Shown here: in pieces, positions 1-64,000 of the stretch
Numbering within the stretch: position 1 is the first letter of the stretch
Layout: every line of letters starts with the position of its first letter
Assembly: GCF_014195655.1 (NCBI RefSeq)
Contig: NZ_JACICD010000003.1
Location: 186,001 to 250,000 of the forward strand
DNA: 64,000 nt
Reading direction: 5' to 3'
DNA from: Ancylobacter tetraedralis
GTDB taxonomy: Bacteria; Pseudomonadota; Alphaproteobacteria; Rhizobiales; Xanthobacteraceae
The notes under the pieces: generated by a model
What the model saw: only the letters and a program-made list of their open reading frames with translations
The model's database searches: none
What the model was told of the DNA's origin: nothing
Translations under genes and position numbers: made by a program

Positions 1-611
1 GAGGTCGCGGCCTCCCGCAGTTCCTCGTGCAGCGGCTTGACGATGAGCCCGGCACTGTCGATCCCGATGATGATCACCGGCAGCACCATCGATCCGAGCA
101 CCGGCAGCCAGCCGAGCCAGATGGAAAAGACCAGGATGCCGACCACGCCGACGCAGAAGGTCGGCAGGGCGATCGACCAGACGTTCAGCACATCGACCAG
201 CCCGCGCAGGCCGCGATGGCCCGTCGTCACCGCGCTCACCGCGACGCCGAGCGCGAGGAGCAGCGCGAAGGTGAAGCTCAGCGCCGTAAACAGCAGGGTC
301 GTCGGCAGCGCGGTTGCCAGCATGGCCGAGACCGGCCGGCCAAATCGGATCGACGCGCCGAAATCGCCGTTGAGCAGCCGCCAGCTCCAGCCGGCGAGCT
401 GTTCGACGACGGGACGATCCAGCCCGAGTTGATGGCGCAGTTCCACCTGCTGGGCGGCGGTAAGATCGCCCTCGAGGCCCTTCACATCCACCGCGTCACC
501 TGGAACGAGCCGGGCCAGAAGGAAGACGATGACGACGATGCCGGCGGCTTGCACCAGCATCCGCGCCAGGGTGAAGGCGAGGGGGGCGAGACGGTGGAGA
601 AGGTTGGTCAT
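1..611 (-). CDS. ABC transporter permease, DppB/OppB type (3' end outside window)
   Basis: Inner-membrane subunit of a peptide/nickel-family ABC importer. The visible 203 residues start MTNLLHRLAPLAF and contain a first hydrophobic helix (about residues 18-36), the periplasmic stretch with LARLVPGD that is usual in DppB proteins, and several further membrane helices. The ATG overlaps the stop of the upstream DppC-like gene as ATGA, so the two are translationally coupled. The gene runs off the left window edge, where the ATPase genes would be expected. Substrate is not readable from the permease; the operon context points to a phosphorus-containing organic compound. Confidence 0.9.
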   Translation of the reverse strand, partial: MTNLLHRLAPLAFTLARMLVQAAGIVVIVFLLARLVPGDAVDVKGLEGDLTAAQQVELRHQLGLDRPVVEQLAGWSWRLLNGDFGASIRFGRPVSAMLATALPTTLLFTALSFTFALLLALGVAVSAVTTGHRGLRGLVDVLNVWSIALPTFCVGVVGILVFSIWLGWLPVLGSMVLPVIIIGIDSAGLIVKPLHEELREAAT

Positions 612-1474
612 AGCTTTGCCTCGCCGGCCGCGCGCAGTGGATCGAGATTCCGACGCACCGCTTCGCCGAGGATGGAGAGCGACAGGGTGAGCAGGATGAT
701 CGCAATCACCGGCGCCAGGATGACGTGCGGGGATGTCTCGATATAGCGGCTGGCGTCGGCCACCATGCGGCCCCAGGTCGGCTCATCGGGCGAGGAGCCG
801 AGGCCGAGGAAACTGAGCACCGATTCCGTCACCACGCAGCGCGGCAGCAGGATGGCCGCCTGGGTGACGAGCCCACCGACAAGGTTCGGCGCCAGATGCA
901 GGCGCAGCACATGCAGCTTGCCGCCGCCGAACAGCCGCGCCGCCGTGACATAATCCTTCACCGCCTCGCGGTGGAAGGTGGCGCGGGCGACATAGGCGAA
1001 GAAGGGCGCAAAGGCGACACCGAGGGCGATGACAACCGGCTGCGCCCCCGCCCCGAGCGCCACGATCAGCAGCAGCGCCAGCAGCACGTCCGGCATGGCG
1101 CGCACCAGGTCGATCAGCGCGAACATCACCGTCTCCGCCACCCGCCCGAGCGACAGCGCGACGAGGCCGAACCCGGCGCCGAGGATGAAGGCGACCAGTG
1201 CTCCGCCAAAGCCCACCATCAGCGTGGTACGGGCACCCATGACGAGGCGGGAGAAAACATCCCGCCCCATGTGATCGGTGCCCAGCCAGTGCTCCGGGCC
1301 CGGCGGCTGGTTCAGCGCCCGCAGATCCTGGTCGAGCGGGTCGAACGGGGCGACCAGCGGTGCGGCAAGCGCCAGCGCGACGATCAGCGCCAGCACCAGC
1401 GCGGCGATCATGGTGCGCGGGGAGGGCCCCCGCCGCACCGCTTCGCCCGCCTTGGCGGGGAGCGCGAGGCTCAC
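608..1474 (-). CDS. ABC transporter permease, DppC/OppC type
   Basis: Second membrane subunit of the peptide-type importer, 288 residues with the GTG start chosen here. It carries the N-terminal helix and the family signature HWLGTDHMGRDVFSRL, followed by the membrane domain and a typical C-terminal WGRMVADAS segment. The GTG at 1474 overlaps the TGA of the binding-protein gene as GTGA, which favours it over upstream in-frame codons; an internal Met before the first helix is the alternative. It pairs with the DppB-like permease encoded directly downstream. Confidence 0.9.
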   Translation of the reverse strand: MSLALPAKAGEAVRRGPSPRTMIAALVLALIVALALAAPLVAPFDPLDQDLRALNQPPGPEHWLGTDHMGRDVFSRLVMGARTTLMVGFGGALVAFILGAGFGLVALSLGRVAETVMFALIDLVRAMPDVLLALLLIVALGAGAQPVVIALGVAFAPFFAYVARATFHREAVKDYVTAARLFGGGKLHVLRLHLAPNLVGGLVTQAAILLPRCVVTESVLSFLGLGSSPDEPTWGRMVADASRYIETSPHVILAPVIAIILLTLSLSILGEAVRRNLDPLRAAGEAKL

Positions 1475-3030
1475 GACCGGCCCGCGAGCCAGGTCTGGGC
1501 GACGCCGCCATCCACCCGGTTGGGCGACCAGGTGAAGCCAGGCTCGTAGCCCTCCACGCCCTTGCGGATGACGATCTGGTCGGCGTTGAGGCCGAGGGCG
1601 ACGACGTAATACTGGTCCATCACCCGCTTCCACGCCGCGAGATAGAGCTGGCGACGGGCCGAAAGATCGGTCTCGGCCACGGCCTTCTTCACAAGCGCGT
1701 CGTAGTCGGCATCCTGGATGCCGCCCCACAGCACCGGGTTGGGTCCGTCGCTCATCATGCGGACATAGCGCAGGAAAATATCGGCGCGCGGACCGGAATC
1801 CATGCAGTTCATGTCCCAGTCATACTGGCCGAGGCGCTTCTGCGTACCGATGTCGTCGAGCGCGACATGGTTCACGTTGAAGCCGAGCTTGCGCACCATC
1901 TGCACCACCACCTGCGGGTAGCTTTCCTGCCAGGAGACAAACTCGATGGTTTCCTTGGTGGGGTCGACGCCCGCCTCCTTCAGCAGCGCCTTCGCCTTGG
2001 CGAGGTCCGCCTTGGCATGTGGGTCGGCCTTGAACAGCGCCTCGTCGAAATAGAGATTGCCCGGGCCGACCATCTGGTTGGAGACCACGCCAGTGCCCGC
2101 CGAGGCGAAGTTGATGAACGCCGCCTTGTCGATCGCGTAGGTCAGCGCCTGACGCACGCGCACGTCATCGAAGGGCGGGCGAGGCTTGCGGTTGTTGAAG
2201 GCAACGAAGTACCAGCCGGCGTCCTTGAGCTGGGAGACGCGCAGGTTCGGATCCTTGGCCAGCTGCTTGGCGATGTCGGCCGGCACGCTGGCAATGTCGA
2301 TCTCGCCGGCGCGCAGGGCCAGCTGGCGGTCGGCGCCATCGCGCAGGTCCGCCTCGATCGCGGCGAGGTAGGGCATGCCGCCGCGCCAATAGGCGGTGTG
2401 GGCCGGCGCGGTCAGCTTCACCTTGGGCTGCCAGTCACCGAAGGTGAAGGGACCGGTGCCGATCGGGGTGGTGATGGTGTCGTCCCAGCCCGGAGATTTG
2501 GGCGAGAGGATCCACAGTTCGGACATCAGGTTCAACAACGGCGCGTAGGGCTCGCGCATGGCGATGACTACGGTGCGGGCATCGGGGGCCGTCGCGGTGT
2601 CGACCAGCTTCATGGCCGAGGCAAGCCAGCCGCCCTTCACCTTTTCCTTCACGCGGGTGATGTTGGCGACCACGTCGCCGGCGCTCATCACCTCGCCATT
2701 GTGGAACTTCACGCCGTCGCGCAGCGTGAACGAGTAGGTCTTGCCGTCCGGCGAGACGCTGAAGCTCTCGGCGAGGAAGGGCTTCACCGAGCCGTCATCG
2801 CCGATCGAGGTCAGCGCCTCGACATAGATCTGCTGCACCGAAATCGACCCGGTATGGCGGTGCGGATCGGCGGTATCGAGCCCCAGCGTCGCGTAGCGCA
2901 GAACGCCCCCGCGCTGGGGATCGGCGGCGGCGCGGGCATTCTGCGGCTGGAAGCCGGTCAGTCCGCCGGCAAGGCCGATGGCGGCGGTACCGGCCAGGAA
3001 TGTGCGACGGCTGAGACGTAGCGAGGTCAT
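1471..3030 (-). CDS. ABC transporter substrate-binding protein, family 5 (DppA/OppA type)
   Basis: Periplasmic binding protein of 519 residues for the importer encoded downstream. The N-terminus has a Tat-type signal (SRRTFLAG, about residues 7-14, then a hydrophobic stretch and an Ala-rich cleavage region near residue 35). The body shows the family 5 pattern, including SFSVSPDGKTYSFTLRDGVKFHNGE. Family members bind peptides, nickel, glycosides and other solutes, so ligand cannot be assigned by family. The partners here are a phosphodiesterase-like enzyme and phosphonoacetate hydrolase, suggesting a phosphonate or phosphoester ligand. Its start overlaps the upstream stop by 4 bases. Confidence 0.92.
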   Translation of the reverse strand: MTSLRLSRRTFLAGTAAIGLAGGLTGFQPQNARAAADPQRGGVLRYATLGLDTADPHRHTGSISVQQIYVEALTSIGDDGSVKPFLAESFSVSPDGKTYSFTLRDGVKFHNGEVMSAGDVVANITRVKEKVKGGWLASAMKLVDTATAPDARTVVIAMREPYAPLLNLMSELWILSPKSPGWDDTITTPIGTGPFTFGDWQPKVKLTAPAHTAYWRGGMPYLAAIEADLRDGADRQLALRAGEIDIASVPADIAKQLAKDPNLRVSQLKDAGWYFVAFNNRKPRPPFDDVRVRQALTYAIDKAAFINFASAGTGVVSNQMVGPGNLYFDEALFKADPHAKADLAKAKALLKEAGVDPTKETIEFVSWQESYPQVVVQMVRKLGFNVNHVALDDIGTQKRLGQYDWDMNCMDSGPRADIFLRYVRMMSDGPNPVLWGGIQDADYDALVKKAVAETDLSARRQLYLAAWKRVMDQYYVVALGLNADQIVIRKGVEGYEPGFTWSPNRVDGGVAQTWLAGRS

Positions 3031-4346
3031 GGGCGGGTCTCCGAAACGGGAAGCTGAAGGGAGAGGGGGCGGGAGCCCGAACGCGAGGGCTCGATCTCCT
3101 GCAGCGGCGCGCCATCGAGTTGGTTCACCGGCAGGCCGAGATGGGCGAGAAGGGTGGGGGCGATGTCGACCACCGCCACCGGGGCGGCGCGTTCGCCGGA
3201 TATGAAGCCGCCGCCGTCGATGACGAGCGCCGGTGCCTGTTCATGGCCATTCAGGCCGCCATGCTGGCCGAAGCCGAGCCGGTCGGCCTTGCCGCCCTGC
3301 GGCTTCACGGCAAGGCATGAGCCGGGAATGCCGAAGGCGTTGGGCGCCTCGCTGCCCTTCATCGACACCGCGAAAGCGAGGGCGCCGGCCGGCGCCTGCC
3401 CGACGGCGCCCAGTTCGTCCCTGCCGAAGACCGCGCCGGCCCAGGCACGGCCGCGCAGGAAATCGTCGAGCCGGCCGCGCCGGCTTTCATGGTCGGGGTG
3501 CAGATAGATCAGCGCCGCGGTGCCGTTGGCGGCAACCACGACATCGTCGGAATGAAGCTCCGCCTTGAGGCCAGAAGCGACGAGTTCTTCTTCGATATCG
3601 ACAATGCCGGTGATGGTCTCGTGGCCATGATCGGAGCCCGCGATCAGCAGCACGTCCTCACCCTCGCGGCGCAGCGCCTCCACCATGGCGATGACGCGGC
3701 CGAGATTGGCATCGGCTGCCCTCAGCACCGCCAGATGGGCCGGCGAACCCAGCGGCGTCTCGTGCTGGATATGGTCCGGTTCGCCCATCCACAGCACCGC
3801 GAGAGCCGGACCACCGGGAACCAGCGCCTCGGCGATGAAGCGCGACGTCATCGCCGTATCGCCGGCCACGTCCAGCGCAATATCGAGCCCGTCGGGAATC
3901 GGCACCCGCCCGGGCCCGAAGGAGCCGGCGCGATGGAACACCCGGCCATGGCCATCGGGGTCATGGGCATAGGCGGCGCCGGGCGAGACATTGTTGAAGA
4001 TCATCGCCCCGCCATGGCCGGCCACGCGCTCGGCAAGGGTCGGCGCGGCGAGGGAGCGGCCGGTCACGCGGCGCTTGTGCTGCAGGAAGTCCGGGTGACC
4101 GACATCGTGGCGCACCAGCCGCCCGGCCTCGACCAGCACCATGGAATTACCCTGCAGGCCGTGCCGCGCCGGCCAGCAGCCGGTCGCCAGCGTCGAGGAC
4201 ACCACCCGCGTCGCGGAGGGAAAGGCGGAGCGATAGCCGGCAAAGAAGGCGCCACGCTCGCGCAGCGCCGCCAGATGTGGGGTGCGCTCCGCGTCGACGA
4301 AGTCGCGACGCAGGCCATCGAGAACCACGAGGACAGCGCGGCGCAT
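3027..4346 (-). CDS. Alkaline phosphatase superfamily phosphodiesterase (NPP type)
   Basis: A 439-residue metal-dependent hydrolase of the type I phosphodiesterase/nucleotide pyrophosphatase family. The two-zinc site is visible: D10 (VVLDG), nucleophile-position T46 (FPSATRVVS), D191 and H195 (EPDHIQH), D239/H240 (GSDHGHE) and H362 (GQHGG). No signal peptide is seen, so it should act in the cytoplasm on imported substrate. It lies between the phosphonoacetate hydrolase gene (3 bases apart) and the binding-protein gene (4-base overlap). Exact substrate (phosphodiester, phosphonate monoester or other) is unknown. Confidence 0.85.
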   Translation of the reverse strand: MRRAVLVVLDGLRRDFVDAERTPHLAALRERGAFFAGYRSAFPSATRVVSSTLATGCWPARHGLQGNSMVLVEAGRLVRHDVGHPDFLQHKRRVTGRSLAAPTLAERVAGHGGAMIFNNVSPGAAYAHDPDGHGRVFHRAGSFGPGRVPIPDGLDIALDVAGDTAMTSRFIAEALVPGGPALAVLWMGEPDHIQHETPLGSPAHLAVLRAADANLGRVIAMVEALRREGEDVLLIAGSDHGHETITGIVDIEEELVASGLKAELHSDDVVVAANGTAALIYLHPDHESRRGRLDDFLRGRAWAGAVFGRDELGAVGQAPAGALAFAVSMKGSEAPNAFGIPGSCLAVKPQGGKADRLGFGQHGGLNGHEQAPALVIDGGGFISGERAAPVAVVDIAPTLLAHLGLPVNQLDGAPLQEIEPSRSGSRPLSLQLPVSETRP

Positions 4347-4349
4347 GGC

Positions 4350-5609
4350 TCAGCCCACCCGGTTCAGCACGAAGTCGAAAATGTCGAAATTGCGCAGTCG
4401 GTGGCCCGCCTCCGCCTCCAGCAGCGGATGCGAGAGAAGGAAGGGCACGCGCTGTTCCGACAGGCTGCCATGCGAGCGCAGCCGCTCGCCGGCGAGCTGG
4501 GTGATATCGTGGTCCACCGCACGGGCGCCGAGCGCGAAGCCCTCGGCCCCCACCACCACGAAATCGGCCTCGCGGTCTTCCGGCATCTCGAAGCGGGCGG
4601 CGGCTTCCTCTCCCGTCAGCGCGAGCGCGACGCCCGGCTGGGCGGCCAGCAGGTCGTGCACCGCCTGGCGCGACAGGCCGTCCTTGAGCAGATGGACCCG
4701 CACGAAGCCGCCGAGGGCGCCGTGATGCCGCACGAAAGGATCGGTGATCGGGCAGATCACCCGCGTCGCGCCCTCGCCGAAGGCGGCATCGAGCACATCG
4801 CCGAGATAGGTCACGCGCGGAGCGCCGTCAGGCCGGGCCATGTCGGTCATGCCGTGATCGGCAGTGATGCCGACAACGGCGCCGAGCTCCAGCAGTCGTG
4901 CCACGCGCGCATCCACCGCCGCCATGAAGGCCAGCGCCTCCGGGGCTTCCGGCGCATGCTTGTGCTGCACATAGTCGGACAGCGAGAGGTAGAGCACCTC
5001 GGCACGCCCCGCCTCGATCAGCCGGATGCCGGCATCGAGCACGAAGAGCGACAGTTCCGGCGAATACTGGTCGGGCTTCGGCAGACCAACGAAGCTTGCC
5101 GCATCGTCTATGCCGTGCTCGTCATCCGTGGTGCCTTTCGCGCATTCGGCGGAGAAGGCGATGCCGTCGAGCCCGAAGGCCAGCGCCTTGCGCAGCTTGT
5201 CCTTCGCCGTGACCACCGCCACCGGGCTGCCGATGTCGGCGAGGCCGGCCAGAATGGTAGGCGCGCGCATCAAGGCGGCATCAAGCATCATCACGGTCTC
5301 ACCCGTGGCGCGGTCGAGATAGAAATTGCCGGCCACGCCATGGACGGAGGGCGGCGCGCCGCACACGATCGACACGTTGTTCGGATTGGTGAAGGTCGGC
5401 ATCGCCGCATCGGCGAGGGCGAAGTGACCGTTCCTGCGCATGGCATCGAGCGCGGGCGTGACGCCGGTCTGCGTGGCGGCCTCGATATAGGCCGGGTCGC
5501 ATCCATCGAAACAGATCACCACGGTGGTACGCTGCGGCCTGCGATAGTGTCGCCCATTCACGTCAATGCATTCGCGCGACGCGCTGGCGTCGGTCGTTAT
5601 CGTGTTCAT
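4350..5609 (-). CDS. phnA: Phosphonoacetate hydrolase
   Basis: Cytoplasmic zinc enzyme that splits the C-P bond of phosphonoacetate to acetate and phosphate; 419 residues. Motifs match the known enzyme: D35 (CFDGCDP), nucleophile T74 in PTFTNPNN, D212/H216 (SDYVQHKHAPE), D251/H252 (ADHGMTD) and a C-terminal SHGSLSEQ histidine. D35 and T74 have the same spacing as D29 and T68 of the characterised Sinorhizobium enzyme. The start at 5609 is preceded by GGAA about 10 bases upstream; an in-frame ATG at 5639 lacks this. It is the first gene of the leftward operon and diverges from a LysR gene. No phnW/phnY genes for 2-aminoethylphosphonate are in view. Confidence 0.9.
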   Translation of the reverse strand: MNTITTDASASRECIDVNGRHYRRPQRTTVVICFDGCDPAYIEAATQTGVTPALDAMRRNGHFALADAAMPTFTNPNNVSIVCGAPPSVHGVAGNFYLDRATGETVMMLDAALMRAPTILAGLADIGSPVAVVTAKDKLRKALAFGLDGIAFSAECAKGTTDDEHGIDDAASFVGLPKPDQYSPELSLFVLDAGIRLIEAGRAEVLYLSLSDYVQHKHAPEAPEALAFMAAVDARVARLLELGAVVGITADHGMTDMARPDGAPRVTYLGDVLDAAFGEGATRVICPITDPFVRHHGALGGFVRVHLLKDGLSRQAVHDLLAAQPGVALALTGEEAAARFEMPEDREADFVVVGAEGFALGARAVDHDITQLAGERLRSHGSLSEQRVPFLLSHPLLEAEAGHRLRNFDIFDFVLNRVG

Positions 5610-5765
5610 TTTATCTATTCCGTTATTAAATCGTCGCAAATGAGATGTAACTTATTGTGATTTGTTACTTTTATATCTCATTCTTATTGTCTTTATTATT
5701 GACTATACACTGTGTGAGTAAAGCGATATTAGTTCCGTCATAGTGTGAGGTTTTGGAACAAAGGA
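5610..5765. promoter_or_regulatory. Divergent phnA-lysR control region with nested inverted repeat
   Basis: This A+T-rich gap stands out from the G+C-rich surroundings and must hold both promoters. It contains a nested dyad: outer arms AATGAGAT (5639-5646) and ATCTCATT (5675-5682), inner arms GTAAC (5647-5651) and GTTAC (5664-5668). This is a plausible binding region for the LysR protein encoded next door. A TTGACT at 5699-5704 could be a -35 element for lysR, but I see no well-spaced -10. Confidence 0.55.
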
Positions 5766-6662
5766 ATGAGGCGCAGTCTTCCCCCGCTGAAGGCGGTCGT
5801 GGCATTCGAGGCGGTGACCCGCATCGGCAGCGTCACGGGAGCCGCCCAGGAGCTCGGTGTCACCCATAGCGCGGTAAGCAAGCAGCTGGCGGTGCTGGAG
5901 GCCTGGCTCGGCGTGCCGCTTTTCGACAGCAATCGACGTCACATGACGGCGACGCCACCGGCCCTGCGGCTGGCCTCCGCGGCCGGTGCGGCGCTGGACC
6001 TGCTTGCCTCCGCCATTGACAGCTTCATGCCGGACGAGGCGTCGGAAGTGCTCGATGTCATCGCGCCGGCCACTTTCGCCATGCGCTGGCTGATGCCGCG
6101 CCTCCCGGCCTTCGAGGCGGAGTTCAGCCATGTCGATGTCCGCGTGCGACCGATTCACACGGGCGAGGAGTGGAGCGGCATTCCTTTCGATGTGGTGATC
6201 CGGCGCGGGGAGGCGCTGCAGGGCGACCTGCGCGGCATCACCTTGCTGCGCGAGGAGATCGGGCTACTGGCACGGCCGGAGGTCGCGGCGTCTCTCGCCA
6301 CCTGCGCAGATCTGGCCGGCATTCGTCTGCTGGAATCCGTGACGCGGCCGGGCGAACTGGCTCGCTGGCTGGTGGCGGCGAATATGCCGGCGGAGCTTGC
6401 CGCCGGCGCATCGCGCTTCGGCCATTTCTATATCGCGCTTGAAGCCTGCCTGGCCGGGCAGGGCGCCATTGCGGCGCCGATCGAGGTCGTGTCGGATCTG
6501 CTCACCCGCGGCGATCTCGTCGAGCCTTTCGCGACCCTGCGTGTGAGTGGACCGGAGTATCGGCTCGGCTATGCGCCCGCCGGTGCGCGGGCAAACCTGG
6601 CTGCCTCTTTCGCCGAATGGGCCTTGCGGACGGTAACGATGGATTCGGGCCTGTCGGCGTGA
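5766..6662 (+). CDS. LysR-family transcriptional regulator (GcvA-like)
   Basis: A 298-residue DNA-binding regulator. The N-terminal winged helix-turn-helix covers about residues 1-60 (LKAVVAFEAVTRIGSVTGAA then THSAVSKQLAVLE), followed by a two-lobed effector domain including the FAMRWLMPRLPAFE strand typical of the GcvA/AmpR branch. The ATG at 5766 has a GGA eight bases upstream; an in-frame GTG at 5745 would add seven residues without a ribosome site. It is divergent from phnA, so the simplest reading is that it controls the phosphonoacetate operon and senses a pathway compound. Confidence 0.88.
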   Translation: MRRSLPPLKAVVAFEAVTRIGSVTGAAQELGVTHSAVSKQLAVLEAWLGVPLFDSNRRHMTATPPALRLASAAGAALDLLASAIDSFMPDEASEVLDVIAPATFAMRWLMPRLPAFEAEFSHVDVRVRPIHTGEEWSGIPFDVVIRRGEALQGDLRGITLLREEIGLLARPEVAASLATCADLAGIRLLESVTRPGELARWLVAANMPAELAAGASRFGHFYIALEACLAGQGAIAAPIEVVSDLLTRGDLVEPFATLRVSGPEYRLGYAPAGARANLAASFAEWALRTVTMDSGLSA

Positions 6663-6693
6663 CAGCCGACGGTCGACAATGCGTGCCGGCCGT

Positions 6694-7485
6694 TCAGATG
6701 CGGGGCATCGCGACGTACCCTCCGCCATCCTGGCGCATCACATCCATGGCGATGCCGTAGATGCGCGCGAGCGTATCGGGCGCCACGATCTCCTGCGGCG
6801 TGCCGCGCGCGATCAGCCGGCCGCCATGCAGCGCGATGATGTCGTCGCAGAACCGCGCGGCCATGTTCACATCGTGCAGGACCACGATCACGCCCGTGCC
6901 GCGCTCCCGGCACAGGCTGCGGATCAGCGTGAGCGTCTCGATCTGGTGCGCGATGTCCAGCGCGGAAGTCGGCTCGTCCAGCAGCAGGCAACCCGCGTCC
7001 TGCGCCACCAGCATGGCAATCCACACACGCTGGCGTTCGCCGCCGGACAGCGTGTCGACCAGCCGGTCGGCGAAGGCGCCGGTGTCGGTCAGCGCGATCG
7101 CCTCCTCCACCTTCTGTCGGTCCACTGCGGTGAACCGGCCGAGCGCGCCGTGCCAGGGATAGCGGCCGAGGGCTACCAACTCCCGCCCGCTCATGCTGCC
7201 CGTCGCGGGCGATGATTGCGGGAGATAGGCGACACGGCGGGCGAAGGCCCGCGTACCCCATTCCCAGAGCGGCCGCCCTTCGAAGCGGATCTCTCCGCCC
7301 GTGGCTGCGTGCTGCCGGGCGAGCAGCTTCAGCAGCGTCGATTTGCCCGAGCCATTATGCCCGATCAGCCCGACAACGCGCCCCGCCGGTACCGTGAGAC
7401 TGAGTGGATGCAGCAGGGTGCGGGCGCCGATGCGCATCTGGGCGTCGACGAGTTCGAACAGCGCGGGCGAGGGCGGGGCACTCAT
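6694..7485 (-). CDS. Siderophore ABC transporter ATP-binding protein (FhuC/FepC type)
   Basis: Cytoplasmic ATPase of 263 residues that energises iron-siderophore import. Walker A is GHNGSGKST (about residues 42-50), the signature is LSGGERQRVWIAML and Walker B is CLLLDEPTSALD, with the FhuC-type switch VVLHDVNMAARF. It is the last gene of the siderophore operon; its ATG overlaps the esterase stop by 4 bases. It should act with the FhuB-like fused permease and the FhuD-like binding protein upstream. Confidence 0.92.
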   Translation of the reverse strand: MSAPPSPALFELVDAQMRIGARTLLHPLSLTVPAGRVVGLIGHNGSGKSTLLKLLARQHAATGGEIRFEGRPLWEWGTRAFARRVAYLPQSSPATGSMSGRELVALGRYPWHGALGRFTAVDRQKVEEAIALTDTGAFADRLVDTLSGGERQRVWIAMLVAQDAGCLLLDEPTSALDIAHQIETLTLIRSLCRERGTGVIVVLHDVNMAARFCDDIIALHGGRLIARGTPQEIVAPDTLARIYGIAMDVMRQDGGGYVAMPRI

Positions 7486-8354
7486 GCGCGATCCCGGCCG
7501 AAGGCGAAGCGTATCGCCAGATTGAGTGTCGCCGGAAGCACCGACATATGCGTCTCGCCGGGGATAAGGGCGAATTCCGCCGTGAGGCCCGGTGCCTGCG
7601 CGAGGCGCTCGGCCATCTCGCGCGTATTGTCCACGATCCGGCTCTCCTCGAAACTGGCGCGCCGCGTCGGCGCGTCGGCGGCACCGACCTGGAACGGCGC
7701 GAGCTTCTGTTCATATTCGCCGGCAAGGAGCAGCACCCGACCCTCGCTCGCGATGCCCTCGGCAAGGAAAGCCTTGGCGCTATCGACAATGCCCGCGCCC
7801 TCCCACCAGATGGCCGGGCTGGCGGCGATCCACCGGGCAAAGGCGGTAGGGCGGCGGAACAGCGCGTGCAGCACGAACAGACCGCCGAAGGAATGGCCGA
7901 GAATGGATTGTCGCGCCGGATCGACCGGAACGCGGCGGGCGATTTCCGGCTTGAGAACGTCCTCGATAAAGGCGAGGAACCCGTCCGCGCCGCCGGTACG
8001 AACCTCCGGCCCATCCGGGGTGTGGGGCGGATAGGACTGGCCAGGCGGCGGCCCCATGTCCCAGGAGCGGCGCACGCTGTCATAGGCACCCTCGACGGGA
8101 TAGCCGATGCCCACCATCACGCCCCACGCGATGCCGGTGCCGAGCGGATAGGTCGCCTGAACGCGCATGATGTCGGCAGCGGTGCCGGCGACGGCGTTGG
8201 CGTCGAGATAATACAGCACCGGCCATCCCGCCTCCGGCGCCTCGTCCGGCGGCCGGTAGAGGTAGATGCGCCAGGGCTTGTCGCCGGAGGTTTCGCCGCC
8301 CGCGGGCGCAGCGATCTCGAAGACTTCCGTGTCGGGGATGGGGGCGGCGATCAT
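7482..8354 (-). CDS. Siderophore esterase (alpha/beta hydrolase, IroE/Fes-like)
   Basis: A 290-residue alpha/beta hydrolase of the esterase D/IroE type. S155 lies in the nucleophile elbow GHSFGG, and a late GETHMSVLP supplies the likely catalytic His. Relatives hydrolyse ester or lactone bonds of ferric siderophores so that iron can be released. No signal peptide is evident, pointing to action on imported complexes. It is inserted between permease and ATPase genes with 4-base overlaps on both sides, so production is tied to the transporter. Ligand chemistry is inferred: an ester-containing siderophore. Confidence 0.85.
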   Translation of the reverse strand: MIAAPIPDTEVFEIAAPAGGETSGDKPWRIYLYRPPDEAPEAGWPVLYYLDANAVAGTAADIMRVQATYPLGTGIAWGVMVGIGYPVEGAYDSVRRSWDMGPPPGQSYPPHTPDGPEVRTGGADGFLAFIEDVLKPEIARRVPVDPARQSILGHSFGGLFVLHALFRRPTAFARWIAASPAIWWEGAGIVDSAKAFLAEGIASEGRVLLLAGEYEQKLAPFQVGAADAPTRRASFEESRIVDNTREMAERLAQAPGLTAEFALIPGETHMSVLPATLNLAIRFAFGRDRA

Positions 8355-10378
8355 GCGAGGTCCTGCTTTCGCGAAAGGAGCCAGAGGAAGGCGGGAGCGC
8401 CGATCATCGAGGCGACGAGCCCGGCCGGCATCTGCCAGGGAAAGGCGATGGTGCGGCCGAGGAAATCGGCCGTCACCAGGATGAACGCGCCGATCAGGGC
8501 GGCCCCGTAGAGTTCGCTCAGGGGCCGGCGCAGGCCGAGGAGCCGGGCGGCATGCGGGGCCACGAGGCCGACGAAGGACAGAGGCCCGACCAGCAGAGTC
8601 GCCAGCGCCGTGGCGACCGCCGCGATCATTAGCAGCAGCAGCCGGCCCGCGCCGAGCGGCACGCCGAGCGCGCGCGCCGTGTCCTCGCCCAGAGGCAGCA
8701 TGCCGAGCCATCGCCGCACCAGCGGCAGCAGCGCCAGCAGGACGAGCGCGGCGAGGAGGCTCGCGCCGGCCGTCGAGGCGTCGACGCCGTAGGTCGAGCC
8801 GGTCATCCAGTTGAACAGCAGGATGGCGCGGGGATCGCCGCTGGCCATCAGCACGCTGACCAGCGCGTCGAGCAGCGCGCCGATGGCGATGCCCGCCAGG
8901 ATGATCCGCTCCGGATTGGCCTTCGATACGCGAGCGGCCAGCAGTAGCACGATCAGAGCCAGAAAGGCCCCGAGCGAGGCGGCCAGCATCTGCTCCAGAC
9001 GACTGGTCTCGGCGATCAGGAAGATCGCGACGGTGAGTCCGCCGGCCGCGCCCGCGCTCACGCCCATCACTTCCGGGCTCGCCATGGGATTGCGGGTCAG
9101 GCGCTGCAATACGCAGCCCGCCACCGCGAGCAGCGTGCCGCCCGCCAGCGCCGCCAGCGCGCGCGGCAGCCGCAGCGCCCAGGCAGATGAGGGATCGCCC
9201 GGCAAAGCCAGGCTCCACCCGGTGGCTGTCGGCCCGATGAGGCTCGATAGCGTAAGCGCGAGGAGAAGCAGACCGCCCAGCAGCAGCAGGCGTCGCCCCG
9301 GCCGTCCCACACTCTGTCCAAGCTGGACGGAGAGGCTGCCGGCGGCGGCCGGGGGAAGGCGAAGGCGCGGGATGATCCAGAGCAGCAGCGGCGCGCCGAA
9401 CAGCGCGGTGACGGCGCCGGTCGGTATCATCTGCGCAGAGATGACGGCGGCGACCTGCACCATCTGGTCGGTCGCCCAGAGCAGCGCGGCGCCGGTCGCG
9501 GCGGAGGCGAGCATCCATGGACCGATCCGGCGCGCGCCCGCGATCCGTGCCAGCGCCGGCGCGGCAAGGCCGATGAAGCCGATGCAGCCCACGCTCGCGA
9601 CGACGAACGCGGTCAACGCGACCGCCACCAGCAGCGCGGCGAGCCGGACCATGCCGACGGAGAGCCCGAGACTGCGCGTCTGCGCGTCCTCCATCCCCAG
9701 CAGCGCCAGCGGCCGCAGCAGCAGGATCGCCGCGAGCCCGGCAAGGCCCAGACGCGGCGCGAGGAACAGAGGTTCCTCCCAGCCTTGCAGGCTGAGCGAG
9801 CCGGCGCCCCACAGGAACAGGCCAGCCAGATAATGGCTCTCGAACAGCGCCAGCAGCGCGGCGAGCGAAGCGCAATACAGCCCCGCCACCATGCCGGCGA
9901 GGATCACCACCAGCGGCGCGAAGCCGCTGCGGCGCGACAGCAGGAACACAACGGCGATGGTGAGAAGACCACCGGTCAGCGTCACCCATTCCCGCCCGAA
10001 GCCGAGCAGGCCCGGCATCCAGATGAGCGCGGCCGAGAGCGCGAGATTAGCGCCGGATTCAATGCCCAGCGTCGTCGGCGAGGCGATGGGATTGCGCAGC
10101 ACCTGCTGCAGGATGGCACCGGCAAGGCCAAGCGCTGCGCCCGCCAGCAGGCTCACCACGAGGCGTGGGGCGAAGCTGTAGGCGGCGAGCAGCTGGTCGG
10201 GAAGGCCGGCGTCCGGCCGGACGATCGCCGCCCACCATCCCCCGCCGGGTAGCAGCATGGCGAGATTCGCCACCGTGCCGGCGAGGCCGATGGCGGCAAA
10301 TCCCAGCACCAGCGCGGCCGCTCCGAGGCGCGACGGCGCCCGCGCGCGCCGTCGCGCCCATGGCGTATCAGCCATCAT
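8351..10378 (-). CDS. Siderophore ABC transporter permease, fused double-length FhuB type
   Basis: Inner-membrane protein of 675 residues, twice the usual FecCD length. Two homologous permease halves are visible: the first contains LRNPIASPTTLGIESGANL and the second LTRNPMASPEVMGVSAGA, each followed by its own set of membrane helices. This tandem form is the FhuB arrangement, where one polypeptide replaces a dimer. The start overlaps the binding-protein gene by 11 bases and the end overlaps the esterase by 4. A second ATG three bases downstream is possible. Confidence 0.92.
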   Translation of the reverse strand: MMADTPWARRRARAPSRLGAAALVLGFAAIGLAGTVANLAMLLPGGGWWAAIVRPDAGLPDQLLAAYSFAPRLVVSLLAGAALGLAGAILQQVLRNPIASPTTLGIESGANLALSAALIWMPGLLGFGREWVTLTGGLLTIAVVFLLSRRSGFAPLVVILAGMVAGLYCASLAALLALFESHYLAGLFLWGAGSLSLQGWEEPLFLAPRLGLAGLAAILLLRPLALLGMEDAQTRSLGLSVGMVRLAALLVAVALTAFVVASVGCIGFIGLAAPALARIAGARRIGPWMLASAATGAALLWATDQMVQVAAVISAQMIPTGAVTALFGAPLLLWIIPRLRLPPAAAGSLSVQLGQSVGRPGRRLLLLGGLLLLALTLSSLIGPTATGWSLALPGDPSSAWALRLPRALAALAGGTLLAVAGCVLQRLTRNPMASPEVMGVSAGAAGGLTVAIFLIAETSRLEQMLAASLGAFLALIVLLLAARVSKANPERIILAGIAIGALLDALVSVLMASGDPRAILLFNWMTGSTYGVDASTAGASLLAALVLLALLPLVRRWLGMLPLGEDTARALGVPLGAGRLLLLMIAAVATALATLLVGPLSFVGLVAPHAARLLGLRRPLSELYGAALIGAFILVTADFLGRTIAFPWQMPAGLVASMIGAPAFLWLLSRKQDLA

Positions 10379-11288
10379 TCCGCTCTCCGGCGAGGTGGAG
10401 CGTCAATTGCCGGGCGAAGCGCATGGCGGAGGGAAGCATTCCGAACATGAGGACGGCGGGCAGGCGGATGACCCGCCCGGCCTTCACGAAGGGAAGGCTG
10501 CGCCAGAGCGGGCTCGCGGCCAGACGGCCCAGCGTGTCGGCCGCGATGGGCTCGAGATAGACCAGGCGGCTGGCCGGGCTTGCCGCCAGCGCCTCGATGC
10601 CCACGGTGCTGAAGCCCCAGTAGTTGCTCGGCTGGGTCCAGCCATTGACCAGCCCCACACGCTCCAGGACATCGCCGAACAGGCTCCACGCGCCGTAGAC
10701 GCGGACGTGGCGAGCGTCGAGGAAGTTGACCGCCAGCACCGGCCGTCCCGCGAGGCCTGCCGCGGCTAGATGCCGGCGCGCCTCATCCATGCAGGCTTGC
10801 GTCCGCGCGATCAGTGCCTCGCCGGCATCCTCCCGGCCGAGTGCGGCGGCGAGTTGGTTCGTGGCCACCACGCTGCGGTCAAAAGCATGGCCGACCGGCG
10901 GCGCATAGACCGAGAAGGTCTTCGTCGGGGCAAAGCGTGCCAGCAGAGGCGCGATGGCGTCGAGATAGGGCGTCGTCACGATGAGGTCCGGCTTCAGCGC
11001 GGCGAGAATTTCCAGATTGGGCTCCCGGTCGGTGCCGAGATTGACGATGCCGGGCGGCAGCGCCGGCTCCACCACCCATTGCGTCCAACTGGCGGGATCG
11101 GGCAGCGCGACCGGGGGCAGCCCCATCTCGATCAGGGTCTCGGCAAGGCCGAAATCCATCGAGACAATCCGCAGTTCCACCGCTCCTTGCCGCGCGGTGG
11201 CGCCCCAGGCATTGGGAAAGGGCAAGGCGGCGGAGGAAAGCCCGCCGAGCATCACGGCCCGGCGGGAGGGCATGGACAATACGCTCAC
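10368..11288 (-). CDS. Iron-siderophore substrate-binding protein (FhuD type)
   Basis: Periplasmic binding protein of 306 residues with a helical-backbone FhuD/TroA-type fold. Visible features are an exported N-terminus (MPSRRAVMLGGLSSAALPFPNAWG), the segment RIVSMDFGLAETLIEMGLPPVAL typical of the family, and LAALKPDLIVTTP. The GTG at 11288 overlaps the TonB receptor stop as GTGA; an ATG 15 bases further in also fits. It should hand the ferric siderophore from the receptor to the fused permease. Confidence 0.88.
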   Translation of the reverse strand: MSVLSMPSRRAVMLGGLSSAALPFPNAWGATARQGAVELRIVSMDFGLAETLIEMGLPPVALPDPASWTQWVVEPALPPGIVNLGTDREPNLEILAALKPDLIVTTPYLDAIAPLLARFAPTKTFSVYAPPVGHAFDRSVVATNQLAAALGREDAGEALIARTQACMDEARRHLAAAGLAGRPVLAVNFLDARHVRVYGAWSLFGDVLERVGLVNGWTQPSNYWGFSTVGIEALAASPASRLVYLEPIAADTLGRLAASPLWRSLPFVKAGRVIRLPAVLMFGMLPSAMRFARQLTLHLAGERNDG

Positions 11289-13720
11289 CAGCGATACTTC
11301 AGGCCGGCGAGAACGGTGCGCGGTGCCCCGAGATAGCAATAGCCGGCATCGCAGGTGACATATTCCTCGTCGAGCAGGTTCTGCGCGTTTACCTGCAGGC
11401 TCCACCCCTTGAGCTTGGGGTCGAGATGGCTGAAATCGTAGCTGATCTTGGCATCCACGAGGGTGTAGGCGCTGTTCTGGAACGTATTGAGCGAGTCGCC
11501 CCAGGTGGCGCCGACATAGCGCACGCCGGCACCGACGCCGAGGCCCACCAGCTTTGAGCCGGGCTGGAACTGGTAGTCGGCCCAGAACGCGAACGTGTTC
11601 TCCGGCGTGCCCGACGGCACCAGGCCGATCGTCTCCGCGGCGCCCGAGACATTGACCATGTCGAGATAGCTGTAGGCGCCGCGCACCTTCAGCCCCGCGC
11701 CGAGATTGGCCACCGCCTCCAGCTCGAAGCCGCGCGCGCGGACCTCGCCGGTCTGCACCTGATAGAGCGGGTTCGTATCGTCCGTCACCAGGCCGTTATT
11801 CTGGTCGATCTGGAACACCGCAGCGGTGATGTAGCCATCGAACCCGACCGGCTGGTATTTCACGCCCGCCTCGATCTGCTTCGCGGTGGTCGGCGTAAAG
11901 GCCGTGCCGGCCATGTCCACACCGAGATTGGGCGCGAACGAGGTCGCATAGCTCACATAGGGCGCGAGGCCGTTGTCGAAGCGATAGGTCAGCCCGGCGC
12001 GCCCGGTGAACTCGCTGTCGTCGATAGTCTCGGAACTGTTGTCGAGCAGGTCGTCGCTCTTGGTGTCGACCCAGTCCTGCCGGCCACTCAGGGTGAGGAT
12101 GAGACGATCGAAGGTCGCCTGTTCCTGTACATAGAGGCCGGTCTGGTTCTGCCGCTGCCGGTAGCGCGAGGCGTTGAGCTCGGGATCATAGGTGGGCCCG
12201 AGCGGCTGGCCCGCGTTCAGGTCATAGTCGGACGCCGTGCCATAACCGATGCCGCCATCCAGCGCGAGATAGGAATAATCGAGCCCGATCAGTAGCTTGT
12301 GATCGATTCCACCGGTCGCGAAATTCGCCTCCAGCTGATTGTCGACGACGAAGGAGTCGAGATAATCATGCACGAAGCCGGTGTAGCGGCTGGCGATATT
12401 GGTCGCCGCGTCCACGGCGCTCGTGCCGGCATAGCGCACCGAGGTGTTGGCGCTGCCATAGCGCAGGTTCTGCCGGACGGTGAAGACCTCGTTGATGTCG
12501 TGCTCCGCGAGATAGCCGACGCGGTACTGCTCCTGGTTTTGCGCGTTGTAGTCGCCGAAATTCTTCGAGAAGGTTTCGGTTCCGCTGCCGGTCCAGCCGA
12601 AATAGGGCAGGGAGGCCGGTGTTTCCGACTTCTGGTACTCGCCGAGGAAGGTGATGCGGGTGTCGTTGCTCGGCTTCCAGGTCAGCGCCGGGGCGATGAA
12701 GTTCATGTCGTTGGTGCCGCCATTATAGACGTTCGGCGAGCCGGCATCGCGCAGCACGCCGGTCAGGCGGTAGAGCCACGTGCCGTCCTTGTCCGCTGGG
12801 CCGCCAATGTCGAACTGGCCCTGCCACCAGTCATAGGTGCCGCCCTGCAGTTCGACCTCGCCGAAGGCTTCCTCGGTCGGCCGCTTGGAGGTGATGTCGA
12901 CGAGGCCGCCGGGCGAGCCGAGCCCGTACAGGGCGGAACTCGGGCCGCGCAGAACGGTCACGCTCTCCACGCCATAGGGCTCGACCTTGAAGATCGACAT
13001 GTTGGCGCCCGGCAGGCGCAGGCCGTCGCGGTAGATGCCGTTATAGGTCACGTCGAAGCCGCGAATGGAGAACGCGTCGAAACGCGGATCGTAGCCGCTC
13101 TGCTGGGTCCGCACGCCCGGCGTGTAGGCCACGGCGTCGGTCAGCGTCTGCACATTGCGGTCGTTAAGCTCCTCACGCGTGACGACGGAAATCGACTGCG
13201 GGATTTCGATAAGGGGCGTGTCGGTCTTGGTGCCGACGGTGCTGGTCGAGGCGACATAGCCGACCGTGCCCTGGCCTTCGACGGCGATGGTTTCCAGTTC
13301 GATGGCATCCGGGTCGGCGCTTCCCGCGCCGGTGCGGATGGCGGGATCGACCACGGTAACGCGGTTCGGCGCGGTGAAGCGATAGCTCAGACCGGTGCCG
13401 CGCAGCAGCATGTCCAGCGCTTCCGGCGCGCTGAGCGTGCCCACCACCGGGCTGGAGCGGCGGCCGCCAAACTTTCCCGTGTCGAAGAACACGCGCACGC
13501 CGGCCTTCTGCGCGAACGAGAGCAGGGCGTCGTTCAGGTCCTGCGCGGGAATGCTGAAGGAAATGCGCGCCGGCGTCACGCTGGCCGTGGCCTGCGCCTG
13601 CGCGGGGGCGGACGGAGCCGTCAGGCCGAAGCCAGCGGCCAGCGCCCCGAGGGTGAGGGCGCGATGCGCCACGTACCCACGAAAATGCCGCCGCTGCCGC
13701 AAAGGAGCCGAACGCGTCAT
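11285..13720 (-). CDS. TonB-dependent siderophore receptor with N-terminal signalling domain
   Basis: Outer-membrane receptor of 811 residues. After a long signal peptide there is a STN secretin/TonB signalling domain (about residues 45-115: ISFSIPAQDLNDALLSFAQKAG...DMLLRGTGLSY), then the plug (IEIPQSISVVTREEL, LRGPSSALYG) and a 22-strand-type barrel ending LAGLKYRW with terminal aromatic residue. The STN domain means it can signal to the FecR/FecI pair encoded upstream when loaded with siderophore. The ATG at 13720 has GGAAGAAG at proper distance; an upstream in-frame ATG at 13777 does not. Confidence 0.93.
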   Translation of the reverse strand: MTRSAPLRQRRHFRGYVAHRALTLGALAAGFGLTAPSAPAQAQATASVTPARISFSIPAQDLNDALLSFAQKAGVRVFFDTGKFGGRRSSPVVGTLSAPEALDMLLRGTGLSYRFTAPNRVTVVDPAIRTGAGSADPDAIELETIAVEGQGTVGYVASTSTVGTKTDTPLIEIPQSISVVTREELNDRNVQTLTDAVAYTPGVRTQQSGYDPRFDAFSIRGFDVTYNGIYRDGLRLPGANMSIFKVEPYGVESVTVLRGPSSALYGLGSPGGLVDITSKRPTEEAFGEVELQGGTYDWWQGQFDIGGPADKDGTWLYRLTGVLRDAGSPNVYNGGTNDMNFIAPALTWKPSNDTRITFLGEYQKSETPASLPYFGWTGSGTETFSKNFGDYNAQNQEQYRVGYLAEHDINEVFTVRQNLRYGSANTSVRYAGTSAVDAATNIASRYTGFVHDYLDSFVVDNQLEANFATGGIDHKLLIGLDYSYLALDGGIGYGTASDYDLNAGQPLGPTYDPELNASRYRQRQNQTGLYVQEQATFDRLILTLSGRQDWVDTKSDDLLDNSSETIDDSEFTGRAGLTYRFDNGLAPYVSYATSFAPNLGVDMAGTAFTPTTAKQIEAGVKYQPVGFDGYITAAVFQIDQNNGLVTDDTNPLYQVQTGEVRARGFELEAVANLGAGLKVRGAYSYLDMVNVSGAAETIGLVPSGTPENTFAFWADYQFQPGSKLVGLGVGAGVRYVGATWGDSLNTFQNSAYTLVDAKISYDFSHLDPKLKGWSLQVNAQNLLDEEYVTCDAGYCYLGAPRTVLAGLKYRW

Positions 13721-13808
13721 GGGGTCTTCTTCCTTCCTGCCAGATGGCGCGACACACGCATCGTCCGGCCTTGGCACCGGCTTGCAGTAGGGAAGACAAT
13801 CGAGCGGG

Positions 13809-13838
13809 GGAAAGCCGTAAAAGATTCTGACGCTTTCC
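13809..13838. promoter_or_regulatory. Inverted repeat upstream of the TonB receptor gene
   Basis: Arms GGAAAGC (13809-13815) and GCTTTCC (13832-13838) are separated by 16 bases in the 126-base gap between fecR and the receptor gene. On the minus strand, GGAAAG could be the -35 element of a promoter for the FecI-like ECF sigma factor, which commonly reads GGAA-type -35 sequences. It could equally be a leader stem-loop. Confidence 0.4.
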
Positions 13839-13846
13839 GCGAAAAT

Positions 13847-14833
13847 CTAATAAAGTACTGTGATAAAAGGATAAATAGACCTTTCGCCGATCCCCAGCTC
13901 GGCGGTGATCGTCTCGATCGCGTCGCCGAGGTCATTCGTGGCGAAAACGCCGCTGACCCGACGCCGGGCCAGGTCGTCATCGAGAATAACGATGCGGCCA
14001 CGGCGATAGCGGTTCAGCGTCTCCACCACATGGCGCAGCGGGGTGTCGCTGAACACGAGCATGCCACGCCGCCAGGCCGTCGCCGTCTCGATGTCGCGCG
14101 TGCGGACCTCGCCGATGCCCCGCCCGGCGGCGTAGCGCACTTCCTGCCCCGGCGAGAGCACGACGCCATTGCCCGTGGCGCGGTCCTTCAGCGCGACTTC
14201 GACATCGTGCTCGACCGCCAGCACGTCGGCACCTTCGCCCGCCTGCTCGATGACGAATTGCGTGCCAAGCGCCGTGGCGGTTCCCCCGGCCGCCTCGACC
14301 ACGAAGGGGCGCGTCTCCATCCCCGCTCGTGGCGCGGCTGCGAAGAAGATTTCCCCGGCGAGCAGCCGTACGCGGCGCTCCTTGTCGGTGAAGTCGAGGG
14401 CGAGGGCGCTGGCGGGGCCAAGCTCCACCTCGCTGCCATCGGATAGCGTCACGCGGCGCAATTCGCCCGGTGCGGTCCGGTAGTCGGCCGCCGCCAGCAG
14501 CCAGGGATCGCCAAAATGGAAACGGGCAGCGCCGGCGGCGGCCAGCACGGCCAGCACCAGGGCGATGCGGATGCCGGCCCTGCGGCGTCTGGCACGGCTG
14601 CGGCGCCAGTCGGGCAGCAGGTCCCGCAGGGGGCCGGGGTCATGCCGCAGCAGCGAGAGTTCACGCCAGGTCGATCCCGCCTCCTCGAAGGCGGCGCGGT
14701 GCTCGGGATCCGCGGCGAGCCAGTCGCGCAGCGCGCGTGTCTCGGCCTCGCTCAGCGACGCGCCTTCGAGCCGCGCCACCCATTCGGCGGCGCGCAGGCC
14801 GATTTCATCCGGTTGCCCGTCGACCCAGCTCAC
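13847..14833 (-). CDS. fecR: FecR-family anti-sigma/signal-transducing protein
   Basis: Inner-membrane protein of 328 residues linking the TonB receptor to the ECF sigma factor. The N-terminal cytoplasmic DUF4880-like part (AAEWVARLEGASLSEAETRALRDWLAADPEHRAAFEE) binds the sigma factor. One membrane helix follows at about residues 88-103, then the periplasmic FecR domain (YRTAPGELRRVTLSDGSEVELGPAS, RLLAGEIFF). It lies between the fecI-like gene and the receptor gene, 126 bases from the latter. Confidence 0.9.
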   Translation of the reverse strand: MSWVDGQPDEIGLRAAEWVARLEGASLSEAETRALRDWLAADPEHRAAFEEAGSTWRELSLLRHDPGPLRDLLPDWRRSRARRRRAGIRIALVLAVLAAAGAARFHFGDPWLLAAADYRTAPGELRRVTLSDGSEVELGPASALALDFTDKERRVRLLAGEIFFAAAPRAGMETRPFVVEAAGGTATALGTQFVIEQAGEGADVLAVEHDVEVALKDRATGNGVVLSPGQEVRYAAGRGIGEVRTRDIETATAWRRGMLVFSDTPLRHVVETLNRYRRGRIVILDDDLARRRVSGVFATNDLGDAIETITAELGIGERSIYPFITVLY

Positions 14834-14956
14834 CGTTCAACTTCCGCAAATCGATGCCCGCCCATCGACGTCCCCAATTCATGCCCCTGCCGCTATAGGA
14901 CATTCCAACCGGGGCCGCGTCGAAAATGACGGCAATCTCGTTTGCCCCGCGCGCGC

Positions 14957-15451
14957 TCATCGCCCTCGCAGGCGGCGGGTCATGTGCGCGATGGCAACGG
15001 CCAGATGCTTCTGCACCGAGCTCTCGGATATCCCGAGGCGCCGGGCCACCTCGATCTGGGTCAATCCCTCGATGCGGCTGAGCACGAAGATCTCCTGCGT
15101 GCGCACGGGCATTTCGCGAACCAGCCCGTGCAGGCGCTCCAGCTGAAGGCGGGAATCGACGATCTCCTCCGGCGAGGGGCGATCATCCACCATCTGGGCG
15201 AAGGCTTCCGGGGCCAGCGTCTGCGTGCGCCGCCGGCGCTCCTGTTTGTGGTGGTTGACGAGGAGATTGCGGGCGATCGCGTAGAGATAGGCGCGAATGT
15301 CCTGGATGCAGGTTTCCGGCCGCTCCAGCACGTTCAGGAAGGTGTCCTGCATAAGGTCGCTGGCTGTATGTCCGTCGCCGAGCCGGCGTTGCAGATAGGT
15401 CCGCAGCTCGCGGCTATGGCTCGAAAAAACAAGCGACAGGTCTGGTTGCAT
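14957..15451 (-). CDS. fecI: ECF RNA polymerase sigma factor, FecI type
   Basis: A 164-residue group IV sigma factor. Region 2 is visible near the N-terminus (LMQDTFLNVLERP...IRAYLYAIARNLL) and region 4 near the C-terminus (MPVRTQEIFVLSRIEGLTQIEVARRLGISESSVQKHL). With FecR and the STN receptor it should switch on the siderophore operon when ferric siderophore is present outside. The start is uncertain: GTG at 15475, ATG at 15472 or ATG at 15451. I chose the last because GTGGG lies about seven bases upstream and it matches usual family length. Confidence 0.88.
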   Translation of the reverse strand: MQPDLSLVFSSHSRELRTYLQRRLGDGHTASDLMQDTFLNVLERPETCIQDIRAYLYAIARNLLVNHHKQERRRRTQTLAPEAFAQMVDDRPSPEEIVDSRLQLERLHGLVREMPVRTQEIFVLSRIEGLTQIEVARRLGISESSVQKHLAVAIAHMTRRLRGR

Positions 15452-15488
15452 GAACCGGCCCACTCTCCACATCACGAAGGCGTGCGTG

Positions 15489-15513
15489 GATCATTATCAT
15501 GCACCAATTATCA
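15489..15513. promoter_or_regulatory. Possible iron-responsive operator upstream of fecI
   Basis: The sequence GATCATTATCATGC is followed by a second ATTATCA, giving direct copies at 15493-15499 and 15507-15513. GATAATGATC on the minus strand resembles half of the classical Fur box. Position just upstream of the sigma-factor gene fits iron repression, but alphaproteobacteria often use RirA or Irr instead, so the regulator is uncertain. Confidence 0.35.
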
Positions 15514-15629
15514 AGGTAAGCTGAAGTACCGTCTTTTAGTATCGGTCCAATCTACTGAATTAGAACCATTCTTGACTTGGGAATTCTTGCGCGCCGCAGT
15601 GCGCCGCGCGCCGCCCGGCCGGGCTGATG

Positions 15630-16532
15630 TCAGGCGCGGTCCACCCAAGCATCGATCGCCGCGCGATCGGGAATGCTGTCCTGCGCGCCGGCCCGGGTGC
15701 AGGCCAGCGAGCCCGCCACGACGCCGCGCCGCAGCGCTTCCGCGAACGGGCGGCCTTCGTCCATGGCGGCGGCGAAGCTGCCGACGAACGAATCCCCGGC
15801 CGCCGTCGTGTCGATGGCCTCGACGCGAGGCGCGGGCTGGCGATGGATGACGCCATCGCGGAAGGCTACCACGCCGTCGGCACCCACCGTCACCACCACG
15901 GTGAGGCCATAGCTGCGGTGAAGTTCCTGCGCGGCGCCGTGCGCATCGGCGGCGGTGAGGCCGGCCTCGCGGGCGACATGCTGCGCTTCATGCTCGTTGA
16001 CGATCAGCGTATCGATCCGGCGCAGGATGTCGTCCGGCACGCGACCGGATGGCGCTGCGTTGAGCATCGTCCGCCAGCCGCGCTGCCCGGCCAGATGCAC
16101 GGCCGCGAACAGCGCCTCGTCGCGGATCTCGCGCTGCAGCAGCAGCACGCTGCCGGGGGGAGCGGCGAGGGCGGCGAGCCGGCTGGCGTCCACCGCGTAA
16201 TTCGCGCCGGCCGCCACGACGATAGCGTTCTCGCCCTGCGCATCGACGCTGATGAAGGCGACGCCGGTGGGCGTGTCCACCCGCGCCACGCCGGCGAGGT
16301 CCACGCCGCTCCCGGCCAGCGAGCGCAAGGCAAGCGTGCCGAAATCATCGCGCCCCACCGCCCCGACAAACGCCACCCGCGCACCGCTGCGCGCGGCGGC
16401 GACCGCCTGATTGGCCCCCTTGCCGCCGGGAATGGTGCGGAAGCCGGGCCCGATCACCGTCTCGCCCGGCGCGGGGATATGGGGAACCTCGGTGACGAGA
16501 TCGAGATTGATGGAGCCGAAGACGATGATCAT
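15630..16532 (-). CDS. Ribokinase-like PfkB-family sugar kinase
   Basis: Cytoplasmic kinase of 300 residues that should phosphorylate ribose or a related sugar/nucleoside with ATP. The N-terminus MIIVFGSINLDLV, the substrate-loop GGKGANQAVAAARSG (about residues 37-50) and the catalytic DTTAAGDSFVGSF near the C-terminus are all intact and closest to ribokinase. It ends the Pot-type operon, 6 bases after the cysteine hydrolase gene. Its presence suggests the imported compound carries or yields a pentose. Confidence 0.85.
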   Translation of the reverse strand: MIIVFGSINLDLVTEVPHIPAPGETVIGPGFRTIPGGKGANQAVAAARSGARVAFVGAVGRDDFGTLALRSLAGSGVDLAGVARVDTPTGVAFISVDAQGENAIVVAAGANYAVDASRLAALAAPPGSVLLLQREIRDEALFAAVHLAGQRGWRTMLNAAPSGRVPDDILRRIDTLIVNEHEAQHVAREAGLTAADAHGAAQELHRSYGLTVVVTVGADGVVAFRDGVIHRQPAPRVEAIDTTAAGDSFVGSFAAAMDEGRPFAEALRRGVVAGSLACTRAGAQDSIPDRAAIDAWVDRA

Positions 16533-16538
16533 CGCGGG

Positions 16539-17180
16539 TCAGTCCGTCCAGAGCGCGAGCAGCGTCGCCGTGTCCATCAGCGCCACCTGTTCCGGCATGC
16601 GCGGCAGCAGGTGGGTCATCACCGCCTCATGCGAGGCGGGCGCCGAGCTGGTGACGGCATCCGTCACGACAATGGCATGGAAACCGCGATCGAGCGCATC
16701 GAACAGGCTCGCCAGCACGCAGATGTCGGTCTCCACGCCGGTGAAGACCAGCGTGTCGATGGCATTGTCCGTCAGCCAGTCGGCAAAGCCCGCATTCGCG
16801 AAGATGGAATAGCCGGCCTTGTCGAACACCCGGTCCGGGGCGGCATGCGCCGCCAGCGGCGCGACCAGTTCGTGCAGTTGCGGGTCCATCTGCTCAAGGG
16901 TGAGCGTGGACCATTTGAGGTAATAAGGCTGCCAGCAGCCCGGCGCCGTCTGCGCGCTGTCGGCCACGATGAAGCGGGCAAACAGGCTGCGTCCGGGCTT
17001 GGCCTCGGCGATGCGCAGGATGTTGGGGAGCACGTCGGCCATGGCCGGTGTGTGCCACGGTGTCGGCTCCGCGAAGAGCCGCTGCATGTCGATGCACAGA
17101 TGCACGGCATGCGCACCGGGACGGCGCGGAGCCGCCGCCACGTCGCCCGCCACGTCGCCCACGATGTCGCCCGCCATCAT
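16539..17180 (-). CDS. Isochorismatase-family cysteine hydrolase
   Basis: A 213-residue hydrolase of the isochorismatase/nicotinamidase superfamily. The catalytic Asp is in HLCIDMQRLF, the Lys in VFDKAGYSIF and the Cys in GVETDICVLAS. The DxHxxH metal motif of nicotinamidases is absent, so nicotinamidase is unlikely; an amidase or carbamoyl hydrolase is more probable. The N-terminus begins with an odd GDIVGDVAGDVA repeat caused by a 12-base tandem repeat in the DNA. Its ATG overlaps the potA-like stop by 4 bases, and the ribokinase-like gene follows. Confidence 0.82.
   Translation of the reverse strand: MMAGDIVGDVAGDVAAAPRRPGAHAVHLCIDMQRLFAEPTPWHTPAMADVLPNILRIAEAKPGRSLFARFIVADSAQTAPGCWQPYYLKWSTLTLEQMDPQLHELVAPLAAHAAPDRVFDKAGYSIFANAGFADWLTDNAIDTLVFTGVETDICVLASLFDALDRGFHAIVVTDAVTSSAPASHEAVMTHLLPRMPEQVALMDTATLLALWTD
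17136..17171 (-). repeat. Three tandem 12-base repeats at the start of the cysteine hydrolase gene
   Basis: On the minus strand the units are GGCGACATCGTG (17171-17160), GGCGACGTGGCG (17159-17148) and GGCGACGTGGCG (17147-17136). They encode GDIV-GDVA-GDVA just after the start codon. A closely related unit, GGCGACGTGGGG, occurs twice at 26066-26089 in the nicC-nicR gap. Confidence 0.8.
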
Positions 17181-18244
17181 GGCGCGTCCTCGATCGGCAC
17201 GGTGTGGTCCGGTGACCAGCTGAGCGTCACCGCCGCGCCGCGCGCCAGCGGCTGTGCATCGCGGTTCTGCGCGAAGATCTTGAAGCGCTGACCCGCCGCG
17301 TCCACCTCATAGGTAAGCGCCGTGCCGGAATAGAGCGAGGCGATGATCGTGCCTTCCACCCGGTTCGTCAGCCCGTCCTGCGGCGCGGCATCGCGCGCCG
17401 CGACGGTGATCTTCTCCGGCCGGACCGCGAGCGTGACGGGCGCGCCACTGGTCGGCAGCGGCGAGGCAGTGGCGATGCGCATCCCATTGGGCAGGCTCAC
17501 GCGCCCCTCCGCCACCGTGCCGGTGAGGAAATTGGTGTCGCCGAGAAACTCCGCCGCGAAGCGCGTGCGCGGCCGCTCATAGACCTCGGCCGGCGCGCCG
17601 ATCTGCACGATGCGGCCGCGATCGAGAATGGCGACCTTGTCGGAAAGCGTCAGCGCCTCTTCCTGGTCATGCGTGACGAAGATGGTGGTGAGGCCGCTCT
17701 CGCGCTGGATTCGCAGCAACTCCACCTGCATTTCCTGCCGCAGCCGCCGGTCGAGCGCCGAGAGCGGCTCGTCGAGCAGCAGCACGCTCGGGCGGGTCAC
17801 GATGGCGCGGGCCAGCGCCACGCGCTGCTGCTGGCCGCCGGAAAGCTGCTTGGGCTTGCGCGTCCCGAAGCCGCCGAGATGCACCATCTCCAGCGCGCGC
17901 TGCACCTCGCGGCGGGCCGGCTCGCCCTTCACGCCGCGCTGCGCGAGCCCGAAGGCCACGTTGTCGGCGACGCTCATGTGCGGGAACAGCGCATAGGACT
18001 GGAACACCATGCCGATATTGCGCGCCCAGACCGGCACGCGTGTGACATCGCGCTCGCCGATCGTCACCCGCCCGGTATCGGGGATCACGAAGCCGGCGAT
18101 GATGCGCAGCAGCGTGGTTTTCCCCGAGCCGGAGGGGCCGAGCAGGCTGGTGAACGAGCCTTCGGGAAAATGGGTCGTGATGTCGGAGAGCACCTGGACC
18201 TTGCCGTAGGACTTGGCAATGGCGGTGACGTCAACTGCGGTCAC
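17177..18244 (-). CDS. potA: ABC transporter ATP-binding protein, PotA type
   Basis: ATPase of 355 residues for a polyamine/opine/thiamine-family importer. Walker A GPSGSGKT (residues 36-43), Q-loop MVFQSYALFPHMSV, signature LSGGQQQRVALARAI, Walker B LLLDEPLSALD and a C-terminal TOBE domain (LAVRPEKI) are intact. It overlaps the potC-like gene by 14 bases and the hydrolase gene by 4. Family membership does not fix substrate; its position next to the nic genes hints at a pyridine derivative. Confidence 0.9.
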   Translation of the reverse strand: MTAVDVTAIAKSYGKVQVLSDITTHFPEGSFTSLLGPSGSGKTTLLRIIAGFVIPDTGRVTIGERDVTRVPVWARNIGMVFQSYALFPHMSVADNVAFGLAQRGVKGEPARREVQRALEMVHLGGFGTRKPKQLSGGQQQRVALARAIVTRPSVLLLDEPLSALDRRLRQEMQVELLRIQRESGLTTIFVTHDQEEALTLSDKVAILDRGRIVQIGAPAEVYERPRTRFAAEFLGDTNFLTGTVAEGRVSLPNGMRIATASPLPTSGAPVTLAVRPEKITVAARDAAPQDGLTNRVEGTIIASLYSGTALTYEVDAAGQRFKIFAQNRDAQPLARGAAVTLSWSPDHTVPIEDAP

Positions 18245-19010
18245 GGGAGGCTCCCGGTTTGGCGAACAGAGTGAAAAGCAGGAAGATCGATACCGAGCCG
18301 GCGAGCAGGATTGTGCAGACGGCGTTGATCTCCGGCGTGAATCCCTTGCGGATGGCGGAATAGATCTCCACCGGCAGGGTGGAAGAGCCCGGCGTCGCGA
18401 GGAAATAGGACACCACGAACTGATCCAGCGACACGGCGAAGGCGAACAGCGCCGCGCCGAAGATGCTGGGCGCCAGCAGGGGCAGCGTCACCTGGAAGAA
18501 CGCCTTCACCGGCGGCGCCCCAAGGCTCATCGCCGCTTCTTCAAGGTCGGCGCGAATGGTGGTGAGGCCGGTGCCGACCACCAGCACCACATAGGGTATG
18601 GCGAGCGCGACATGGCCGATCAGGATGGCGTGGAAGCCACGCCCGATGCCGGTCCAGTAGAAAAACACCAGCATCGCAGTGCCGGTGATCAGCCAGGGAA
18701 TGGCGATCGGCGGCAGCAGCAGCAGGCGCAGCGCCTCCTTGCCGAAGAACTGGCGGCGCGACAGCGCCACGGCCGCGAGCGTGCCGAGCACCGTGGCGAT
18801 CACCGCGGTGATGGCGGCGATGAGCACGCTGTTCCAGCTGGCGCTGATCAGCTTGCGGTTGCTCATCAGTTCCACATACCAGTGGGAGGAGAACTGGAAG
18901 GGCAGCTGGTAGAGCGGCGATTCGTTGAACCCCATCGCGATCAGCACGCCGATCGGCAGATAGAGGAAGACGAGGACGGCGAGGATGTAGGTGCGGGCGG
19001 CGAGCTTCAT
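18231..19010 (-). CDS. potC: ABC transporter permease, PotC type
   Basis: Inner-membrane permease of 259 residues with about six helices. It shows the family EAA-like loop DLEEAAMSLGAPPVKAFFQVTLPLLAPS and the typical VVSYFLATPGSSTLPVEIYSAIRKGFTPEINA segment. It pairs with the PotB-type permease encoded 12 bases upstream and is driven by the PotA-type ATPase encoded downstream with a 14-base overlap. Confidence 0.9.
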   Translation of the reverse strand: MKLAARTYILAVLVFLYLPIGVLIAMGFNESPLYQLPFQFSSHWYVELMSNRKLISASWNSVLIAAITAVIATVLGTLAAVALSRRQFFGKEALRLLLLPPIAIPWLITGTAMLVFFYWTGIGRGFHAILIGHVALAIPYVVLVVGTGLTTIRADLEEAAMSLGAPPVKAFFQVTLPLLAPSIFGAALFAFAVSLDQFVVSYFLATPGSSTLPVEIYSAIRKGFTPEINAVCTILLAGSVSIFLLFTLFAKPGASRDRS

Positions 19011-19022
19011 GGCGCCTCTGCC

Positions 19023-19949
19023 TCACAAGGACGAGCTGCGGCGCAGCACGCCGGAGAAGGTCGCGAAGATGCCGAGCACCAGCGCCAATATGGTGAAGGA
19101 CAGCGCCGCGCCCAGCGGCCAGTTGAAGGCCTGGGTGAACTGTTCCTCGATCACCGTGCCGAGCGTCACCCCGCGCGGGCCGCCAAGGATGCGCGGTTCC
19201 ATGAAGGCGCCGATGACCGGCACGAAGATCAGCACCGAGCCGGAAATGAGCCCGGGCGCCGCCATCGGCACGATGATGCGCCACAGCACGGTCCATTTGC
19301 GCGCGCCAAGGCTTTCCGCCGCTTCCAGAATGGAATCGTCGATCGTCACCAGCGCGATGTAGCAGGTGAGCACCATGTAGGGCAGGTAGCCGTGCACGAG
19401 GCCGAGGATGATGGCGGGCAGCGAATAGAGAAAGCCGAGCGAGGGCGCATCCGGCCACACGCTGCGGGCCAGAAGGTCGAGGAAGCCGCCCTCGCGGATC
19501 ACCATGGTCCAGGAAAATACGCGCACCAGCCCGTTCGTCCAGAAGGGCAGGATGACGAGGATCAGTAGCGTCTCGCGCAGCCGCCCGGCGGTGGCACGCG
19601 CCAGGGCCAGCGCCGTGAAGAAGCCGACGACGGCGCAGAGGAAGGTGGTCCACAGCCCGATGAGCAGCGAGGTCCAGGCCACGCCGATGAGATAGGGCTG
19701 GTCGATGAAGGCGCGGTAATGCTTGAAGGTGAACGCCACTTCCTTCTTGCCCAGCGGCGTCGCGGTCATGAAGCTGAAGCTCAGCATGGCGCCGAGCGGC
19801 AGCAGGATGGCGAGGGTCAGCCACGCATAGGTCGGCAGCAGCATCGTCAGCGTGACGAGCCAGCTCGGCAGACGCAGGCCGGCCGAAGGGACCGCGCCAA
19901 GGGCGCGGTCCGGGGTCGGCGGGGTCCGGGAGGCGGCGTCAGCCGGCAT
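19023..19949 (-). CDS. potB: ABC transporter permease, PotB type
   Basis: Inner-membrane permease of 308 residues. Signature segments are LPFWTNGLVRVFSWTMVI, the EAA-like loop DDSILEAAESLGARKWTVLWRIIVPMAAPGL, and PVIGAFMEPRILGG before the last helices. An N-terminal cytoplasmic extension of about 30 residues precedes the first helix. It overlaps the binding-protein gene by 11 bases and partners with the PotC-type permease. Confidence 0.9.
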   Translation of the reverse strand: MPADAASRTPPTPDRALGAVPSAGLRLPSWLVTLTMLLPTYAWLTLAILLPLGAMLSFSFMTATPLGKKEVAFTFKHYRAFIDQPYLIGVAWTSLLIGLWTTFLCAVVGFFTALALARATAGRLRETLLILVILPFWTNGLVRVFSWTMVIREGGFLDLLARSVWPDAPSLGFLYSLPAIILGLVHGYLPYMVLTCYIALVTIDDSILEAAESLGARKWTVLWRIIVPMAAPGLISGSVLIFVPVIGAFMEPRILGGPRGVTLGTVIEEQFTQAFNWPLGAALSFTILALVLGIFATFSGVLRRSSSL

Positions 19950-21012
19950 AATAGGCTTTCACTTCCTGCCAGAGATTGTTGAAGGACTCGCGCCGGTCGT
20001 CGGGCAGCGGCGCCATCAGCGTCATGGTCTCCAGATACTGCGCCGCATGGACGCGCCGGTTGAGATCGTCGGCCGGCAGCCGGTCCATGGCAAGGGCATT
20101 GGCCGAGGCCGGGGCGCCGATCTTGGTCGCCCATTCGTGGTAGAAATCGGGGCTGATCATGTAGTTGATGAACGCCTCGGCATTGGTCTTGTTGGTGCTG
20201 GAAGCGGGAATGGCCAGCGTGTCCAGCCAGCCCACGGCGCCTTCCTTCGGCACCACGAAGGTCACGGGCAGCTTGAAGTTGCGCTGCGAGCGCACCGAGG
20301 CGCCCGACCAGTAAACCGAGAGGTCGAACTCGCCCGCGGCGAAGCCCTTGTTCCACTGGTCCTCGCTGGACCACAGGGTCTTGATGTTCGGCTTCAGGCT
20401 CTTCAGCCAGTCGCCGATCGGCTTGAGGTCCTTGGGCGCGTTCATGTCCTGGCCGGTCATGAAGGCGCCCAGCGCGATCGCGGTGACGGCATCGTCATAC
20501 ATCGCCACCTTGTTCTTGTAGGCGGGGTCGGCGAGCGCGCCATAGCTCTCCGGCAGCGCCCGGCCGTCGCGGATGGCGAGCGAGTTCATGCCCCACAGCC
20601 ACGCGACGCCGTAATGCTTGCCGTCCACGGTGAAGGCCGCGTTGTCGCGCAGCTTGGGGACCAGGCCGGCGGCGTTGGGAATCTTCGCCAGATCGACCGC
20701 GTCAAGCAGGTCGTCCGCCATCGCCTGCTGGGTGCGCGCGCTGTTGATCAGCACGACGTCGTAGACGCCCGGATTGGTCCGCAGCTTGGTGATCATCTCG
20801 GATTCGGCGTTGAAGTAGTCATTGACCACCTCGATGCCGGTCGCCTTGCGGAAGGCTTCGAGCGCCCACTTCTCGTCCGTGCCGTAGCCCTGCCAGTTCA
20901 GCACGGTGACGGTTCCCGCCGCCCGCGCCGGACGGGAGGTGGCGCTGAGCCCGGACAGGGCGGCGGTGCCGGCACCGAGCAGGGTGAGAAACTCGCGTCG
21001 AGACTGCTTCAT
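19939..21012 (-). CDS. potD: ABC transporter substrate-binding protein, PotD/PotF type
   Basis: Exported binding protein of 357 residues. The signal is Tat-like (SRREFLTLLGAGTAAL, residues 4-19). The mature part starts GTVTVLNWQGYGTDEKW and contains WGMNSLAIRDG and VYWSGASVRSQ, typical of the polyamine-binding group. The ATG at 21012 has AAGGGG nine bases upstream. First gene of potDBCA-hydrolase-kinase, transcribed in the same direction as nicX just upstream, so it may belong to the nic regulon and carry nicotinate or a precursor. Confidence 0.88.
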   Translation of the reverse strand: MKQSRREFLTLLGAGTAALSGLSATSRPARAAGTVTVLNWQGYGTDEKWALEAFRKATGIEVVNDYFNAESEMITKLRTNPGVYDVVLINSARTQQAMADDLLDAVDLAKIPNAAGLVPKLRDNAAFTVDGKHYGVAWLWGMNSLAIRDGRALPESYGALADPAYKNKVAMYDDAVTAIALGAFMTGQDMNAPKDLKPIGDWLKSLKPNIKTLWSSEDQWNKGFAAGEFDLSVYWSGASVRSQRNFKLPVTFVVPKEGAVGWLDTLAIPASSTNKTNAEAFINYMISPDFYHEWATKIGAPASANALAMDRLPADDLNRRVHAAQYLETMTLMAPLPDDRRESFNNLWQEVKAYYAG

Positions 21013-21026
21013 TGTCGTTATCCCCT

Positions 21027-21085
21027 TGGAAGCTGTGGTCTGGAAGGCCGTTGCCTGGAAAGCTGCTGACCGGAAGATCCGTGCC
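21027..21085. repeat. Four imperfect 15-base repeats in the potD leader
   Basis: Units begin TGGAAGCTGTGG (21027), TGGAAGGCCGTTGCC (21041), TGGAAAGCTGCTGAC (21056) and CGGAAGATCCGTGCC (21071). A fifth copy, TGGAAAGCCGGTGCG, sits at 21141-21155. They lie between nicX and potD, adjoining the potD ribosome site. No coding role is apparent; a regulatory role is possible. Confidence 0.5.
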
Positions 21086-21110
21086 TGTTCTCGTCTCGTC
21101 GGTGCCGGTG

Positions 21111-21129
21111 CGGGCGGAGCCTCCGCCCG
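21111..21129. terminator. Perfect 9-base palindrome between nicX and potD
   Basis: CGGGCGGAG-C-CTCCGCCCG forms a perfect inverted repeat with a one-base centre. It may be part of a terminator after nicX, an operator for potD, or an mRNA stem-loop that sets the level of the downstream operon. No clear T-run follows on the minus strand. Confidence 0.35.
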
Positions 21130-21186
21130 ATCATCGGTTCTGGAAAGCCGGTGCGCGCCCGAAGGGAGCATGCCGGCCGTCCGCGT

Positions 21187-21228
21187 CAAGGTCCCCGTGC
21201 CAAGGTCCTGGCGCCAAGGTCCTGCCGC
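21187..21228. repeat. Three tandem 14-base repeats downstream of nicX
   Basis: Units CAAGGTCCCCGTGC, CAAGGTCCTGGCGC and CAAGGTCCTGCCGC lie head to tail, ending 13 bases from the nicX stop. They are outside any credible gene. Such phased short repeats could bind a regulator, be a slippage product, or bind an RNA-binding protein in the transcript. Confidence 0.65.
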
Positions 21229-21241
21229 CGGGGGGCGCCCC

Positions 21242-22267
21242 TCAGGTCCGGCGCTGCATTTCCTTCACGGCGATGTCGCCGTCGAGAACGATCGGCTCGT
21301 CGTCGAGGAAGAGGGAGCACCCGCGCATCGGAATGTCGAGATGGCAGGCGGTGTCATTGGGCCCGCCCAGCTCGTTGTTGGGGCCGGTGGAGAACATCAC
21401 GTTCCCGTAGAACGAGCGCAGTTCCATGCCCATGCCGCCCGGGAACTGGGTCAGCCCGTGCCACTGGGCCCGGTGGTCGAGGCCCCAGCCGACATGGCTC
21501 ATTCCCATGCCGCGCGGGTCGTTGAACTCGCCCATGTAGCTCTTGATCAGCTCGGCATCGAGCCCGCCACGGATGTCGGTGACGAAGCCCTTCTCGATCG
21601 TGTAGGTGACCTTCTCGCGCACATAGGTGTTGAAGGGCAGCAGCACGTCGCCGGGCGCGAGCACGATCTGGCCGTCGACGCCGTCATCGGTGCCGCCGGT
21701 GAAGACGAAGGCCGCTGGCCAGTGGTCCCAGCGGCCGGGCTCGTCGGTGTAGCCATATTCGGCGATGGTGGGGTACTTGCCGATCGTGTAGGTCACGTCG
21801 GTGCCGTGCTTCGAGGTGATGCGCATCACCTTGGCCTTCGCGAGGATCTCCGCGCCGACCTCGACCCGCTCGCGCAGTTCCTTGGTCGGCAGAAGGCGAG
21901 CGAGCAGCGGGGCCGGCTCCACGGCGGTGAGCACGCGGGTTCCGGCGGCCTGGATGGCCATCTGCTCGGGGCTGAACAGCAGGAAGATGAGGTCGACCAC
22001 CATGTCGGCCTGCTTGAGCGCCTCCACCGCATCGGGATTGGCGGCGAGACCGGTCTGGCCGACCGCCCAGGAGCCGGTGGCCGGCAGCGGCGCGGGCAGG
22101 CGCATGTGGTACATCTGCGCGCCGAGGCGCTGGCCCGCCGCGAGGAACGCATCGGCATAATCGAGCCGGTCGCTGCCCTGGCTGAGCACCACCACCTTCT
22201 CGCCCTCATGAACGCCCGACAGCGTGAGCTGGTGAAGGCAGATTTCCGTCAATACGTTGCGATCCAT
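21242..22267 (-). CDS. nicX: 2,5-dihydroxypyridine 5,6-dioxygenase
   Basis: Fe(II) ring-cleaving enzyme of 341 residues that opens 2,5-dihydroxypyridine to N-formylmaleamate. It has the M29-aminopeptidase-like fold of NicX. The His-x-Asp iron pair is visible as H309 and D311 in TACHLDIPM; the third ligand is probably H258 (MSHVGWG) or H265 (LDHRAQW). This corresponds to H265, H318 and D320 of the Pseudomonas putida enzyme as I recall it. The ATG has GAGGAGAG upstream. It is the last nic gene of the leftward operon, 100 bases after nicF. Confidence 0.92.
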   Translation of the reverse strand: MDRNVLTEICLHQLTLSGVHEGEKVVVLSQGSDRLDYADAFLAAGQRLGAQMYHMRLPAPLPATGSWAVGQTGLAANPDAVEALKQADMVVDLIFLLFSPEQMAIQAAGTRVLTAVEPAPLLARLLPTKELRERVEVGAEILAKAKVMRITSKHGTDVTYTIGKYPTIAEYGYTDEPGRWDHWPAAFVFTGGTDDGVDGQIVLAPGDVLLPFNTYVREKVTYTIEKGFVTDIRGGLDAELIKSYMGEFNDPRGMGMSHVGWGLDHRAQWHGLTQFPGGMGMELRSFYGNVMFSTGPNNELGGPNDTACHLDIPMRGCSLFLDDEPIVLDGDIAVKEMQRRT

Positions 22268-22289
22268 GGGTCTTGTCTCTCCTCGGAGC

Positions 22290-22313
22290 ATGGGAGGGGC
22301 GGCAAGCCCCCAT
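22290..22313. other. Intercistronic hairpin between nicF and nicX
   Basis: TGGGAGGGGC and GCCCCCATCC-type arms around GGCAA can fold into an imperfect stem in the 100-base nicF-nicX gap. It is the only sizeable gap within this operon. A role in mRNA processing or in setting nicX level is possible but unproven. Confidence 0.35.
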
Positions 22314-22367
22314 CCGTTCAGGCACGCAGGCGGCACGGCTCAGGTGGCACGGGCCCGGTAGCGGGAC

Positions 22368-23000
22368 TCAGGCGCGGCGGCCGAGCGCCTGCAGCGCCTC
22401 GTCCAGCGTGACGACGTCGCCATATTTGGAATCGATGTCGAACAGGTTGGCCTCGTGCGGGCCGTCATGACGGTCGCCGACGCAGTCGCGCACCACGATG
22501 GTGCGGAAGCCGTTCTGGCAGGCATCGACCGCGCTGGCCCGCACGCAGCCGCTGGTGGAGCAGCCGGCGAGGATCACCGTGTCGACGCCCTGCACATGCA
22601 GCATCGAACCGAGGCTGGTGCCGAAAAAGGCGCTGGCATATTGCTTGGTGAAGACCGGTTCACCCGGCGCCGGCTCCACACCCTCGCAGAATTCCGCCAG
22701 CGGGTTGCCGGGCACCATCGCGGTCATGACCGGCGCCTTCTTCACCCACACGCCGCCATCGGCGCAGTTCGGCGCGTGGTAGAGAATATTGGTGTGGATG
22801 ACCGGCACGCTCGCGGCCCGAGCCGCCTCCAGCAGGCGGGGCGCCTGCGCCACCGCCGCGACCACGCCGGGGGCGAAAAGCGGCGCGCCCTCGGTCGTGT
22901 AGGCCTTCATGAAGTCGATCATCAGCACCGCCGGCCTCGCGCCGAAGCCGATGCGATGCCCCCAGACGCCGCGATAATTGTCCGATGCGCTCTCGCTCAT
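22368..23000 (-). CDS. nicF: Maleamate amidohydrolase
   Basis: Cytoplasmic cysteine hydrolase of 210 residues that converts maleamate to maleate and ammonia. The isochorismatase-family triad is complete: D29 (MIDFMKAY), K119 (VFTKQYAS) and C152 (GCSTSGCVRAS). The ATG at 23000 has GAGGAG six bases upstream, and nicE ends 10 bases before it. Context between nicE and nicX makes the NicF assignment firm compared with other isochorismatase-like enzymes. Confidence 0.93.
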   Translation of the reverse strand: MSESASDNYRGVWGHRIGFGARPAVLMIDFMKAYTTEGAPLFAPGVVAAVAQAPRLLEAARAASVPVIHTNILYHAPNCADGGVWVKKAPVMTAMVPGNPLAEFCEGVEPAPGEPVFTKQYASAFFGTSLGSMLHVQGVDTVILAGCSTSGCVRASAVDACQNGFRTIVVRDCVGDRHDGPHEANLFDIDSKYGDVVTLDEALQALGRRA

Positions 23001-23010
23001 GGCTCGCTCC

Positions 23011-23766
23011 TCAGTAGGCGCCGGAGAGCAGCGCGCCGGCACCGGGCACCACCGGCTCCAGTTCCAGCGCCTGCAGCATGCGATAGGTGGTGGCCACCGC
23101 CGCGGTGAGGGTCGGCTTGCCGGTGAGCGCCTCCACCTTGGCGACGCTGCCGAGCGAGGGCATCTGCACGCAGGCCGACAGCACGATGGCGTCGACGCCG
23201 GACGTGTCGAGTTCCGCGACGATGCCGGGCAGGCGGGCCGGATCATGCGCCGCCACCGCCAGATTGTCGGAAATCTCCAGCGCGCGATGCGTCACCACTT
23301 CCACGCCTTCGGCCTGGATATAGTCGATCACCATGCGGGTGAGCGGCTTCATGTAGGGCGCGACAAGCGCGATGCGCCGGGCCTTCAGTACGCCGAGCGC
23401 CTCGACCAGCGCCCCCGCGCTGGTGACGACCGGCGCCGGCGCGCCATTGGCGGCGGTCACGCCCTCCAGCCGGCTCTGGCTCTCGCGGTGATAGCCGTGG
23501 CCCATCGACATGATCGCGACCAGGCAGGCATAGCCGAGCACGTCCACACGCGCATCGGACAGTTCCAGCGCGCAGCGGTCGGACTGTGCGTCCATCGCCG
23601 CCAGCTCGTCCTTGGTCACGTGCTTCATGCGCATGCGGGCGGAGTGGAAGGTGAAACGTTCCGGCCGGATCAGCTGGCGGGCCGCCAGCATGGCCGGAAT
23701 TTCCGTCTCCATGGTGACATTGGAGCTGGGGACGATCTGCCCGATACGATAGCTGCGCGCGCTCAT
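23011..23766 (-). CDS. nicE: Maleate cis-trans isomerase
   Basis: Enzyme of 251 residues of the Asp/Glu racemase superfamily that isomerises maleate to fumarate, feeding the TCA cycle. The two catalytic cysteines are C81 (LGYACLVAIMSMGHGYH) and C199 (LSACVQMPSLG), one position off the C82/C200 pattern of known maleate isomerases. Its ATG overlaps the nicD stop by 4 bases. Confidence 0.93.
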   Translation of the reverse strand: MSARSYRIGQIVPSSNVTMETEIPAMLAARQLIRPERFTFHSARMRMKHVTKDELAAMDAQSDRCALELSDARVDVLGYACLVAIMSMGHGYHRESQSRLEGVTAANGAPAPVVTSAGALVEALGVLKARRIALVAPYMKPLTRMVIDYIQAEGVEVVTHRALEISDNLAVAAHDPARLPGIVAELDTSGVDAIVLSACVQMPSLGSVAKVEALTGKPTLTAAVATTYRMLQALELEPVVPGAGALLSGAY

Positions 23767-24584
23767 GGGCGGTTTTCCTCGAAATCCGTGCCGAGCAGTT
23801 CATCGAGGGCGCGGAAGAAGCCGTCGAAATCGTCCCACGGGATCATGTGCCCGGCATCGGCCACATGGGCCACGCGGATGCCGGGCGTGAGCGCGGCGAT
23901 CTCCGCCTCGTCCGCCGGCTCGATGACGCCGCCGCGCCCGGCAACCATCAGCGCCACGGGGAGGGCGAGGGCGGGCAGGTCGCGATGGATGTCGTCCGTG
24001 TGGAAGCCCTCGAAGGCGGTGACGATGGCCGGCTCGAAGCAGGTGTGCAGCCATTCGGCGCGCAGCGCGCGCTGCTCCTCGCTCCAGGTCGGGCAGAAGG
24101 CGCGCATCGCCTCCGCATCCATGCCCGCGCTCGCCAGTCGGATGGAATCGACATACCAGGGCAGCTTCGAGGGGTAGGCGCGCCGGCCGGGGCCGGAGAC
24201 CGGCGGGTCGACCAGCACCAGCTGGCTCATGCCCGAACGATCGCGCGCGGCCGCGCGGATCGCGACGCGCGCGCCCATGGAATGGCCGAGCACGGTCACG
24301 CCATCGAGCTTGAGCGCGGCGATGAGGCCAATGAGGTCGTCGGCCATGGCGTCCAGCCCATAGTCGAGCGCGGGGCCGGTGGAGGACAGGCCGCGCCCGC
24401 GCACGTCGACCACATAGGTGTCGAACACCGCCGCAAGCCGCCGCGCGACGAAGCCCCAGGTCACGGCCGGGCTGGTAATGCCGGGAACGAGAATGAGCGG
24501 GGCACCGGGGCCGCGAAAGCGCAGCACATGCTGGCGGATGCCGTTGGCGGCGATGTTGTGACCGGTCGGAATGAAGGAATCCAT
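23763..24584 (-). CDS. nicD: N-formylmaleamate deformylase
   Basis: Alpha/beta hydrolase of 273 residues that removes formate from N-formylmaleamate to give maleamate. The triad is S102 (LGHSMGAR), D126 (LVLVDPP) and H246 (DAGHMIPWDD), each one residue beyond S101, D125 and H245 of the Pseudomonas putida NicD. The ATG at 24584 follows GAGGAT; a GTG one codon earlier is also possible. It sits 7 bases after nicC. Confidence 0.93.
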   Translation of the reverse strand: MDSFIPTGHNIAANGIRQHVLRFRGPGAPLILVPGITSPAVTWGFVARRLAAVFDTYVVDVRGRGLSSTGPALDYGLDAMADDLIGLIAALKLDGVTVLGHSMGARVAIRAAARDRSGMSQLVLVDPPVSGPGRRAYPSKLPWYVDSIRLASAGMDAEAMRAFCPTWSEEQRALRAEWLHTCFEPAIVTAFEGFHTDDIHRDLPALALPVALMVAGRGGVIEPADEAEIAALTPGIRVAHVADAGHMIPWDDFDGFFRALDELLGTDFEENRP

Positions 24585-24591
24585 CACATCC

Positions 24592-25798
<1,207 letters not shown>

Positions 25799-25914
25799 AA
25801 TCGCAAGCCTAAAAAACACGCAGCTTACGCATTTTTCCTGATTGAAATTCAGTCATGACGACGTTTTTGGACAGTGCTATTGACATAACGCAAGATCTTG
25901 ATGGCCGCCGTATC

Positions 25915-25926
25915 AGTGTATACGCT
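25915..25926. promoter_or_regulatory. Second operator-like site on the nicR side
   Basis: Read on the minus strand this is AGCGTATACACT, sharing 10 of 12 positions with the dyad at 25785-25796. It includes the palindrome GTATAC. It lies on the nicR side of the gap and could mediate control of nicRAB or cooperative repression across the region. Confidence 0.5.
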
Positions 25927-26065
25927 TATATCTCGGGGTCGAGAGGATGGTGCGCGGCACGCCTCGCGGGGGCAGGCCCTGCTGCGGTGAGGGGAGCGTG
26001 ATATGCCGGGCGGCGGTCGGATCAAGGCGAGCGGTCATCGCAGGATTACAGGCTGTGATGCGGGC

Positions 26066-26089
26066 TCCCACGTCGCCCCCCACGTCGCC
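26066..26089 (-). repeat. Two tandem 12-base repeats in the nicC-nicR gap
   Basis: On the minus strand the copies are GGCGACGTGGGG (26089-26078) and GGCGACGTGGGA (26077-26066). They closely resemble the three 12-base units at 17136-17171. A short minus-strand reading frame would encode GGDVGGDVGA here, but I do not consider it a gene. Confidence 0.65.
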
Positions 26090-26207
26090 CCCCATGGTGG
26101 CTCCCCTGGCGGCTCTTGCCCTGCGCCGAGTTTGCCCGTACCCGCACATAGCGAGGGTCGCGGCGATGGTGCGCCGGTGCCCGCCCATGGCAGGGAAGGG
26201 GAGGCGA

Positions 26208-26675
26208 ATGCACGATCCGGACGACGCGCCCGAAGCGACGCAGGCGGCTGGGTACATCCTCGCCGAGCAGGTCGGCTATCTGCTGCGCCGCGCCTATCAG
26301 CGCCATCTCGCCATCTTTCAGGCCGAGGCCTGCGATCCGCAGCTGACCTCGGTGCAGTTCTCGACCCTGTGCGCGCTGCGCGACGGCGGGGCGCAATCGC
26401 AGGGGCAGCTGGTCAAGGCCACGGGCATCGACCAGGCGACCATTCGCGGCATCGTCGACCGGCTGAAGGCTCGCCATCTCATCGCCCTGTCGAAAGATCC
26501 GGGCGATGCGCGCAAGGTGATCATCGCCATCACCCCCGCCGGCAGCGCCCTGCTGGACCGCATGATCCCCTGCGCCCAGCTCATTACCGAACTCACGCTC
26601 GACGGGCTGAATCCGGCCGAGCGCATGGCGCTGCTCTACACGCTGAAGCGGATCGCGGGCACGGACGAGGACTGA
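26208..26675 (+). CDS. nicR: MarR-family regulator of nicotinate degradation
   Basis: Dimeric winged-helix regulator of 155 residues. The DNA-binding core is visible at about residues 48-105 (LTSVQFSTLCALRDGGAQSQGQLVKATGIDQATIRGIVDRLKARHLI then the wing SKDPGDARKVIIAITPAG). In Pseudomonas putida NicR represses the nic operons and is relieved by 6-hydroxynicotinate. The ATG at 26208 has GGGGAGG just upstream; longer in-frame starts reach into the repeat-bearing control region and are unlikely. nicA follows after 34 bases. Confidence 0.9.
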   Translation: MHDPDDAPEATQAAGYILAEQVGYLLRRAYQRHLAIFQAEACDPQLTSVQFSTLCALRDGGAQSQGQLVKATGIDQATIRGIVDRLKARHLIALSKDPGDARKVIIAITPAGSALLDRMIPCAQLITELTLDGLNPAERMALLYTLKRIAGTDED

Positions 26676-26709
26676 GCCGCGCCGGCTCCCGCCGCCGGAG
26701 GCCCCCGCG

Positions 26710-27207
26710 ATGACCGCCTCCACCATCCTGTGCGTCAACGGCCGGGATGTCACCGTCCAGGCCGACCCCCGGACGCCGCTGCTCTATGTGCTGCGCAACG
26801 ATCTCGGGCTCAACGGACCGAAATATGGCTGCGGGCTGGGCGAATGCGGGGCCTGCGCGGTGCTCATCGGTGATCGCGCCGCGCGCTCCTGCACGGTGCC
26901 GATCGGCGCGGTGAAGACGCGCCCGATCACCACGCTGGAAGGGCTGGGCACGGAGCGGGACCCGCACCCGGTGCAGGCCGCCTTCATCGCCCATCAGGCC
27001 GCCCAGTGCGGCTATTGTCTGAACGGCATGATCATAGCCACGGTGGCGCTGCTGCGCGCCAATCCGCGCCCGGCAGAGGCCGAGATCCGCCAGGCCCTGC
27101 GCCATCATCTGTGCCGCTGCGGCACGCATATCGAGATACTCGCCGCCGTCCGCGCGGCGGCCGCGCCCGCCGATACCGGGGACAGGACATGCGGGGACAG
27201 GACATGA
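26710..27207 (+). CDS. nicA: Nicotinate hydroxylase small subunit, two [2Fe-2S] clusters
   Basis: Iron-sulfur subunit of 165 residues that passes electrons from the molybdenum site of NicB. The plant-type cluster ligands are in GCGLGECGACAVL with a later Cys (RSCTVPI), and the second cluster in CGYCLNGM plus HLCRCGTH. No signal peptide is seen. Its stop overlaps the nicB ATG as ATGA. Together NicAB convert nicotinate to 6-hydroxynicotinate. Confidence 0.94.
   Translation: MTASTILCVNGRDVTVQADPRTPLLYVLRNDLGLNGPKYGCGLGECGACAVLIGDRAARSCTVPIGAVKTRPITTLEGLGTERDPHPVQAAFIAHQAAQCGYCLNGMIIATVALLRANPRPAEAEIRQALRHHLCRCGTHIEILAAVRAAAAPADTGDRTCGDRT
27177..27206 (+). repeat. Perfect 15-base tandem duplication carrying the nicB start site
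   Basis: CGGGGACAGGACATG occurs twice in a row (27177-27191 and 27192-27206). Each copy holds an AGGAC ribosome-site-like stretch and an ATG, and the two ATGs are in frame. The second ATG overlaps the nicA stop. nicB could therefore start at 27189 (adding MRGQD) or at 27204. Confidence 0.9.
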
Positions 27208-30200
27208 CCGCGCCTCACGATCGCCCCGCGGCCGACTACCGGGCCGATGCGGATACGCTGCTTGTCACGCGGCCTGTCGCCGGCGGCGCGCCGGAACTTT
27301 TCCTCGCGCTGCAGGCCGATGGCGGCATTACCGCCTTCAACGGCCATGTCGACCTCGGCACCGGCATCCGCACCGCGCTGGCGCAGATCGTCGCCGAGGA
27401 GCTCTGCGCACCGTTCGAGCGGGTGACGATGGTGCTGGGCTCGACGGCCGCGACGCCGAATCAGGGCGCCACCATCGCCAGCGAGACCATTCAGGTCGCC
27501 GCCATCCCGCTGCGCCAGGCAGCGGCGACGGCGCGCGGCTTCCTCCTTGGCGAGGCGGCGCTCCGGCTGGCCCGTCCCATGGACAGCCTGCGCCTCGAGG
27601 ATGGCGTGATCCGCGCGGCGGCCGGCGACAACCTGTTCGTGACGGTCGGCGAACTCATCGCCGGCCGAGCGATCCGCCTCACCCTCGATCCCGCCGCGCC
27701 GCTGAAACCGGTCGCCGCCTACACGCTGGTCGGCCGCGCGCAGCCACGCTCCGATATTCCGGCCAAGGCGACGGGCGCCTTCCAGTATGTCCATGACGTG
27801 CGCGTGCCGGGCATGGTGCATGGCCGGGTGGTGCGCCCGCCCCATGTGGGGTTCGATCTCGGCCCGCATGTCGGCGCCAGCCTCATCTCGGTGGATCGCG
27901 CCTCGGTGGCGGACATTCCCGGCCTGATCGACGTGGTGGTGATCGGCGATTTCGTCGGCGTGGTCGCGACACGCGAGGAGAACGCGGTCGCGGCGATGCG
28001 CCAGCTCAAGGTGGCGTGGCGGACGCCGCCGCGCATCCCTGATCTCAACGCGCCGCAAGCGCCCCTGCGCGACAACCCCTCCACCGCCCGCGTGCTCGCC
28101 GATCGCGGCGATGTCGGGCGGGCGCTGGACGCCGCGGCCGGGGCGATGGAGCGGACCTATGTCTGGCCCTATCAGATGCATGGTTCGATCGGGCCGTCCT
28201 GCGCCGTCGCGGAGTGGCAGGACGAGGGGCTGACCGTCTGGTCCGGCACGCAGAATCCGTTCCCGATGCGCCGCGATCTGTCGCGCCTGCTCGACCTGCC
28301 GGAGGAGCGCATCGTCGTCGAGCGCCTGGAGGCCGCCGGCTGCTATGGGCGCAACTGCGCCGATGACGTGACGGCCGATGCGGCGCTGCTGTCGCGGGAG
28401 GTGGGCCGCCCCGTGCGGGTGCAGCTGACGCGCGAGCAGGAGCATGGCTGGGAGCCCAAGGGCGCGGCGCAGGTCATCGATGTGCGCGGCGGGCTCGATG
28501 CGGAAGGCGGGCCGGCCGCCTATGATTTCGAGACGCGCTATCCCTCCAATCTCGCGCCGACGCTGGCGCTGGTGCTCACCGGCAAGCTGCCGCCCGTCGC
28601 CGATGTCGCGCAGATGGGCGATCGCACGGCGATCCCGCCCTATGCCATCTCCAATCTGCGCGTCACCGTGCACGACATGCCGCCCATTGCGCGCGCCTCG
28701 TGGTTTCGCGGCGTATCGGCGATGCCGAACAGCTTCGCGCATGAATCCTTCATCGACGAACTGGCGATCGCGGCCGGCGTCGATCCCATCGAATACCGGC
28801 TGCGCTACCTCACCGATCCGCGCGCGATTCACCTCGTGCGGGCCGTGGCCGAGCGGGCGAAATGGCAGCCCCACACCGCGCCGTTCAGCCATGGGCAGGC
28901 GGGCGACATCCTCTATGGTCGCGGCTTCGCCTATGCCGTCTACATCCACGGCACGTTTCCCGGCACGGCCGCTGCGTGGGCCGCGTGGGTGGCGGACGTC
29001 GCGGTAAACAAGGTCACCGGCGAAATCGCGCTGACGCGGGTGATCTGCGGTCAGGATACCGGCCAGGTGGTCAATCCCGACGGCGTGCGCCACCAGATCC
29101 ACGGCAATGTCATCCAGTCGACCAGCCGCATCCTGAAGGAGGAAGTGCGCTTCTCGGAGACGGCGGTGGCCAGCCTGGAGTGGGGCGCCTATCCGCTCCT
29201 CACCTTTCCCGAGGTGCCGGATATCGACGTGCTGATGATCCCGCGCCCGGACGAGCCGCCGCTCGGCGCGGGCGAATCCGCCTCCGTGCCGAGCGCGGCG
29301 GCGATTGCCAATGCCGTGTTCGACGCGACCGGCATCCGCTTCCGCGAATTGCCGCTGACGCCGGAGAAGGTGCGCGCCGCGCTCAACCCGCTGCCGGCCC
29401 CTCCGCCGATGCCCGCGCCCGAGAAGAAGCCGGCCGGGCGCCGCTGGGCGTGGCCGTTCGCTGGCATGCTGTGCGGCGCTCTCGCGGCCGGCGCCGCCCT
29501 GCTGCCCTGGCGCGCTCCCATCGCGCCGGTCTCGGCCATGGGCGGCGACGTCTTCTCCAGCGCCGCCATCGAGCGGGGCCGGCTCGCCGCCGCGGCGGGC
29601 GCCTGCAATGTCTGCCATGTCGGCGCGGACGGCACGGCCTTTGCCGGCGGGCGGGCGCTGGAAACGCCGTTCGGCACCATCTACGCCTCCAACATCACGC
29701 CGGACCGCGCGGCGGGAATCGGCAGCTGGAGCTACCTCGCCTTCGAGCGGGCCATGCGGCAGGGAATCCGCCGCGACGGCCGGCATCTCTACCCCGCCCA
29801 TCCCTACACCTCCTTCGCGAAGGCCGACGAGCGCGACATCCAGGGGCTCTACGCCTATCTCTCGACGCAGGCGCCCGCGCCGGTGGCGGCGCCCGACACC
29901 CGGCTGCGCTTCCCCTTCAATCTGCGCCCGCTGATGGCCGGCTGGAACGCGCTGTTCCTGTCCAGCGCGGCGGTGCCCGCCGACCCCGCTCGCAGTGCGG
30001 AATGGAACCGGGGCGCGGAACTGGTGGAGGGGCTCGGCCACTGCTCGGCCTGCCATTCGCCGCGCAACGCGCTGGGCGCGGAGAAGACCGGCGCGGCGCA
30101 TCTCGCCGGCGGTTTCGCCGATGGCTGGGACGCGCCCGCGCTCTCTTCCGCCTCGCTGGCGCCGGTGGGCTGGAGCGAAGCGGCGCTCTACGACTATCTG

Positions 30201-30719
30201 CGCACGGGGCGGGCCGTCGATCACGGTGCGGCCGCCGGGCCCATGGCGCATGTGGTGGAATCGCTCGCGCCCTTGCCCGATGCCGATATCCGCGCCATGG
30301 CCACCTATCTCGCCAGCCTCAACACCGGCACGGCCCAGCGCGATGCCGCCACGGTCATCGCCGCGTCCGACGCGGCTGCCGGCCGCGCAGCCATGGCCGA
30401 GCCGGTCGGCGCGCGGATCTTCGAGGGCGCCTGCGCCGCCTGCCATGGGCCGGGGACCCGCCTGCCGTCGCTGGCGCTGAACAGCAACCTGCACGCGAAC
30501 CAGCCCACCAACGTGCTGGCGGCGCTGCGCGCGGGCATCGCCGCGCCCGCGGGCGAACTCGACGAGACCATGGCGATGCCGTCCTTCGAAGGCGTGCTGG
30601 ATGAGCGCGCGCTCGGCGACCTCCTGCGCTATCTCAGGGCGCGCTTCGCCCCCGAGCGGGCGCCGTGGCAGAATCTATCCGACGCCATCGCCTCCGCCCG
30701 TACCGCCCCCGGGCCTTGA
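27204..30719 (+). CDS. nicB: Nicotinate hydroxylase large subunit, molybdopterin plus three haem c domains
   Basis: Large subunit of 1171 residues, close to the roughly 1190 of Pseudomonas NicB. Residues 1 to about 735 form the xanthine-dehydrogenase-like molybdopterin domain, ending with the active-site Glu segment PPLGAGESASVPS. A hydrophobic helix (WAWPFAGMLCGALAAG) follows, then three cytochrome c domains with CNVCH (residue 801), CSACH (947) and CAACH (1077). The helix and haems suggest membrane attachment and electron delivery to a cytochrome oxidase instead of NAD. Start is ambiguous because of a 15-base duplication. Confidence 0.95.
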   Translation: MTAPHDRPAADYRADADTLLVTRPVAGGAPELFLALQADGGITAFNGHVDLGTGIRTALAQIVAEELCAPFERVTMVLGSTAATPNQGATIASETIQVAAIPLRQAAATARGFLLGEAALRLARPMDSLRLEDGVIRAAAGDNLFVTVGELIAGRAIRLTLDPAAPLKPVAAYTLVGRAQPRSDIPAKATGAFQYVHDVRVPGMVHGRVVRPPHVGFDLGPHVGASLISVDRASVADIPGLIDVVVIGDFVGVVATREENAVAAMRQLKVAWRTPPRIPDLNAPQAPLRDNPSTARVLADRGDVGRALDAAAGAMERTYVWPYQMHGSIGPSCAVAEWQDEGLTVWSGTQNPFPMRRDLSRLLDLPEERIVVERLEAAGCYGRNCADDVTADAALLSREVGRPVRVQLTREQEHGWEPKGAAQVIDVRGGLDAEGGPAAYDFETRYPSNLAPTLALVLTGKLPPVADVAQMGDRTAIPPYAISNLRVTVHDMPPIARASWFRGVSAMPNSFAHESFIDELAIAAGVDPIEYRLRYLTDPRAIHLVRAVAERAKWQPHTAPFSHGQAGDILYGRGFAYAVYIHGTFPGTAAAWAAWVADVAVNKVTGEIALTRVICGQDTGQVVNPDGVRHQIHGNVIQSTSRILKEEVRFSETAVASLEWGAYPLLTFPEVPDIDVLMIPRPDEPPLGAGESASVPSAAAIANAVFDATGIRFRELPLTPEKVRAALNPLPAPPPMPAPEKKPAGRRWAWPFAGMLCGALAAGAALLPWRAPIAPVSAMGGDVFSSAAIERGRLAAAAGACNVCHVGADGTAFAGGRALETPFGTIYASNITPDRAAGIGSWSYLAFERAMRQGIRRDGRHLYPAHPYTSFAKADERDIQGLYAYLSTQAPAPVAAPDTRLRFPFNLRPLMAGWNALFLSSAAVPADPARSAEWNRGAELVEGLGHCSACHSPRNALGAEKTGAAHLAGGFADGWDAPALSSASLAPVGWSEAALYDYLRTGRAVDHGAAAGPMAHVVESLAPLPDADIRAMATYLASLNTGTAQRDAATVIAASDAAAGRAAMAEPVGARIFEGACAACHGPGTRLPSLALNSNLHANQPTNVLAALRAGIAAPAGELDETMAMPSFEGVLDERALGDLLRYLRARFAPERAPWQNLSDAIASARTAPGP

Positions 30720-30742
30720 CCTTGAAGTGTGGAACTCTCCCG

Positions 30743-32965
30743 ATGCTTTTGGATCCCAACATCGCCCCGGCCGAGGCCTGGAACAGCTGGTCCGAGCGGC
30801 CGGCGGAAATGGTGTTCCTGCCGCTGGGCGTGCGCATCACCCCGGTGCTCTATTCCAGCAAGATGCGGCAGGCGACGCTGATCTGCCCGCCCGAGGAGAT
30901 CCGCTTCGGCCGGCATGATCTGGCTGGCGAGCACATCGCCTTCGAGACGTTTCACGGCGGCACCCGGCTGGCTTTCGCCTATGAAAAGCGGGACCCCTTC
31001 ACCTTCAGCGGAGGCTGGGAGCGGGTCGAGACCGGCGAATGGGGCCTGCGCTACTGGGTCGTCCTCGCCATCAGCGCGGGGGGCCGTGAGATCGCGTTCG
31101 ACGCGGCCAGCGGCTGCGCCCTCGTGGAGGTGGGCGGGCGCTTCATGGCGCTGGCCTCGACCGAAGCGCCGGTGCTGGTGACCGCCCATGACGATGCCGA
31201 AGCGCTGGCCGCCGACATGCAGGCCAATGGCTATTTCGACAAGTCGAGCCGGGGCACGCGCGGCCCCACCCTCGGCCTGCGCTTCAATCTGGAAATGATG
31301 CCCCGGCAGCGTTTCGCCGCCGCCGTGGCGGACAGAAGCGACCTCGCCATCGCGCGGGCGCGGCAGGCGCTCGAAGCTCCCCCCGCGGAGGGCGCGACGT
31401 TGCAGGAGGGACGCAATGCCGGCGCGCTCGATGCGGTGCGCGACGTGCTCGGCTGGAATACGGTGTTCGATGCCAGCCGGCGGCGGACCTATACGGCGGC
31501 GAGCCGCATCTGGGGCCTTGGCGACGCCGTATGGTTCAATGACCAGTGCTTCGCGGCTCTGATGGGCAGCGTGCTGGACACCGCTTTCGGCCGCGCCAAT
31601 CTCGCGGTCGCGCTCAGCAACGCGACGCCGCAGGGCAACATGGCCTGCCTGGTCAACCCTAGGGATGCGTGGGTCGATCGCAGCCAGGCCCCGCACGGGG
31701 CCTTCACCGTGTGGACGATGTATCTGCGCAGCCGCGACCGCGCGCTGCTCGATGCCGCCTTCGCGCCGCTGGCGCGCAATCAGCTGTGGTGGCGCGCCAA
31801 TCGCGATCCCGAGGGGCGCGGGCTTGTATCCTGCGGGACGTCGGATGTCGGCGATGCCATGTACAAGGGCACGGCGTTCGGGGCGCGCAACGAGACCGGC
31901 ATGGATAATTCCTCGACCCATGACGAGGCGGTCTATGACCCGGTGACGCGCACGCTTTCCACCTTCGATGTGGGGCTCAATTCGGCGCTGGCGCTCGATG
32001 CGCAGATGCTGGCGCGGATGGCGCGCGAACTCGGGCGACACGACGAGGCCAACCGCTTCGAGGCGCTGGCCGCCGAAACCTGCGCGCGCATCCATGACGA
32101 ATTGTGGGATGCCGCGCGCGGCCTGTTCGCCAACCGCCAGCGCGATGGCGGCTTCGTGCGCAGCGTCTCGCCAACCAGCTTCTTCCCCCTGCTGTGCGGC
32201 GCCGCCGATGCGGATCAGGTGGTGCGCCTGCTGGGTCATCTCGCCGACCCGGACATGTTCGCCACCCCGTTCGGCCTGCCCAATGCCACGCGCAACGACC
32301 CCGCCTATCGGGACGACACCTATTGGCGCGGCCGGATATGGCCGAACGTGAACTATCTCGTCTGGCAGGGGCTGCGCCGCTACGGCCTCGACGCCCCGGC
32401 CGATACCCTGGCGGAAGCGAGCTTCGCGCTTTTCCGCGGCCCCTGGTCGGCGCGCCGCCTCTGCGGCGAGAATTACGGCGCCGAGACCGGGGAGATCGAT
32501 GACAAGCCGGGCAATGATCCCTTCTATACGTGGGGCGCCATGCTGCCGCTGATGGCGGTGGCGCAGGTGATGGACATCAGCCCGTGGAACGGCTGGGAAG
32601 TGAGCAATACCGGCGCGCCCGTTCGCCTCGGCCCGCTGGCGAGCCCGGCCGGCGCGGTGACGGTCGCGGTCACCGACGGCGCGCTCACCCTGTCCGGGCC
32701 CGAGGGCGCCCTGTTCACCACCAACCTCACGGGACGCCTGACCCACATCATCGTGGAGCGCGGCCTCCTCTCCTTGACGCTTCCCGCGCGGATCGCAGCC
32801 GGCACGTGGTTGCGGCTGGGGGAGGGGCCATCCGCCCGCTTCCTCATCGCGCGCTGCGGCGGGCAGGAGGTGGCGACCCGTATCGAGCAGGGATGCCGCG
32901 TGATCGACCTGACCGGCCTGCCGCCGGGCGACCGGCTCGACTGCCATTTCGAGCCGCGCACATGA
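30743..32965 (+). CDS. Glycoside hydrolase, MGH1-like/GH63 clan (alpha/alpha-6 barrel)
   Basis: A 740-residue protein whose central part resembles the GH63/MGH1-like glucosidase domain: AASRIWGLGDAVWFNDQCF, ARNQLWWRANRDPEGRGL, MDNSSTHDE, and the late DDTYWRGRIWPNVNYLVWQGL motif. An N-terminal beta-rich domain and a C-terminal beta domain flank it. No signal peptide is visible, so it probably acts inside the cell on an imported or internally made glycoside. It begins only 24 bases after nicB and overlaps the GH106-like gene by 4 bases. Sugar specificity is not readable. Confidence 0.75.
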   Translation: MLLDPNIAPAEAWNSWSERPAEMVFLPLGVRITPVLYSSKMRQATLICPPEEIRFGRHDLAGEHIAFETFHGGTRLAFAYEKRDPFTFSGGWERVETGEWGLRYWVVLAISAGGREIAFDAASGCALVEVGGRFMALASTEAPVLVTAHDDAEALAADMQANGYFDKSSRGTRGPTLGLRFNLEMMPRQRFAAAVADRSDLAIARARQALEAPPAEGATLQEGRNAGALDAVRDVLGWNTVFDASRRRTYTAASRIWGLGDAVWFNDQCFAALMGSVLDTAFGRANLAVALSNATPQGNMACLVNPRDAWVDRSQAPHGAFTVWTMYLRSRDRALLDAAFAPLARNQLWWRANRDPEGRGLVSCGTSDVGDAMYKGTAFGARNETGMDNSSTHDEAVYDPVTRTLSTFDVGLNSALALDAQMLARMARELGRHDEANRFEALAAETCARIHDELWDAARGLFANRQRDGGFVRSVSPTSFFPLLCGAADADQVVRLLGHLADPDMFATPFGLPNATRNDPAYRDDTYWRGRIWPNVNYLVWQGLRRYGLDAPADTLAEASFALFRGPWSARRLCGENYGAETGEIDDKPGNDPFYTWGAMLPLMAVAQVMDISPWNGWEVSNTGAPVRLGPLASPAGAVTVAVTDGALTLSGPEGALFTTNLTGRLTHIIVERGLLSLTLPARIAAGTWLRLGEGPSARFLIARCGGQEVATRIEQGCRVIDLTGLPPGDRLDCHFEPRT

Positions 32966-35610
32966 GTGAAAACTCCATCGCACAGACCTCGGCGCCGGAC
33001 TGGTTCCGCAACCCGGGTCGCCCATTCCAGGTCGCCACCTTCTGGTTCTGGCACCGGCTGCCGACCGAGGACGAGATAGAGGCCCAACTCGCCGACATGA
33101 AGGCGAAGGGCATCGGCACGGTGATGATCCAGGCGCGGCCGGCACTGGAGCGCACCACCTATCTGTCGCCGCCCTATCTGGATGCCTGCCGGGCGGCCTG
33201 CGCGCAGGCCCGGCGGCTCGGGATCGGCATCACGCTCTATGACGAGTATGGCTGGATGTCCGGCCATGGCGGCGGGCGCACGGTGGAGGGGGCGGATCAC
33301 CTGCGCGAGCGGCACCTGTTCTGGGCCAGCGGGCCGGGCGATGCCGCCGGCATCGAACTGACGGTGAGCGGAATCCGCGCGCCGTTCTTCGACTTCATGG
33401 GTCAGATGGGCCGCGACTGGCTCTATGAGGACGGCGTTGCCCGCTGGGGCGACTGGCGCACGGTGCTGGTCGTCGCCCATCCTGCGTCCGTCACCACGCC
33501 GGACGATATCCGCCCGCTCGACGGCGCAATCATCGAGGAGACCGGTCCGGATTCGTGCCGCATCCGTCTGGCCCCCGGCGCGCCGATCCCCGAGGGCTGG
33601 CGCGTGACGGCCTTCATCTCGGCGCGGTGCCTAACCTCGCGGCTGGTGAACTACCTGCTGCCGGAAACCGCGCAGCGTTTCGCGCAGACGGTTTACGCCC
33701 CGCTGCTGGAGGCTGCCGGCGGGCAGGCGGACAGCGTGTTCTTCGACCATCCCTATGCCGGTTTTCAGATATGGAAAGAGCGGCACGGTCCGCTCGGCAA
33801 CAGTCTCCTTTCCGACGGGGCGCCGGCCGACCCGGCGGATGCGCGCGCCCTGCTCGCGCTCACGCGCGACATCGGCCCGGATTCCGCCCGGCTGCGAGCC
33901 GATTATCTGCGCCGCTATGGTGAGCGGATGCACGAAGCCTTTTTCGGCACGCTGTCGCGCTGGGCGCGGGAGCACGGCATCGGCTTCACCGGCCATGAGT
34001 TGCTGACCCATGTGGGGAGCTGGAACCTGCAGGGCGATCTCAGGGGATTCGACCCGCGCTCCATGCCCGGCGTCGATTATTTCGGCATTGACGCCTACCG
34101 CACGCAGACGACGGTCGACGCCGCCGATTACGCCCCGCAACTGGCCGCCCGGTTTGGCGACAGCGTGGCGCGGGCGCATGGCCGCACGCGCTGCACGATC
34201 GAGCAATATGCGACGGGACGGGAGGTCGGCCTGCCGGCGCTGGCCGGCCAGTGGGGCCTGACGCCCGCGCGTTTTCGCGCCCAGTCGATCCGGCATCTGC
34301 TGTTCGGCGCGCGCCGCATCCTGCTGCACGCGGTCAACGTGACCGACGGCTTCGACGACGATCCGCGCCCGCTGGCCAATCCGCGCTTCGATTTCCCTCC
34401 CGCCTTCAATTTCGAACCGTGGTGGGAGGATTGTTCCCTCATCTTCGGCGAACTCGCCCGGCTTTCCGCCTTTCTGGAGGAGGGCGAGCCGGTGCGTCCG
34501 GTCGCGCTATTCTACCCCCTGCACACGCTCTACGCCGAAGGGCCGGACCATGCCTGCGGGGTCGTGTTCGGCCGCTGGGCGCAGGCCCTCGCCCGCGCCG
34601 GCATCGGCTATGACATCGTCGACGAAGCCACGCTCGCGCACTCCCTCGGGCCCGCGACGCGCTACACGACCCTGATTCTGCCGGCCGTCACCCTGTTCGG
34701 CAGGGCGGAGACGGCGGAAATCATCACTGCCTTCGTCCAGAGGGGTGGACATGTCGTCCTCGCACCGGCGGCGGATGACGCGCTCCTGCCGGACATGGGC
34801 GAGGATGGACCGGTCACGCGGCTCGCCGATCCCTCGTTCGAGGCCATCACCGCGTGGGTCGCCCAGCTGGAGCGCCCCGTGCCGGATGTGCGCTTTGCCG
34901 ATGGCGGCACGGCCTGGTGCACGGCGTTGCACTGCGGGGATGAGTGGCGGCTGGCCATTTTCAACGACATGCCGCAGCCGCGCGACCTTAGCATGACCTT
35001 CGCGGCCGAGTCGCTGGAAGGCGATATATGGTGCCCAAGCACCGGGGAGCGGACGGCGCTGCCGGCCTCCGCCTTCGAGGGCCGGCGTTTTCGCGGCACT
35101 CTGGCGGCCGAGGGCGTGCTGTGCCTCTCCGTGCGCGCCGCCACGGCCCGGGCAACGGGCGACCGTGCGGTGCCGGCGCCGCAGACCGAACCACTCGCCT
35201 CCCTCACCCTGTCGGAGGGCTGGACGCTGGAGGCCGATGGACGACCGCCCGTTGCCATCGCGGTGGATCGCGGCTGGGAAGGGCAGGGCTTTGCCACCTT
35301 CGCCGGCACCGGCATCTACCGGTGCACGGTGCGGCTACCCGAACTGGCGGCGGCCCGCTGGCAGATCCGGCTTCCCGCGGTCCATGAGACCGCTGAACTG
35401 TGGGTCAATGGCGCGTGGGTGGGAACGCATATTGCCGGCGACGCCTGCTTCCCCATCCCCTCGGTGTCGGGAGCCTTGTGCGCCATGGAACTCCGGGTGA
35501 GGAACACGGCGGCGAACCGCTATTATGCCGGCACCACCTTCGGTGCCCGGCCCAGCCCCTCCGGCCTTACCCAGCCTCCGCGACTGGAGGCGCTGTCGTT
35601 CCTGGATTGA
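32962..35610 (+). CDS. GH106-like glycosidase (alpha-L-rhamnosidase family)
   Basis: An 882-residue protein with the GH106 layout: N-terminal FWFWHRLPTEDEIEAQLADMKAKGIGTVMIQ, a TIM-barrel region with DYFGIDAYRTQTT, RTRCTIEQYATG and ARRILLHAVNV, and a C-terminal beta-sandwich sugar-binding-type domain (GTGIYRCTVRLPEL...AELWVNGAWVGTH). Known members remove alpha-L-rhamnose. No export signal is seen. ATGA overlap with the preceding glycosidase makes a two-gene unit; a terminator-like hairpin follows. Confidence 0.75.
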   Translation: MSENSIAQTSAPDWFRNPGRPFQVATFWFWHRLPTEDEIEAQLADMKAKGIGTVMIQARPALERTTYLSPPYLDACRAACAQARRLGIGITLYDEYGWMSGHGGGRTVEGADHLRERHLFWASGPGDAAGIELTVSGIRAPFFDFMGQMGRDWLYEDGVARWGDWRTVLVVAHPASVTTPDDIRPLDGAIIEETGPDSCRIRLAPGAPIPEGWRVTAFISARCLTSRLVNYLLPETAQRFAQTVYAPLLEAAGGQADSVFFDHPYAGFQIWKERHGPLGNSLLSDGAPADPADARALLALTRDIGPDSARLRADYLRRYGERMHEAFFGTLSRWAREHGIGFTGHELLTHVGSWNLQGDLRGFDPRSMPGVDYFGIDAYRTQTTVDAADYAPQLAARFGDSVARAHGRTRCTIEQYATGREVGLPALAGQWGLTPARFRAQSIRHLLFGARRILLHAVNVTDGFDDDPRPLANPRFDFPPAFNFEPWWEDCSLIFGELARLSAFLEEGEPVRPVALFYPLHTLYAEGPDHACGVVFGRWAQALARAGIGYDIVDEATLAHSLGPATRYTTLILPAVTLFGRAETAEIITAFVQRGGHVVLAPAADDALLPDMGEDGPVTRLADPSFEAITAWVAQLERPVPDVRFADGGTAWCTALHCGDEWRLAIFNDMPQPRDLSMTFAAESLEGDIWCPSTGERTALPASAFEGRRFRGTLAAEGVLCLSVRAATARATGDRAVPAPQTEPLASLTLSEGWTLEADGRPPVAIAVDRGWEGQGFATFAGTGIYRCTVRLPELAAARWQIRLPAVHETAELWVNGAWVGTHIAGDACFPIPSVSGALCAMELRVRNTAANRYYAGTTFGARPSPSGLTQPPRLEALSFLD

Positions 35611-35634
35611 TCCGGACGCGCTCCCCGGATGGCG

Positions 35635-35652
35635 CGAGGGGCCGCCCCCTCG
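35635..35652. terminator. Convergent terminator hairpin after the GH106-like gene
   Basis: CGAGGGG (35635-35641) and CCCCTCG (35646-35652) form a 7-base stem with a 4-base loop between two convergent genes. It ends just before the stop of the minus-strand glycosyltransferase and could serve both strands, though T-runs are weak. Confidence 0.55.
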
Positions 35653-35653
35653 T

Positions 35654-36937
35654 TCAGCGGGCTCCCAGCCGCGACAGCACCGCGTCGGCCGCCCGCACCA
35701 CGCCCGGATCGGCCTTCATCTGTGCCGAGATCGCGGCGAGGCGGTCCCGCAGGTCGCGATCCTTCAGCAGCGCGTCGATCGTGGCGCGCAGCCCGTCGGG
35801 CGACCAGTCCGAGCGGTGCATGCTGCGCCCGGTGCCGGTATCCTGCACGCGCCGGGCATTGTCGTGCCCGTCCCAGCAATAGGCCATCACCAGCGATGGC
35901 ACGCCGTGGAACAGCGCCTCGCAGAAGGAGTTGTTGCCGCCGTGATGGATGAACAGCGCCGACTGGGCGACGACGGAGGGCTGGGGAAACCAGCTGCCGA
36001 GAAAGACATTGTCCGGCACTTCGCGATATTCATCGAGAAACCCGCCGACATTCACGAAGAAGCGGGCGGGAATGGTCGCGAAGACCGCGATCATGCGCCG
36101 GATCTGGTCGGTGTCGATCGCGCCCAGGCTGCCGAAGCTCATATAGACCAGCGGCCCCTCATTGGCCGGCAGGGCCGGGGGATCGAACGGCACCTCGTCG
36201 CGCACGCAGCCTTCGAGAAAGGTGAAGCGATCCGCCGGCAGCGTCTCGGCGCGTCGATAGCGCACGGCGGAAGGTGCCAGCAGCAGGTTGAGCCAGTCGG
36301 AACATTCCAGAAACTGCCCCTGGGGCAGCGGCCGCAATCCGCGCGCGCGGCGGAACGCGTTGTAGCGATGATGCGCGGGCCGCAGCGCCGCGCTCGCCGC
36401 CTTCTCCCAGAGGGCACGGCCGGCGACGTCATCGGGGCCAAGGCCGGAGAGATAGGGCGGCACGAGCGCATCCGGTATCTCGGTCTCGGCGCAAGAGACC
36501 ACCCGCGCCCAGGGCCGGCCGCAGCGCAGGATGGCCGGGAACATGATGACATTGTCCAGCAGGATGGCGTCCGGCTGGATCTGCGCCAGCAGCGCCTCCA
36601 GAGAATCGTCGACCGCTATGACGGTATCGACGATCGCCTCCCAGGTGGGGGCGACATAGGCCTCCAGCTGCGCCTGCGGCGTCAGGTCGAAATGGGCGAG
36701 ATGCGTGTTGACGAAGTTCTGCCAGTAGGCCTCGCCGCGCGCCTGCACCGCTCCCGCCTCGGGCTGGAGGTGATATTCCCGGAAGCCATATTCGGCGAAG
36801 ACGCCGGTAAAGCCGGGATGGCACAGGAAGACCGGCTCCGCGCCCCGCGCCGCCAACTCGCGCGCGATGCCGACGCAGTTGAGCGCCGCGCCGAAGCTCG
36901 CTTCGGGGAAGAGCGCAATGACGGGAGGGCGCGTCAC
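35654..36937 (-). CDS. GT1-type UDP-sugar glycosyltransferase (first paralogue)
   Basis: A 427-residue GT-B enzyme of the UGT/macrolide glycosyltransferase type. The acceptor half starts IALFPEASFGAALNCVGIARELAARG, and the donor half has GPLVYMSFGSLG and the sugar-nucleotide motif LGSWFPQPSVVAQSALFIHHGGNNSFCEAL (HHGGNNSF near residue 331) with CWDGHDNARR. It is clearly related to the protein encoded at 41982-43256 over its full length. Its ATG overlaps the GntR gene by 4 bases, so the two form one leftward unit divergent from the large operon. Acceptor and sugar are unknown. Confidence 0.85.
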   Translation of the reverse strand: MTRPPVIALFPEASFGAALNCVGIARELAARGAEPVFLCHPGFTGVFAEYGFREYHLQPEAGAVQARGEAYWQNFVNTHLAHFDLTPQAQLEAYVAPTWEAIVDTVIAVDDSLEALLAQIQPDAILLDNVIMFPAILRCGRPWARVVSCAETEIPDALVPPYLSGLGPDDVAGRALWEKAASAALRPAHHRYNAFRRARGLRPLPQGQFLECSDWLNLLLAPSAVRYRRAETLPADRFTFLEGCVRDEVPFDPPALPANEGPLVYMSFGSLGAIDTDQIRRMIAVFATIPARFFVNVGGFLDEYREVPDNVFLGSWFPQPSVVAQSALFIHHGGNNSFCEALFHGVPSLVMAYCWDGHDNARRVQDTGTGRSMHRSDWSPDGLRATIDALLKDRDLRDRLAAISAQMKADPGVVRAADAVLSRLGAR

Positions 36938-37893
36938 GAAGCGGGTCCTTTGCGCGCGGGCGCGGGTTGCGCGCCCCGGAGCAGCGCCGACATGCCGCGC
37001 CCGGCGGTTTCGGGCCGGCGAATTCCGGAGCGACGCAGATGCAGCACCATTTGATCGGCCGCAAGCTCCAACTGGGTGCGCTCCAGGCTATCGAGAATGT
37101 CGAGATGCTCCTCCATCGCCTGACGCTGGCGAAACGGCGGCGGGGCGGCTTCCTTCTGCGCCATGCGGCGCAGCCGGTGATGGGCGAGCAGCGCGCCCTG
37201 CACGAATCGGTTGGCGGAGCCTTCCGCGATCATCACGTGGAAATCGATGTCGAGGCGCTGGAACCCCGCCGCCGTCAGCCGCCCGTCCGGCAGCAGCTGG
37301 AAGGCGCGCATCTGCGCGCGCAGGGCGCTGGCGCGGGTGGGATCGAGCGCAAATCCCGGCGTGAGGATGGCCTGCGGCTCCAGCGTCAGCCGGAAGGCGA
37401 AACTCTCGGCGATCGCCGGCGGGGTGTCGAGCAGCGGCTGAAAGGCCCAGGCGCTGCCCGGAAGCTGGGAAACAATGCCGTCGCGCGACAGTATTTTTAG
37501 CGCATTCAGTACTTCAACGCGGGAGGCGGAATAGCGCCGCGCCAGCGCGCTGACGGACTGCACGTCGGCGATCCGCCGCGCCGCGCGATCGGCCAGGATG
37601 CGGGTGAACAGGCCCTGGTCGCGATCCGCCGCGGCGATGCTCGCGTCCGAGAGCCCCTCCTGCGCGCTGCGGGCGAGAAAATAGCCCTGCTCTTCCTTCC
37701 AGATCAGAATATTGTTCTTTTCCAATATTTTGAAGGCCGCGCGGATCGGCGTCCGGGAAACGCCGCAGGCTTCGGCGATGGCCTGTTCCGGCATGTGCTC
37801 GCCCGCCTTCAGGCCGCGATCGAGCGCCAGCGCCACGATCTGCTGCGCCAGCGACTGATGGTTGTGGCGCGCGGCGCGGCGGCGTTCGGCCAT
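36934..37893 (-). CDS. GntR-family regulator with two winged-helix segments and FCD-like domain
   Basis: A 319-residue regulator. The usual N-terminal GntR winged helix spans about residues 12-73 (EQAIAEACGVSRTPIRAAFKILEKNNILI). A second winged-helix-like stretch follows at about 95-152 (VSALARRYSASRVEVLNALKILSRDGIVSQLPG), which is more than a standard FadR-type protein has. Residues 160-290 look like the helical FCD effector domain. It diverges from the second Pot-type operon and probably controls both directions. The start at 37893 gives the expected N-terminus. Confidence 0.8.
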   Translation of the reverse strand: MAERRRAARHNHQSLAQQIVALALDRGLKAGEHMPEQAIAEACGVSRTPIRAAFKILEKNNILIWKEEQGYFLARSAQEGLSDASIAAADRDQGLFTRILADRAARRIADVQSVSALARRYSASRVEVLNALKILSRDGIVSQLPGSAWAFQPLLDTPPAIAESFAFRLTLEPQAILTPGFALDPTRASALRAQMRAFQLLPDGRLTAAGFQRLDIDFHVMIAEGSANRFVQGALLAHHRLRRMAQKEAAPPPFRQRQAMEEHLDILDSLERTQLELAADQMVLHLRRSGIRRPETAGRGMSALLRGAQPAPARKGPAS

Positions 37894-37954
37894 GGATTTC
37901 CCCCGGAAGGCCCCTGTGGGGCGGGCAAGACAGGCAAAGAACCGTGAATACAGT

Positions 37955-37979
37955 TTGACGTATTTTTCCGCTTATACGT
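37955..37979. promoter_or_regulatory. Inverted repeat and -35-like element between GntR gene and second Pot operon
   Basis: ACGTAT (37958-37963) and ATACGT (37974-37979) form a dyad with a 10-base spacer. It overlaps TTGACG (37955-37960), which could be a -35 element for the rightward operon. A GntR dimer site is the natural reading, given its place in the only gap between the divergent genes. Confidence 0.5.
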
Positions 37980-38055
37980 ACTCTTGTCGTCAGCGGTCAT
38001 CAAGAACCGCTCCTTCCGACACACCGCCTCCGGCGGGGGACAACAGGAGTTTGCA

Positions 38056-39102
38056 ATGGTGGGGATTTCCTGCCGCGCGGCGGTCATTGCGGGTGTGGCG
38101 CTGAGCCTCACCGCGTTTTCCGCCAGCGCCGATCCGCTGGTGATTTCGAACTGGGACGGCTATCTCGCCCCCGACGCGATCAAGAAGTTCAACGAGGCCA
38201 GCGGCAACAGCGCCGAGCTGGTGCTGCACGCCACCAACGAAGAAATCATGGGCAAGCTCATCGCCGCCAAGGGCAAGGGCTATGACGTGGTCTTCGTCTC
38301 CTCGCCCTTCGCCGAGGTGCTGCACAATCTCGGCCTCGCCGAGACGCTCGATCATTCCAAGATCCCCAATCTCGCCAATCTCTACCCGGAAGCAACCGCG
38401 CTCGCCCATGACAAGGGCAACACCTTTTCCGTGCCCTATACCTGGGGCACCACGGGGCTGTGCTACCGCTCGGACCTGACCCCCGCGCCGACCTCGTGGA
38501 ACGACCTGCTGAAGCCGACGGATGCGCTGAAGGGCAAGACCACGATGCTGGCGACCGACCGCTGGCTGCTGGCGGCGGGCTTCCTGGCCGAGGGTTATTC
38601 GGTCAACGAGACCGACAAGGCGAAGCTGCAGCAGACGCGCGACCTGCTGATCGCCGCCAAGAAGACCCTGCTCGCCTATGACGACACGACCTTCTATTCC
38701 AAGCTGGTCTCCGGCGAGGCGCAGTTGGTGCAGGCGTGGGATGGCTGGTGCAATTACGGCATCACCGAAAATCCGCAGATCAAGTACGTGATCCCCAAGG
38801 AGGGGTCGGATCTGTGGGTCGACACGATGGTGATCCTCAAGTCCTCCGAGCACAAGGACGCCGCCTACGCCTTCGTCAACACGATGCTCGACGGCGCCAA
38901 CCACCGCTGGGCGGCGGAGAACATTCTCTACAAGGTGCCGAACAAGGCCGCGATGGACGGGCTCGATCCGAAGCTGCTGGAAAAGTACCCGAACATGACG
39001 ATGACGCCGGCCGAGCTTCTCACGCATGAGCAGCTTCGCGATGTCGGCGCCGCGCAGCGCGATTATTCGCGCACGGTCTCCGAGATCAAGGCGTCGAACT
39101 GA
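38056..39102 (+). CDS. ABC transporter substrate-binding protein, PotD/PotF type (second system)
   Basis: Exported binding protein of 348 residues. A Sec signal (VIAGVALSLTAFSASA, cleavage near residue 24) precedes DPLVISNWDGYLAPDAIKKF, typical of polyamine-binding proteins, with WGTTGLCYRSD and VQAWDGWCNYG later. The ATG at 38056 has AGGAG at good distance. It begins the large rightward operon, so its ligand, probably a cationic amine, is the likely substrate of the downstream enzymes. A strong hairpin lies between it and the permease genes. Confidence 0.9.
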   Translation: MVGISCRAAVIAGVALSLTAFSASADPLVISNWDGYLAPDAIKKFNEASGNSAELVLHATNEEIMGKLIAAKGKGYDVVFVSSPFAEVLHNLGLAETLDHSKIPNLANLYPEATALAHDKGNTFSVPYTWGTTGLCYRSDLTPAPTSWNDLLKPTDALKGKTTMLATDRWLLAAGFLAEGYSVNETDKAKLQQTRDLLIAAKKTLLAYDDTTFYSKLVSGEAQLVQAWDGWCNYGITENPQIKYVIPKEGSDLWVDTMVILKSSEHKDAAYAFVNTMLDGANHRWAAENILYKVPNKAAMDGLDPKLLEKYPNMTMTPAELLTHEQLRDVGAAQRDYSRTVSEIKASN

Positions 39103-39144
39103 CCGTCGAGGTCCGTCTGCCCGTCAACCATCGAGCACCTGTGA

Positions 39145-39175
39145 GCCGATCCGATTGCGACGCGACCGGATCGGC
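39145..39175 (+). other. Intercistronic stem-loop between binding-protein and permease genes
   Basis: GCCGATCCG (39145-39153) and CGGATCGGC (39167-39175) form a perfect 9-base stem with a 13-base loop in the 127-base gap. Such hairpins often protect the binding-protein mRNA or partly stop transcription, giving more binding protein than permease. Confidence 0.55.
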
Positions 39176-39210
39176 GCGGGCTCCAGCGCCGGATCACCGA
39201 GCGGTGACGT

Positions 39211-39236
39211 ATCGCCATGCAAGATCGCCATGCAAG
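39211..39236 (+). repeat. 13-base tandem duplication at the second potB-like start
   Basis: ATCGCCATGCAAG occurs twice (39211-39223, 39224-39236). Both copies contain an ATG, but since 13 is not a multiple of three only the second ATG (39230) is in frame with the permease. The out-of-frame first ATG could interfere with initiation. Confidence 0.85.
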
Positions 39237-40096
39237 ACCGTAGATCCCTCGTGCTGGTCGCGCCCGCCTTTGCGTGGCTGACCGCCTTCATGGTCGTGCC
39301 CTGCCTCTTGATCCTCGCGCTGGCCTTCTTCCGGCGCGGGCTCTATGGCGGCATCGACTATGAATTCACCTTCGAGAATTTCGCGATGGTGCTGGATCCG
39401 CTCTACGCGCGGATCTTCCTGAAATCCGCCTGGATTGCCGGGCTCGCCGCCCTCATCGCGGCGGTGGTCGGCTATGCCGCCGCCTATGCGATCGCGAGCA
39501 TGCCGCGCCATCGCCAGCCGGCGCTGCTGTTTTTCGCCATCCTGCCGTTCTGGTCGAATTATCTCGTGCGCACCTATGCGTGGATCGTGCTGCTGAACCG
39601 CGAAGGGCTGATTGTCGGCATCGCCCGTGCGCTCGGCTTTTCCGGCGAGATGCCGCAGATGCTCTACACCGAGGGCGCGGTGGTGCTGGGGCTGGTCTAT
39701 AATTACCTGCCCTTCGTCATTCTCGCCGCCTACGCCCCGCTCTCGCGGCTCAACCCGGAGATTTCGGAGGCCTCGCGCGATCTCGGCGCCGGGCGCTGGA
39801 CGACGTTCCGACGGGTGGTCCTGCCGATCACGCTGCCCGGCGTCGCCACCGGCTTCGTCTTCGTGTTCGTGCTGTCGATCGGCAATTTCGTGACGCCGGC
39901 GCTGCTGGGCGGTGGCCAGTTCCAGATGATCGGCAACCTGGTCTACGACCAGTTTCTCTCCGCCAATGACTGGCCGTTCGGTTCCGCGCTGTCGATGGTG
40001 CTGATCGCCGTCATGCTGGTGCTGCTCACGGCGCAGACCTTCGCCAACGAGCGCGCCTCCACCGGCCGCCAGAGCGCGGAGCCGGTCGATGGCTGA
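39230..40096 (+). CDS. ABC transporter permease, PotB type (second system)
   Basis: Inner-membrane permease of 288 residues. Typical segments are LPFWSNYLVRTYAWIVLLNREG, the EAA-like loop NPEISEASRDLGAGRWTTFRRVVLPITLPG and IGNFVTPALLGGGQFQMIGNLVYDQF. The ATG at 39230 is the second of two duplicated ATGs and the only in-frame one. It overlaps the next permease gene by 8 bases. Confidence 0.9.
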   Translation: MQDRRSLVLVAPAFAWLTAFMVVPCLLILALAFFRRGLYGGIDYEFTFENFAMVLDPLYARIFLKSAWIAGLAALIAAVVGYAAAYAIASMPRHRQPALLFFAILPFWSNYLVRTYAWIVLLNREGLIVGIARALGFSGEMPQMLYTEGAVVLGLVYNYLPFVILAAYAPLSRLNPEISEASRDLGAGRWTTFRRVVLPITLPGVATGFVFVFVLSIGNFVTPALLGGGQFQMIGNLVYDQFLSANDWPFGSALSMVLIAVMLVLLTAQTFANERASTGRQSAEPVDG

Positions 40097-40880
40097 TCGT
40101 CTCAACATGCAGGTAATGCTGCTCATCCTCGGCCTCGTCTTCGCCTTTCTCTACCTGCCGATCTCCGTTCTGGTCGGGCTGTCCTTCAATGCCGGCGGCA
40201 TGCCCACCGCGTGGACCGGCTTTTCGCTGAAATGGTATGGCGCGCTGTTCGCCAACCGGGACATCCTGCGCGCCGCCGGCAACACGCTGATCGTCGGGCT
40301 GGTCTCCGCCGGCATCGCGACGATCCTGGGCACGCTGCTGGCGATCGGCATCGAGATCCGCCGGCGCAAGGGCCGCTTGCTGGAGACGCTGATCTTCGCG
40401 CCGATGGTCATTCCCGACATCGTGCTGGCGATCGCGCTGCTGAGCTTCTTCTCGCTGCTCGACGTGCGGCTGGGGCTGCACACCGTCATCCTGGCGCATG
40501 TGGTGTTCAACCTCGCCTTCGTCTGCGCGGTGGTGCGGGCGCGGCTCAAATCCTTCGACTGGTCGATCGTCGAGGCCTCGGCCGATCTCGGCGCCTCGAT
40601 GCTCACCACCCTGCGCCGCGTGGTGCTGCCGGCATTGGCGCCGGCCATCATCGCGGGAGGGCTGCTGGCCTTCACGCTGTCGGTGGACGAATTCATCATC
40701 GCCTTCTTCACCGCCGGGCCCGAGCGCGCCTCGATCACGCTGCCCATGCAGATCTACGCCATGATCCGCTTCGGCGTGACGCCCGAGATCAATGTGCTGG
40801 CGACGCTGGTGATCGGGTTTTCCCTCGTCACCCTGGCCCTGTCGCAGCGCCTCAACCGTGGAGGCCTGCCGGGCCAATGA
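40089..40880 (+). CDS. ABC transporter permease, PotC type (second system)
   Basis: Inner-membrane permease of 263 residues with the usual six helices. The family pattern includes IVEASADLGASMLTTLRRVVLPALAPAIIAGGL and SVDEFIIAFFTAGPERASITLPMQIYAMIRFGVTPEINV. It overlaps the PotB-like gene by 8 bases and the ATPase gene by 4. Confidence 0.9.
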   Translation: MADRLNMQVMLLILGLVFAFLYLPISVLVGLSFNAGGMPTAWTGFSLKWYGALFANRDILRAAGNTLIVGLVSAGIATILGTLLAIGIEIRRRKGRLLETLIFAPMVIPDIVLAIALLSFFSLLDVRLGLHTVILAHVVFNLAFVCAVVRARLKSFDWSIVEASADLGASMLTTLRRVVLPALAPAIIAGGLLAFTLSVDEFIIAFFTAGPERASITLPMQIYAMIRFGVTPEINVLATLVIGFSLVTLALSQRLNRGGLPGQ

Positions 40881-41932
40881 CCAGCTTGCTTTCCATTCGC
40901 CATGTCGAGAAGCATTTCGGCCGGGTGCGGGCCGTCAATGGCGTGTCCCTCGACATTCGAGAGAACGAGTTCTTCGCGCTTCTGGGGTCCTCCGGTAGCG
41001 GCAAGACCACGCTGCTGCGCATGCTCGCGGGATTCGAGACGCTCAGCGGCGGGCAGATCCTGCTCAACGGGCGGGACATTTCCAACGTGCCGCCCAATCA
41101 CCGCCCGGTGAACCTGATGTTCCAGTCCTATGCGCTGTTTCCGCATATGACGGTCGCGCAGAACATCGCCTACGGGCTGGAAATGGAGAAGCTGCCCCGG
41201 GCGGAAATCCGCGCACGGGTCGACGAGATCCTCGGCACCATCCAGCTCTCCGCGCTGGCGGCGCGCAAGCCCGAGCAATTGTCCGGCGGCCAGCGCCAGC
41301 GCGTCGCGCTGGCCCGCGCGCTGGTCAAGCGGCCGCAATTGCTGCTGCTCGACGAGCCGCTGGGCGCGCTCGACAAGAAGCTGCGCAGCGAGATGCAGCT
41401 GGAGCTGAAGCGGATCCAGCACCAGTTCGGCATCACTTTCATCATCGTGACGCATGATCAGGAGGAAGCGCTGGTCATGGCCGACCGCATCGCCATTCTC
41501 CAGCATGGCGAACTCGTGCAATGCGCCCCGCCGCGCGAGGTCTATGAACACCCGGCCACCCGTTTCGCCGCGGAATTCATCGGGGTGATGAACGTCTTCC
41601 CGGTGCAGCGCGACGGCATGCGGCTGACGGCGGCGGATGGCAGCCTCATCCATGCCTCGATCCCCGAGGGGCTGGGGGCGGAGATTGTCGCCGCGGTGCG
41701 GCCGGAGCGGCTGCGTCTCGATGCGGAGACTTGCGACAATCGGCTCTCGGGCCGGATCATCGCCACCGCCTATCACGGGCTCGACCTGCAGGTGCATGTC
41801 GCGACCCCCGCCATGGCGAAGCCCATGGTCTGCCGGGTGACGGCGGATGCCGCCGAGGCGCGCAATTTCCGGGCGGGCGACCTTCTCACCCTGGGCTGGA
41901 ACAGCGCCGACACGCGCCTCTTCGCCGCCTGA
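40877..41932 (+). CDS. ABC transporter ATP-binding protein, PotA type (second system)
   Basis: ATPase of 351 residues with Walker A GSSGSGKT (37-44), LMFQSYALFPHMTV, signature LSGGQRQRVALARAL, Walker B LLLDEPLGALD and a C-terminal TOBE region (VAAVRPERLRLD). It completes the importer and is followed after 49 bases by the glycosyltransferase, so import and modification are in one unit. Confidence 0.92.
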   Translation: MTSLLSIRHVEKHFGRVRAVNGVSLDIRENEFFALLGSSGSGKTTLLRMLAGFETLSGGQILLNGRDISNVPPNHRPVNLMFQSYALFPHMTVAQNIAYGLEMEKLPRAEIRARVDEILGTIQLSALAARKPEQLSGGQRQRVALARALVKRPQLLLLDEPLGALDKKLRSEMQLELKRIQHQFGITFIIVTHDQEEALVMADRIAILQHGELVQCAPPREVYEHPATRFAAEFIGVMNVFPVQRDGMRLTAADGSLIHASIPEGLGAEIVAAVRPERLRLDAETCDNRLSGRIIATAYHGLDLQVHVATPAMAKPMVCRVTADAAEARNFRAGDLLTLGWNSADTRLFAA

Positions 41933-41981
41933 ACACGATGACAAGGCCCGCAAAGGGCGATCCACCAGAGGTACCGAACAG

Positions 41982-43256
41982 ATGGAACAGAAGACCTTCG
42001 CCTTCTTCCCCGAAGCGGCCTTCGGCCCCGCCCTGAACTCCGTGGGCATCGCGCAGGCCATTACCGCGCTGGGGCACAAGGCGGTGTTCCTCTCCGATCC
42101 CGGCTTCGTCTCGGTCTATGAGGGCTATGGTTTCGAGGCCCATCCCGTGGCCCTGTCGGAGCCCATGCCGCCCGAGCAGATGGCGAAGTTCTGGGAGGAC
42201 TTCATCAACGGCCATATCCCGAACTTCTCGAAGAAGCCGATCGACCAGCTCGACAACTACGTGAAGGAGTGCTGGGAGGCGATCGTCGCCAGCGCCACAT
42301 GGGCGCAGAAGGACCTGCCGGGGGTGCTCGCGCGCATCAAGCCGGACGTGATCGCGGTCGACAACGTCATCCTGTTTCCGGCCATCAAGCAGTTCGGCGT
42401 GCCGTGGGTGCGCATCATCTCCTGCTCGGAGAACGAGATCGAGGACGAGGCGATCCCGCCGCACCTCTCCGGCATGGGCGAGAACGACCGGGAGGGCCAT
42501 GCCGCCTTCCGCGCGAAGTTCAACGATGTCATCCAGCCGATCCACGACGCCTTCAACGCCTTCCTCGCGGAGAATGGCGAAGAGCCGTACCCGCTCGGCC
42601 AGTTCTTCGAGGCTTCGCCGCATCTCAACCTGCTGCTCTATCCCGAGCAGGCGAAGTACCAGCGCGAGAAGCCGCTCGACCCCGCGCGCTTCCAGTATCT
42701 GGAAGGCTGCGTGCGCAAGGACGAGCCCTACACCGTACCGACCTTCGGCCGGAACAATGATGGACCGCTGCTCTACATCTCCTTCGGCTCGCTCGGCTCC
42801 GGCGACACCGAACTGCTGAAGCGACTGATCGCGCTGGTCGGCACGACGCGCTACCGCGCGCTGGTCAATGTCGGCGACTACATGGCGAGCTACACCGACG
42901 TGCCGGAGAACGTGGTGCTCGGCAGCTGGTTCCCGCAGCCCTCGGTGATCCCGCAGGTCGACGCGGTGATCCACCATGGTGGCAACAACTCCTTCACCGA
43001 GTGCCTCTATTTCGGCAAGCCGGCGATCATCATGCCCTATGTCTGGGACGGGCATGACAACGCGATGCGCGTCGAGGAAACCGGCCATGGCTTCCGCTCC
43101 GAGCGCTATGAGTGGAGCGACGCGGAGCTGATCGCCAAGATCGAGGCCTGCCTCACCGATCCCGCGATCGCGGCGAAGCTCAAGACCACTTCCGCCCACA
43201 TGCAGGCCTGCGAGGGGCCGAAAAAGGCCGCGCGCCTGCTCGCCTCACTGGTGTGA
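41982..43256 (+). CDS. GT1-type UDP-sugar glycosyltransferase (second paralogue)
   Basis: GT-B enzyme of 424 residues, related over its whole length to the minus-strand protein at 35654-36937 (shared FPEAxFGxALNxVGIA start, LDNVI/VDNVI, YLEGCVRxxxP, HHGGNNSF near residue 331, WDGHDNA). The donor half has the UGT-like nucleotide-sugar motif. It is cytoplasmic, with no signal or membrane helix. It follows the ABC genes and precedes cupins, a sugar kinase and oxidising enzymes, suggesting glycosylation of the imported compound or an intermediate. Acceptor is unknown. Confidence 0.87.
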   Translation: MEQKTFAFFPEAAFGPALNSVGIAQAITALGHKAVFLSDPGFVSVYEGYGFEAHPVALSEPMPPEQMAKFWEDFINGHIPNFSKKPIDQLDNYVKECWEAIVASATWAQKDLPGVLARIKPDVIAVDNVILFPAIKQFGVPWVRIISCSENEIEDEAIPPHLSGMGENDREGHAAFRAKFNDVIQPIHDAFNAFLAENGEEPYPLGQFFEASPHLNLLLYPEQAKYQREKPLDPARFQYLEGCVRKDEPYTVPTFGRNNDGPLLYISFGSLGSGDTELLKRLIALVGTTRYRALVNVGDYMASYTDVPENVVLGSWFPQPSVIPQVDAVIHHGGNNSFTECLYFGKPAIIMPYVWDGHDNAMRVEETGHGFRSERYEWSDAELIAKIEACLTDPAIAAKLKTTSAHMQACEGPKKAARLLASLV

Positions 43257-43261
43257 CCGAC

Positions 43262-43621
43262 ATGACAAACCTGACCAGTTCCGCGCCGCACATCCACGGC
43301 GCCACAACTTACGACGACCTGGCCGACTGGGGCGCGCAGCCCGACGCCATCGCGGGCGCCTCTCATTCCACCGGGCGGCTGCTGTTCAAGGGCCCCGGCA
43401 ATTCGCCGGAGACCGGCATCTGGGTGTGCACGCCCGGCCGCTGGAAGATCTGCGTGCCGCGCGACGAGTTCTGCCACTTCGTCGCGGGCCGCGCCCGCTA
43501 CACCGCCGTCACCGGCGAGGTGACGGAGGTCGAGGCCGGCACCTGCGTCGTCTTCCCCGCCGGCTATGAGGGCGAGGCCGAGGTGATCGAGACCATCCGC
43601 AACATCTACATGCTGGCCTGA
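43262..43621 (+). CDS. Small cupin-fold protein (Cupin_3/DUF861 type), copy 1
   Basis: A 119-residue single-domain cupin. The core is GIWVCTPGRWKICVPRDEFCHFVAGRARYT...GTCVVFPAGYEGEAEVIETIRNIYML, resembling the family related to ureidoglycine aminohydrolase and EutQ-like cupins. The E-x-C-H-F motif suggests a metal or ligand site, although it lacks the full HxH...E...H metal pattern. Five bases separate it from the glycosyltransferase gene. Role is unknown: lyase, isomerase or binding protein. Confidence 0.8.
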   Translation: MTNLTSSAPHIHGATTYDDLADWGAQPDAIAGASHSTGRLLFKGPGNSPETGIWVCTPGRWKICVPRDEFCHFVAGRARYTAVTGEVTEVEAGTCVVFPAGYEGEAEVIETIRNIYMLA

Positions 43622-43631
43622 GAGAAAACCC

Positions 43632-43976
43632 ATGAAAACGCCCGTGATGAAAAAGCCGCTCGAGATCACCGATGTGGTCGACTGGGGCATCATCCCGACC
43701 ATGATCGAGGGCCAGTCCCACGTGTCGGGGCAGGTGCTGCACAAGGGGCCGAACGGCCAGTCCGAATGCGGGCTGTGGATCTGCACGCCCGGCAAATGGG
43801 ACTGCCACGTTACCTCCGACGAGTTCTGCCACTTCCTGGAAGGGCGCTGCACCTATGTGCATGAGAGCGGCGACGTGATCGAGATCACCCCGGATACCGC
43901 CGCCTTCTTCCCGAAGGACTGGAAGGGCGTCTGCACGGTCCATGAGACCATCAAGAAGGTCTACATGATCCGATGA
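43632..43976 (+). CDS. Small cupin-fold protein (Cupin_3/DUF861 type), copy 2
   Basis: A 114-residue cupin related to the preceding gene product: GLWICTPGKWDCHVTSDEFCHFLEGRCTYVHESGDVIEITPDTAAFFPKDWKG ending VHETIKKVYMIR. The DEFCHFLEG motif is shared with copies 1 and 3. It may form a heteromer with copy 1. Its stop overlaps the kinase gene ATG by 4 bases. Function unknown. Confidence 0.8.
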   Translation: MKTPVMKKPLEITDVVDWGIIPTMIEGQSHVSGQVLHKGPNGQSECGLWICTPGKWDCHVTSDEFCHFLEGRCTYVHESGDVIEITPDTAAFFPKDWKGVCTVHETIKKVYMIR

Positions 43977-45022
43977 TGCCGGCCGTGACCTGCCGTCCTC
44001 GCCTCGATCCGCCGGGCGTCACCTTCCTCACCCGTCTCGGTCAGTCCGGCGTGCCGCTCGAGGCGCTGCCGGGCGATGCTTCGGCCCGCCGCTACCATCG
44101 GCTGGCCGGGGCCGGCCTGCTGCTGATGGAGGACCGCACCGATCCGCAGGGCTTCGCCTCCTATGTCCGCGTCGCGCGGCATCTGAACGGGCTCGGCCTG
44201 TCGGCGCCGCGCGTCGAGGCGACGGACCCGGTGCATGGCCTGGCGCTGATCGAGGATTGGGGCGACGCCACCTATGCGCGGCGCCTCCGTGAAGGCCGGC
44301 CGGAAGCGGAACTCTATGGCGTGGCGGTCGATGCGCTGGCGCATCTGCACCGCGCTCCCACTGGCACGGCGGTCGCGCAGCCGCGCTACGATCCCGCGAC
44401 ATGGCTGGATGAGCTGCGCCTGTTCGCCGACTGGTTCGCCCCGGCCATCGCCCCGGATCTGGACCGCGAGGGCTTCTCCGCGCGCTTCCTCGCGCTGTGG
44501 GACGCGGCGCTGCGTCCCGTCTCCGACCGGTTCGAGACGCTGGTGCTGCGCGATTTCCACGTCGACAACCTGATGGCGCTGGAGGATCGCGAGGGTGTGC
44601 GGCGCTGCGGCCTGCTGGATTTTCAGGACGCCGCCCTGGGCCCGCGCGAATACGACCTCGTCTCGCTGCTGCAGGATGCCCGGCGCGATCTGGCGCCGGG
44701 GCTGGAGGAGGCCATGCTGGCCCGCTACATCGCCGCGTTCCCGGAACAGCCGGGGGGCGGGGAGGCCATCCGCGCGCGCTATCACCTCGTCGGCGCGCAG
44801 CGTCACGCGCGCATCGCGGGCGTGTTCGTCCGCCTCTGCCAGCGCGACGGCAAGGCGCATTACCTGAAATGGCTGCCCCGCGTTCTCGGGCAGCTGGAGA
44901 CGGCGCTGGCCGCCGCCGGGCTCACCGCCATCGCCGACCTGCTTGCCGTGGAACTGCCCGACTGGCGCGCGCGGGGCGAGGCGATGGCCCGGCGTCTCGG
45001 CGCCGCCGGCACGCTCGATTGA
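43973..45022 (+). CDS. AmgK-like sugar-1-kinase (aminoglycoside phosphotransferase fold)
   Basis: A 349-residue kinase of the COG3178 group. GDASARRYHRL (about residues 34-44) is the typical N-terminal nucleotide-binding loop, LRDFHVDNLM holds the catalytic Asp, and GLLDFQDAALGPREYDLVSLLQD the metal-binding Asp. Characterised relatives (AmgK) phosphorylate the anomeric hydroxyl of N-acetylmuramate or N-acetylglucosamine. In this operon a GlmU-type uridylyltransferase is also encoded, so a C1-phosphate to UDP-sugar route is likely. Substrate is inferred, not shown. Confidence 0.82.
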   Translation: MMPAVTCRPRLDPPGVTFLTRLGQSGVPLEALPGDASARRYHRLAGAGLLLMEDRTDPQGFASYVRVARHLNGLGLSAPRVEATDPVHGLALIEDWGDATYARRLREGRPEAELYGVAVDALAHLHRAPTGTAVAQPRYDPATWLDELRLFADWFAPAIAPDLDREGFSARFLALWDAALRPVSDRFETLVLRDFHVDNLMALEDREGVRRCGLLDFQDAALGPREYDLVSLLQDARRDLAPGLEEAMLARYIAAFPEQPGGGEAIRARYHLVGAQRHARIAGVFVRLCQRDGKAHYLKWLPRVLGQLETALAAAGLTAIADLLAVELPDWRARGEAMARRLGAAGTLD

Positions 45023-45033
45023 AGGAAGACCGC

Positions 45034-46563
45034 ATGTCCAGCTCCGCCACCTCCGATCTCGCCAGCCCCCGCTACTATCTTGCCCCTGGCCTGCGGCCGT
45101 CCGCCGGGGGCACGCAGCCGGTCCTCGATCCCGCGACGCTGGAGGAGGTCGGCCGGCGTGCCGAGGTAACGCCGGACGAAATCGCGGAGGTACTGGCGCG
45201 GGTGAATGCGGCGCAGAAGCTGTGGAACCGCACCGACGCCAAGAGCCGGGCGCGGGTGTTGCACCAGCTGGCCAATCGCATCGAGAGTGCCGATTTCACC
45301 GACTGCGCCATCCTGATGAGCCGCGAAATGGGCAAGCCTTATCCCGAGGCCATCGGCGAACTCGCCAATGTCGCACCGATTTTCCGCTACTATGCCGAGA
45401 TGGCGCGCGACGATGCCGGCAAGATCGCCGGCACCACGCAGATCGGCTCGACGCAATATGCCCGCTACGAGGCGCTGGGCGTCTCCGTGCACATCATGCC
45501 GTTCAACTTCCCCATCCTCCTGATGTGCTGGACGGTGGCGGCCTCGCTCGCCGCCGGCAATGGCTGCATCGTCAAGCCGGCCGAGGCGACCACGCTGTGC
45601 ACGCTGGACTTCATGAAGGTGTTCGACGAACTGCCGGAAGGGTTGGTGGCCGGCCTGCCGGGCGGCGTCGGGACGGGCCGGGCGCTGGTGGAGAGTGAGC
45701 GCACCCATGCGGTCGCTTTCACCGGCTCCGTCGCTGCCGGCCGTGCGGTGGCGATGGCGGCGGCGGCCCGGATGAAGCCGGCGGTGATCGAGGCCGGCGG
45801 CTCCGACCCGATGATCATCGCGGCCTCGGCGCCGCTCGATGTCGCGGCCGCGGGCGCGGTGACGGGCGCCTTCCACATGACGGGCCAAGTCTGTACCTCC
45901 ACCGAGCGGATCTACGCGGTCGACGCCATCCACGACGATTTCATCCGCGCGTTTGTCGCCCGCACGAAACAGCTGCGCATCGGCAATGGGCTGGAGAAGA
46001 ACGAGATCGGCCCGCTGGTCTCGCAAGCCGCGCGCGACAAGGTGATGCGACTTGTCGCCGATGCGGTGGCCAAGGGCGCGCGGGTGGAATGCGGCGGGCG
46101 CATTCCCGAGGGGCTGGAGACCGGCTGGTTCTACGAGCCGACCATTCTCACCGGCTGCACACCGGACATGGAGATCCTGCACGAGGAGACCTTCGGCCCG
46201 GTGGTCGCGGTCTGCCGCGTGGCGGATTTCGATGCTGCGGTGGCGGCGGCCAATGACAGCCCGTTCGGCCTCGGCGCCTCGATCTTCACGACGTCGCTGG
46301 AAGAGGCCATCGAGGCCTCCGAGCGGCTGGAGGCCGGCATGGTCTGGGTGAACAACCCGATGATCGACAATGACGCCTTGCCCTTCGGCGGCTGGAAGGC
46401 CTCCGGCATGGGCCGCGAGCTGGGCCGGCAGGGTCTGGATGCCTTCCGGCGCACCAAGATGGTGGTGATGGACCACAAGCCGCAGGTTCAGGGCTGGTGG
46501 TATCCCTATCCCGATGAGTGGTTCCTCGACCGCGCGGGAAGCGGCGGCCGCAAGCATGTCTGA
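45034..46563 (+). CDS. NAD(P)-dependent aldehyde dehydrogenase (first)
   Basis: A 509-residue enzyme of the ALDH superfamily. The catalytic Cys is C287 (GQVCTSTERIY) and the general-base Glu E253 (VIEAGGSDPMI). The coenzyme region is SVHIMPFNFPILLMCWTVAASLAAGN and AFTGSVAAGRAV. EAGGSDP in place of the usual ELGGKSP, and a C-terminal extension rich in Trp/Tyr, set it apart from the second ALDH. The ATG has GAAGGAAG upstream. Placed after the sugar kinase, it should oxidise an aldehyde made by the operon oxidase. Confidence 0.9.
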   Translation: MSSSATSDLASPRYYLAPGLRPSAGGTQPVLDPATLEEVGRRAEVTPDEIAEVLARVNAAQKLWNRTDAKSRARVLHQLANRIESADFTDCAILMSREMGKPYPEAIGELANVAPIFRYYAEMARDDAGKIAGTTQIGSTQYARYEALGVSVHIMPFNFPILLMCWTVAASLAAGNGCIVKPAEATTLCTLDFMKVFDELPEGLVAGLPGGVGTGRALVESERTHAVAFTGSVAAGRAVAMAAAARMKPAVIEAGGSDPMIIAASAPLDVAAAGAVTGAFHMTGQVCTSTERIYAVDAIHDDFIRAFVARTKQLRIGNGLEKNEIGPLVSQAARDKVMRLVADAVAKGARVECGGRIPEGLETGWFYEPTILTGCTPDMEILHEETFGPVVAVCRVADFDAAVAAANDSPFGLGASIFTTSLEEAIEASERLEAGMVWVNNPMIDNDALPFGGWKASGMGRELGRQGLDAFRRTKMVVMDHKPQVQGWWYPYPDEWFLDRAGSGGRKHV

Positions 46564-46576
46564 GAGGGCACGCGCC

Positions 46577-48064
46577 ATGCACAGAACCCAGCTTTACATT
46601 GACGGCGCCTTCACCGCTCCGGAGGCTGGCGGCACCTTTCCCGCCATCGATCCCGCCACCGAGCAGCCCTTTGCCGAGGTCGCGGCCGGGCAGGGGGCCG
46701 ATATCGACCGCGCCGTGCGCGCGGCCCGGCGGGCTTTCGACAGCGGCGTGTGGTCCGGGCTCTCCGGCACCGTGCGCGCCGGGCACCTCCGCCGGATCGC
46801 GCAGGGGCTGCGCGACCGGCTGGCCGAGATCGCGGCGCTGGAGGTGCGCGACAATGGCAAGCCGCTTCCCGAAGCCGAATGGGATGTGGGCGATGCGGCC
46901 TTCACCTTCGATTATTACGCCGATCTTGCCGAGGCCGAGGACAGCCGGGCGGAGGAGGAGGTCGATGTCGGCGATGCGCGCTTCCGCGCCACCATCCGTC
47001 GCGAGCCGCTGGGCGTGGTGGGCGCCATCACACCGTGGAACTACCCGCTGCTGATGGCGGTGTGGAAAGTGGCCCCCGCGCTGGCGGCGGGCTGCACCCT
47101 CGTGCTGAAGCCCTCCGAAATCTGCTCCATGTCCTGCGAAGTGCTGGCCCAGATCATCCATGCCGCCGGCCTACCGCCCGGCGTGTTCAATCTGGTGACG
47201 GGTACCGGCCCCGAGGCGGGACAGCCGCTGGCCGATCATCCGCTCTGCGACAAGCTCGCCTTCACCGGCTCGGTGGCGACGGGGCGCAAGGTGATGAACG
47301 CGGCGGCTTCGGGCATCCGTACCGTGGCGCTGGAACTGGGCGGCAAGTCCCCCTTCCTCGTCTTCGCCGATTGCGACATCGAGAAAGCCGTCGAGTGGAT
47401 CCTGTTCGGCATCTTCTGGAACAAGGGCGAGGTGTGCTCCGCCACGTCCCGCGTACTGGTGGAGCGCAGCCTCTATCCGCGCCTGCTGGAGCGGCTCAGG
47501 CAAGCCGCGGAGGCCATCACCATCGGCGCCGGAAACGAACCGGGGGTGAAGCTCGGGCCCATCGTCTCCAGGGGGCAGTACGAGAAGATCCTCGCCGCCA
47601 TCGCCTCCGGCACGGCGTCCGGCGCCCGGCTGGTCTCGGGCGGCGAGCGGCCCGCCGGCCTCCCGACGGGCTATTTCCTCAAGCCGACCATCTTCGCCGA
47701 TGTGCCTGTTGAGGCCAGCATCTGGCGCGAGGAGATTTTCGGGCCGGTCGTCTGCGTCAACCCGTTCGACACCGAGGAGGAGGCGCTTCGCCTCGCCAAT
47801 GACAGCGCGTTCGGCCTCGCCGGCGCGGTCATGTCGGACGATCTGGAGCGTTGCGAGCGGGTGGCGTGCCGGCTGCGCGCGGGCATCGTGTGGATCAACT
47901 GCTCGCAGCCGACCTTCGTCCAGCTGCCCTGGGGCGGCTTCAAGACCTCCGGCATCGGCCGCGAACTGGGCCGCGCCGGCTTCGAGGCCTATTTCGAGAC
48001 CAAGCAGATCACCCGCTTCGATCCGGCCGAAAGCTGGGGCTGGTACCTCGCGGGTGGACAATGA
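46577..48064 (+). CDS. NAD(P)-dependent aldehyde dehydrogenase (second, betaine-aldehyde type)
   Basis: A 495-residue ALDH. Catalytic C287 lies in NKGEVCSATSRVLV and E253 in LELGGKSPFLVFADCD; VVGAITPWNYPLLMAVWKVAPALAAGC is typical of betaine- and aminoaldehyde dehydrogenases. The ATG at 46577 has AGAGGG nine bases upstream; ATG at 46556 would overlap the preceding gene. Its stop overlaps the uridylyltransferase gene by 4 bases. Two ALDHs in one operon imply two aldehydes, or oxidation at both ends of a diamine. Confidence 0.9.
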   Translation: MHRTQLYIDGAFTAPEAGGTFPAIDPATEQPFAEVAAGQGADIDRAVRAARRAFDSGVWSGLSGTVRAGHLRRIAQGLRDRLAEIAALEVRDNGKPLPEAEWDVGDAAFTFDYYADLAEAEDSRAEEEVDVGDARFRATIRREPLGVVGAITPWNYPLLMAVWKVAPALAAGCTLVLKPSEICSMSCEVLAQIIHAAGLPPGVFNLVTGTGPEAGQPLADHPLCDKLAFTGSVATGRKVMNAAASGIRTVALELGGKSPFLVFADCDIEKAVEWILFGIFWNKGEVCSATSRVLVERSLYPRLLERLRQAAEAITIGAGNEPGVKLGPIVSRGQYEKILAAIASGTASGARLVSGGERPAGLPTGYFLKPTIFADVPVEASIWREEIFGPVVCVNPFDTEEEALRLANDSAFGLAGAVMSDDLERCERVACRLRAGIVWINCSQPTFVQLPWGGFKTSGIGRELGRAGFEAYFETKQITRFDPAESWGWYLAGGQ

Positions 48065-48819
48065 ATACTCGCGCCATGAATGCCCCCCCGACGAGCCCGA
48101 TCGCCGCCATCGTGCTGGCCGCCGGCAAGGGCAGCCGGATGGGGTCGGACCTGCACAAGGTGCTGCATCCGCTGAAAGGAAGGCCGATGCTGGGGCATCT
48201 GCTCGACAGCCTCGCCCGCGTCGATGCCGCGCGCATCGTGCTGGTGGTCGGCGCCGGGCGCGAGCAGATCGAGCGCGCCTATCCCGACATACCGAAGGTC
48301 GTGCAGCGCGAACAGCTGGGCACGGCCGATGCGGTGCGCGCGGCCGAGGCGGAACTGGGTGATTTCCCCGGCACGGTGCTCATCCTCTATGGCGACGTGC
48401 CGCTGATCGCGCCCGACACGATGCGCAGGCTCTGCGCGGCACTGGCGGGGGATGTGGTGCTCGCCGTGCTGGGCTTCCGCCCCGCTGACACCCGCGCCTA
48501 TGGGCGGCTCGTCACCGCGCCGGATGGCAGCCTCGCGCGCATCGTCGAGCACGCGGACGCCGGCGAGGAGGAGCGGCGGATCGGCCTGTGCAATTCCGGC
48601 GTCATGGCGGTGCGGGGCGATGTCCTGTTCCCGCTGCTGGCGCGCGTGGGCTGCGCCAATGCCAAGGGGGAATATTACCTCACCGATATCGTGGCGCTGG
48701 CGCGGGCGGACGGGCATCGCGTCGCCATCGTCGAAGCGGGCGAACTGGAGGTGAGCGGAATCAATTCGCGCGAGGAACTCGCCGCGCTCGAAGCCCGTCT
48801 GGCGGACGCCGTGCCATGA
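48061..48819 (+). CDS. Free-standing GlmU-type uridylyltransferase domain
   Basis: A 252-residue nucleotidyltransferase matching the N-terminal half of GlmU: VLAAGKGSRMGSDLHKVLHPLKG, REQLGTADAVRAAE, LYGDVPLI, LCNSGVMAV, NAKGEYYLTDIVALA and EVSGINSREELAALE. GlmU joins UTP and N-acetylglucosamine-1-phosphate to UDP-GlcNAc. The left-handed beta-helix acetyltransferase half is missing entirely, so only the UDP-sugar step remains. Together with the AmgK-like kinase it would turn a free amino sugar into UDP-sugar for the glycosyltransferases. Overlaps both neighbours by 4 bases. Confidence 0.87.
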   Translation: MNTRAMNAPPTSPIAAIVLAAGKGSRMGSDLHKVLHPLKGRPMLGHLLDSLARVDAARIVLVVGAGREQIERAYPDIPKVVQREQLGTADAVRAAEAELGDFPGTVLILYGDVPLIAPDTMRRLCAALAGDVVLAVLGFRPADTRAYGRLVTAPDGSLARIVEHADAGEEERRIGLCNSGVMAVRGDVLFPLLARVGCANAKGEYYLTDIVALARADGHRVAIVEAGELEVSGINSREELAALEARLADAVP

Positions 48820-50207
48820 GCGAACGTGGCTCTTCGCTGGCGGGCGTCGCCCTGCGCCCCTACTGGTTCGACACCGTCGCGCCCGAGCCGGCCCGCCCGG
48901 CACTGGCGGGCGACATCCGCGTCGATCTCGCCATTGTCGGCGGCGGCTTCACCGGCCTGTGGACGGCCCTGCAGGCGCGCAGGCGCGACCCGCAGGCCCG
49001 TATCGCGCTGGTGGAAGCCGACCGAACCGGCAATGCCGCCTCCGGCCGCAATGGCGGCTTCTGCGCGCCGTCCATCTCGCACGGCCTCGGCAATGCGCTG
49101 CGCCGCTGGCCGCAGGAGGCGGAGGCGCTGGTGCGGCTCGGCCGCGAAAATCTCGACGGTTTCGCGCAGGACGTGGCCGAGTACGGCCTTTCCATCGAGT
49201 TCGAGCGACCCGGCAAACTTACCCTCGCGGCCACGCCCTGGCAGGCCGAGGGGCTGGAGGCCCTCGCGGTCCATCACCGCCGCTTCGGCATCGCCAGCGA
49301 GCTTCTGACGGGCGCGGCGCTGGCGGAAAAGCTCGACAGCCCGGTCTACGGCACCGGCCTCTTCGAGCCCAATTACGCGCTGGTGAACCCGGCGAAAACC
49401 GTGGCGGAACTGCGCCGCGTGGTGCTTTCGCTGGGTGTCGAGATCCACGAGCAGACCCCGGTGACGGCGCTGCGGCAGGCGGGTGCGGGCGTTGAGCTCA
49501 TCACGCCGGGCGGGGTGGTGCGGGCCGCGCGGGCGGTGCTGGCGACCAATGCGGCGGTGCCGCTGCTACGGCGCCTGAAGCCGGCGGTCATTCCCATCTA
49601 CGACTACGCCATCATGACCCGCCCGCTCGACGCCGACGAACTGGCCGCCATCGGCTGGACCGGGCGCCATTCGGTGGCCGATAGCGGCAACCAGTTCCAT
49701 TACATCCGCAAGACCGCCGATAACCGCATCCTGTGGGCCGGTTATGATGCCGTCTATCATTTCGGCTCGCGCCGCGACGCTGCCCTGCTGGACCGGACGG
49801 AGAGCTATGAGCGGCTCGCGGGCCATTTCCGCCGGGCGCTGCCCCCGCTCGCCCATGTGCCGTTCACCCATGCCTGGGGCGGCATCATCGACACCTCGGC
49901 GCGGACCACCTTCTTCGCCGGGCTCGCCCTGGGGGGGCGGCTCGCCTACGCGATGGGCTTCACCGGGCAGGGCGTCTCCGCCAGCCGCTTCGCCGCGCGG
50001 ACGATGCTCGACCTGCTGGCCGGGGAGGAGACCGAGCGTACCCGGCTCGCCATGCTGCGCACGCGGCCGTTTCCCTTCCCGCCCGAGCCGCTGCGCTGGC
50101 TCGGCATACGCTGGGCGCAGGCCGGGCTGGCCAGCGAGGACCGCACCGGACGTCGCTCGCGATTCAACCGGCTGCTCGATGCCTTCGGCGTCGGCTTCGA
50201 TTCATAG
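48816..50207 (+). CDS. FAD-dependent amine oxidoreductase (DAO family, PuuB-like)
   Basis: A 463-residue flavoprotein. The dinucleotide motif is LAIVGGGFTGLWTALQARRR (39-58), followed by ASGRNGGFCAPS, which is typical of gamma-glutamylputrescine oxidase and relatives, and the C-terminal ALGGRLAYAMGFTGQGVSASRFAA. Relatives oxidise secondary or primary amines to aldehydes with release of ammonia or amine. Expected role: oxidation of the imported, possibly glycosylated amine, feeding the two ALDHs. Overlap with the uridylyltransferase gene is 4 bases. Confidence 0.87.
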   Translation: MSERGSSLAGVALRPYWFDTVAPEPARPALAGDIRVDLAIVGGGFTGLWTALQARRRDPQARIALVEADRTGNAASGRNGGFCAPSISHGLGNALRRWPQEAEALVRLGRENLDGFAQDVAEYGLSIEFERPGKLTLAATPWQAEGLEALAVHHRRFGIASELLTGAALAEKLDSPVYGTGLFEPNYALVNPAKTVAELRRVVLSLGVEIHEQTPVTALRQAGAGVELITPGGVVRAARAVLATNAAVPLLRRLKPAVIPIYDYAIMTRPLDADELAAIGWTGRHSVADSGNQFHYIRKTADNRILWAGYDAVYHFGSRRDAALLDRTESYERLAGHFRRALPPLAHVPFTHAWGGIIDTSARTTFFAGLALGGRLAYAMGFTGQGVSASRFAARTMLDLLAGEETERTRLAMLRTRPFPFPPEPLRWLGIRWAQAGLASEDRTGRRSRFNRLLDAFGVGFDS

Positions 50208-50219
50208 GAGGTGCCCGCC

Positions 50220-50588
50220 ATGGGAGAGCTCACAATGTCCCCCCGCAATGTCATCGCCTTCGATCCTGACGCCACGCCAGCCCGCGAGATCCTCACCGAT
50301 GACCCGGCCGTGGTCGACACGCCGTTCCGTGCCGAAAGCTGGCGTCATTTCACCCATGCCGAGAAGGGCGCGCTGGCCGGCATCTGGCAGGCGGGGCCGC
50401 ATCTGGAGCGCGTGGACTGCGATTATGACGAGATGTGTCACCTGCTCGAAGGCGAGGTGCGCCTGACCGATGCCGAGGGCCATGCCCGCATCTTCGGGCC
50501 GGGCGACAGCTTCATAGTGGCGCGCGGCTTCAAGGGGACGTGGGAGAACCTGTCTTACGTGCGCAAGGTGTACTTCATCCTGAGCTGA
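50220..50588 (+). CDS. Small cupin-fold protein (Cupin_3/DUF861 type), copy 3
   Basis: A 122-residue cupin that ends the operon. It shares the DE-x-CH-x-LEG motif with copies 1 and 2 (YDEMCHLLEGEVRLT) and ends YVRKVYFIL, but has the longer N-terminus common in DUF861 proteins (SWRHFTHAEKGALAGIWQAG). The ATG at 50220 has a perfect AGGAGG eight bases upstream. Related cupins are often found beside PuuB-like oxidases and ALDHs; the chemical role is unknown. Confidence 0.8.
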   Translation: MGELTMSPRNVIAFDPDATPAREILTDDPAVVDTPFRAESWRHFTHAEKGALAGIWQAGPHLERVDCDYDEMCHLLEGEVRLTDAEGHARIFGPGDSFIVARGFKGTWENLSYVRKVYFILS

Positions 50589-50603
50589 GCAAGCCCGACC
50601 TCG

Positions 50604-50651
50604 CGTGAACCGCCATGGCCAGCGGCCTCGCCGAGGCGATGGCGGCTCACG
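50604..50651. terminator. Bidirectional terminator-like hairpin
   Basis: CGTGAACCGCCAT (50604-50616) pairs with ATGGCGGCTCACG (50639-50651) with one mismatch, and inner GCCTCG/CGAGGC can extend the structure. It lies between the convergent operon end and the TetR gene and overlaps the TetR stop. Confidence 0.6.
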
Positions 50652-51339
50652 AAACGCGTGTGGGCTCGATCGACGCGGAATCCGCCCCGGCCGGGCGCGG
50701 CTGCTCGCCCTTGAGGAACATGTCCCACGCATAGTCGAAGAATGTGGCGCGCGCGGCAGCGTCCGCCAGCCCCTCGAAGCCCAGAAGGGACTCCTTGAGA
50801 GCCCAGCCGGTCAGCATGCCGCTCAAGGCGCGCATTGCGGTATCCGTGTCGAGATCACTCCGCAACTGGCCGGCGCGGCACGCGTCGATGAGCAACTGGC
50901 GCGTCAGGTCCTCGATCGGCCGCATCACATTGTCATGCACCCAGTCTGCGAGTGCGGGAAAGCGCGGCGCCTCGATCAGCAGAATGCGGTAGATGGCGAC
51001 GACGGACGGTTGCGCCACCACGTCCAGCGTGGCGCGGCACGACAGTTTCAGCTGCACCAGCGGGTCCGGGGACAGTTTCTGCGCGTCGATATGGGACTGG
51101 GTGAGCACGTCGCCCAGGCTTTTGACGACCGCGAAAAACAGCGCGTCCTTCGAGGGATAGCGCCGATAGATGGTGAGCTTGCCGATGCCGGCGACCGCCG
51201 CGATCCGCTCGATCGATGTCCCGGCAAATCCATGCGTGACGAACATCTCGGCCGCGACTTCGAGCACGCGTCGATCCAGCTCCATCGCGCGCTGCGGATC
51301 GGGGCGGCCGGTTTTTCTCACAATGTCCGCTTCCCGCAT
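50647..51339 (-). CDS. TetR-family repressor of the RND efflux operon
   Basis: A 230-residue regulator. The N-terminal helix-turn-helix is clear (ILEVAAEMFVTHGFAGTSIERIAAVAGIGKLTIYRRYPSKDALF type pattern, about residues 24-67), followed by a helical ligand domain like AcrR C-terminal families. The ATG has GAGGAC just upstream. It diverges from an RND efflux operon, and a perfect 9-base dyad lies between them, so it should repress that operon and itself until a toxic ligand binds. Confidence 0.9.
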   Translation of the reverse strand: MREADIVRKTGRPDPQRAMELDRRVLEVAAEMFVTHGFAGTSIERIAAVAGIGKLTIYRRYPSKDALFFAVVKSLGDVLTQSHIDAQKLSPDPLVQLKLSCRATLDVVAQPSVVAIYRILLIEAPRFPALADWVHDNVMRPIEDLTRQLLIDACRAGQLRSDLDTDTAMRALSGMLTGWALKESLLGFEGLADAAARATFFDYAWDMFLKGEQPRPAGADSASIEPTRVS

Positions 51340-51372
51340 TCTGTCCTCGCCTTGTTTCACGTTGCCCGCCGG

Positions 51373-51401
51373 TTGACCCGGCTTCAAGGAAATATTAATT
51401 G
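51373..51401 (+). promoter_or_regulatory. Candidate promoter of the RND operon
   Basis: TTGACC (51373-51378) and TAATTG (51396-51401) are separated by 17 bases, a sigma-70-like arrangement. The -10 abuts the TetR-type dyad at 51401-51419, which would block RNA polymerase. Confidence 0.45.
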
Positions 51402-51419
51402 AACGATACGGTATCGTTC
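51401..51419. promoter_or_regulatory. Perfect TetR-type operator
   Basis: GAACGATAC-G-GTATCGTTC is a perfect inverted repeat with 9-base arms in the 114-base gap between the TetR gene and the efflux operon. Its size and symmetry match operators of AcrR/TtgR-like repressors. Confidence 0.8.
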
Positions 51420-51453
51420 TATAACACGCATCCTCTGTTCGCGACCGAAGCTC

Positions 51454-52611
51454 ATGGTTTTTTCCCAACATGCCCGCAACCCGATGAGAATGCAGATGGC
51501 AGGCTGGCTGGCAGGACGATCGCCGACACGATGGGGGGCCGCCTGCGCGATTGCGCTTCTGGCCGCCTCGTTGGCGGCCTGTGGCGACGACAAGGCTCCG
51601 GTCGCCAAGGCCACCCTGCCGGTCGAGACCGAAACGGCCGTGCTGACCCCCGTCACCAACACGGTTTCGCTGACCGGCGAGGTCCGGGCCCGCGTCGAGA
51701 GCGACCTGTCCTTCCGGGTCGCCGGACGCATCGCGACGCGCCTCGTCGATGTCGGCGACACGGTCGCGGCCGGCCAGGTTCTGGCCACGCTGGAGACGAC
51801 CGAGCAGGCCGCCGAGGTGGCCTCCGCCACCGCTGGCGTCCAGTCGGCCGAGGCGACGCTGCGCCAGGCGACCAGCGCCTTCGATCGGCAGAAGGAACTG
51901 ATGAAGAGCGGGTTCACCACCCAATCCAGCTATGACAACGCCAGCCAGGCGCTCACGGCGGCCGACTCGGCGCTGAAGACGGCGCAGGCGAACCTTTCCA
52001 CGGCACAGCAGCAGCTCGGCTACACCGAACTGCGCGCGGATGCGGCCGGCACCATCACCACCCGCAACGCCGAGACCGGGCAGGTCGTCGAGGCCGCGCA
52101 AGCCGTTTTCACCCTCGCCCATGACGGAGCCCGCGACGCGGTGTTCGACATCGACGAAGCCCTGCTCACCGACGAGCTGAAGGACAAGACGCTGTCCATC
52201 TCCCTTCTGTCCAATCCGGCGGTCCACGCCACCGGCAAGGTCCGCGAGGTGGCGCCGACCATCGATTCCACCACGGGCACGCTGCGCATCAAGCTGGCCA
52301 TCCAGGATCCGCCGCCGGAAATGGGGCTCGGCACCTCGGTGGTCGGGGTCGGCCGCTTCCAGTCGCGCGAGGTCGTGACGTTCCCCTGGCAGGCCTTCTT
52401 CTCGAGCGGCGACAGCCCGGCCGTCTGGGTGCTCGATCCGGCCAGCCGGACCGTATCGCTGCGCCCGGTCGTCATCGACAGCTATCGCAGCGGCAAGTTC
52501 GTCCTGCGCGGCGGTATCGCGCCCGGCGAGAGCGTGGTGACGGCCGGGGCGCAATTGCTGCGCCCGGGGCAGGTGGTCGATCCCCGGCCGGCGGAAGGGC
52601 AGGCGCTATGA
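51454..52611 (+). CDS. RND efflux periplasmic adaptor lipoprotein (first)
   Basis: Membrane-fusion protein of up to 385 residues linking an inner-membrane pump to an outer channel. After a signal sequence the lipobox LAAC (LLAASLAACGDD) sits at about residue 43. Then come a beta-barrel/lipoyl segment (LSFRVAGRIATRLVDVGDTVAAGQVLATLE), a helical hairpin (about 120-200) and the second lipoyl half (LGYTELRADAAGTITTRNAETGQVV). The start is uncertain: ATG 51454 or ATG 51484. The downstream adaptor gene overlaps by 4 bases. Confidence 0.88.
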   Translation: MVFSQHARNPMRMQMAGWLAGRSPTRWGAACAIALLAASLAACGDDKAPVAKATLPVETETAVLTPVTNTVSLTGEVRARVESDLSFRVAGRIATRLVDVGDTVAAGQVLATLETTEQAAEVASATAGVQSAEATLRQATSAFDRQKELMKSGFTTQSSYDNASQALTAADSALKTAQANLSTAQQQLGYTELRADAAGTITTRNAETGQVVEAAQAVFTLAHDGARDAVFDIDEALLTDELKDKTLSISLLSNPAVHATGKVREVAPTIDSTTGTLRIKLAIQDPPPEMGLGTSVVGVGRFQSREVVTFPWQAFFSSGDSPAVWVLDPASRTVSLRPVVIDSYRSGKFVLRGGIAPGESVVTAGAQLLRPGQVVDPRPAEGQAL

Positions 52612-53693
52612 AACACGTCCCGGTGCTTTTCCTCGTTCTGGGCAGCCTCGCGCTCGCCGGCTGCAAGGCCGAGGGCGAACAGGCCGACGCGGCGCCGCCC
52701 CCGCGCCCGGTGCTCAGCGTGCTGGCAGCGGCGCCCCCGGACCGCGCGACCGGGTTCGCCGGCACGGTGCAGCCGCGCTACCAGACCGATCTCGGCTTCC
52801 GCGTCCTCGGCCGCGTCATCACCCGCACCGTCGATGTCGGTGATCGCGTCAAGCCGGGGCAGGTTCTGATGCAGCTCGATCCGATGGTGCTCGATCTCGC
52901 CGTGCGGGCCCGCGAGGCCGATCTCGCCACCGCGCTCGCCCAATTGTCGAACACCACGGCGGCCGAGACGCGCAGCGAGACGCTGCGGGACAAGAAAGTG
53001 GTCAGCCAGGCCGAATTCGAGAACACGCTGCAGGCCCGCGAGGCCGCCGCCGCCGCGGTGGAGCAGGCGAAGGCCGGCCTTGCGAAGGCCCGCGAGCAGC
53101 GCAGCTATGCCACGCTCAGCGCGGATGTCGACGGCATCGTGATTTCGGTCGATGCCGAGGTCGGCCAGATCGTCGCGCCGAGCCAGAAGGCCATCACCGT
53201 CGCCCGCACCGATGAGCGCGAGGCGGTGGTCGATCTTCCCGAGGAGGTGGCGCGCACGCTCTCGAACGACACCCGGTTCCGCGTGGCGCTGCAATCGGCA
53301 CCCTCGGTCGCGGCCATCGGCACGGTGCGGGAAATCGCGCCGCAGGCCGATGCGACCACCCGTATGCGGCGGGTCAAGATCTCGCTGGACACCCCGCCCG
53401 AGGCCTTCCGGCTGGGCGCGACGATTTCGGCGGCGCCCGTCGAGGCGGGCGCTGATCGTTCCATCGAGCTTCCGGTCTCCGCCGTGCTGGAGCGCGATGG
53501 CACGCCGCGCGTGTGGGTGGTGGATGCCGCCACGCGGACGGTGAAGACCGTGCCCGTGGTCATCGCCCGCCGGGACGATACCCGCGTGCGCATCGCCGGG
53601 GGGCTGGACGTGGGCGCCCGCGTGGTGATCGCCGGCGTGCACAGCCTGACCGAGGGACAGGCCGTTCAGACAGACGGAAAGGCCAACCCGTGA
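52608..53693 (+). CDS. RND efflux periplasmic adaptor lipoprotein (second)
   Basis: Adaptor of 361 residues with lipobox LALAGC (Cys about residue 19). It has lipoyl halves LGFRVLGRVITRTVDVGDRVKPGQVLMQLD and RSYATLSADVDGIVISVDAEVGQIV around a coiled-coil hairpin. It resembles the first adaptor, so the pump probably uses a mixed adaptor ring. The gene overlaps the RND gene GTG start by 4 bases. Confidence 0.9.
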   Translation: MKHVPVLFLVLGSLALAGCKAEGEQADAAPPPRPVLSVLAAAPPDRATGFAGTVQPRYQTDLGFRVLGRVITRTVDVGDRVKPGQVLMQLDPMVLDLAVRAREADLATALAQLSNTTAAETRSETLRDKKVVSQAEFENTLQAREAAAAAVEQAKAGLAKAREQRSYATLSADVDGIVISVDAEVGQIVAPSQKAITVARTDEREAVVDLPEEVARTLSNDTRFRVALQSAPSVAAIGTVREIAPQADATTRMRRVKISLDTPPEAFRLGATISAAPVEAGADRSIELPVSAVLERDGTPRVWVVDAATRTVKTVPVVIARRDDTRVRIAGGLDVGARVVIAGVHSLTEGQAVQTDGKANP

Positions 53694-56600
53694 AGACATT
53701 CAACCTTTCCGACTGGGCCCTGCGGCACCGTTCGCTGGTCTGGTATTTCATGCTCGTCTTCTCGCTGGCGGGCCTGTTCTCCTTCTTCAATCTTGGCCGC
53801 GCCGAGGATCCCGACTTCACCATCAAGACGATGATCATCCAGGCCAGCTGGCCGGGCGCGTCGGTGGAGGACACGGTCAGCCAGATCACCAACCGGATCG
53901 AGAAGAAGCTCGAGGAGCTTCCCTCCTTCGACTACGCCCGCAGCCTGAACACGCCGGGCGCGACGACGATCTTCGTCAATCTGCGCGACACGACCAAGGC
54001 GAAGGATATTCCCGATATCTGGGTCAAGATCCGCAACATGATCGGCGACATCCGCAGCCAGTTCCCCGAAGGGGTGGTCGGGCCGTTCTACAATGACAGT
54101 TTCGGCGACGTGTTCGGCAACATCTACGGCTTCACCGCCGATGGCCTGAGCCAGCGCCAGTTGCGCGACTATGTCGAGGAGATCCGCACCAAGATCCTCA
54201 CCGTGCCCGATGTCGGCAAGGTCGATCTGATCGGCGCGCAGGACGAGGTGATCTATCTCGAATTCTCGACCCGGCAGATCGCCGCGCTCGGGATCACGCA
54301 GAAGATGATCATCGACACGCTGCAGGCGCAGAATGCCATCACCCCATCGGGCGTGATCCAGGCCGAGGGCGAGCGCATCAGCATGCGCGTCGGCGGCCAG
54401 TTCGCCTCGGAGGACAGCCTCCGGGCGATCAACCTGCGCATCAATGATCGCTTCTTCCGGCTGGGCGACGTCGCCACCATCCGCCGCGGCTATGTCGACC
54501 CGCCGTCCGCGTTGTTCCGCGTCAATGGCGAGCCGGCGATCGGCGTCGCCATCGGCATGAAGCCGAACGGCAATCTGATGGCGTTCGGCGAGGCGCTCAA
54601 GGACGAGATGGCGCGGATCGAGCAGGAACTGCCGATTGGCATCGGCGTGCACCTGGTGTCGGATCAGCCGGAAATCGTCCGCGACGCGATCGGCGGCTTC
54701 ATCCAGGCGCTGGTCGAGGCGGTGGCCATCGTGCTGCTCGTCAGCTTCGTCAGCCTTGGCCTGCGCGCGGGCCTCGTGGTGGCGGTGTCCATCCCGCTTG
54801 TTCTGGCCATCACCTTCGTGGTGATGGAGTTTTCCGGCATTTCCCTGCAGCGCATCTCGCTCGGCGCGCTCATCATCGCGCTGGGACTGCTGGTCGACGA
54901 CGCGATGATCGCGGTGGAAATGATGGTGGCGCGGCTGGAGATGGGCGACCCCATCGAGAAGGCCGCCACCTATGTCTACAGCCACACCGCCTTTCCCATG
55001 CTCACCGGCACGCTCGTGACCGTGGTCAGCTTCTTCCCCGTGGCGCTGAACAACAGCAATGCCGGCGAGTTCACGTTCACGCTGTTCGTCGTCATCGCGG
55101 TCTCGCTGATCGTCTCGTGGCTGGTGGCGGTACTGTTCGTGCCGCTGCTCGGCGTGACCATGCTGCCCAGGACCATGAAGAGCCATCACGACCAGCCCGG
55201 TCGCCTGACGCGCGGGTTCAGTGCGCTGCTGCGCCTGTGCGTGCGCTGGAAATGGATGACCATCGCGGCCACCGTGATGATGTTCGGCCTGTCCATCTTC
55301 GGCATGGGTTTCGTGCAGCAGCAGTTTTTTCCGTCCTCCGATCGCACCGAAGTGATCATCGACTGGACGGCGCGGCAGAACACGGCGATCACCGAGACGC
55401 TAGCCCAGATCGAGCGCTTCGAGACGACCGCGCTGGCCGGCGATCCCGATATCGACCACTGGTCCTCGCATATCGGCGAAGGTGCGCCGCGCTTCCTGCT
55501 CTCGCTCGACGTGCAGCCGGCCAGTCCCAATTTCGGCCAGATCATCATCGTCACCAAGGACATCGCGGCGCGCGAGCGGCTGCGGGCGAAGCTGCGGCCG
55601 ATCCTCGACCGTGATTTCGTCGGCATCGATGCCTTCGTGCATCTGCTCGATATCGGACCTCCGGTCGGCCGACCGGTGCAGTATCGCGTCAGCGGGCCCG
55701 ATATCGCCACGGTGCGAGAACAGGCGCAAAGGCTCGCCAGCGCCATCGGCCAGAATGCCGGCCTCGCCGATATCGTCTATGACTGGAACGAACCTGCCCG
55801 TGTGCTGAAGATCGACGTTCTGCAGGACAAGGCGGCCCAGCTCGGCGTCACCTCCGAGACGATCGCCACCACGCTCAACGGCCTCGTCGGCGGCTCCGCC
55901 ATCACGCAGGTGCGCGACGACATCTATCTCGTCGACGTCGTCGGCCGCGCGCAGGAGAATGAGCGTTCCTCGCTCGACACCCTGCAGAACCTGCAGATCC
56001 AGACCAGCAGCGGCAAATCGGTGCCGCTCGCGGCCATCGCCAACATCCGCTACGAGTTCGAGCAGCCTATCGTCTGGCGGCGCAACCGGCTGCCGACATT
56101 GACCGTCAAGGCGGCGATCAACGGCAATGCCCAGCCGGCGACCGTGGTCGCAGCGCTGGAACCGACAGTGAAGGCGGTGCAGGCGCAATTGCCGGCCGGA
56201 TACCGCATCGCCGTCGGCGGCGCGGTCGAGGAAAGCGCCAAGAGCCAGGGGCCGATCCTGGCCGTGGTGCCGCTGATGCTGTTCACCATGGCGACGATCC
56301 TGATGATCCAGCTGCAGAGCTTCCAGCGCCTGTTCATGGTCTTCATCGTCGCCCCGCTGGCGCTGATCGGCGTGGTCGCGGCCCTGTTGCCGAGCGGGGC
56401 GCCGCTCGGCTTCGTCGCCATTCTCGGCGTGCTGGCGCTGATCGGCATCCTCATCCGCAACTCGGTCATCCTGGTGGTGCAGATCGAGGAATTGCGACAC
56501 GAAGGGATGGATGGCTGGTCCGCCGTGGTGAAGGCGACCGAGCACCGCATGCGCCCCATCCTGCTCACCGCCGCCGCCGCCAGCCTCGCGTTGATCCCCA

Positions 56601-56737
56601 TCGCGCGCGAGATCTTCTGGGGCCCGATGGCCTACGCCATGATGGGCGGTATCATCGTCGGCACCGTGCTGACGCTGCTGTTCCTGCCGGCCCTCTATGT
56701 GACGTGGTTCCGGCTGAAGGAACCCGCACCGGAATAA
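53690..56737 (+). CDS. RND-family efflux transporter (AcrB-like)
   Basis: Inner-membrane proton-driven pump of 1015 residues. It begins with an N-terminal membrane helix and porter domain (WPGASVEDTVSQITNRIEKKLEELP). The helix-4 motif GLLVDDAMIAVEMMVARLEMG carries the proton-relay aspartates, and a second set of helices lies near the C-terminus (LIGVVAALLPSGAPLGFVAILGVLALIGILIRNSVILV). GTG start inferred from the GTGA overlap with the adaptor gene. No outer-membrane channel gene is nearby. Substrates are unknown. Confidence 0.93.
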   Translation: MKTFNLSDWALRHRSLVWYFMLVFSLAGLFSFFNLGRAEDPDFTIKTMIIQASWPGASVEDTVSQITNRIEKKLEELPSFDYARSLNTPGATTIFVNLRDTTKAKDIPDIWVKIRNMIGDIRSQFPEGVVGPFYNDSFGDVFGNIYGFTADGLSQRQLRDYVEEIRTKILTVPDVGKVDLIGAQDEVIYLEFSTRQIAALGITQKMIIDTLQAQNAITPSGVIQAEGERISMRVGGQFASEDSLRAINLRINDRFFRLGDVATIRRGYVDPPSALFRVNGEPAIGVAIGMKPNGNLMAFGEALKDEMARIEQELPIGIGVHLVSDQPEIVRDAIGGFIQALVEAVAIVLLVSFVSLGLRAGLVVAVSIPLVLAITFVVMEFSGISLQRISLGALIIALGLLVDDAMIAVEMMVARLEMGDPIEKAATYVYSHTAFPMLTGTLVTVVSFFPVALNNSNAGEFTFTLFVVIAVSLIVSWLVAVLFVPLLGVTMLPRTMKSHHDQPGRLTRGFSALLRLCVRWKWMTIAATVMMFGLSIFGMGFVQQQFFPSSDRTEVIIDWTARQNTAITETLAQIERFETTALAGDPDIDHWSSHIGEGAPRFLLSLDVQPASPNFGQIIIVTKDIAARERLRAKLRPILDRDFVGIDAFVHLLDIGPPVGRPVQYRVSGPDIATVREQAQRLASAIGQNAGLADIVYDWNEPARVLKIDVLQDKAAQLGVTSETIATTLNGLVGGSAITQVRDDIYLVDVVGRAQENERSSLDTLQNLQIQTSSGKSVPLAAIANIRYEFEQPIVWRRNRLPTLTVKAAINGNAQPATVVAALEPTVKAVQAQLPAGYRIAVGGAVEESAKSQGPILAVVPLMLFTMATILMIQLQSFQRLFMVFIVAPLALIGVVAALLPSGAPLGFVAILGVLALIGILIRNSVILVVQIEELRHEGMDGWSAVVKATEHRMRPILLTAAAASLALIPIAREIFWGPMAYAMMGGIIVGTVLTLLFLPALYVTWFRLKEPAPE

Positions 56738-56742
56738 GCGAC

Positions 56743-56783
56743 CACGCCGGGCGGGAGGCGGCGCGTCGTCCCCGCCCGGCGTG
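56743..56783 (+). terminator. Terminator hairpin after the RND operon
   Basis: CACGCCGGGCGGG (56743-56755) and CCCGCCCGGCGTG (56771-56783) form a perfect 13-base stem around a 15-base loop, starting 6 bases after the pump stop codon. No T-run follows. Confidence 0.65.
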
Positions 56784-57574
56784 TCGATGAAGACAGCGCA
56801 GAGCAAGGTGCGGCCGCAGATGAAGAGCCATCGCGCATGGCGCCGCCGAACACCAGTTCGCCGGCCCGCTCCGGCACCCGCTCCACCCTCGACCAATGGC
56901 CTTCTCGCCGGGCGAGAGCCCGCTCGACATCCCCGATTTCCCCGGCATCTTATGCCCGCATGGCCCCGCCACGGCGGCGCGGAATCGACGGTGGAGCCGA
57001 TCTATATGGCGGATCGCTGCCGCCCCCGAAGCGACGCCCTGTGAACGGCCCGCACGCTCACCGGATGCGCGGCGGGCGCGCGGCGCCGTTGCCCATAAAC
57101 GGTTCCGACGGACAGCTTGCCATGCCGCGATGCCGTCATGCGTCATGCGTCATCTCGCCTCTCGGCTTCACAGGTGAAGCAGAGCTCACTCAAGCGCGGC
57201 AGCGGACAGCTTCCACCGGAGCGCGGCCATTCGGTGGGCACGCCCGCTTTAAGCTGTATTCTCTGAGATATACGATGGCTTGTTTCGCTAATTTTTGGAC
57301 CCCTTCCAACGAAGTCATAGCGAAAATTCCATATACATGTTTCACACACGGATATATGTTATATGCCTGATGGCGCGCTGTTTTGTGCCATGCAGCAAAT
57401 ACAGTTTCCCGAACTGACAATAATATACGCCAACTAAATTCAACTCAGATAATCTCGCGGCTCTCGGAACAACGCACATAACTTGCATTCCCCTCTGACG
57501 GTATGCGGATATGGGCTCACGCTTCTTTGAGGCCGCCGCCAGCTAACTTGTACAGCCATTGGGATTGCGCGTTC
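56784..57574. other. Gene-free gap with A+T-rich second half
   Basis: No convincing gene is seen in these 791 bases. The first part to about 57240 is G+C-rich with only short unlikely reading frames. The part from about 57240 to 57500 is markedly A+T-rich and holds an imperfect dyad CATATACAT (57330-57338) / ATGTTATATG (57356-57365). It is probably the promoter and regulator-binding region for the molybdenum hydroxylase operon, or a scar of past insertion. Confidence 0.5.
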
Positions 57575-60358
57575 ATGCAGCCGTCACGGCGGGAATTTCT
57601 GAAATGGGGCACGGTCAGCGGAATCCTGCTCAGCATGACGCCGCTCACGGGCGCCCAGACCACCGATTTTCCGGCCACTGATTTCAACGAGCTGGAAACC
57701 CTTCCCGGCCGTGGTGTCCGCTCACGTGGCGCAGCGCGGGGCCGCGTCGACGGGCGGGCGAAGGTGACCGGGGCCAAGCTCTATGTCTCCGATTTCCGCG
57801 CCGCCGACATGCCGGGCTGGCCGCCCGAGACCTCACATGCGCTGCTGGTGCGGGCGCCCGATGCGACGCATGTCTACCAGGGGCTGGACCTTGCCGCGCT
57901 GGAGCCGGGCGCGCAGCCGAGCGTGATCGTCACCGCCGAGACAATCGCCAAGGCCGGCCTGCGCGTGCCGCCCTTTTATGCCGGCGACCTGTTCTGCCCG
58001 GCGGGGCAGACGCCGCTCTATCTCGGCCAGCCGGTGGCGCTGCTGCTGTTCGAGCGCTTCGATGCCTATGACCGCGCGCGCGCCGCCTTCCGCAATGGCG
58101 ACCTCGTGCGTTTCGGCGCCGAGACCGGTCCGCTAGAAGGGCCCAATTATGCCGCGCTGCGTTTCACCCGCATCGCCGGGCTGACACCGGGCGCGCCCGA
58201 TATCTACTCGCCGCTGCAGGAAGGCTGGATCAGCCCCGGCTTCCAGGAAAGCAGCGGCCGCCCGGTGTGGAAGCCGCTGCCCGTGGCGGAGGGCGGCACC
58301 TATGCCCGGGGCGCCACCTATGGCGAGGAGATCCGCGCGGCGCTGGCGGCGCCCGGCCCCGATCTCGTCGTGCTCGATCGCGCGTTCGAAACCCAGTCGA
58401 TCGATCCGATGTTCCTGGAGCCCGAATGCGGCCTTGCCTGGTTCGAACCGGGCGCAAAAACGCTGGATATCGTGATGGGCGTACAGTCGCCCTTCGAGGC
58501 GGCGGAGGCGGTGGCGTTTCTGCTGGGGGAGGCGAGGGCCGATATCCGGCCCGCGCGCATCGAGGCCCGCTTCGCCTATATTGGCGGCGGCTTCGGCGGG
58601 CGCGACCACACGCCGTTTCCGCTCTATTCCGCGCTCGCCGCGCTGTTCCTGCCCGGCAGGCCGGTGCGGCTCGCCCATGACCGGTTCCAGCAGTTCCAGG
58701 GCGGCGTCAAGCGCCACGCCTTCGAGATGCGCTCGCAGATCGCCTTTGATCGAGCCAGCGGGCGGATGGTCGCCTTTGCCGGCGATCATGTGCTCGACGG
58801 CGGCGGCCTCGCCAATTATTCGCCAAGCGTCGCCGTGGTCGGCGCCACCGCCGCCATCGGCATCTACGACATCCCCAGGGTCGACGTCACCACGCTCGCC
58901 ACGCACACGCGCGGCGTCACCGCAGGCTCGATGCGCGGCTATGGCACGCTGCAGACCCTGACGGCGCTGGAGACGCTGGTAGACGAAGCCGCCACCGAGC
59001 TGAAGATCGACCCGATCGAACTGCGCCGGCGCAACCTGCTGAAAACCGGCGGGCGCACCATGACGGGCAATCCATGGACCGTCTCGGTACGCACGCCGGA
59101 GATTCTCGACAAGCTGGCCGCGCATCCCATCTGGCGCGAGCGGGCGGCGCGCAAGGCGGCGGGGCAGGGGGTGCTGGTCGGCACCGGCGTCGCCTGCTGC
59201 ACCAAGGATTACGGCACCGGCGCCGATTGCTCGCTGGGCCGGATCGAACTCGCCCCGGATGGCGCCATCTCCATCCATGCCGACGCGGTGGAGATGGGCA
59301 ATGGCATCGGCACCTCCATCGCCCGGCGCGTCGCGGCCATCCTCGGCCGCACCTCCGACGCGGTGAGCGTCGCGCGGATCGACATGTTCGATGAGCTTGG
59401 CCTTGTCACGACGGGCGATCCCTATTCGATGACGCAGGCCGAGCAGGACGCGGCGGCGAAGAATCCGCGCTGGGTGCCGGAGATCAGCTCGGCGACCAGC
59501 GCCTCGATCGGCGCGCATGTCGGCACGCAGGCGGCGGCGCAGGCGGCGCGCATCGTGTTCCGCTTCGGCCTCTGGCCGGCGGCACTCGCGCTGTGGGGCA
59601 TTGCGCCCGGCGATCCGCGTGAATTCCTGTTCGAGGAGGCGTTCTGGCAGGACAGCGAGCTGATCCTCTCCGGCCTACCGCCGCTCGCGCAGGCGGACGT
59701 CGCGGCCAAGGCGCATGAGCAGGGCGGTGTGACCGGGGCGATGGCGCATGCCTTCTCGCGCTGGGCGTGGGCGCAGGCGGCCTTCCCGCTCGGCGGCATG
59801 GACTGGGCGGCCGATATCGACGCGCTCGCCATCCGCCGCGGGGCCGGCGGCTTCACGGTGCTGGACCGCAGCTTCGTCTTCTTCCCGCCGACCGATTATA
59901 ATCGCATCGGCACCTCCTTCACCTCCTCCTGCGGCACGGCCGTGCGGGTGGAGATCACGCCCTCGACCGGCGCCATCCGCATCGCCAATGCGTACAGCGT
60001 GTTCGAGTGCGGCGAGGTGCTGGTGCCCGAGCTGGTCGAGGGGCAGGCGCAGGGCGGCTTCGCCATGGGCGTGGGCTATGCCCTGCTCGAGACCCTGCCA
60101 CCTTTCGAGGACGGGCCCGGCAATGGCCGGTGGAACCTCGGCGACTATGTCGTCGCGCGCGCCTCCGACCTGCCGCTGCATCAGCTTCAGATCGAGGTCC
60201 TGCCACCGGTCTCGCCGAAGGAGCCGCCCAAGGGCATGGCCGAGGTGGTGATGATCCCCGTCGTGCCGGCCTTGCTGAACGCCATATTCGACGCCACCGG
60301 CCACCGCTTCCGTTCGCTGCCGGTAACGCCCGCCATGCTGAAGGAAGTCCTGCCGTGA
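57575..60358 (+). CDS. Tat-exported molybdenum hydroxylase large subunit (xanthine dehydrogenase family)
   Basis: A 927-residue molybdopterin-binding subunit. The N-terminus QPSRREFLKWGTVSGILLS is a Tat signal, so the complex works in the periplasm. The cofactor-binding parts include YIGGGFGGRDHTPFPLY, GSMRGYGTLQTL and the C-terminal PPKGMAEVVMIPVVPALLNAIFDATGHRF, with the expected active-site Glu although GMAE replaces the usual GxGE. A long insertion after GAHVGTQ is seen. It is cotranscribed with a [2Fe-2S] subunit and a dihaem cytochrome. Substrate is unknown: an aldehyde or N-heterocycle. Confidence 0.88.
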   Translation: MQPSRREFLKWGTVSGILLSMTPLTGAQTTDFPATDFNELETLPGRGVRSRGAARGRVDGRAKVTGAKLYVSDFRAADMPGWPPETSHALLVRAPDATHVYQGLDLAALEPGAQPSVIVTAETIAKAGLRVPPFYAGDLFCPAGQTPLYLGQPVALLLFERFDAYDRARAAFRNGDLVRFGAETGPLEGPNYAALRFTRIAGLTPGAPDIYSPLQEGWISPGFQESSGRPVWKPLPVAEGGTYARGATYGEEIRAALAAPGPDLVVLDRAFETQSIDPMFLEPECGLAWFEPGAKTLDIVMGVQSPFEAAEAVAFLLGEARADIRPARIEARFAYIGGGFGGRDHTPFPLYSALAALFLPGRPVRLAHDRFQQFQGGVKRHAFEMRSQIAFDRASGRMVAFAGDHVLDGGGLANYSPSVAVVGATAAIGIYDIPRVDVTTLATHTRGVTAGSMRGYGTLQTLTALETLVDEAATELKIDPIELRRRNLLKTGGRTMTGNPWTVSVRTPEILDKLAAHPIWRERAARKAAGQGVLVGTGVACCTKDYGTGADCSLGRIELAPDGAISIHADAVEMGNGIGTSIARRVAAILGRTSDAVSVARIDMFDELGLVTTGDPYSMTQAEQDAAAKNPRWVPEISSATSASIGAHVGTQAAAQAARIVFRFGLWPAALALWGIAPGDPREFLFEEAFWQDSELILSGLPPLAQADVAAKAHEQGGVTGAMAHAFSRWAWAQAAFPLGGMDWAADIDALAIRRGAGGFTVLDRSFVFFPPTDYNRIGTSFTSSCGTAVRVEITPSTGAIRIANAYSVFECGEVLVPELVEGQAQGGFAMGVGYALLETLPPFEDGPGNGRWNLGDYVVARASDLPLHQLQIEVLPPVSPKEPPKGMAEVVMIPVVPALLNAIFDATGHRFRSLPVTPAMLKEVLP

Positions 60359-60885
60359 GTGCCATCTCCCTCACCATAAACGGCCGCGCGCACGGCCCGA
60401 TCGAGGTGCGCGACGACCTCTCGATGAACGACTTCCTGCGTGAGGTGCTGGGCATGACCGGCACCAAGTTCGGCTGCGGCGCCGCTCAGTGCCTCAGCTG
60501 CGTGGTGATCGTCGACGACCCGGACGGCACCAGCGCCACCAACCCGACCTGCGTGGTGCCGGCAGTCAATTTCGACGGCAAGAGCATCCGCACCATCGAG
60601 GGCCACGCCAGGGACGGCGAGCTGACCGCGTTGCAGGAGGCCTTCATCGCGCATTTCGCCTTCCAGTGCGGCTATTGCACCGCCGGCTTCCTCAACGAGG
60701 CGCAGGTGCTGCTGGAGCGGCTGGCGGCGGCGCCGGTGGCGCGTGGCGATCTGGAACAGACCATTCTCGAGGCGCTCGACGGGCATCTGTGCCGCTGCAC
60801 AGGCTATGTGCGTTATCATCAGGCGGTCCGCGACGTGGTTCTGGCCGATCCCGCCCGCTATCTCGAAGCGGGGAGCGCGCCATGA
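60355..60885 (+). CDS. [2Fe-2S] subunit of the exported molybdenum hydroxylase
   Basis: A 176-residue iron-sulfur protein with two clusters. The first cluster is in [15 protein letters not shown] plus a later Cys (PTCVVP), the second in CGYCTAGF and HLCRCTGY. It has no signal peptide of its own, consistent with export bound to the Tat-bearing large subunit. The GTG start overlaps the large-subunit stop by 4 bases, and the cytochrome gene follows with the same overlap. Confidence 0.9.
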
Positions 60886-61502
60886 CGCGAGCGTTCGCCC
60901 TTCTGGCCGTGCCGCTGCTGGTCGCCGCCGTTAGCCTGACGACGGGTCTGCTCGCCAGCCGCGCGGTCGAGGGCGCGTCCCCCACCACGCTCGCCCCGCC
61001 CGAGAGCTTCGCCGGCATCACGAATACCCGCGAGCGCTCGCTCGCGCTGTTCGGGGAGATCGGCAAGGTGCTCACCAGCCCGCGCTGCATGAACTGCCAT
61101 TCCGCCAATGACCGCCCGCGCCAGGGCGACAGCGGGCGTCTGCACCAGCCGCCGGTATTTCGCGGCGTGGACGGCATGGGGCTGCCGGCAATGCGCTGTT
61201 CGGTCTGCCACCAGAAAGGCAATTTCGACGCGGCCCGCATGCCCGGCCACGACCCGTGGGCGATGGCGCCGCGCGAGATGGTGTGGGAGGGCCGGACGCT
61301 CGGGCAGATCTGCGTGCAGATGAGCGACCCCGCCCGCAATGGCGGCAAGTCGCTGGCTGACCTCGTCGTCCATATCGGCGACGATACGCTGGTGGGCTGG
61401 GGCTGGGCGCCCGGCATCGGCCGCACGCCCGCGCCGGGAACCCAGAAAGAGGCGAAGGCGCTGGTGCAGGCCTGGGTCGATACCGGCGCGGCCTGCCCGT
61501 AG
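60882..61502 (+). CDS. Dihaem c-type cytochrome subunit
   Basis: A 206-residue exported protein with an N-terminal signal or anchor ([19 protein letters not shown]) and two haem motifs, CMNCH and CSVCH, about 40 residues apart. It should take electrons from the iron-sulfur subunit and pass them to the respiratory chain. This mirrors the haem domains fused to NicB but here on a separate chain. An ATGA overlap ties it to the [2Fe-2S] gene. Confidence 0.87.
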
Positions 61503-61528
61503 CCGGAAGCCGCCGCATAGCAAGGACC

Positions 61529-61553
61529 GGTGGCCGGCGCGGGAGCGGCCACC
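61529..61553 (+). terminator. Stem-loop after the cytochrome gene
   Basis: GGTGGCC (61529-61535) and GGCCACC (61547-61553) form a 7-base stem with an 11-base loop, 27 bases after the cytochrome stop. It may reduce read-through into the next gene. Confidence 0.45.
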
Positions 61554-61604
61554 GCAAGCGCGGGCGACATCAGGATCGCTCGCTTCATCGGTGGGGGATT
61601 TGAG

Positions 61605-62714
61605 ATGATTTACGCCAAGACACGCCATGTGGCGGGGCTATCGGCGCTGCTGTGCGGCCTCGCCTTCGGATCCGCCATGGCGCAGACCCCGCCGGACATC
61701 CCCGCCTATATGGACGTGATCGTCGGCGCCACGGTTCCCGATGCCGCGCAGGTGGCCAAGCAGAACGTGCTCGCGCTCAATACCGGCATGTTCGACCTCT
61801 ATGCCGATGCCAGCCGGCTGGTGCAGTCCAGCATTCTCGCCCAGCATCCGGTGATCCTCGGCCTTTTCTCGGGCACGGGCGGGCGCTTCATCCTCTACCG
61901 GCCCGGCCAGCCGCCGCTCGACGCGCCGCCGGTGCCGGAGGTCTACCAGCTTCTCAAGTCGGTCGGGCATAGCGTGATGGCGCTCGGCGTCGTGGTCGGC
62001 CCGCATATCGGCAAGACGAACGACAGGTCATGGCAGCCGCAGGTGCTGGCCTATCGCGCACGGCTGCAGGCGGCACTCGACAGCGTGAACGCTACCAGCA
62101 TGCCCGAGGAATGGCGGGCCAATAACCGCGAGCTGATCGCGGCGAACATCGCCTTCATCGACAAGGTGACCGTGGCCGAGGTGGTGAGCTTCGCCGACGT
62201 GCAGGCCTTCGCCGAGAGCCAGAAAGATCGGCTGAAGCTCAACATCCGGTGGGCGGCGGACACGCAGGTGACGCACTGGATGGGCGTGCTCGCCGACTGG
62301 AAGCAGCAGCTCGGCCCGGACTGGGCCAAGGTCTACGCCGCCAGCAACACGATCTATGTCGCACGGCAGAACAACGTGCTCTACAGCGTACTCGCCCAGT
62401 TCTTCGCGCCCGAAGACATCAATTCCCGCCTCATCCTGATCGAGACGGTGTCCTTCACCACCACGCCGCAGGACATGCTGGATTCGCTCACCCGCATCAT
62501 CGCCGACCGCACCGTGGGCGAGACCTTCTTCGGCAGCCGCTATCTCATGGATTACGAACTGATGGGCGGCGATGCGCGCGACAGCATCCTCGCGCAGACC
62601 AAGGCGCGCGGCATGGCCACCCATCTGCCGCCCAAGGTGCCGTTCGGCTCGCATCAATGGCCGGCCCTCGTCACGCCCGGCCCCGGCCCGGCCTCGCTGG
62701 CCGATCTGCCGTGA
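61605..62714 (+). CDS. Exported protein of unknown function
   Basis: I do not recognise this 369-residue protein. It has a Sec-type signal ([20 protein letters not shown], cleavage near residue 25) and a largely helical mature part with repeated hydrophobic positions and few Cys. Notable stretches are [22 protein letters not shown] and [23 protein letters not shown]. The ATG at 61605 has GGGGGA upstream and gives a proper signal; an ATG at 61530 would bury it. It follows the exported molybdenum hydroxylase genes by 102 bases and may be a periplasmic partner. Confidence 0.75.
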
Positions 62715-62796
62715 GTCCGACATCAGGGCAGGCCTGAAGGCATAGCTCAGCTTGAGGCCCGGCGCCGACCCGGCGAACCGGCCTCGCGGGGGATCG

Positions 62797-62817
62797 GGCT
62801 CGCGGCGGCCGCGAGCC
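62797..62817 (+). terminator. Stem-loop downstream of the unknown exported gene
   Basis: GGCTCGCGG-CGG-CCGCGAGCC forms a perfect 9-base stem with a 3-base loop, 83 bases after the gene end and 185 bases before the alkaline phosphatase gene. It probably separates the two transcription units. Confidence 0.55.
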
Positions 62818-63001
62818 GGCCCGCCGGTCGAGTTCGATATCGGCGTCACACACACCGCTTCCGCGCGGGTGCAGATCGTCCGCTCACGATGGCGTAGACG
62901 CACGCGCCCACGTGCGAGACGAAATGGCAGACTTCCCAGTCATCGCGCTGACATCCGCGCGCACTACCGAGGGGCAGCTAATCCATTCGGGAGATACCGG
63001 G

Positions 63002-64000
63002 ATGCGCCGACTGCTTGCGGCCCTCGCAACCACCACCTGCCTGATAGCCGCCGCGGATGCCGCGACCGTCTATCCGCTCGACCGCGCCACGATCCTCGCC
63101 GGCTCGCCCTTCGACTTCAAGGTCGAGTTCGACGCCGTCGTGAAGCCCGCTGATGTGAGCGTGACGATCAATGGCGAGCCGGCCGAGAAGGTGCTCGGCA
63201 AGGCGCCCGAGTTCATCGAGAAGGAGAAGGGCGTCGAAGCCACGGCGGTTCTCCTGCGCGCCGTGAACATCGCGGCCCCCGGCACCTACAAGGTCGAGGC
63301 CAAGGCCGGCAACGAGACCAAGGCGGTGACCTGGAACGTCTACGGCACCCCGGCCACCGCGAAGGCGAAGAACGTCATCTTCTTCCTCGGCGACGGCCTC
63401 TCGGTCGCGCACCGCACCGGCGCCCGCCTGATGTCGAAGGGCATGCACGAAGGCAAGGCCGATGGCCGCCTGAACCTCGACGACATCCCGCCGGTTGCCT
63501 TCATCGGCACGTCGGCCACCAACGCCATCGCCACCGACAGCGCCAACACGATGTCGGCCTATATGACCGGCCACAAGACGGCGGTGAACGCCATCGGCGT
63601 CTATGCCGACCGCACCAAGGACGTGCTCGACGACCCGCGCGTCGAGAACATGGCCGAGGCGCTGCGCCGCACCGGCAAGAAGTCGATCGGCCTCGTCGTC
63701 ACTTCCGAGGTCGAGGACGCGACCCCGGCCGCCGTGATCGGCCACACCCGCGCCCGCGCCGAGAAGGCCGTTCTGGTCGAGCAGCTGTTCGAGGTGAAGC
63801 CGGACATCATCCTCGGCGGCGGCTCGGCCTATTTCCTGCCCAAGGCCACGCCGGGCTCCAAGCGCAAGGACGAGAAGGACTACATCGCCCTGTTCCGCGA
63901 CCAGGGCTACACGCTTGCCACCACCAAGGAAGAGCTGGCCAGCGCGGCCGGCAGCAATTCCGGCAAGATCCTCGGCCTGTTCCACACCGGCAACCTCGAT
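63002..64000 (+). CDS. Alkaline phosphatase, PhoA-like (3' end outside window)
   Basis: Visible 333 residues of an exported phosphomonoesterase. A Sec signal (LLAALATTTCLIAAADA) is followed by an N-terminal beta-sandwich-like domain (about 22-118), then the catalytic domain with D131 (FFLGDG), the phosphorylated S180 in IATDSANTMSAYMTGHK and DATPAAVIGHTRAR supplying metal ligands. It should release phosphate from esters in the periplasm. GGGAG precedes the ATG by about 7 bases. The reading frame is open at the right window edge. Confidence 0.9.
   Translation, partial: MRRLLAALATTTCLIAAADAATVYPLDRATILAGSPFDFKVEFDAVVKPADVSVTINGEPAEKVLGKAPEFIEKEKGVEATAVLLRAVNIAAPGTYKVEAKAGNETKAVTWNVYGTPATAKAKNVIFFLGDGLSVAHRTGARLMSKGMHEGKADGRLNLDDIPPVAFIGTSATNAIATDSANTMSAYMTGHKTAVNAIGVYADRTKDVLDDPRVENMAEALRRTGKKSIGLVVTSEVEDATPAAVIGHTRARAEKAVLVEQLFEVKPDIILGGGSAYFLPKATPGSKRKDEKDYIALFRDQGYTLATTKEELASAAGSNSGKILGLFHTGNLD

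Follow-up and report, generated by a model that had tools for sequence, protein, structure and literature searches.

The locus described here, from Ancylobacter tetraedralis, is best read as a route of amine catabolism that uses a transient glycosyl tag with optional dedicated re-activation of the sugar, a reading that the evidence partly supports. The gene content of the locus suggests the repeated use of a sugar as a tag during amine breakdown, and we tentatively propose, at somewhat less than even confidence, that an amine is broken down while it bears, over some of the steps, a sugar added from a UDP-sugar by a glycosyltransferase. The donor sugar is most likely UDP-GlcNAc.

Organization and distribution of the locus

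We analysed a window of 64,000 nucleotides (contig C3:186001-250000 of the 5.03-Mb genome). All the families named in a preliminary description of this DNA are present at positions 35654-50588, as judged from Pfam- and NCBIfam-type model scans and, for PotB, PotC and PotA, from open reading frames:

35654..36937, minus strand: GTa, GT1-type glycosyltransferase (EryCIII-like_C / UDPGT matches; 45% identical to GTb)
36934..37893, minus strand: GntR/FCD transcription regulator (model match)
38056..39102, plus strand: PotD-like binding protein (model match)
39230..40096, plus strand: PotB-like permease (open reading frame and gene order, no family scan)
40089..40880, plus strand: PotC-like permease (open reading frame and gene order, no family scan)
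40877..41932, plus strand: PotA-like ATPase (open reading frame and gene order, no family scan)
41982..43256, plus strand: GTb, GT1-type glycosyltransferase (EryCIII-like_C / UDPGT matches)
43262..43621, plus strand: cup1, EutQ-like Cupin_3 (model match)
43632..43976, plus strand: cup2, EutQ-like Cupin_3 (model match)
43973..45022, plus strand: AmgK-like sugar-1-kinase of the APH family (best NCBIfam model AmgK)
45034..46563, plus strand: ald1, aldehyde dehydrogenase of the core (matches to aldehyde dehydrogenase models, none reaching the cut-off)
46577..48064, plus strand: ald2, second aldehyde dehydrogenase, accessory (matches to aldehyde dehydrogenase models, none reaching the cut-off)
48061..48819, plus strand: nt, lone GlmU-type uridylyltransferase domain (276 bits against a cut-off of 505)
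48816..50207, plus strand: DAO-family FAD oxidase (DAO match)
50235..50588, plus strand: cup3, third Cupin_3, accessory (model match)

The genes form two divergent units starting from 37893 and 38056. GTa and the GntR/FCD regulator run leftward, and the rightward unit reads PotD, B, C, A, GTb, cup1, cup2, kinase, ald1, ald2, uridylyltransferase, DAO oxidase, cup3. Gaps between genes from GTb to cup3 are -4 to +27 bases, and the widest gap of the rightward unit is the 127 bases between potD and potB. The kinase, uridylyltransferase and oxidase genes each overlap the preceding gene by 4 bases, placing them inside the rightward unit. This tight packing, and a gene order kept elsewhere, bear out the earlier proposal of a single locus; because that order is kept in dozens of genomes, chance grouping is excluded. 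Existing annotation of the operon goes no further than glycosyltransferase, cupin and spermidine/putrescine transporter. We found no description of such a locus among the papers listed in an open-licence library, and passages of PMC9870897 concern other subjects.

A scan of genome contigs with GTb gave at least 566 relatives, from which we kept the best 80 loci (the best-80 set); some of these stretches are short, and counts in the set are biased in that its loci were fetched through GTb. Counted without an identity threshold, cup2 occurs in 77 of these best 80 of at least 566, potA in 76, potC in 75, potB in 74, potD and ald1 in 73, GTa and GntR in 71, cup1 in 70, kinase in 26, ald2 in 21, cup3 in 13 and nt in 10, and any relative of the DAO oxidase in 50. 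A second count with thresholds gives 77 for cup2, 72 for potD and ald1, 71 for GTa and GntR, 70 for cup1, 26 for the kinase and 10 for nt. Glycosyltransferase and cupin genes are among the most conserved parts of the locus, and cup2, which is also present at all 10 more distant loci, is the most constant companion of GTb. The transporter, ald1 and an oxidase relative are jointly kept in 3 of those 10, and three loci (L024, L027 and L032) have GTb and a cupin without nearby relatives of the window's transporter, aldehyde dehydrogenase or oxidase. The kinase, a glutamine-synthetase-like ligase, a SacDH-like gene and the window-type oxidase are all missing from 20 of the best-80 loci, three of them on stretches under 5 kb.

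GTb relatives occur in 11 of 289 genomes of the class (E ≤ 1e-20) and 8 of 398 of the phylum (E ≤ 1e-60), own genome included in each case. Among the matches listed, the named relative closest at the locus is Ancylobacter amanitiformis (GTb 96% identical). An identical order of GTa, GntR, PotDBCA, GTb, both cupins, the kinase and ald1 is seen in three genomes of f194, a family that lies outside the class; the DAO oxidase is absent from all three loci. As a control that does not start from a glycosyltransferase, a PotD search over 385 class genomes (E ≤ 1e-60) matched five other genomes, and GTb was found in all five. It lies on the same stretch in four (L030, L031, L033 and L134), and in the fifth (G071) PotDBC and GTb are on different contigs. 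The preliminary description had held that transporter, oxidase and aldehyde dehydrogenase loci without glycosyl genes would speak against it, and no such case was seen among these close-PotD genomes. The second PotD of the own genome (53%) adjoins other transporter genes and an aldehyde dehydrogenase, with no GTb beside it. The earlier observation was right, and the locus is broader than the preliminary description knew.

Glycosyltransferases, cupins and the putative amine-handling genes

The closest solved relative of GTb is the spider-mite enzyme UGT203A2 (7lvy; E 1.5e-52), and the predicted GTb structure, of high confidence (pLDDT 92), matches the folds of UGT203A2 (TM by query 0.87-0.88) and UGT202A2 (0.78-0.84). 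GTb shares with these GT1 enzymes the GT-B fold and the UDP-sugar donor motif, whereas it lacks the catalytic His, has Gly at the donor-Gln position and stands in an operon. The His position was read by alignment to FGH of 7lvy, which we take to contain the His of the catalytic His-Asp dyad. In the best-80 set it is Pro in 79 of 79 GTb sequences, and in 69 GTa sequences it is Ala in 60, Ser in 8 and unread in 1. The loss of this residue could signal a non-catalytic glycosyltransferase. The donor-Gln position is Gly in all 80 GTb and all 70 GTa sequences of the set; two actinobacterial cousins (38%) also have Pro at the His position but keep Gln at the donor position. According to PMC11213884, Gln at this position marks plant UGTs that use UDP-glucose, so the donor of GTb and GTa may be other than UDP-glucose.

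The nearest solved chain to the cupins is 3bcw (TM 0.88), the title of which does not state a function. The seven best-ranked solved chains are all DUF861 or EutQ proteins, which have the fold in common with the locus cupins and differ in that identity is only 16-24%. There is also a weak structural link to PpnP (TM 0.57-0.63 by query length), a cupin that we assume to be a nucleoside phosphorylase. Motif 1 of metal cupins consists of HxH with further metal ligands; it is incomplete in cup2, which has HVT, and in cup1, which has no His pair; this weakens, without settling, the case for these proteins as classical metal hydrolases. We rejected the glycoside hydrolase region at 30665-35610 as a release enzyme belonging to the system: the one query used (32965-35610) matched 1 of 95 stretches (L034), most of which reach about 3-4 kb beyond GTa.

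In PotD, Trp33, Tyr36, Trp228, Trp254 and Asp256 are conserved across 95% or more of 78 rows. Thr and Trp stand at the positions aligned with Asp168 and Glu171 of E. coli PotD and the Asp257 position is kept; these three we take, by number and role, to be the polyamine-binding carboxylates. Judged by alignment, PotD appears to lack the distal carboxylates for the second amine end of a polyamine, so that a monoamine, an amino-alcohol or another one-ended amine seems more likely as substrate than spermidine; this counts against the polyamine acceptor first envisaged.

The oxidase had been called PuuB-like. Its membership of the DAO family holds, but among NCBIfam models it scores highest with TIGR03329 (aminophosphonate oxidoreductase; 241 of 632.8 bits), no PuuB-specific model matched, and no PDB sequence matched at E ≤ 1e-8. 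The window-type oxidase, at 50% identity or more, occurs in 25 of the best-80 loci. Within the family it has matches in 8 of 149 genomes (E ≤ 1e-60, own included): one at 82% lies inside a whole glycosyltransferase locus (G408), one at 90% has ald2, nt and cup3 as neighbours on a stretch of 4.4 kb (G372), and five weaker ones (34-38%) showed no GTb on their stretches, four of which span 10.6-20 kb and the fifth 4.3 kb. At 82% or more it is present in three of seven sampled genomes of the own genus, own included, which marks the locus as an accessory trait. FAD oxidases of three or more sequence types are found near the core, namely the window type, a Mesorhizobium type (DAO by Pfam) and a type from family f39 (about 29% to the window's), and none is within reach in 30 of the best-80 loci. 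The presence of several oxidase types near the core supports an amine substrate.

The locus resembles the Puu pathway in its importer, its FAD oxidase of the DAO family, its aldehyde dehydrogenase and the idea of a protected amine, but it has instead two glycosyltransferases, cupins, a sugar kinase and a uridylyltransferase. A glutamine-synthetase-like (PuuA-type) query found no match in the window at E ≤ 1e-5, nor did a haloarchaeal amidotransferase query for a PuuD-like hydrolase find one within the window. The preliminary description had the sugar taking the place of gamma-glutamate. We rejected a simple swap of this kind, because a glutamine-synthetase-like ligase accompanies GTb in 27 of the best-80 loci, 26 of which also have GTa (the exception is L102). 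Of these 27, 23 are titled Mesorhizobium, and the Mesorhizobium-type loci, unlike the window, have the ligase and glycosyltransferases together.

The putative sugar re-activation genes

The best NCBIfam model for the kinase is AmgK, at 209.4 bits against a cut-off of 500, so that the AmgK equivalog cut-off is not reached. Residues R193, D194, H196, D198, N199, D216 and D219 are each present in at least 95% of 27 rows, and we take the HxDxxN-type and DxxD motifs that they form to be the catalytic motifs of an AmgK-like kinase. A second AmgK-like gene lies elsewhere in the own genome (46% over 63-321). At E ≤ 1e-55, 28 of 398 genomes have a kinase match, own included: the three strongest others (E < 1e-82) are the f194 genomes, with the kinase inside the GTb locus, and the other 24 have lower-scoring matches (8e-70 to 9e-56). 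Among the eight GTb genomes of the phylum sample, the own and the three f194 genomes carry the kinase at the glycosyltransferase locus; the other four have no kinase at E ≤ 1e-55 or a housekeeping-side copy only, as in G037, where the match is on another contig than GTb and groups in the tree with the housekeeping side.

In a kinase tree of 55 rows (59 sequences were found, and five duplicate copies were dropped beforehand), 29 of 30 glycosyltransferase-locus kinases fall on one supported side (96/88), the exception being L062, on a long branch on the other side. In this tree the locus kinases would be a clade apart from other AmgK-like genes, spanning several families; a single origin of all of them appears in 8% of bootstrap trees and is unproven.

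The nt protein, of 252 residues, covers 5-242 of the 453 positions in the best GlmU model. The acetyltransferase domain of bifunctional GlmU is absent from it, so the lone uridylyltransferase domain recognized earlier is borne out. Aligned to five solved GlmU chains, nt shares the residues of the nucleotide, metal and GlcNAc-1-P motifs, roles that we assume carry over to its positions, and it is 48% identical to the separate GlmU of the own genome. All 10 best-80 loci with nt also have the kinase and none has nt without it (raw Fisher p 3e-6), and the window-type oxidase is present in 22 of the 26 kinase loci. In a kinship-aware test on a 72-row GTb tree there are four supported independent pairs, and the median p for the kinase with nt or the FAD oxidase is 0.5; relatedness thus weakens this co-variation, and with four pairs a sign test cannot reach significance. 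Nor is the fact that kinase and ligase share no best-80 locus evidence of exclusion, given the 23 of 27 Mesorhizobium ligase loci and the four pairs. Orthology of the kinase gives stronger support than gene co-occurrence.

With the kinase in 26 and nt in 10 of the best-80 loci, dedicated sugar recycling is an option of the locus and not its essence. Loci with the kinase and without nt could draw on the housekeeping GlmU, which would favour GlcNAc as the sugar. The locus shares an anomeric sugar kinase and a uridylyltransferase with AmgK-MurU/GlmU recycling, but its kinase is in a separate clade, nt is of the GlmU type and not MurU, and both stand in a catabolic unit. The AmgK/MurU branch of peptidoglycan sugar recycling is described in PMC13046382.

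Plasmids of the haloarchaea Natrialba magadii and Natronorubrum aibiense carry, in this order, genes for a glycosyltransferase, a cupin, an aldehyde dehydrogenase, a ROK protein and a phosphomutase; genes for an FAD oxidoreductase and an aminotransferase lie close to this core. A solute-binding protein is nearby in Natrialba, whose plasmid further encodes an amidotransferase and a member of the glutamine synthetase family, and spermidine/putrescine-type transporter genes are found in Natronorubrum. In family scans the ROK protein is nearest to glucokinases and the mutase to archaeal GlmM, all below cut-off. Next to the same core, this pair thus offers another route to a sugar-1-phosphate and, though it comes from only two related plasmids, is the best single support for sugar re-activation. 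The re-activation claim of the preliminary description is thus favoured by the catalytic motifs, the link to the glycosyltransferase and the haloarchaeal pair, but is limited by how few loci have the two genes.

Proposed mechanism and alternatives

In the route that we propose, PotDBCA would import a small amine, which GTb (and GTa) would glycosylate, perhaps on nitrogen; N-glycosylation without a strong catalytic base would fit the missing histidine. The DAO oxidase would then produce an aldehyde, to be oxidized to the acid by ald1 (or ald2), while the sugar would keep the amino-aldehyde from cyclising or reacting. The sugar would leave spontaneously or with the help of a cupin. The AmgK-like kinase and the GlmU-type domain would rebuild the UDP-sugar in the richest loci, and elsewhere housekeeping enzymes, or the haloarchaeal ROK kinase and GlmM-like mutase, would do so. 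What stands of the interpretation given before is the locus, the conservation of glycosyltransferases and cupins and the link to sugar phosphates; a polyamine as acceptor, the replacement of gamma-glutamate, a tag placed on nitrogen and a release enzyme find no support so far.

The imported compound might already be a sugar-amine conjugate (a glycosylamine, an Amadori compound or an opine-like compound) that the DAO oxidase and aldehyde dehydrogenase oxidize, with the glycosyltransferase working in reverse or handling the freed sugar and the kinase and uridylyltransferase salvaging it. A locus that holds both a DAO oxidase and sugar-phosphorylating genes would suit this, as would the haloarchaeal pair and a PotD without second-amine residues, whose ligand may be polar and uncharged at its far end. 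We nevertheless judge it unlikely, as it leaves unexplained why GTb and the cupins are kept even without the kinase, nt and the window-type oxidase. We also think it improbable that the glycosyltransferases serve detoxification rather than protection, adding sugar to a hydroxyl or carboxyl group of the substrate or of a toxic intermediate, with the kinase and uridylyltransferase doing no more than keeping up the supply of UDP-sugar. Small lipophilic acceptors are the usual targets of GT1 relatives, and one of the mite UGTs nearest to GTb was solved with flavonoids, but the canonical His is missing in every GTb read and in 68 of 69 GTa sequences (one unread) of the best-80 set, and a conserved importer in the same unit as GTb would be odd for such a role.

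That the kinase and uridylyltransferase are unrelated hitch-hikers, for example extra copies of peptidoglycan-sugar-recycling genes, accords with their best models, AmgK and GlmU, and with their absence from most best-80 loci. It is made highly unlikely by the separate AmgK-like gene and GlmU of the own genome, by the separate kinase clade across several families, by the 4-base overlaps with neighbouring genes and by the other sugar-phosphate genes beside the haloarchaeal core. Least probable of all, to the point of being remote, is that the AmgK-like enzyme phosphorylates the amine or an amino-alcohol, which the nucleotidyltransferase would turn into a nucleotide-activated amine, by analogy with choline activation, for use by the glycosyltransferase-like protein. 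APH-fold kinases do include amino-alcohol kinases, but nt is GlmU-like with GlmU motif residues, the best curated model of the kinase is AmgK, and the haloarchaeal pair is of sugar type.

The glycosyl-tag reading can be carried further, to a form that we hold doubtful: a new strategy in which amines would be degraded as sugar conjugates made by His-less, base-free glycosyltransferases, the sugar would be regenerated as a cofactor-like tag, cupins may help to cut the sugar-nitrogen bond, for which the weak structural link to PpnP is the only hint, and bacteria and archaea would have two unrelated re-activation modules. If the transient tag is real, it would add to amine catabolism a protecting group other than gamma-glutamate, give a function to a branch of GT1 enzymes without the usual catalytic histidine and explain an operon known by annotation only. 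With named relatives of the locus in culturable Ancylobacter, Phaeobacter and Mesorhizobium, the model is testable in these organisms.

Genes flanking the GTb glycosyltransferase locus

Further features of the window are as follows.

17177-25737, reverse strand: second PotD-type transporter set
27006-30719, forward strand: first of two molybdopterin dehydrogenase large subunits
30665-35610, forward strand: MGH1-like glycoside hydrolase gene, then a large protein
50647-56737: gene for a TetR regulator, together with HlyD-like and AcrB-like genes for efflux
57503-60358, forward strand: second molybdopterin dehydrogenase large subunit

This second PotD-type set possibly belongs to an aromatic or N-heterocycle catabolic cluster. 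It is adjoined by a flavin aromatic monooxygenase-like gene, for which the closest model is 3-hydroxybenzoate 6-monooxygenase, and by a gene closest to EutA. The ORF of the first molybdopterin dehydrogenase large subunit also contains cytochrome c domains. The large protein that follows the MGH1-like gene has no Pfam match at E<=1e-8 and was found in only one of the 95 related stretches searched (L034).

Variants in related loci

Four Rhizobium-type and Ancylobacter lacus loci (L081, L101, L106 and L116) have the core aldehyde dehydrogenase gene ald1 followed by a saccharopine-dehydrogenase-like gene, and in the same loci an aldehyde dehydrogenase adjoins the glycosyltransferase GTa. On a Pseudomonas plasmid (L117, 9001-10001), a GTb relative is broken into three aligned pieces and is surrounded by secretion-system genes.

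The small cupins

The third of the small Cupin_3 genes, cup3, immediately precedes the TetR regulator and efflux genes. Across 42 aligned rows comprising cup1, cup2, cup3 and their relatives, an E-x-C motif (E64, C66) and W49 are invariant (42/42 each), and the metal His pair is absent. This combination hints that the site of these small cupins is unusual.
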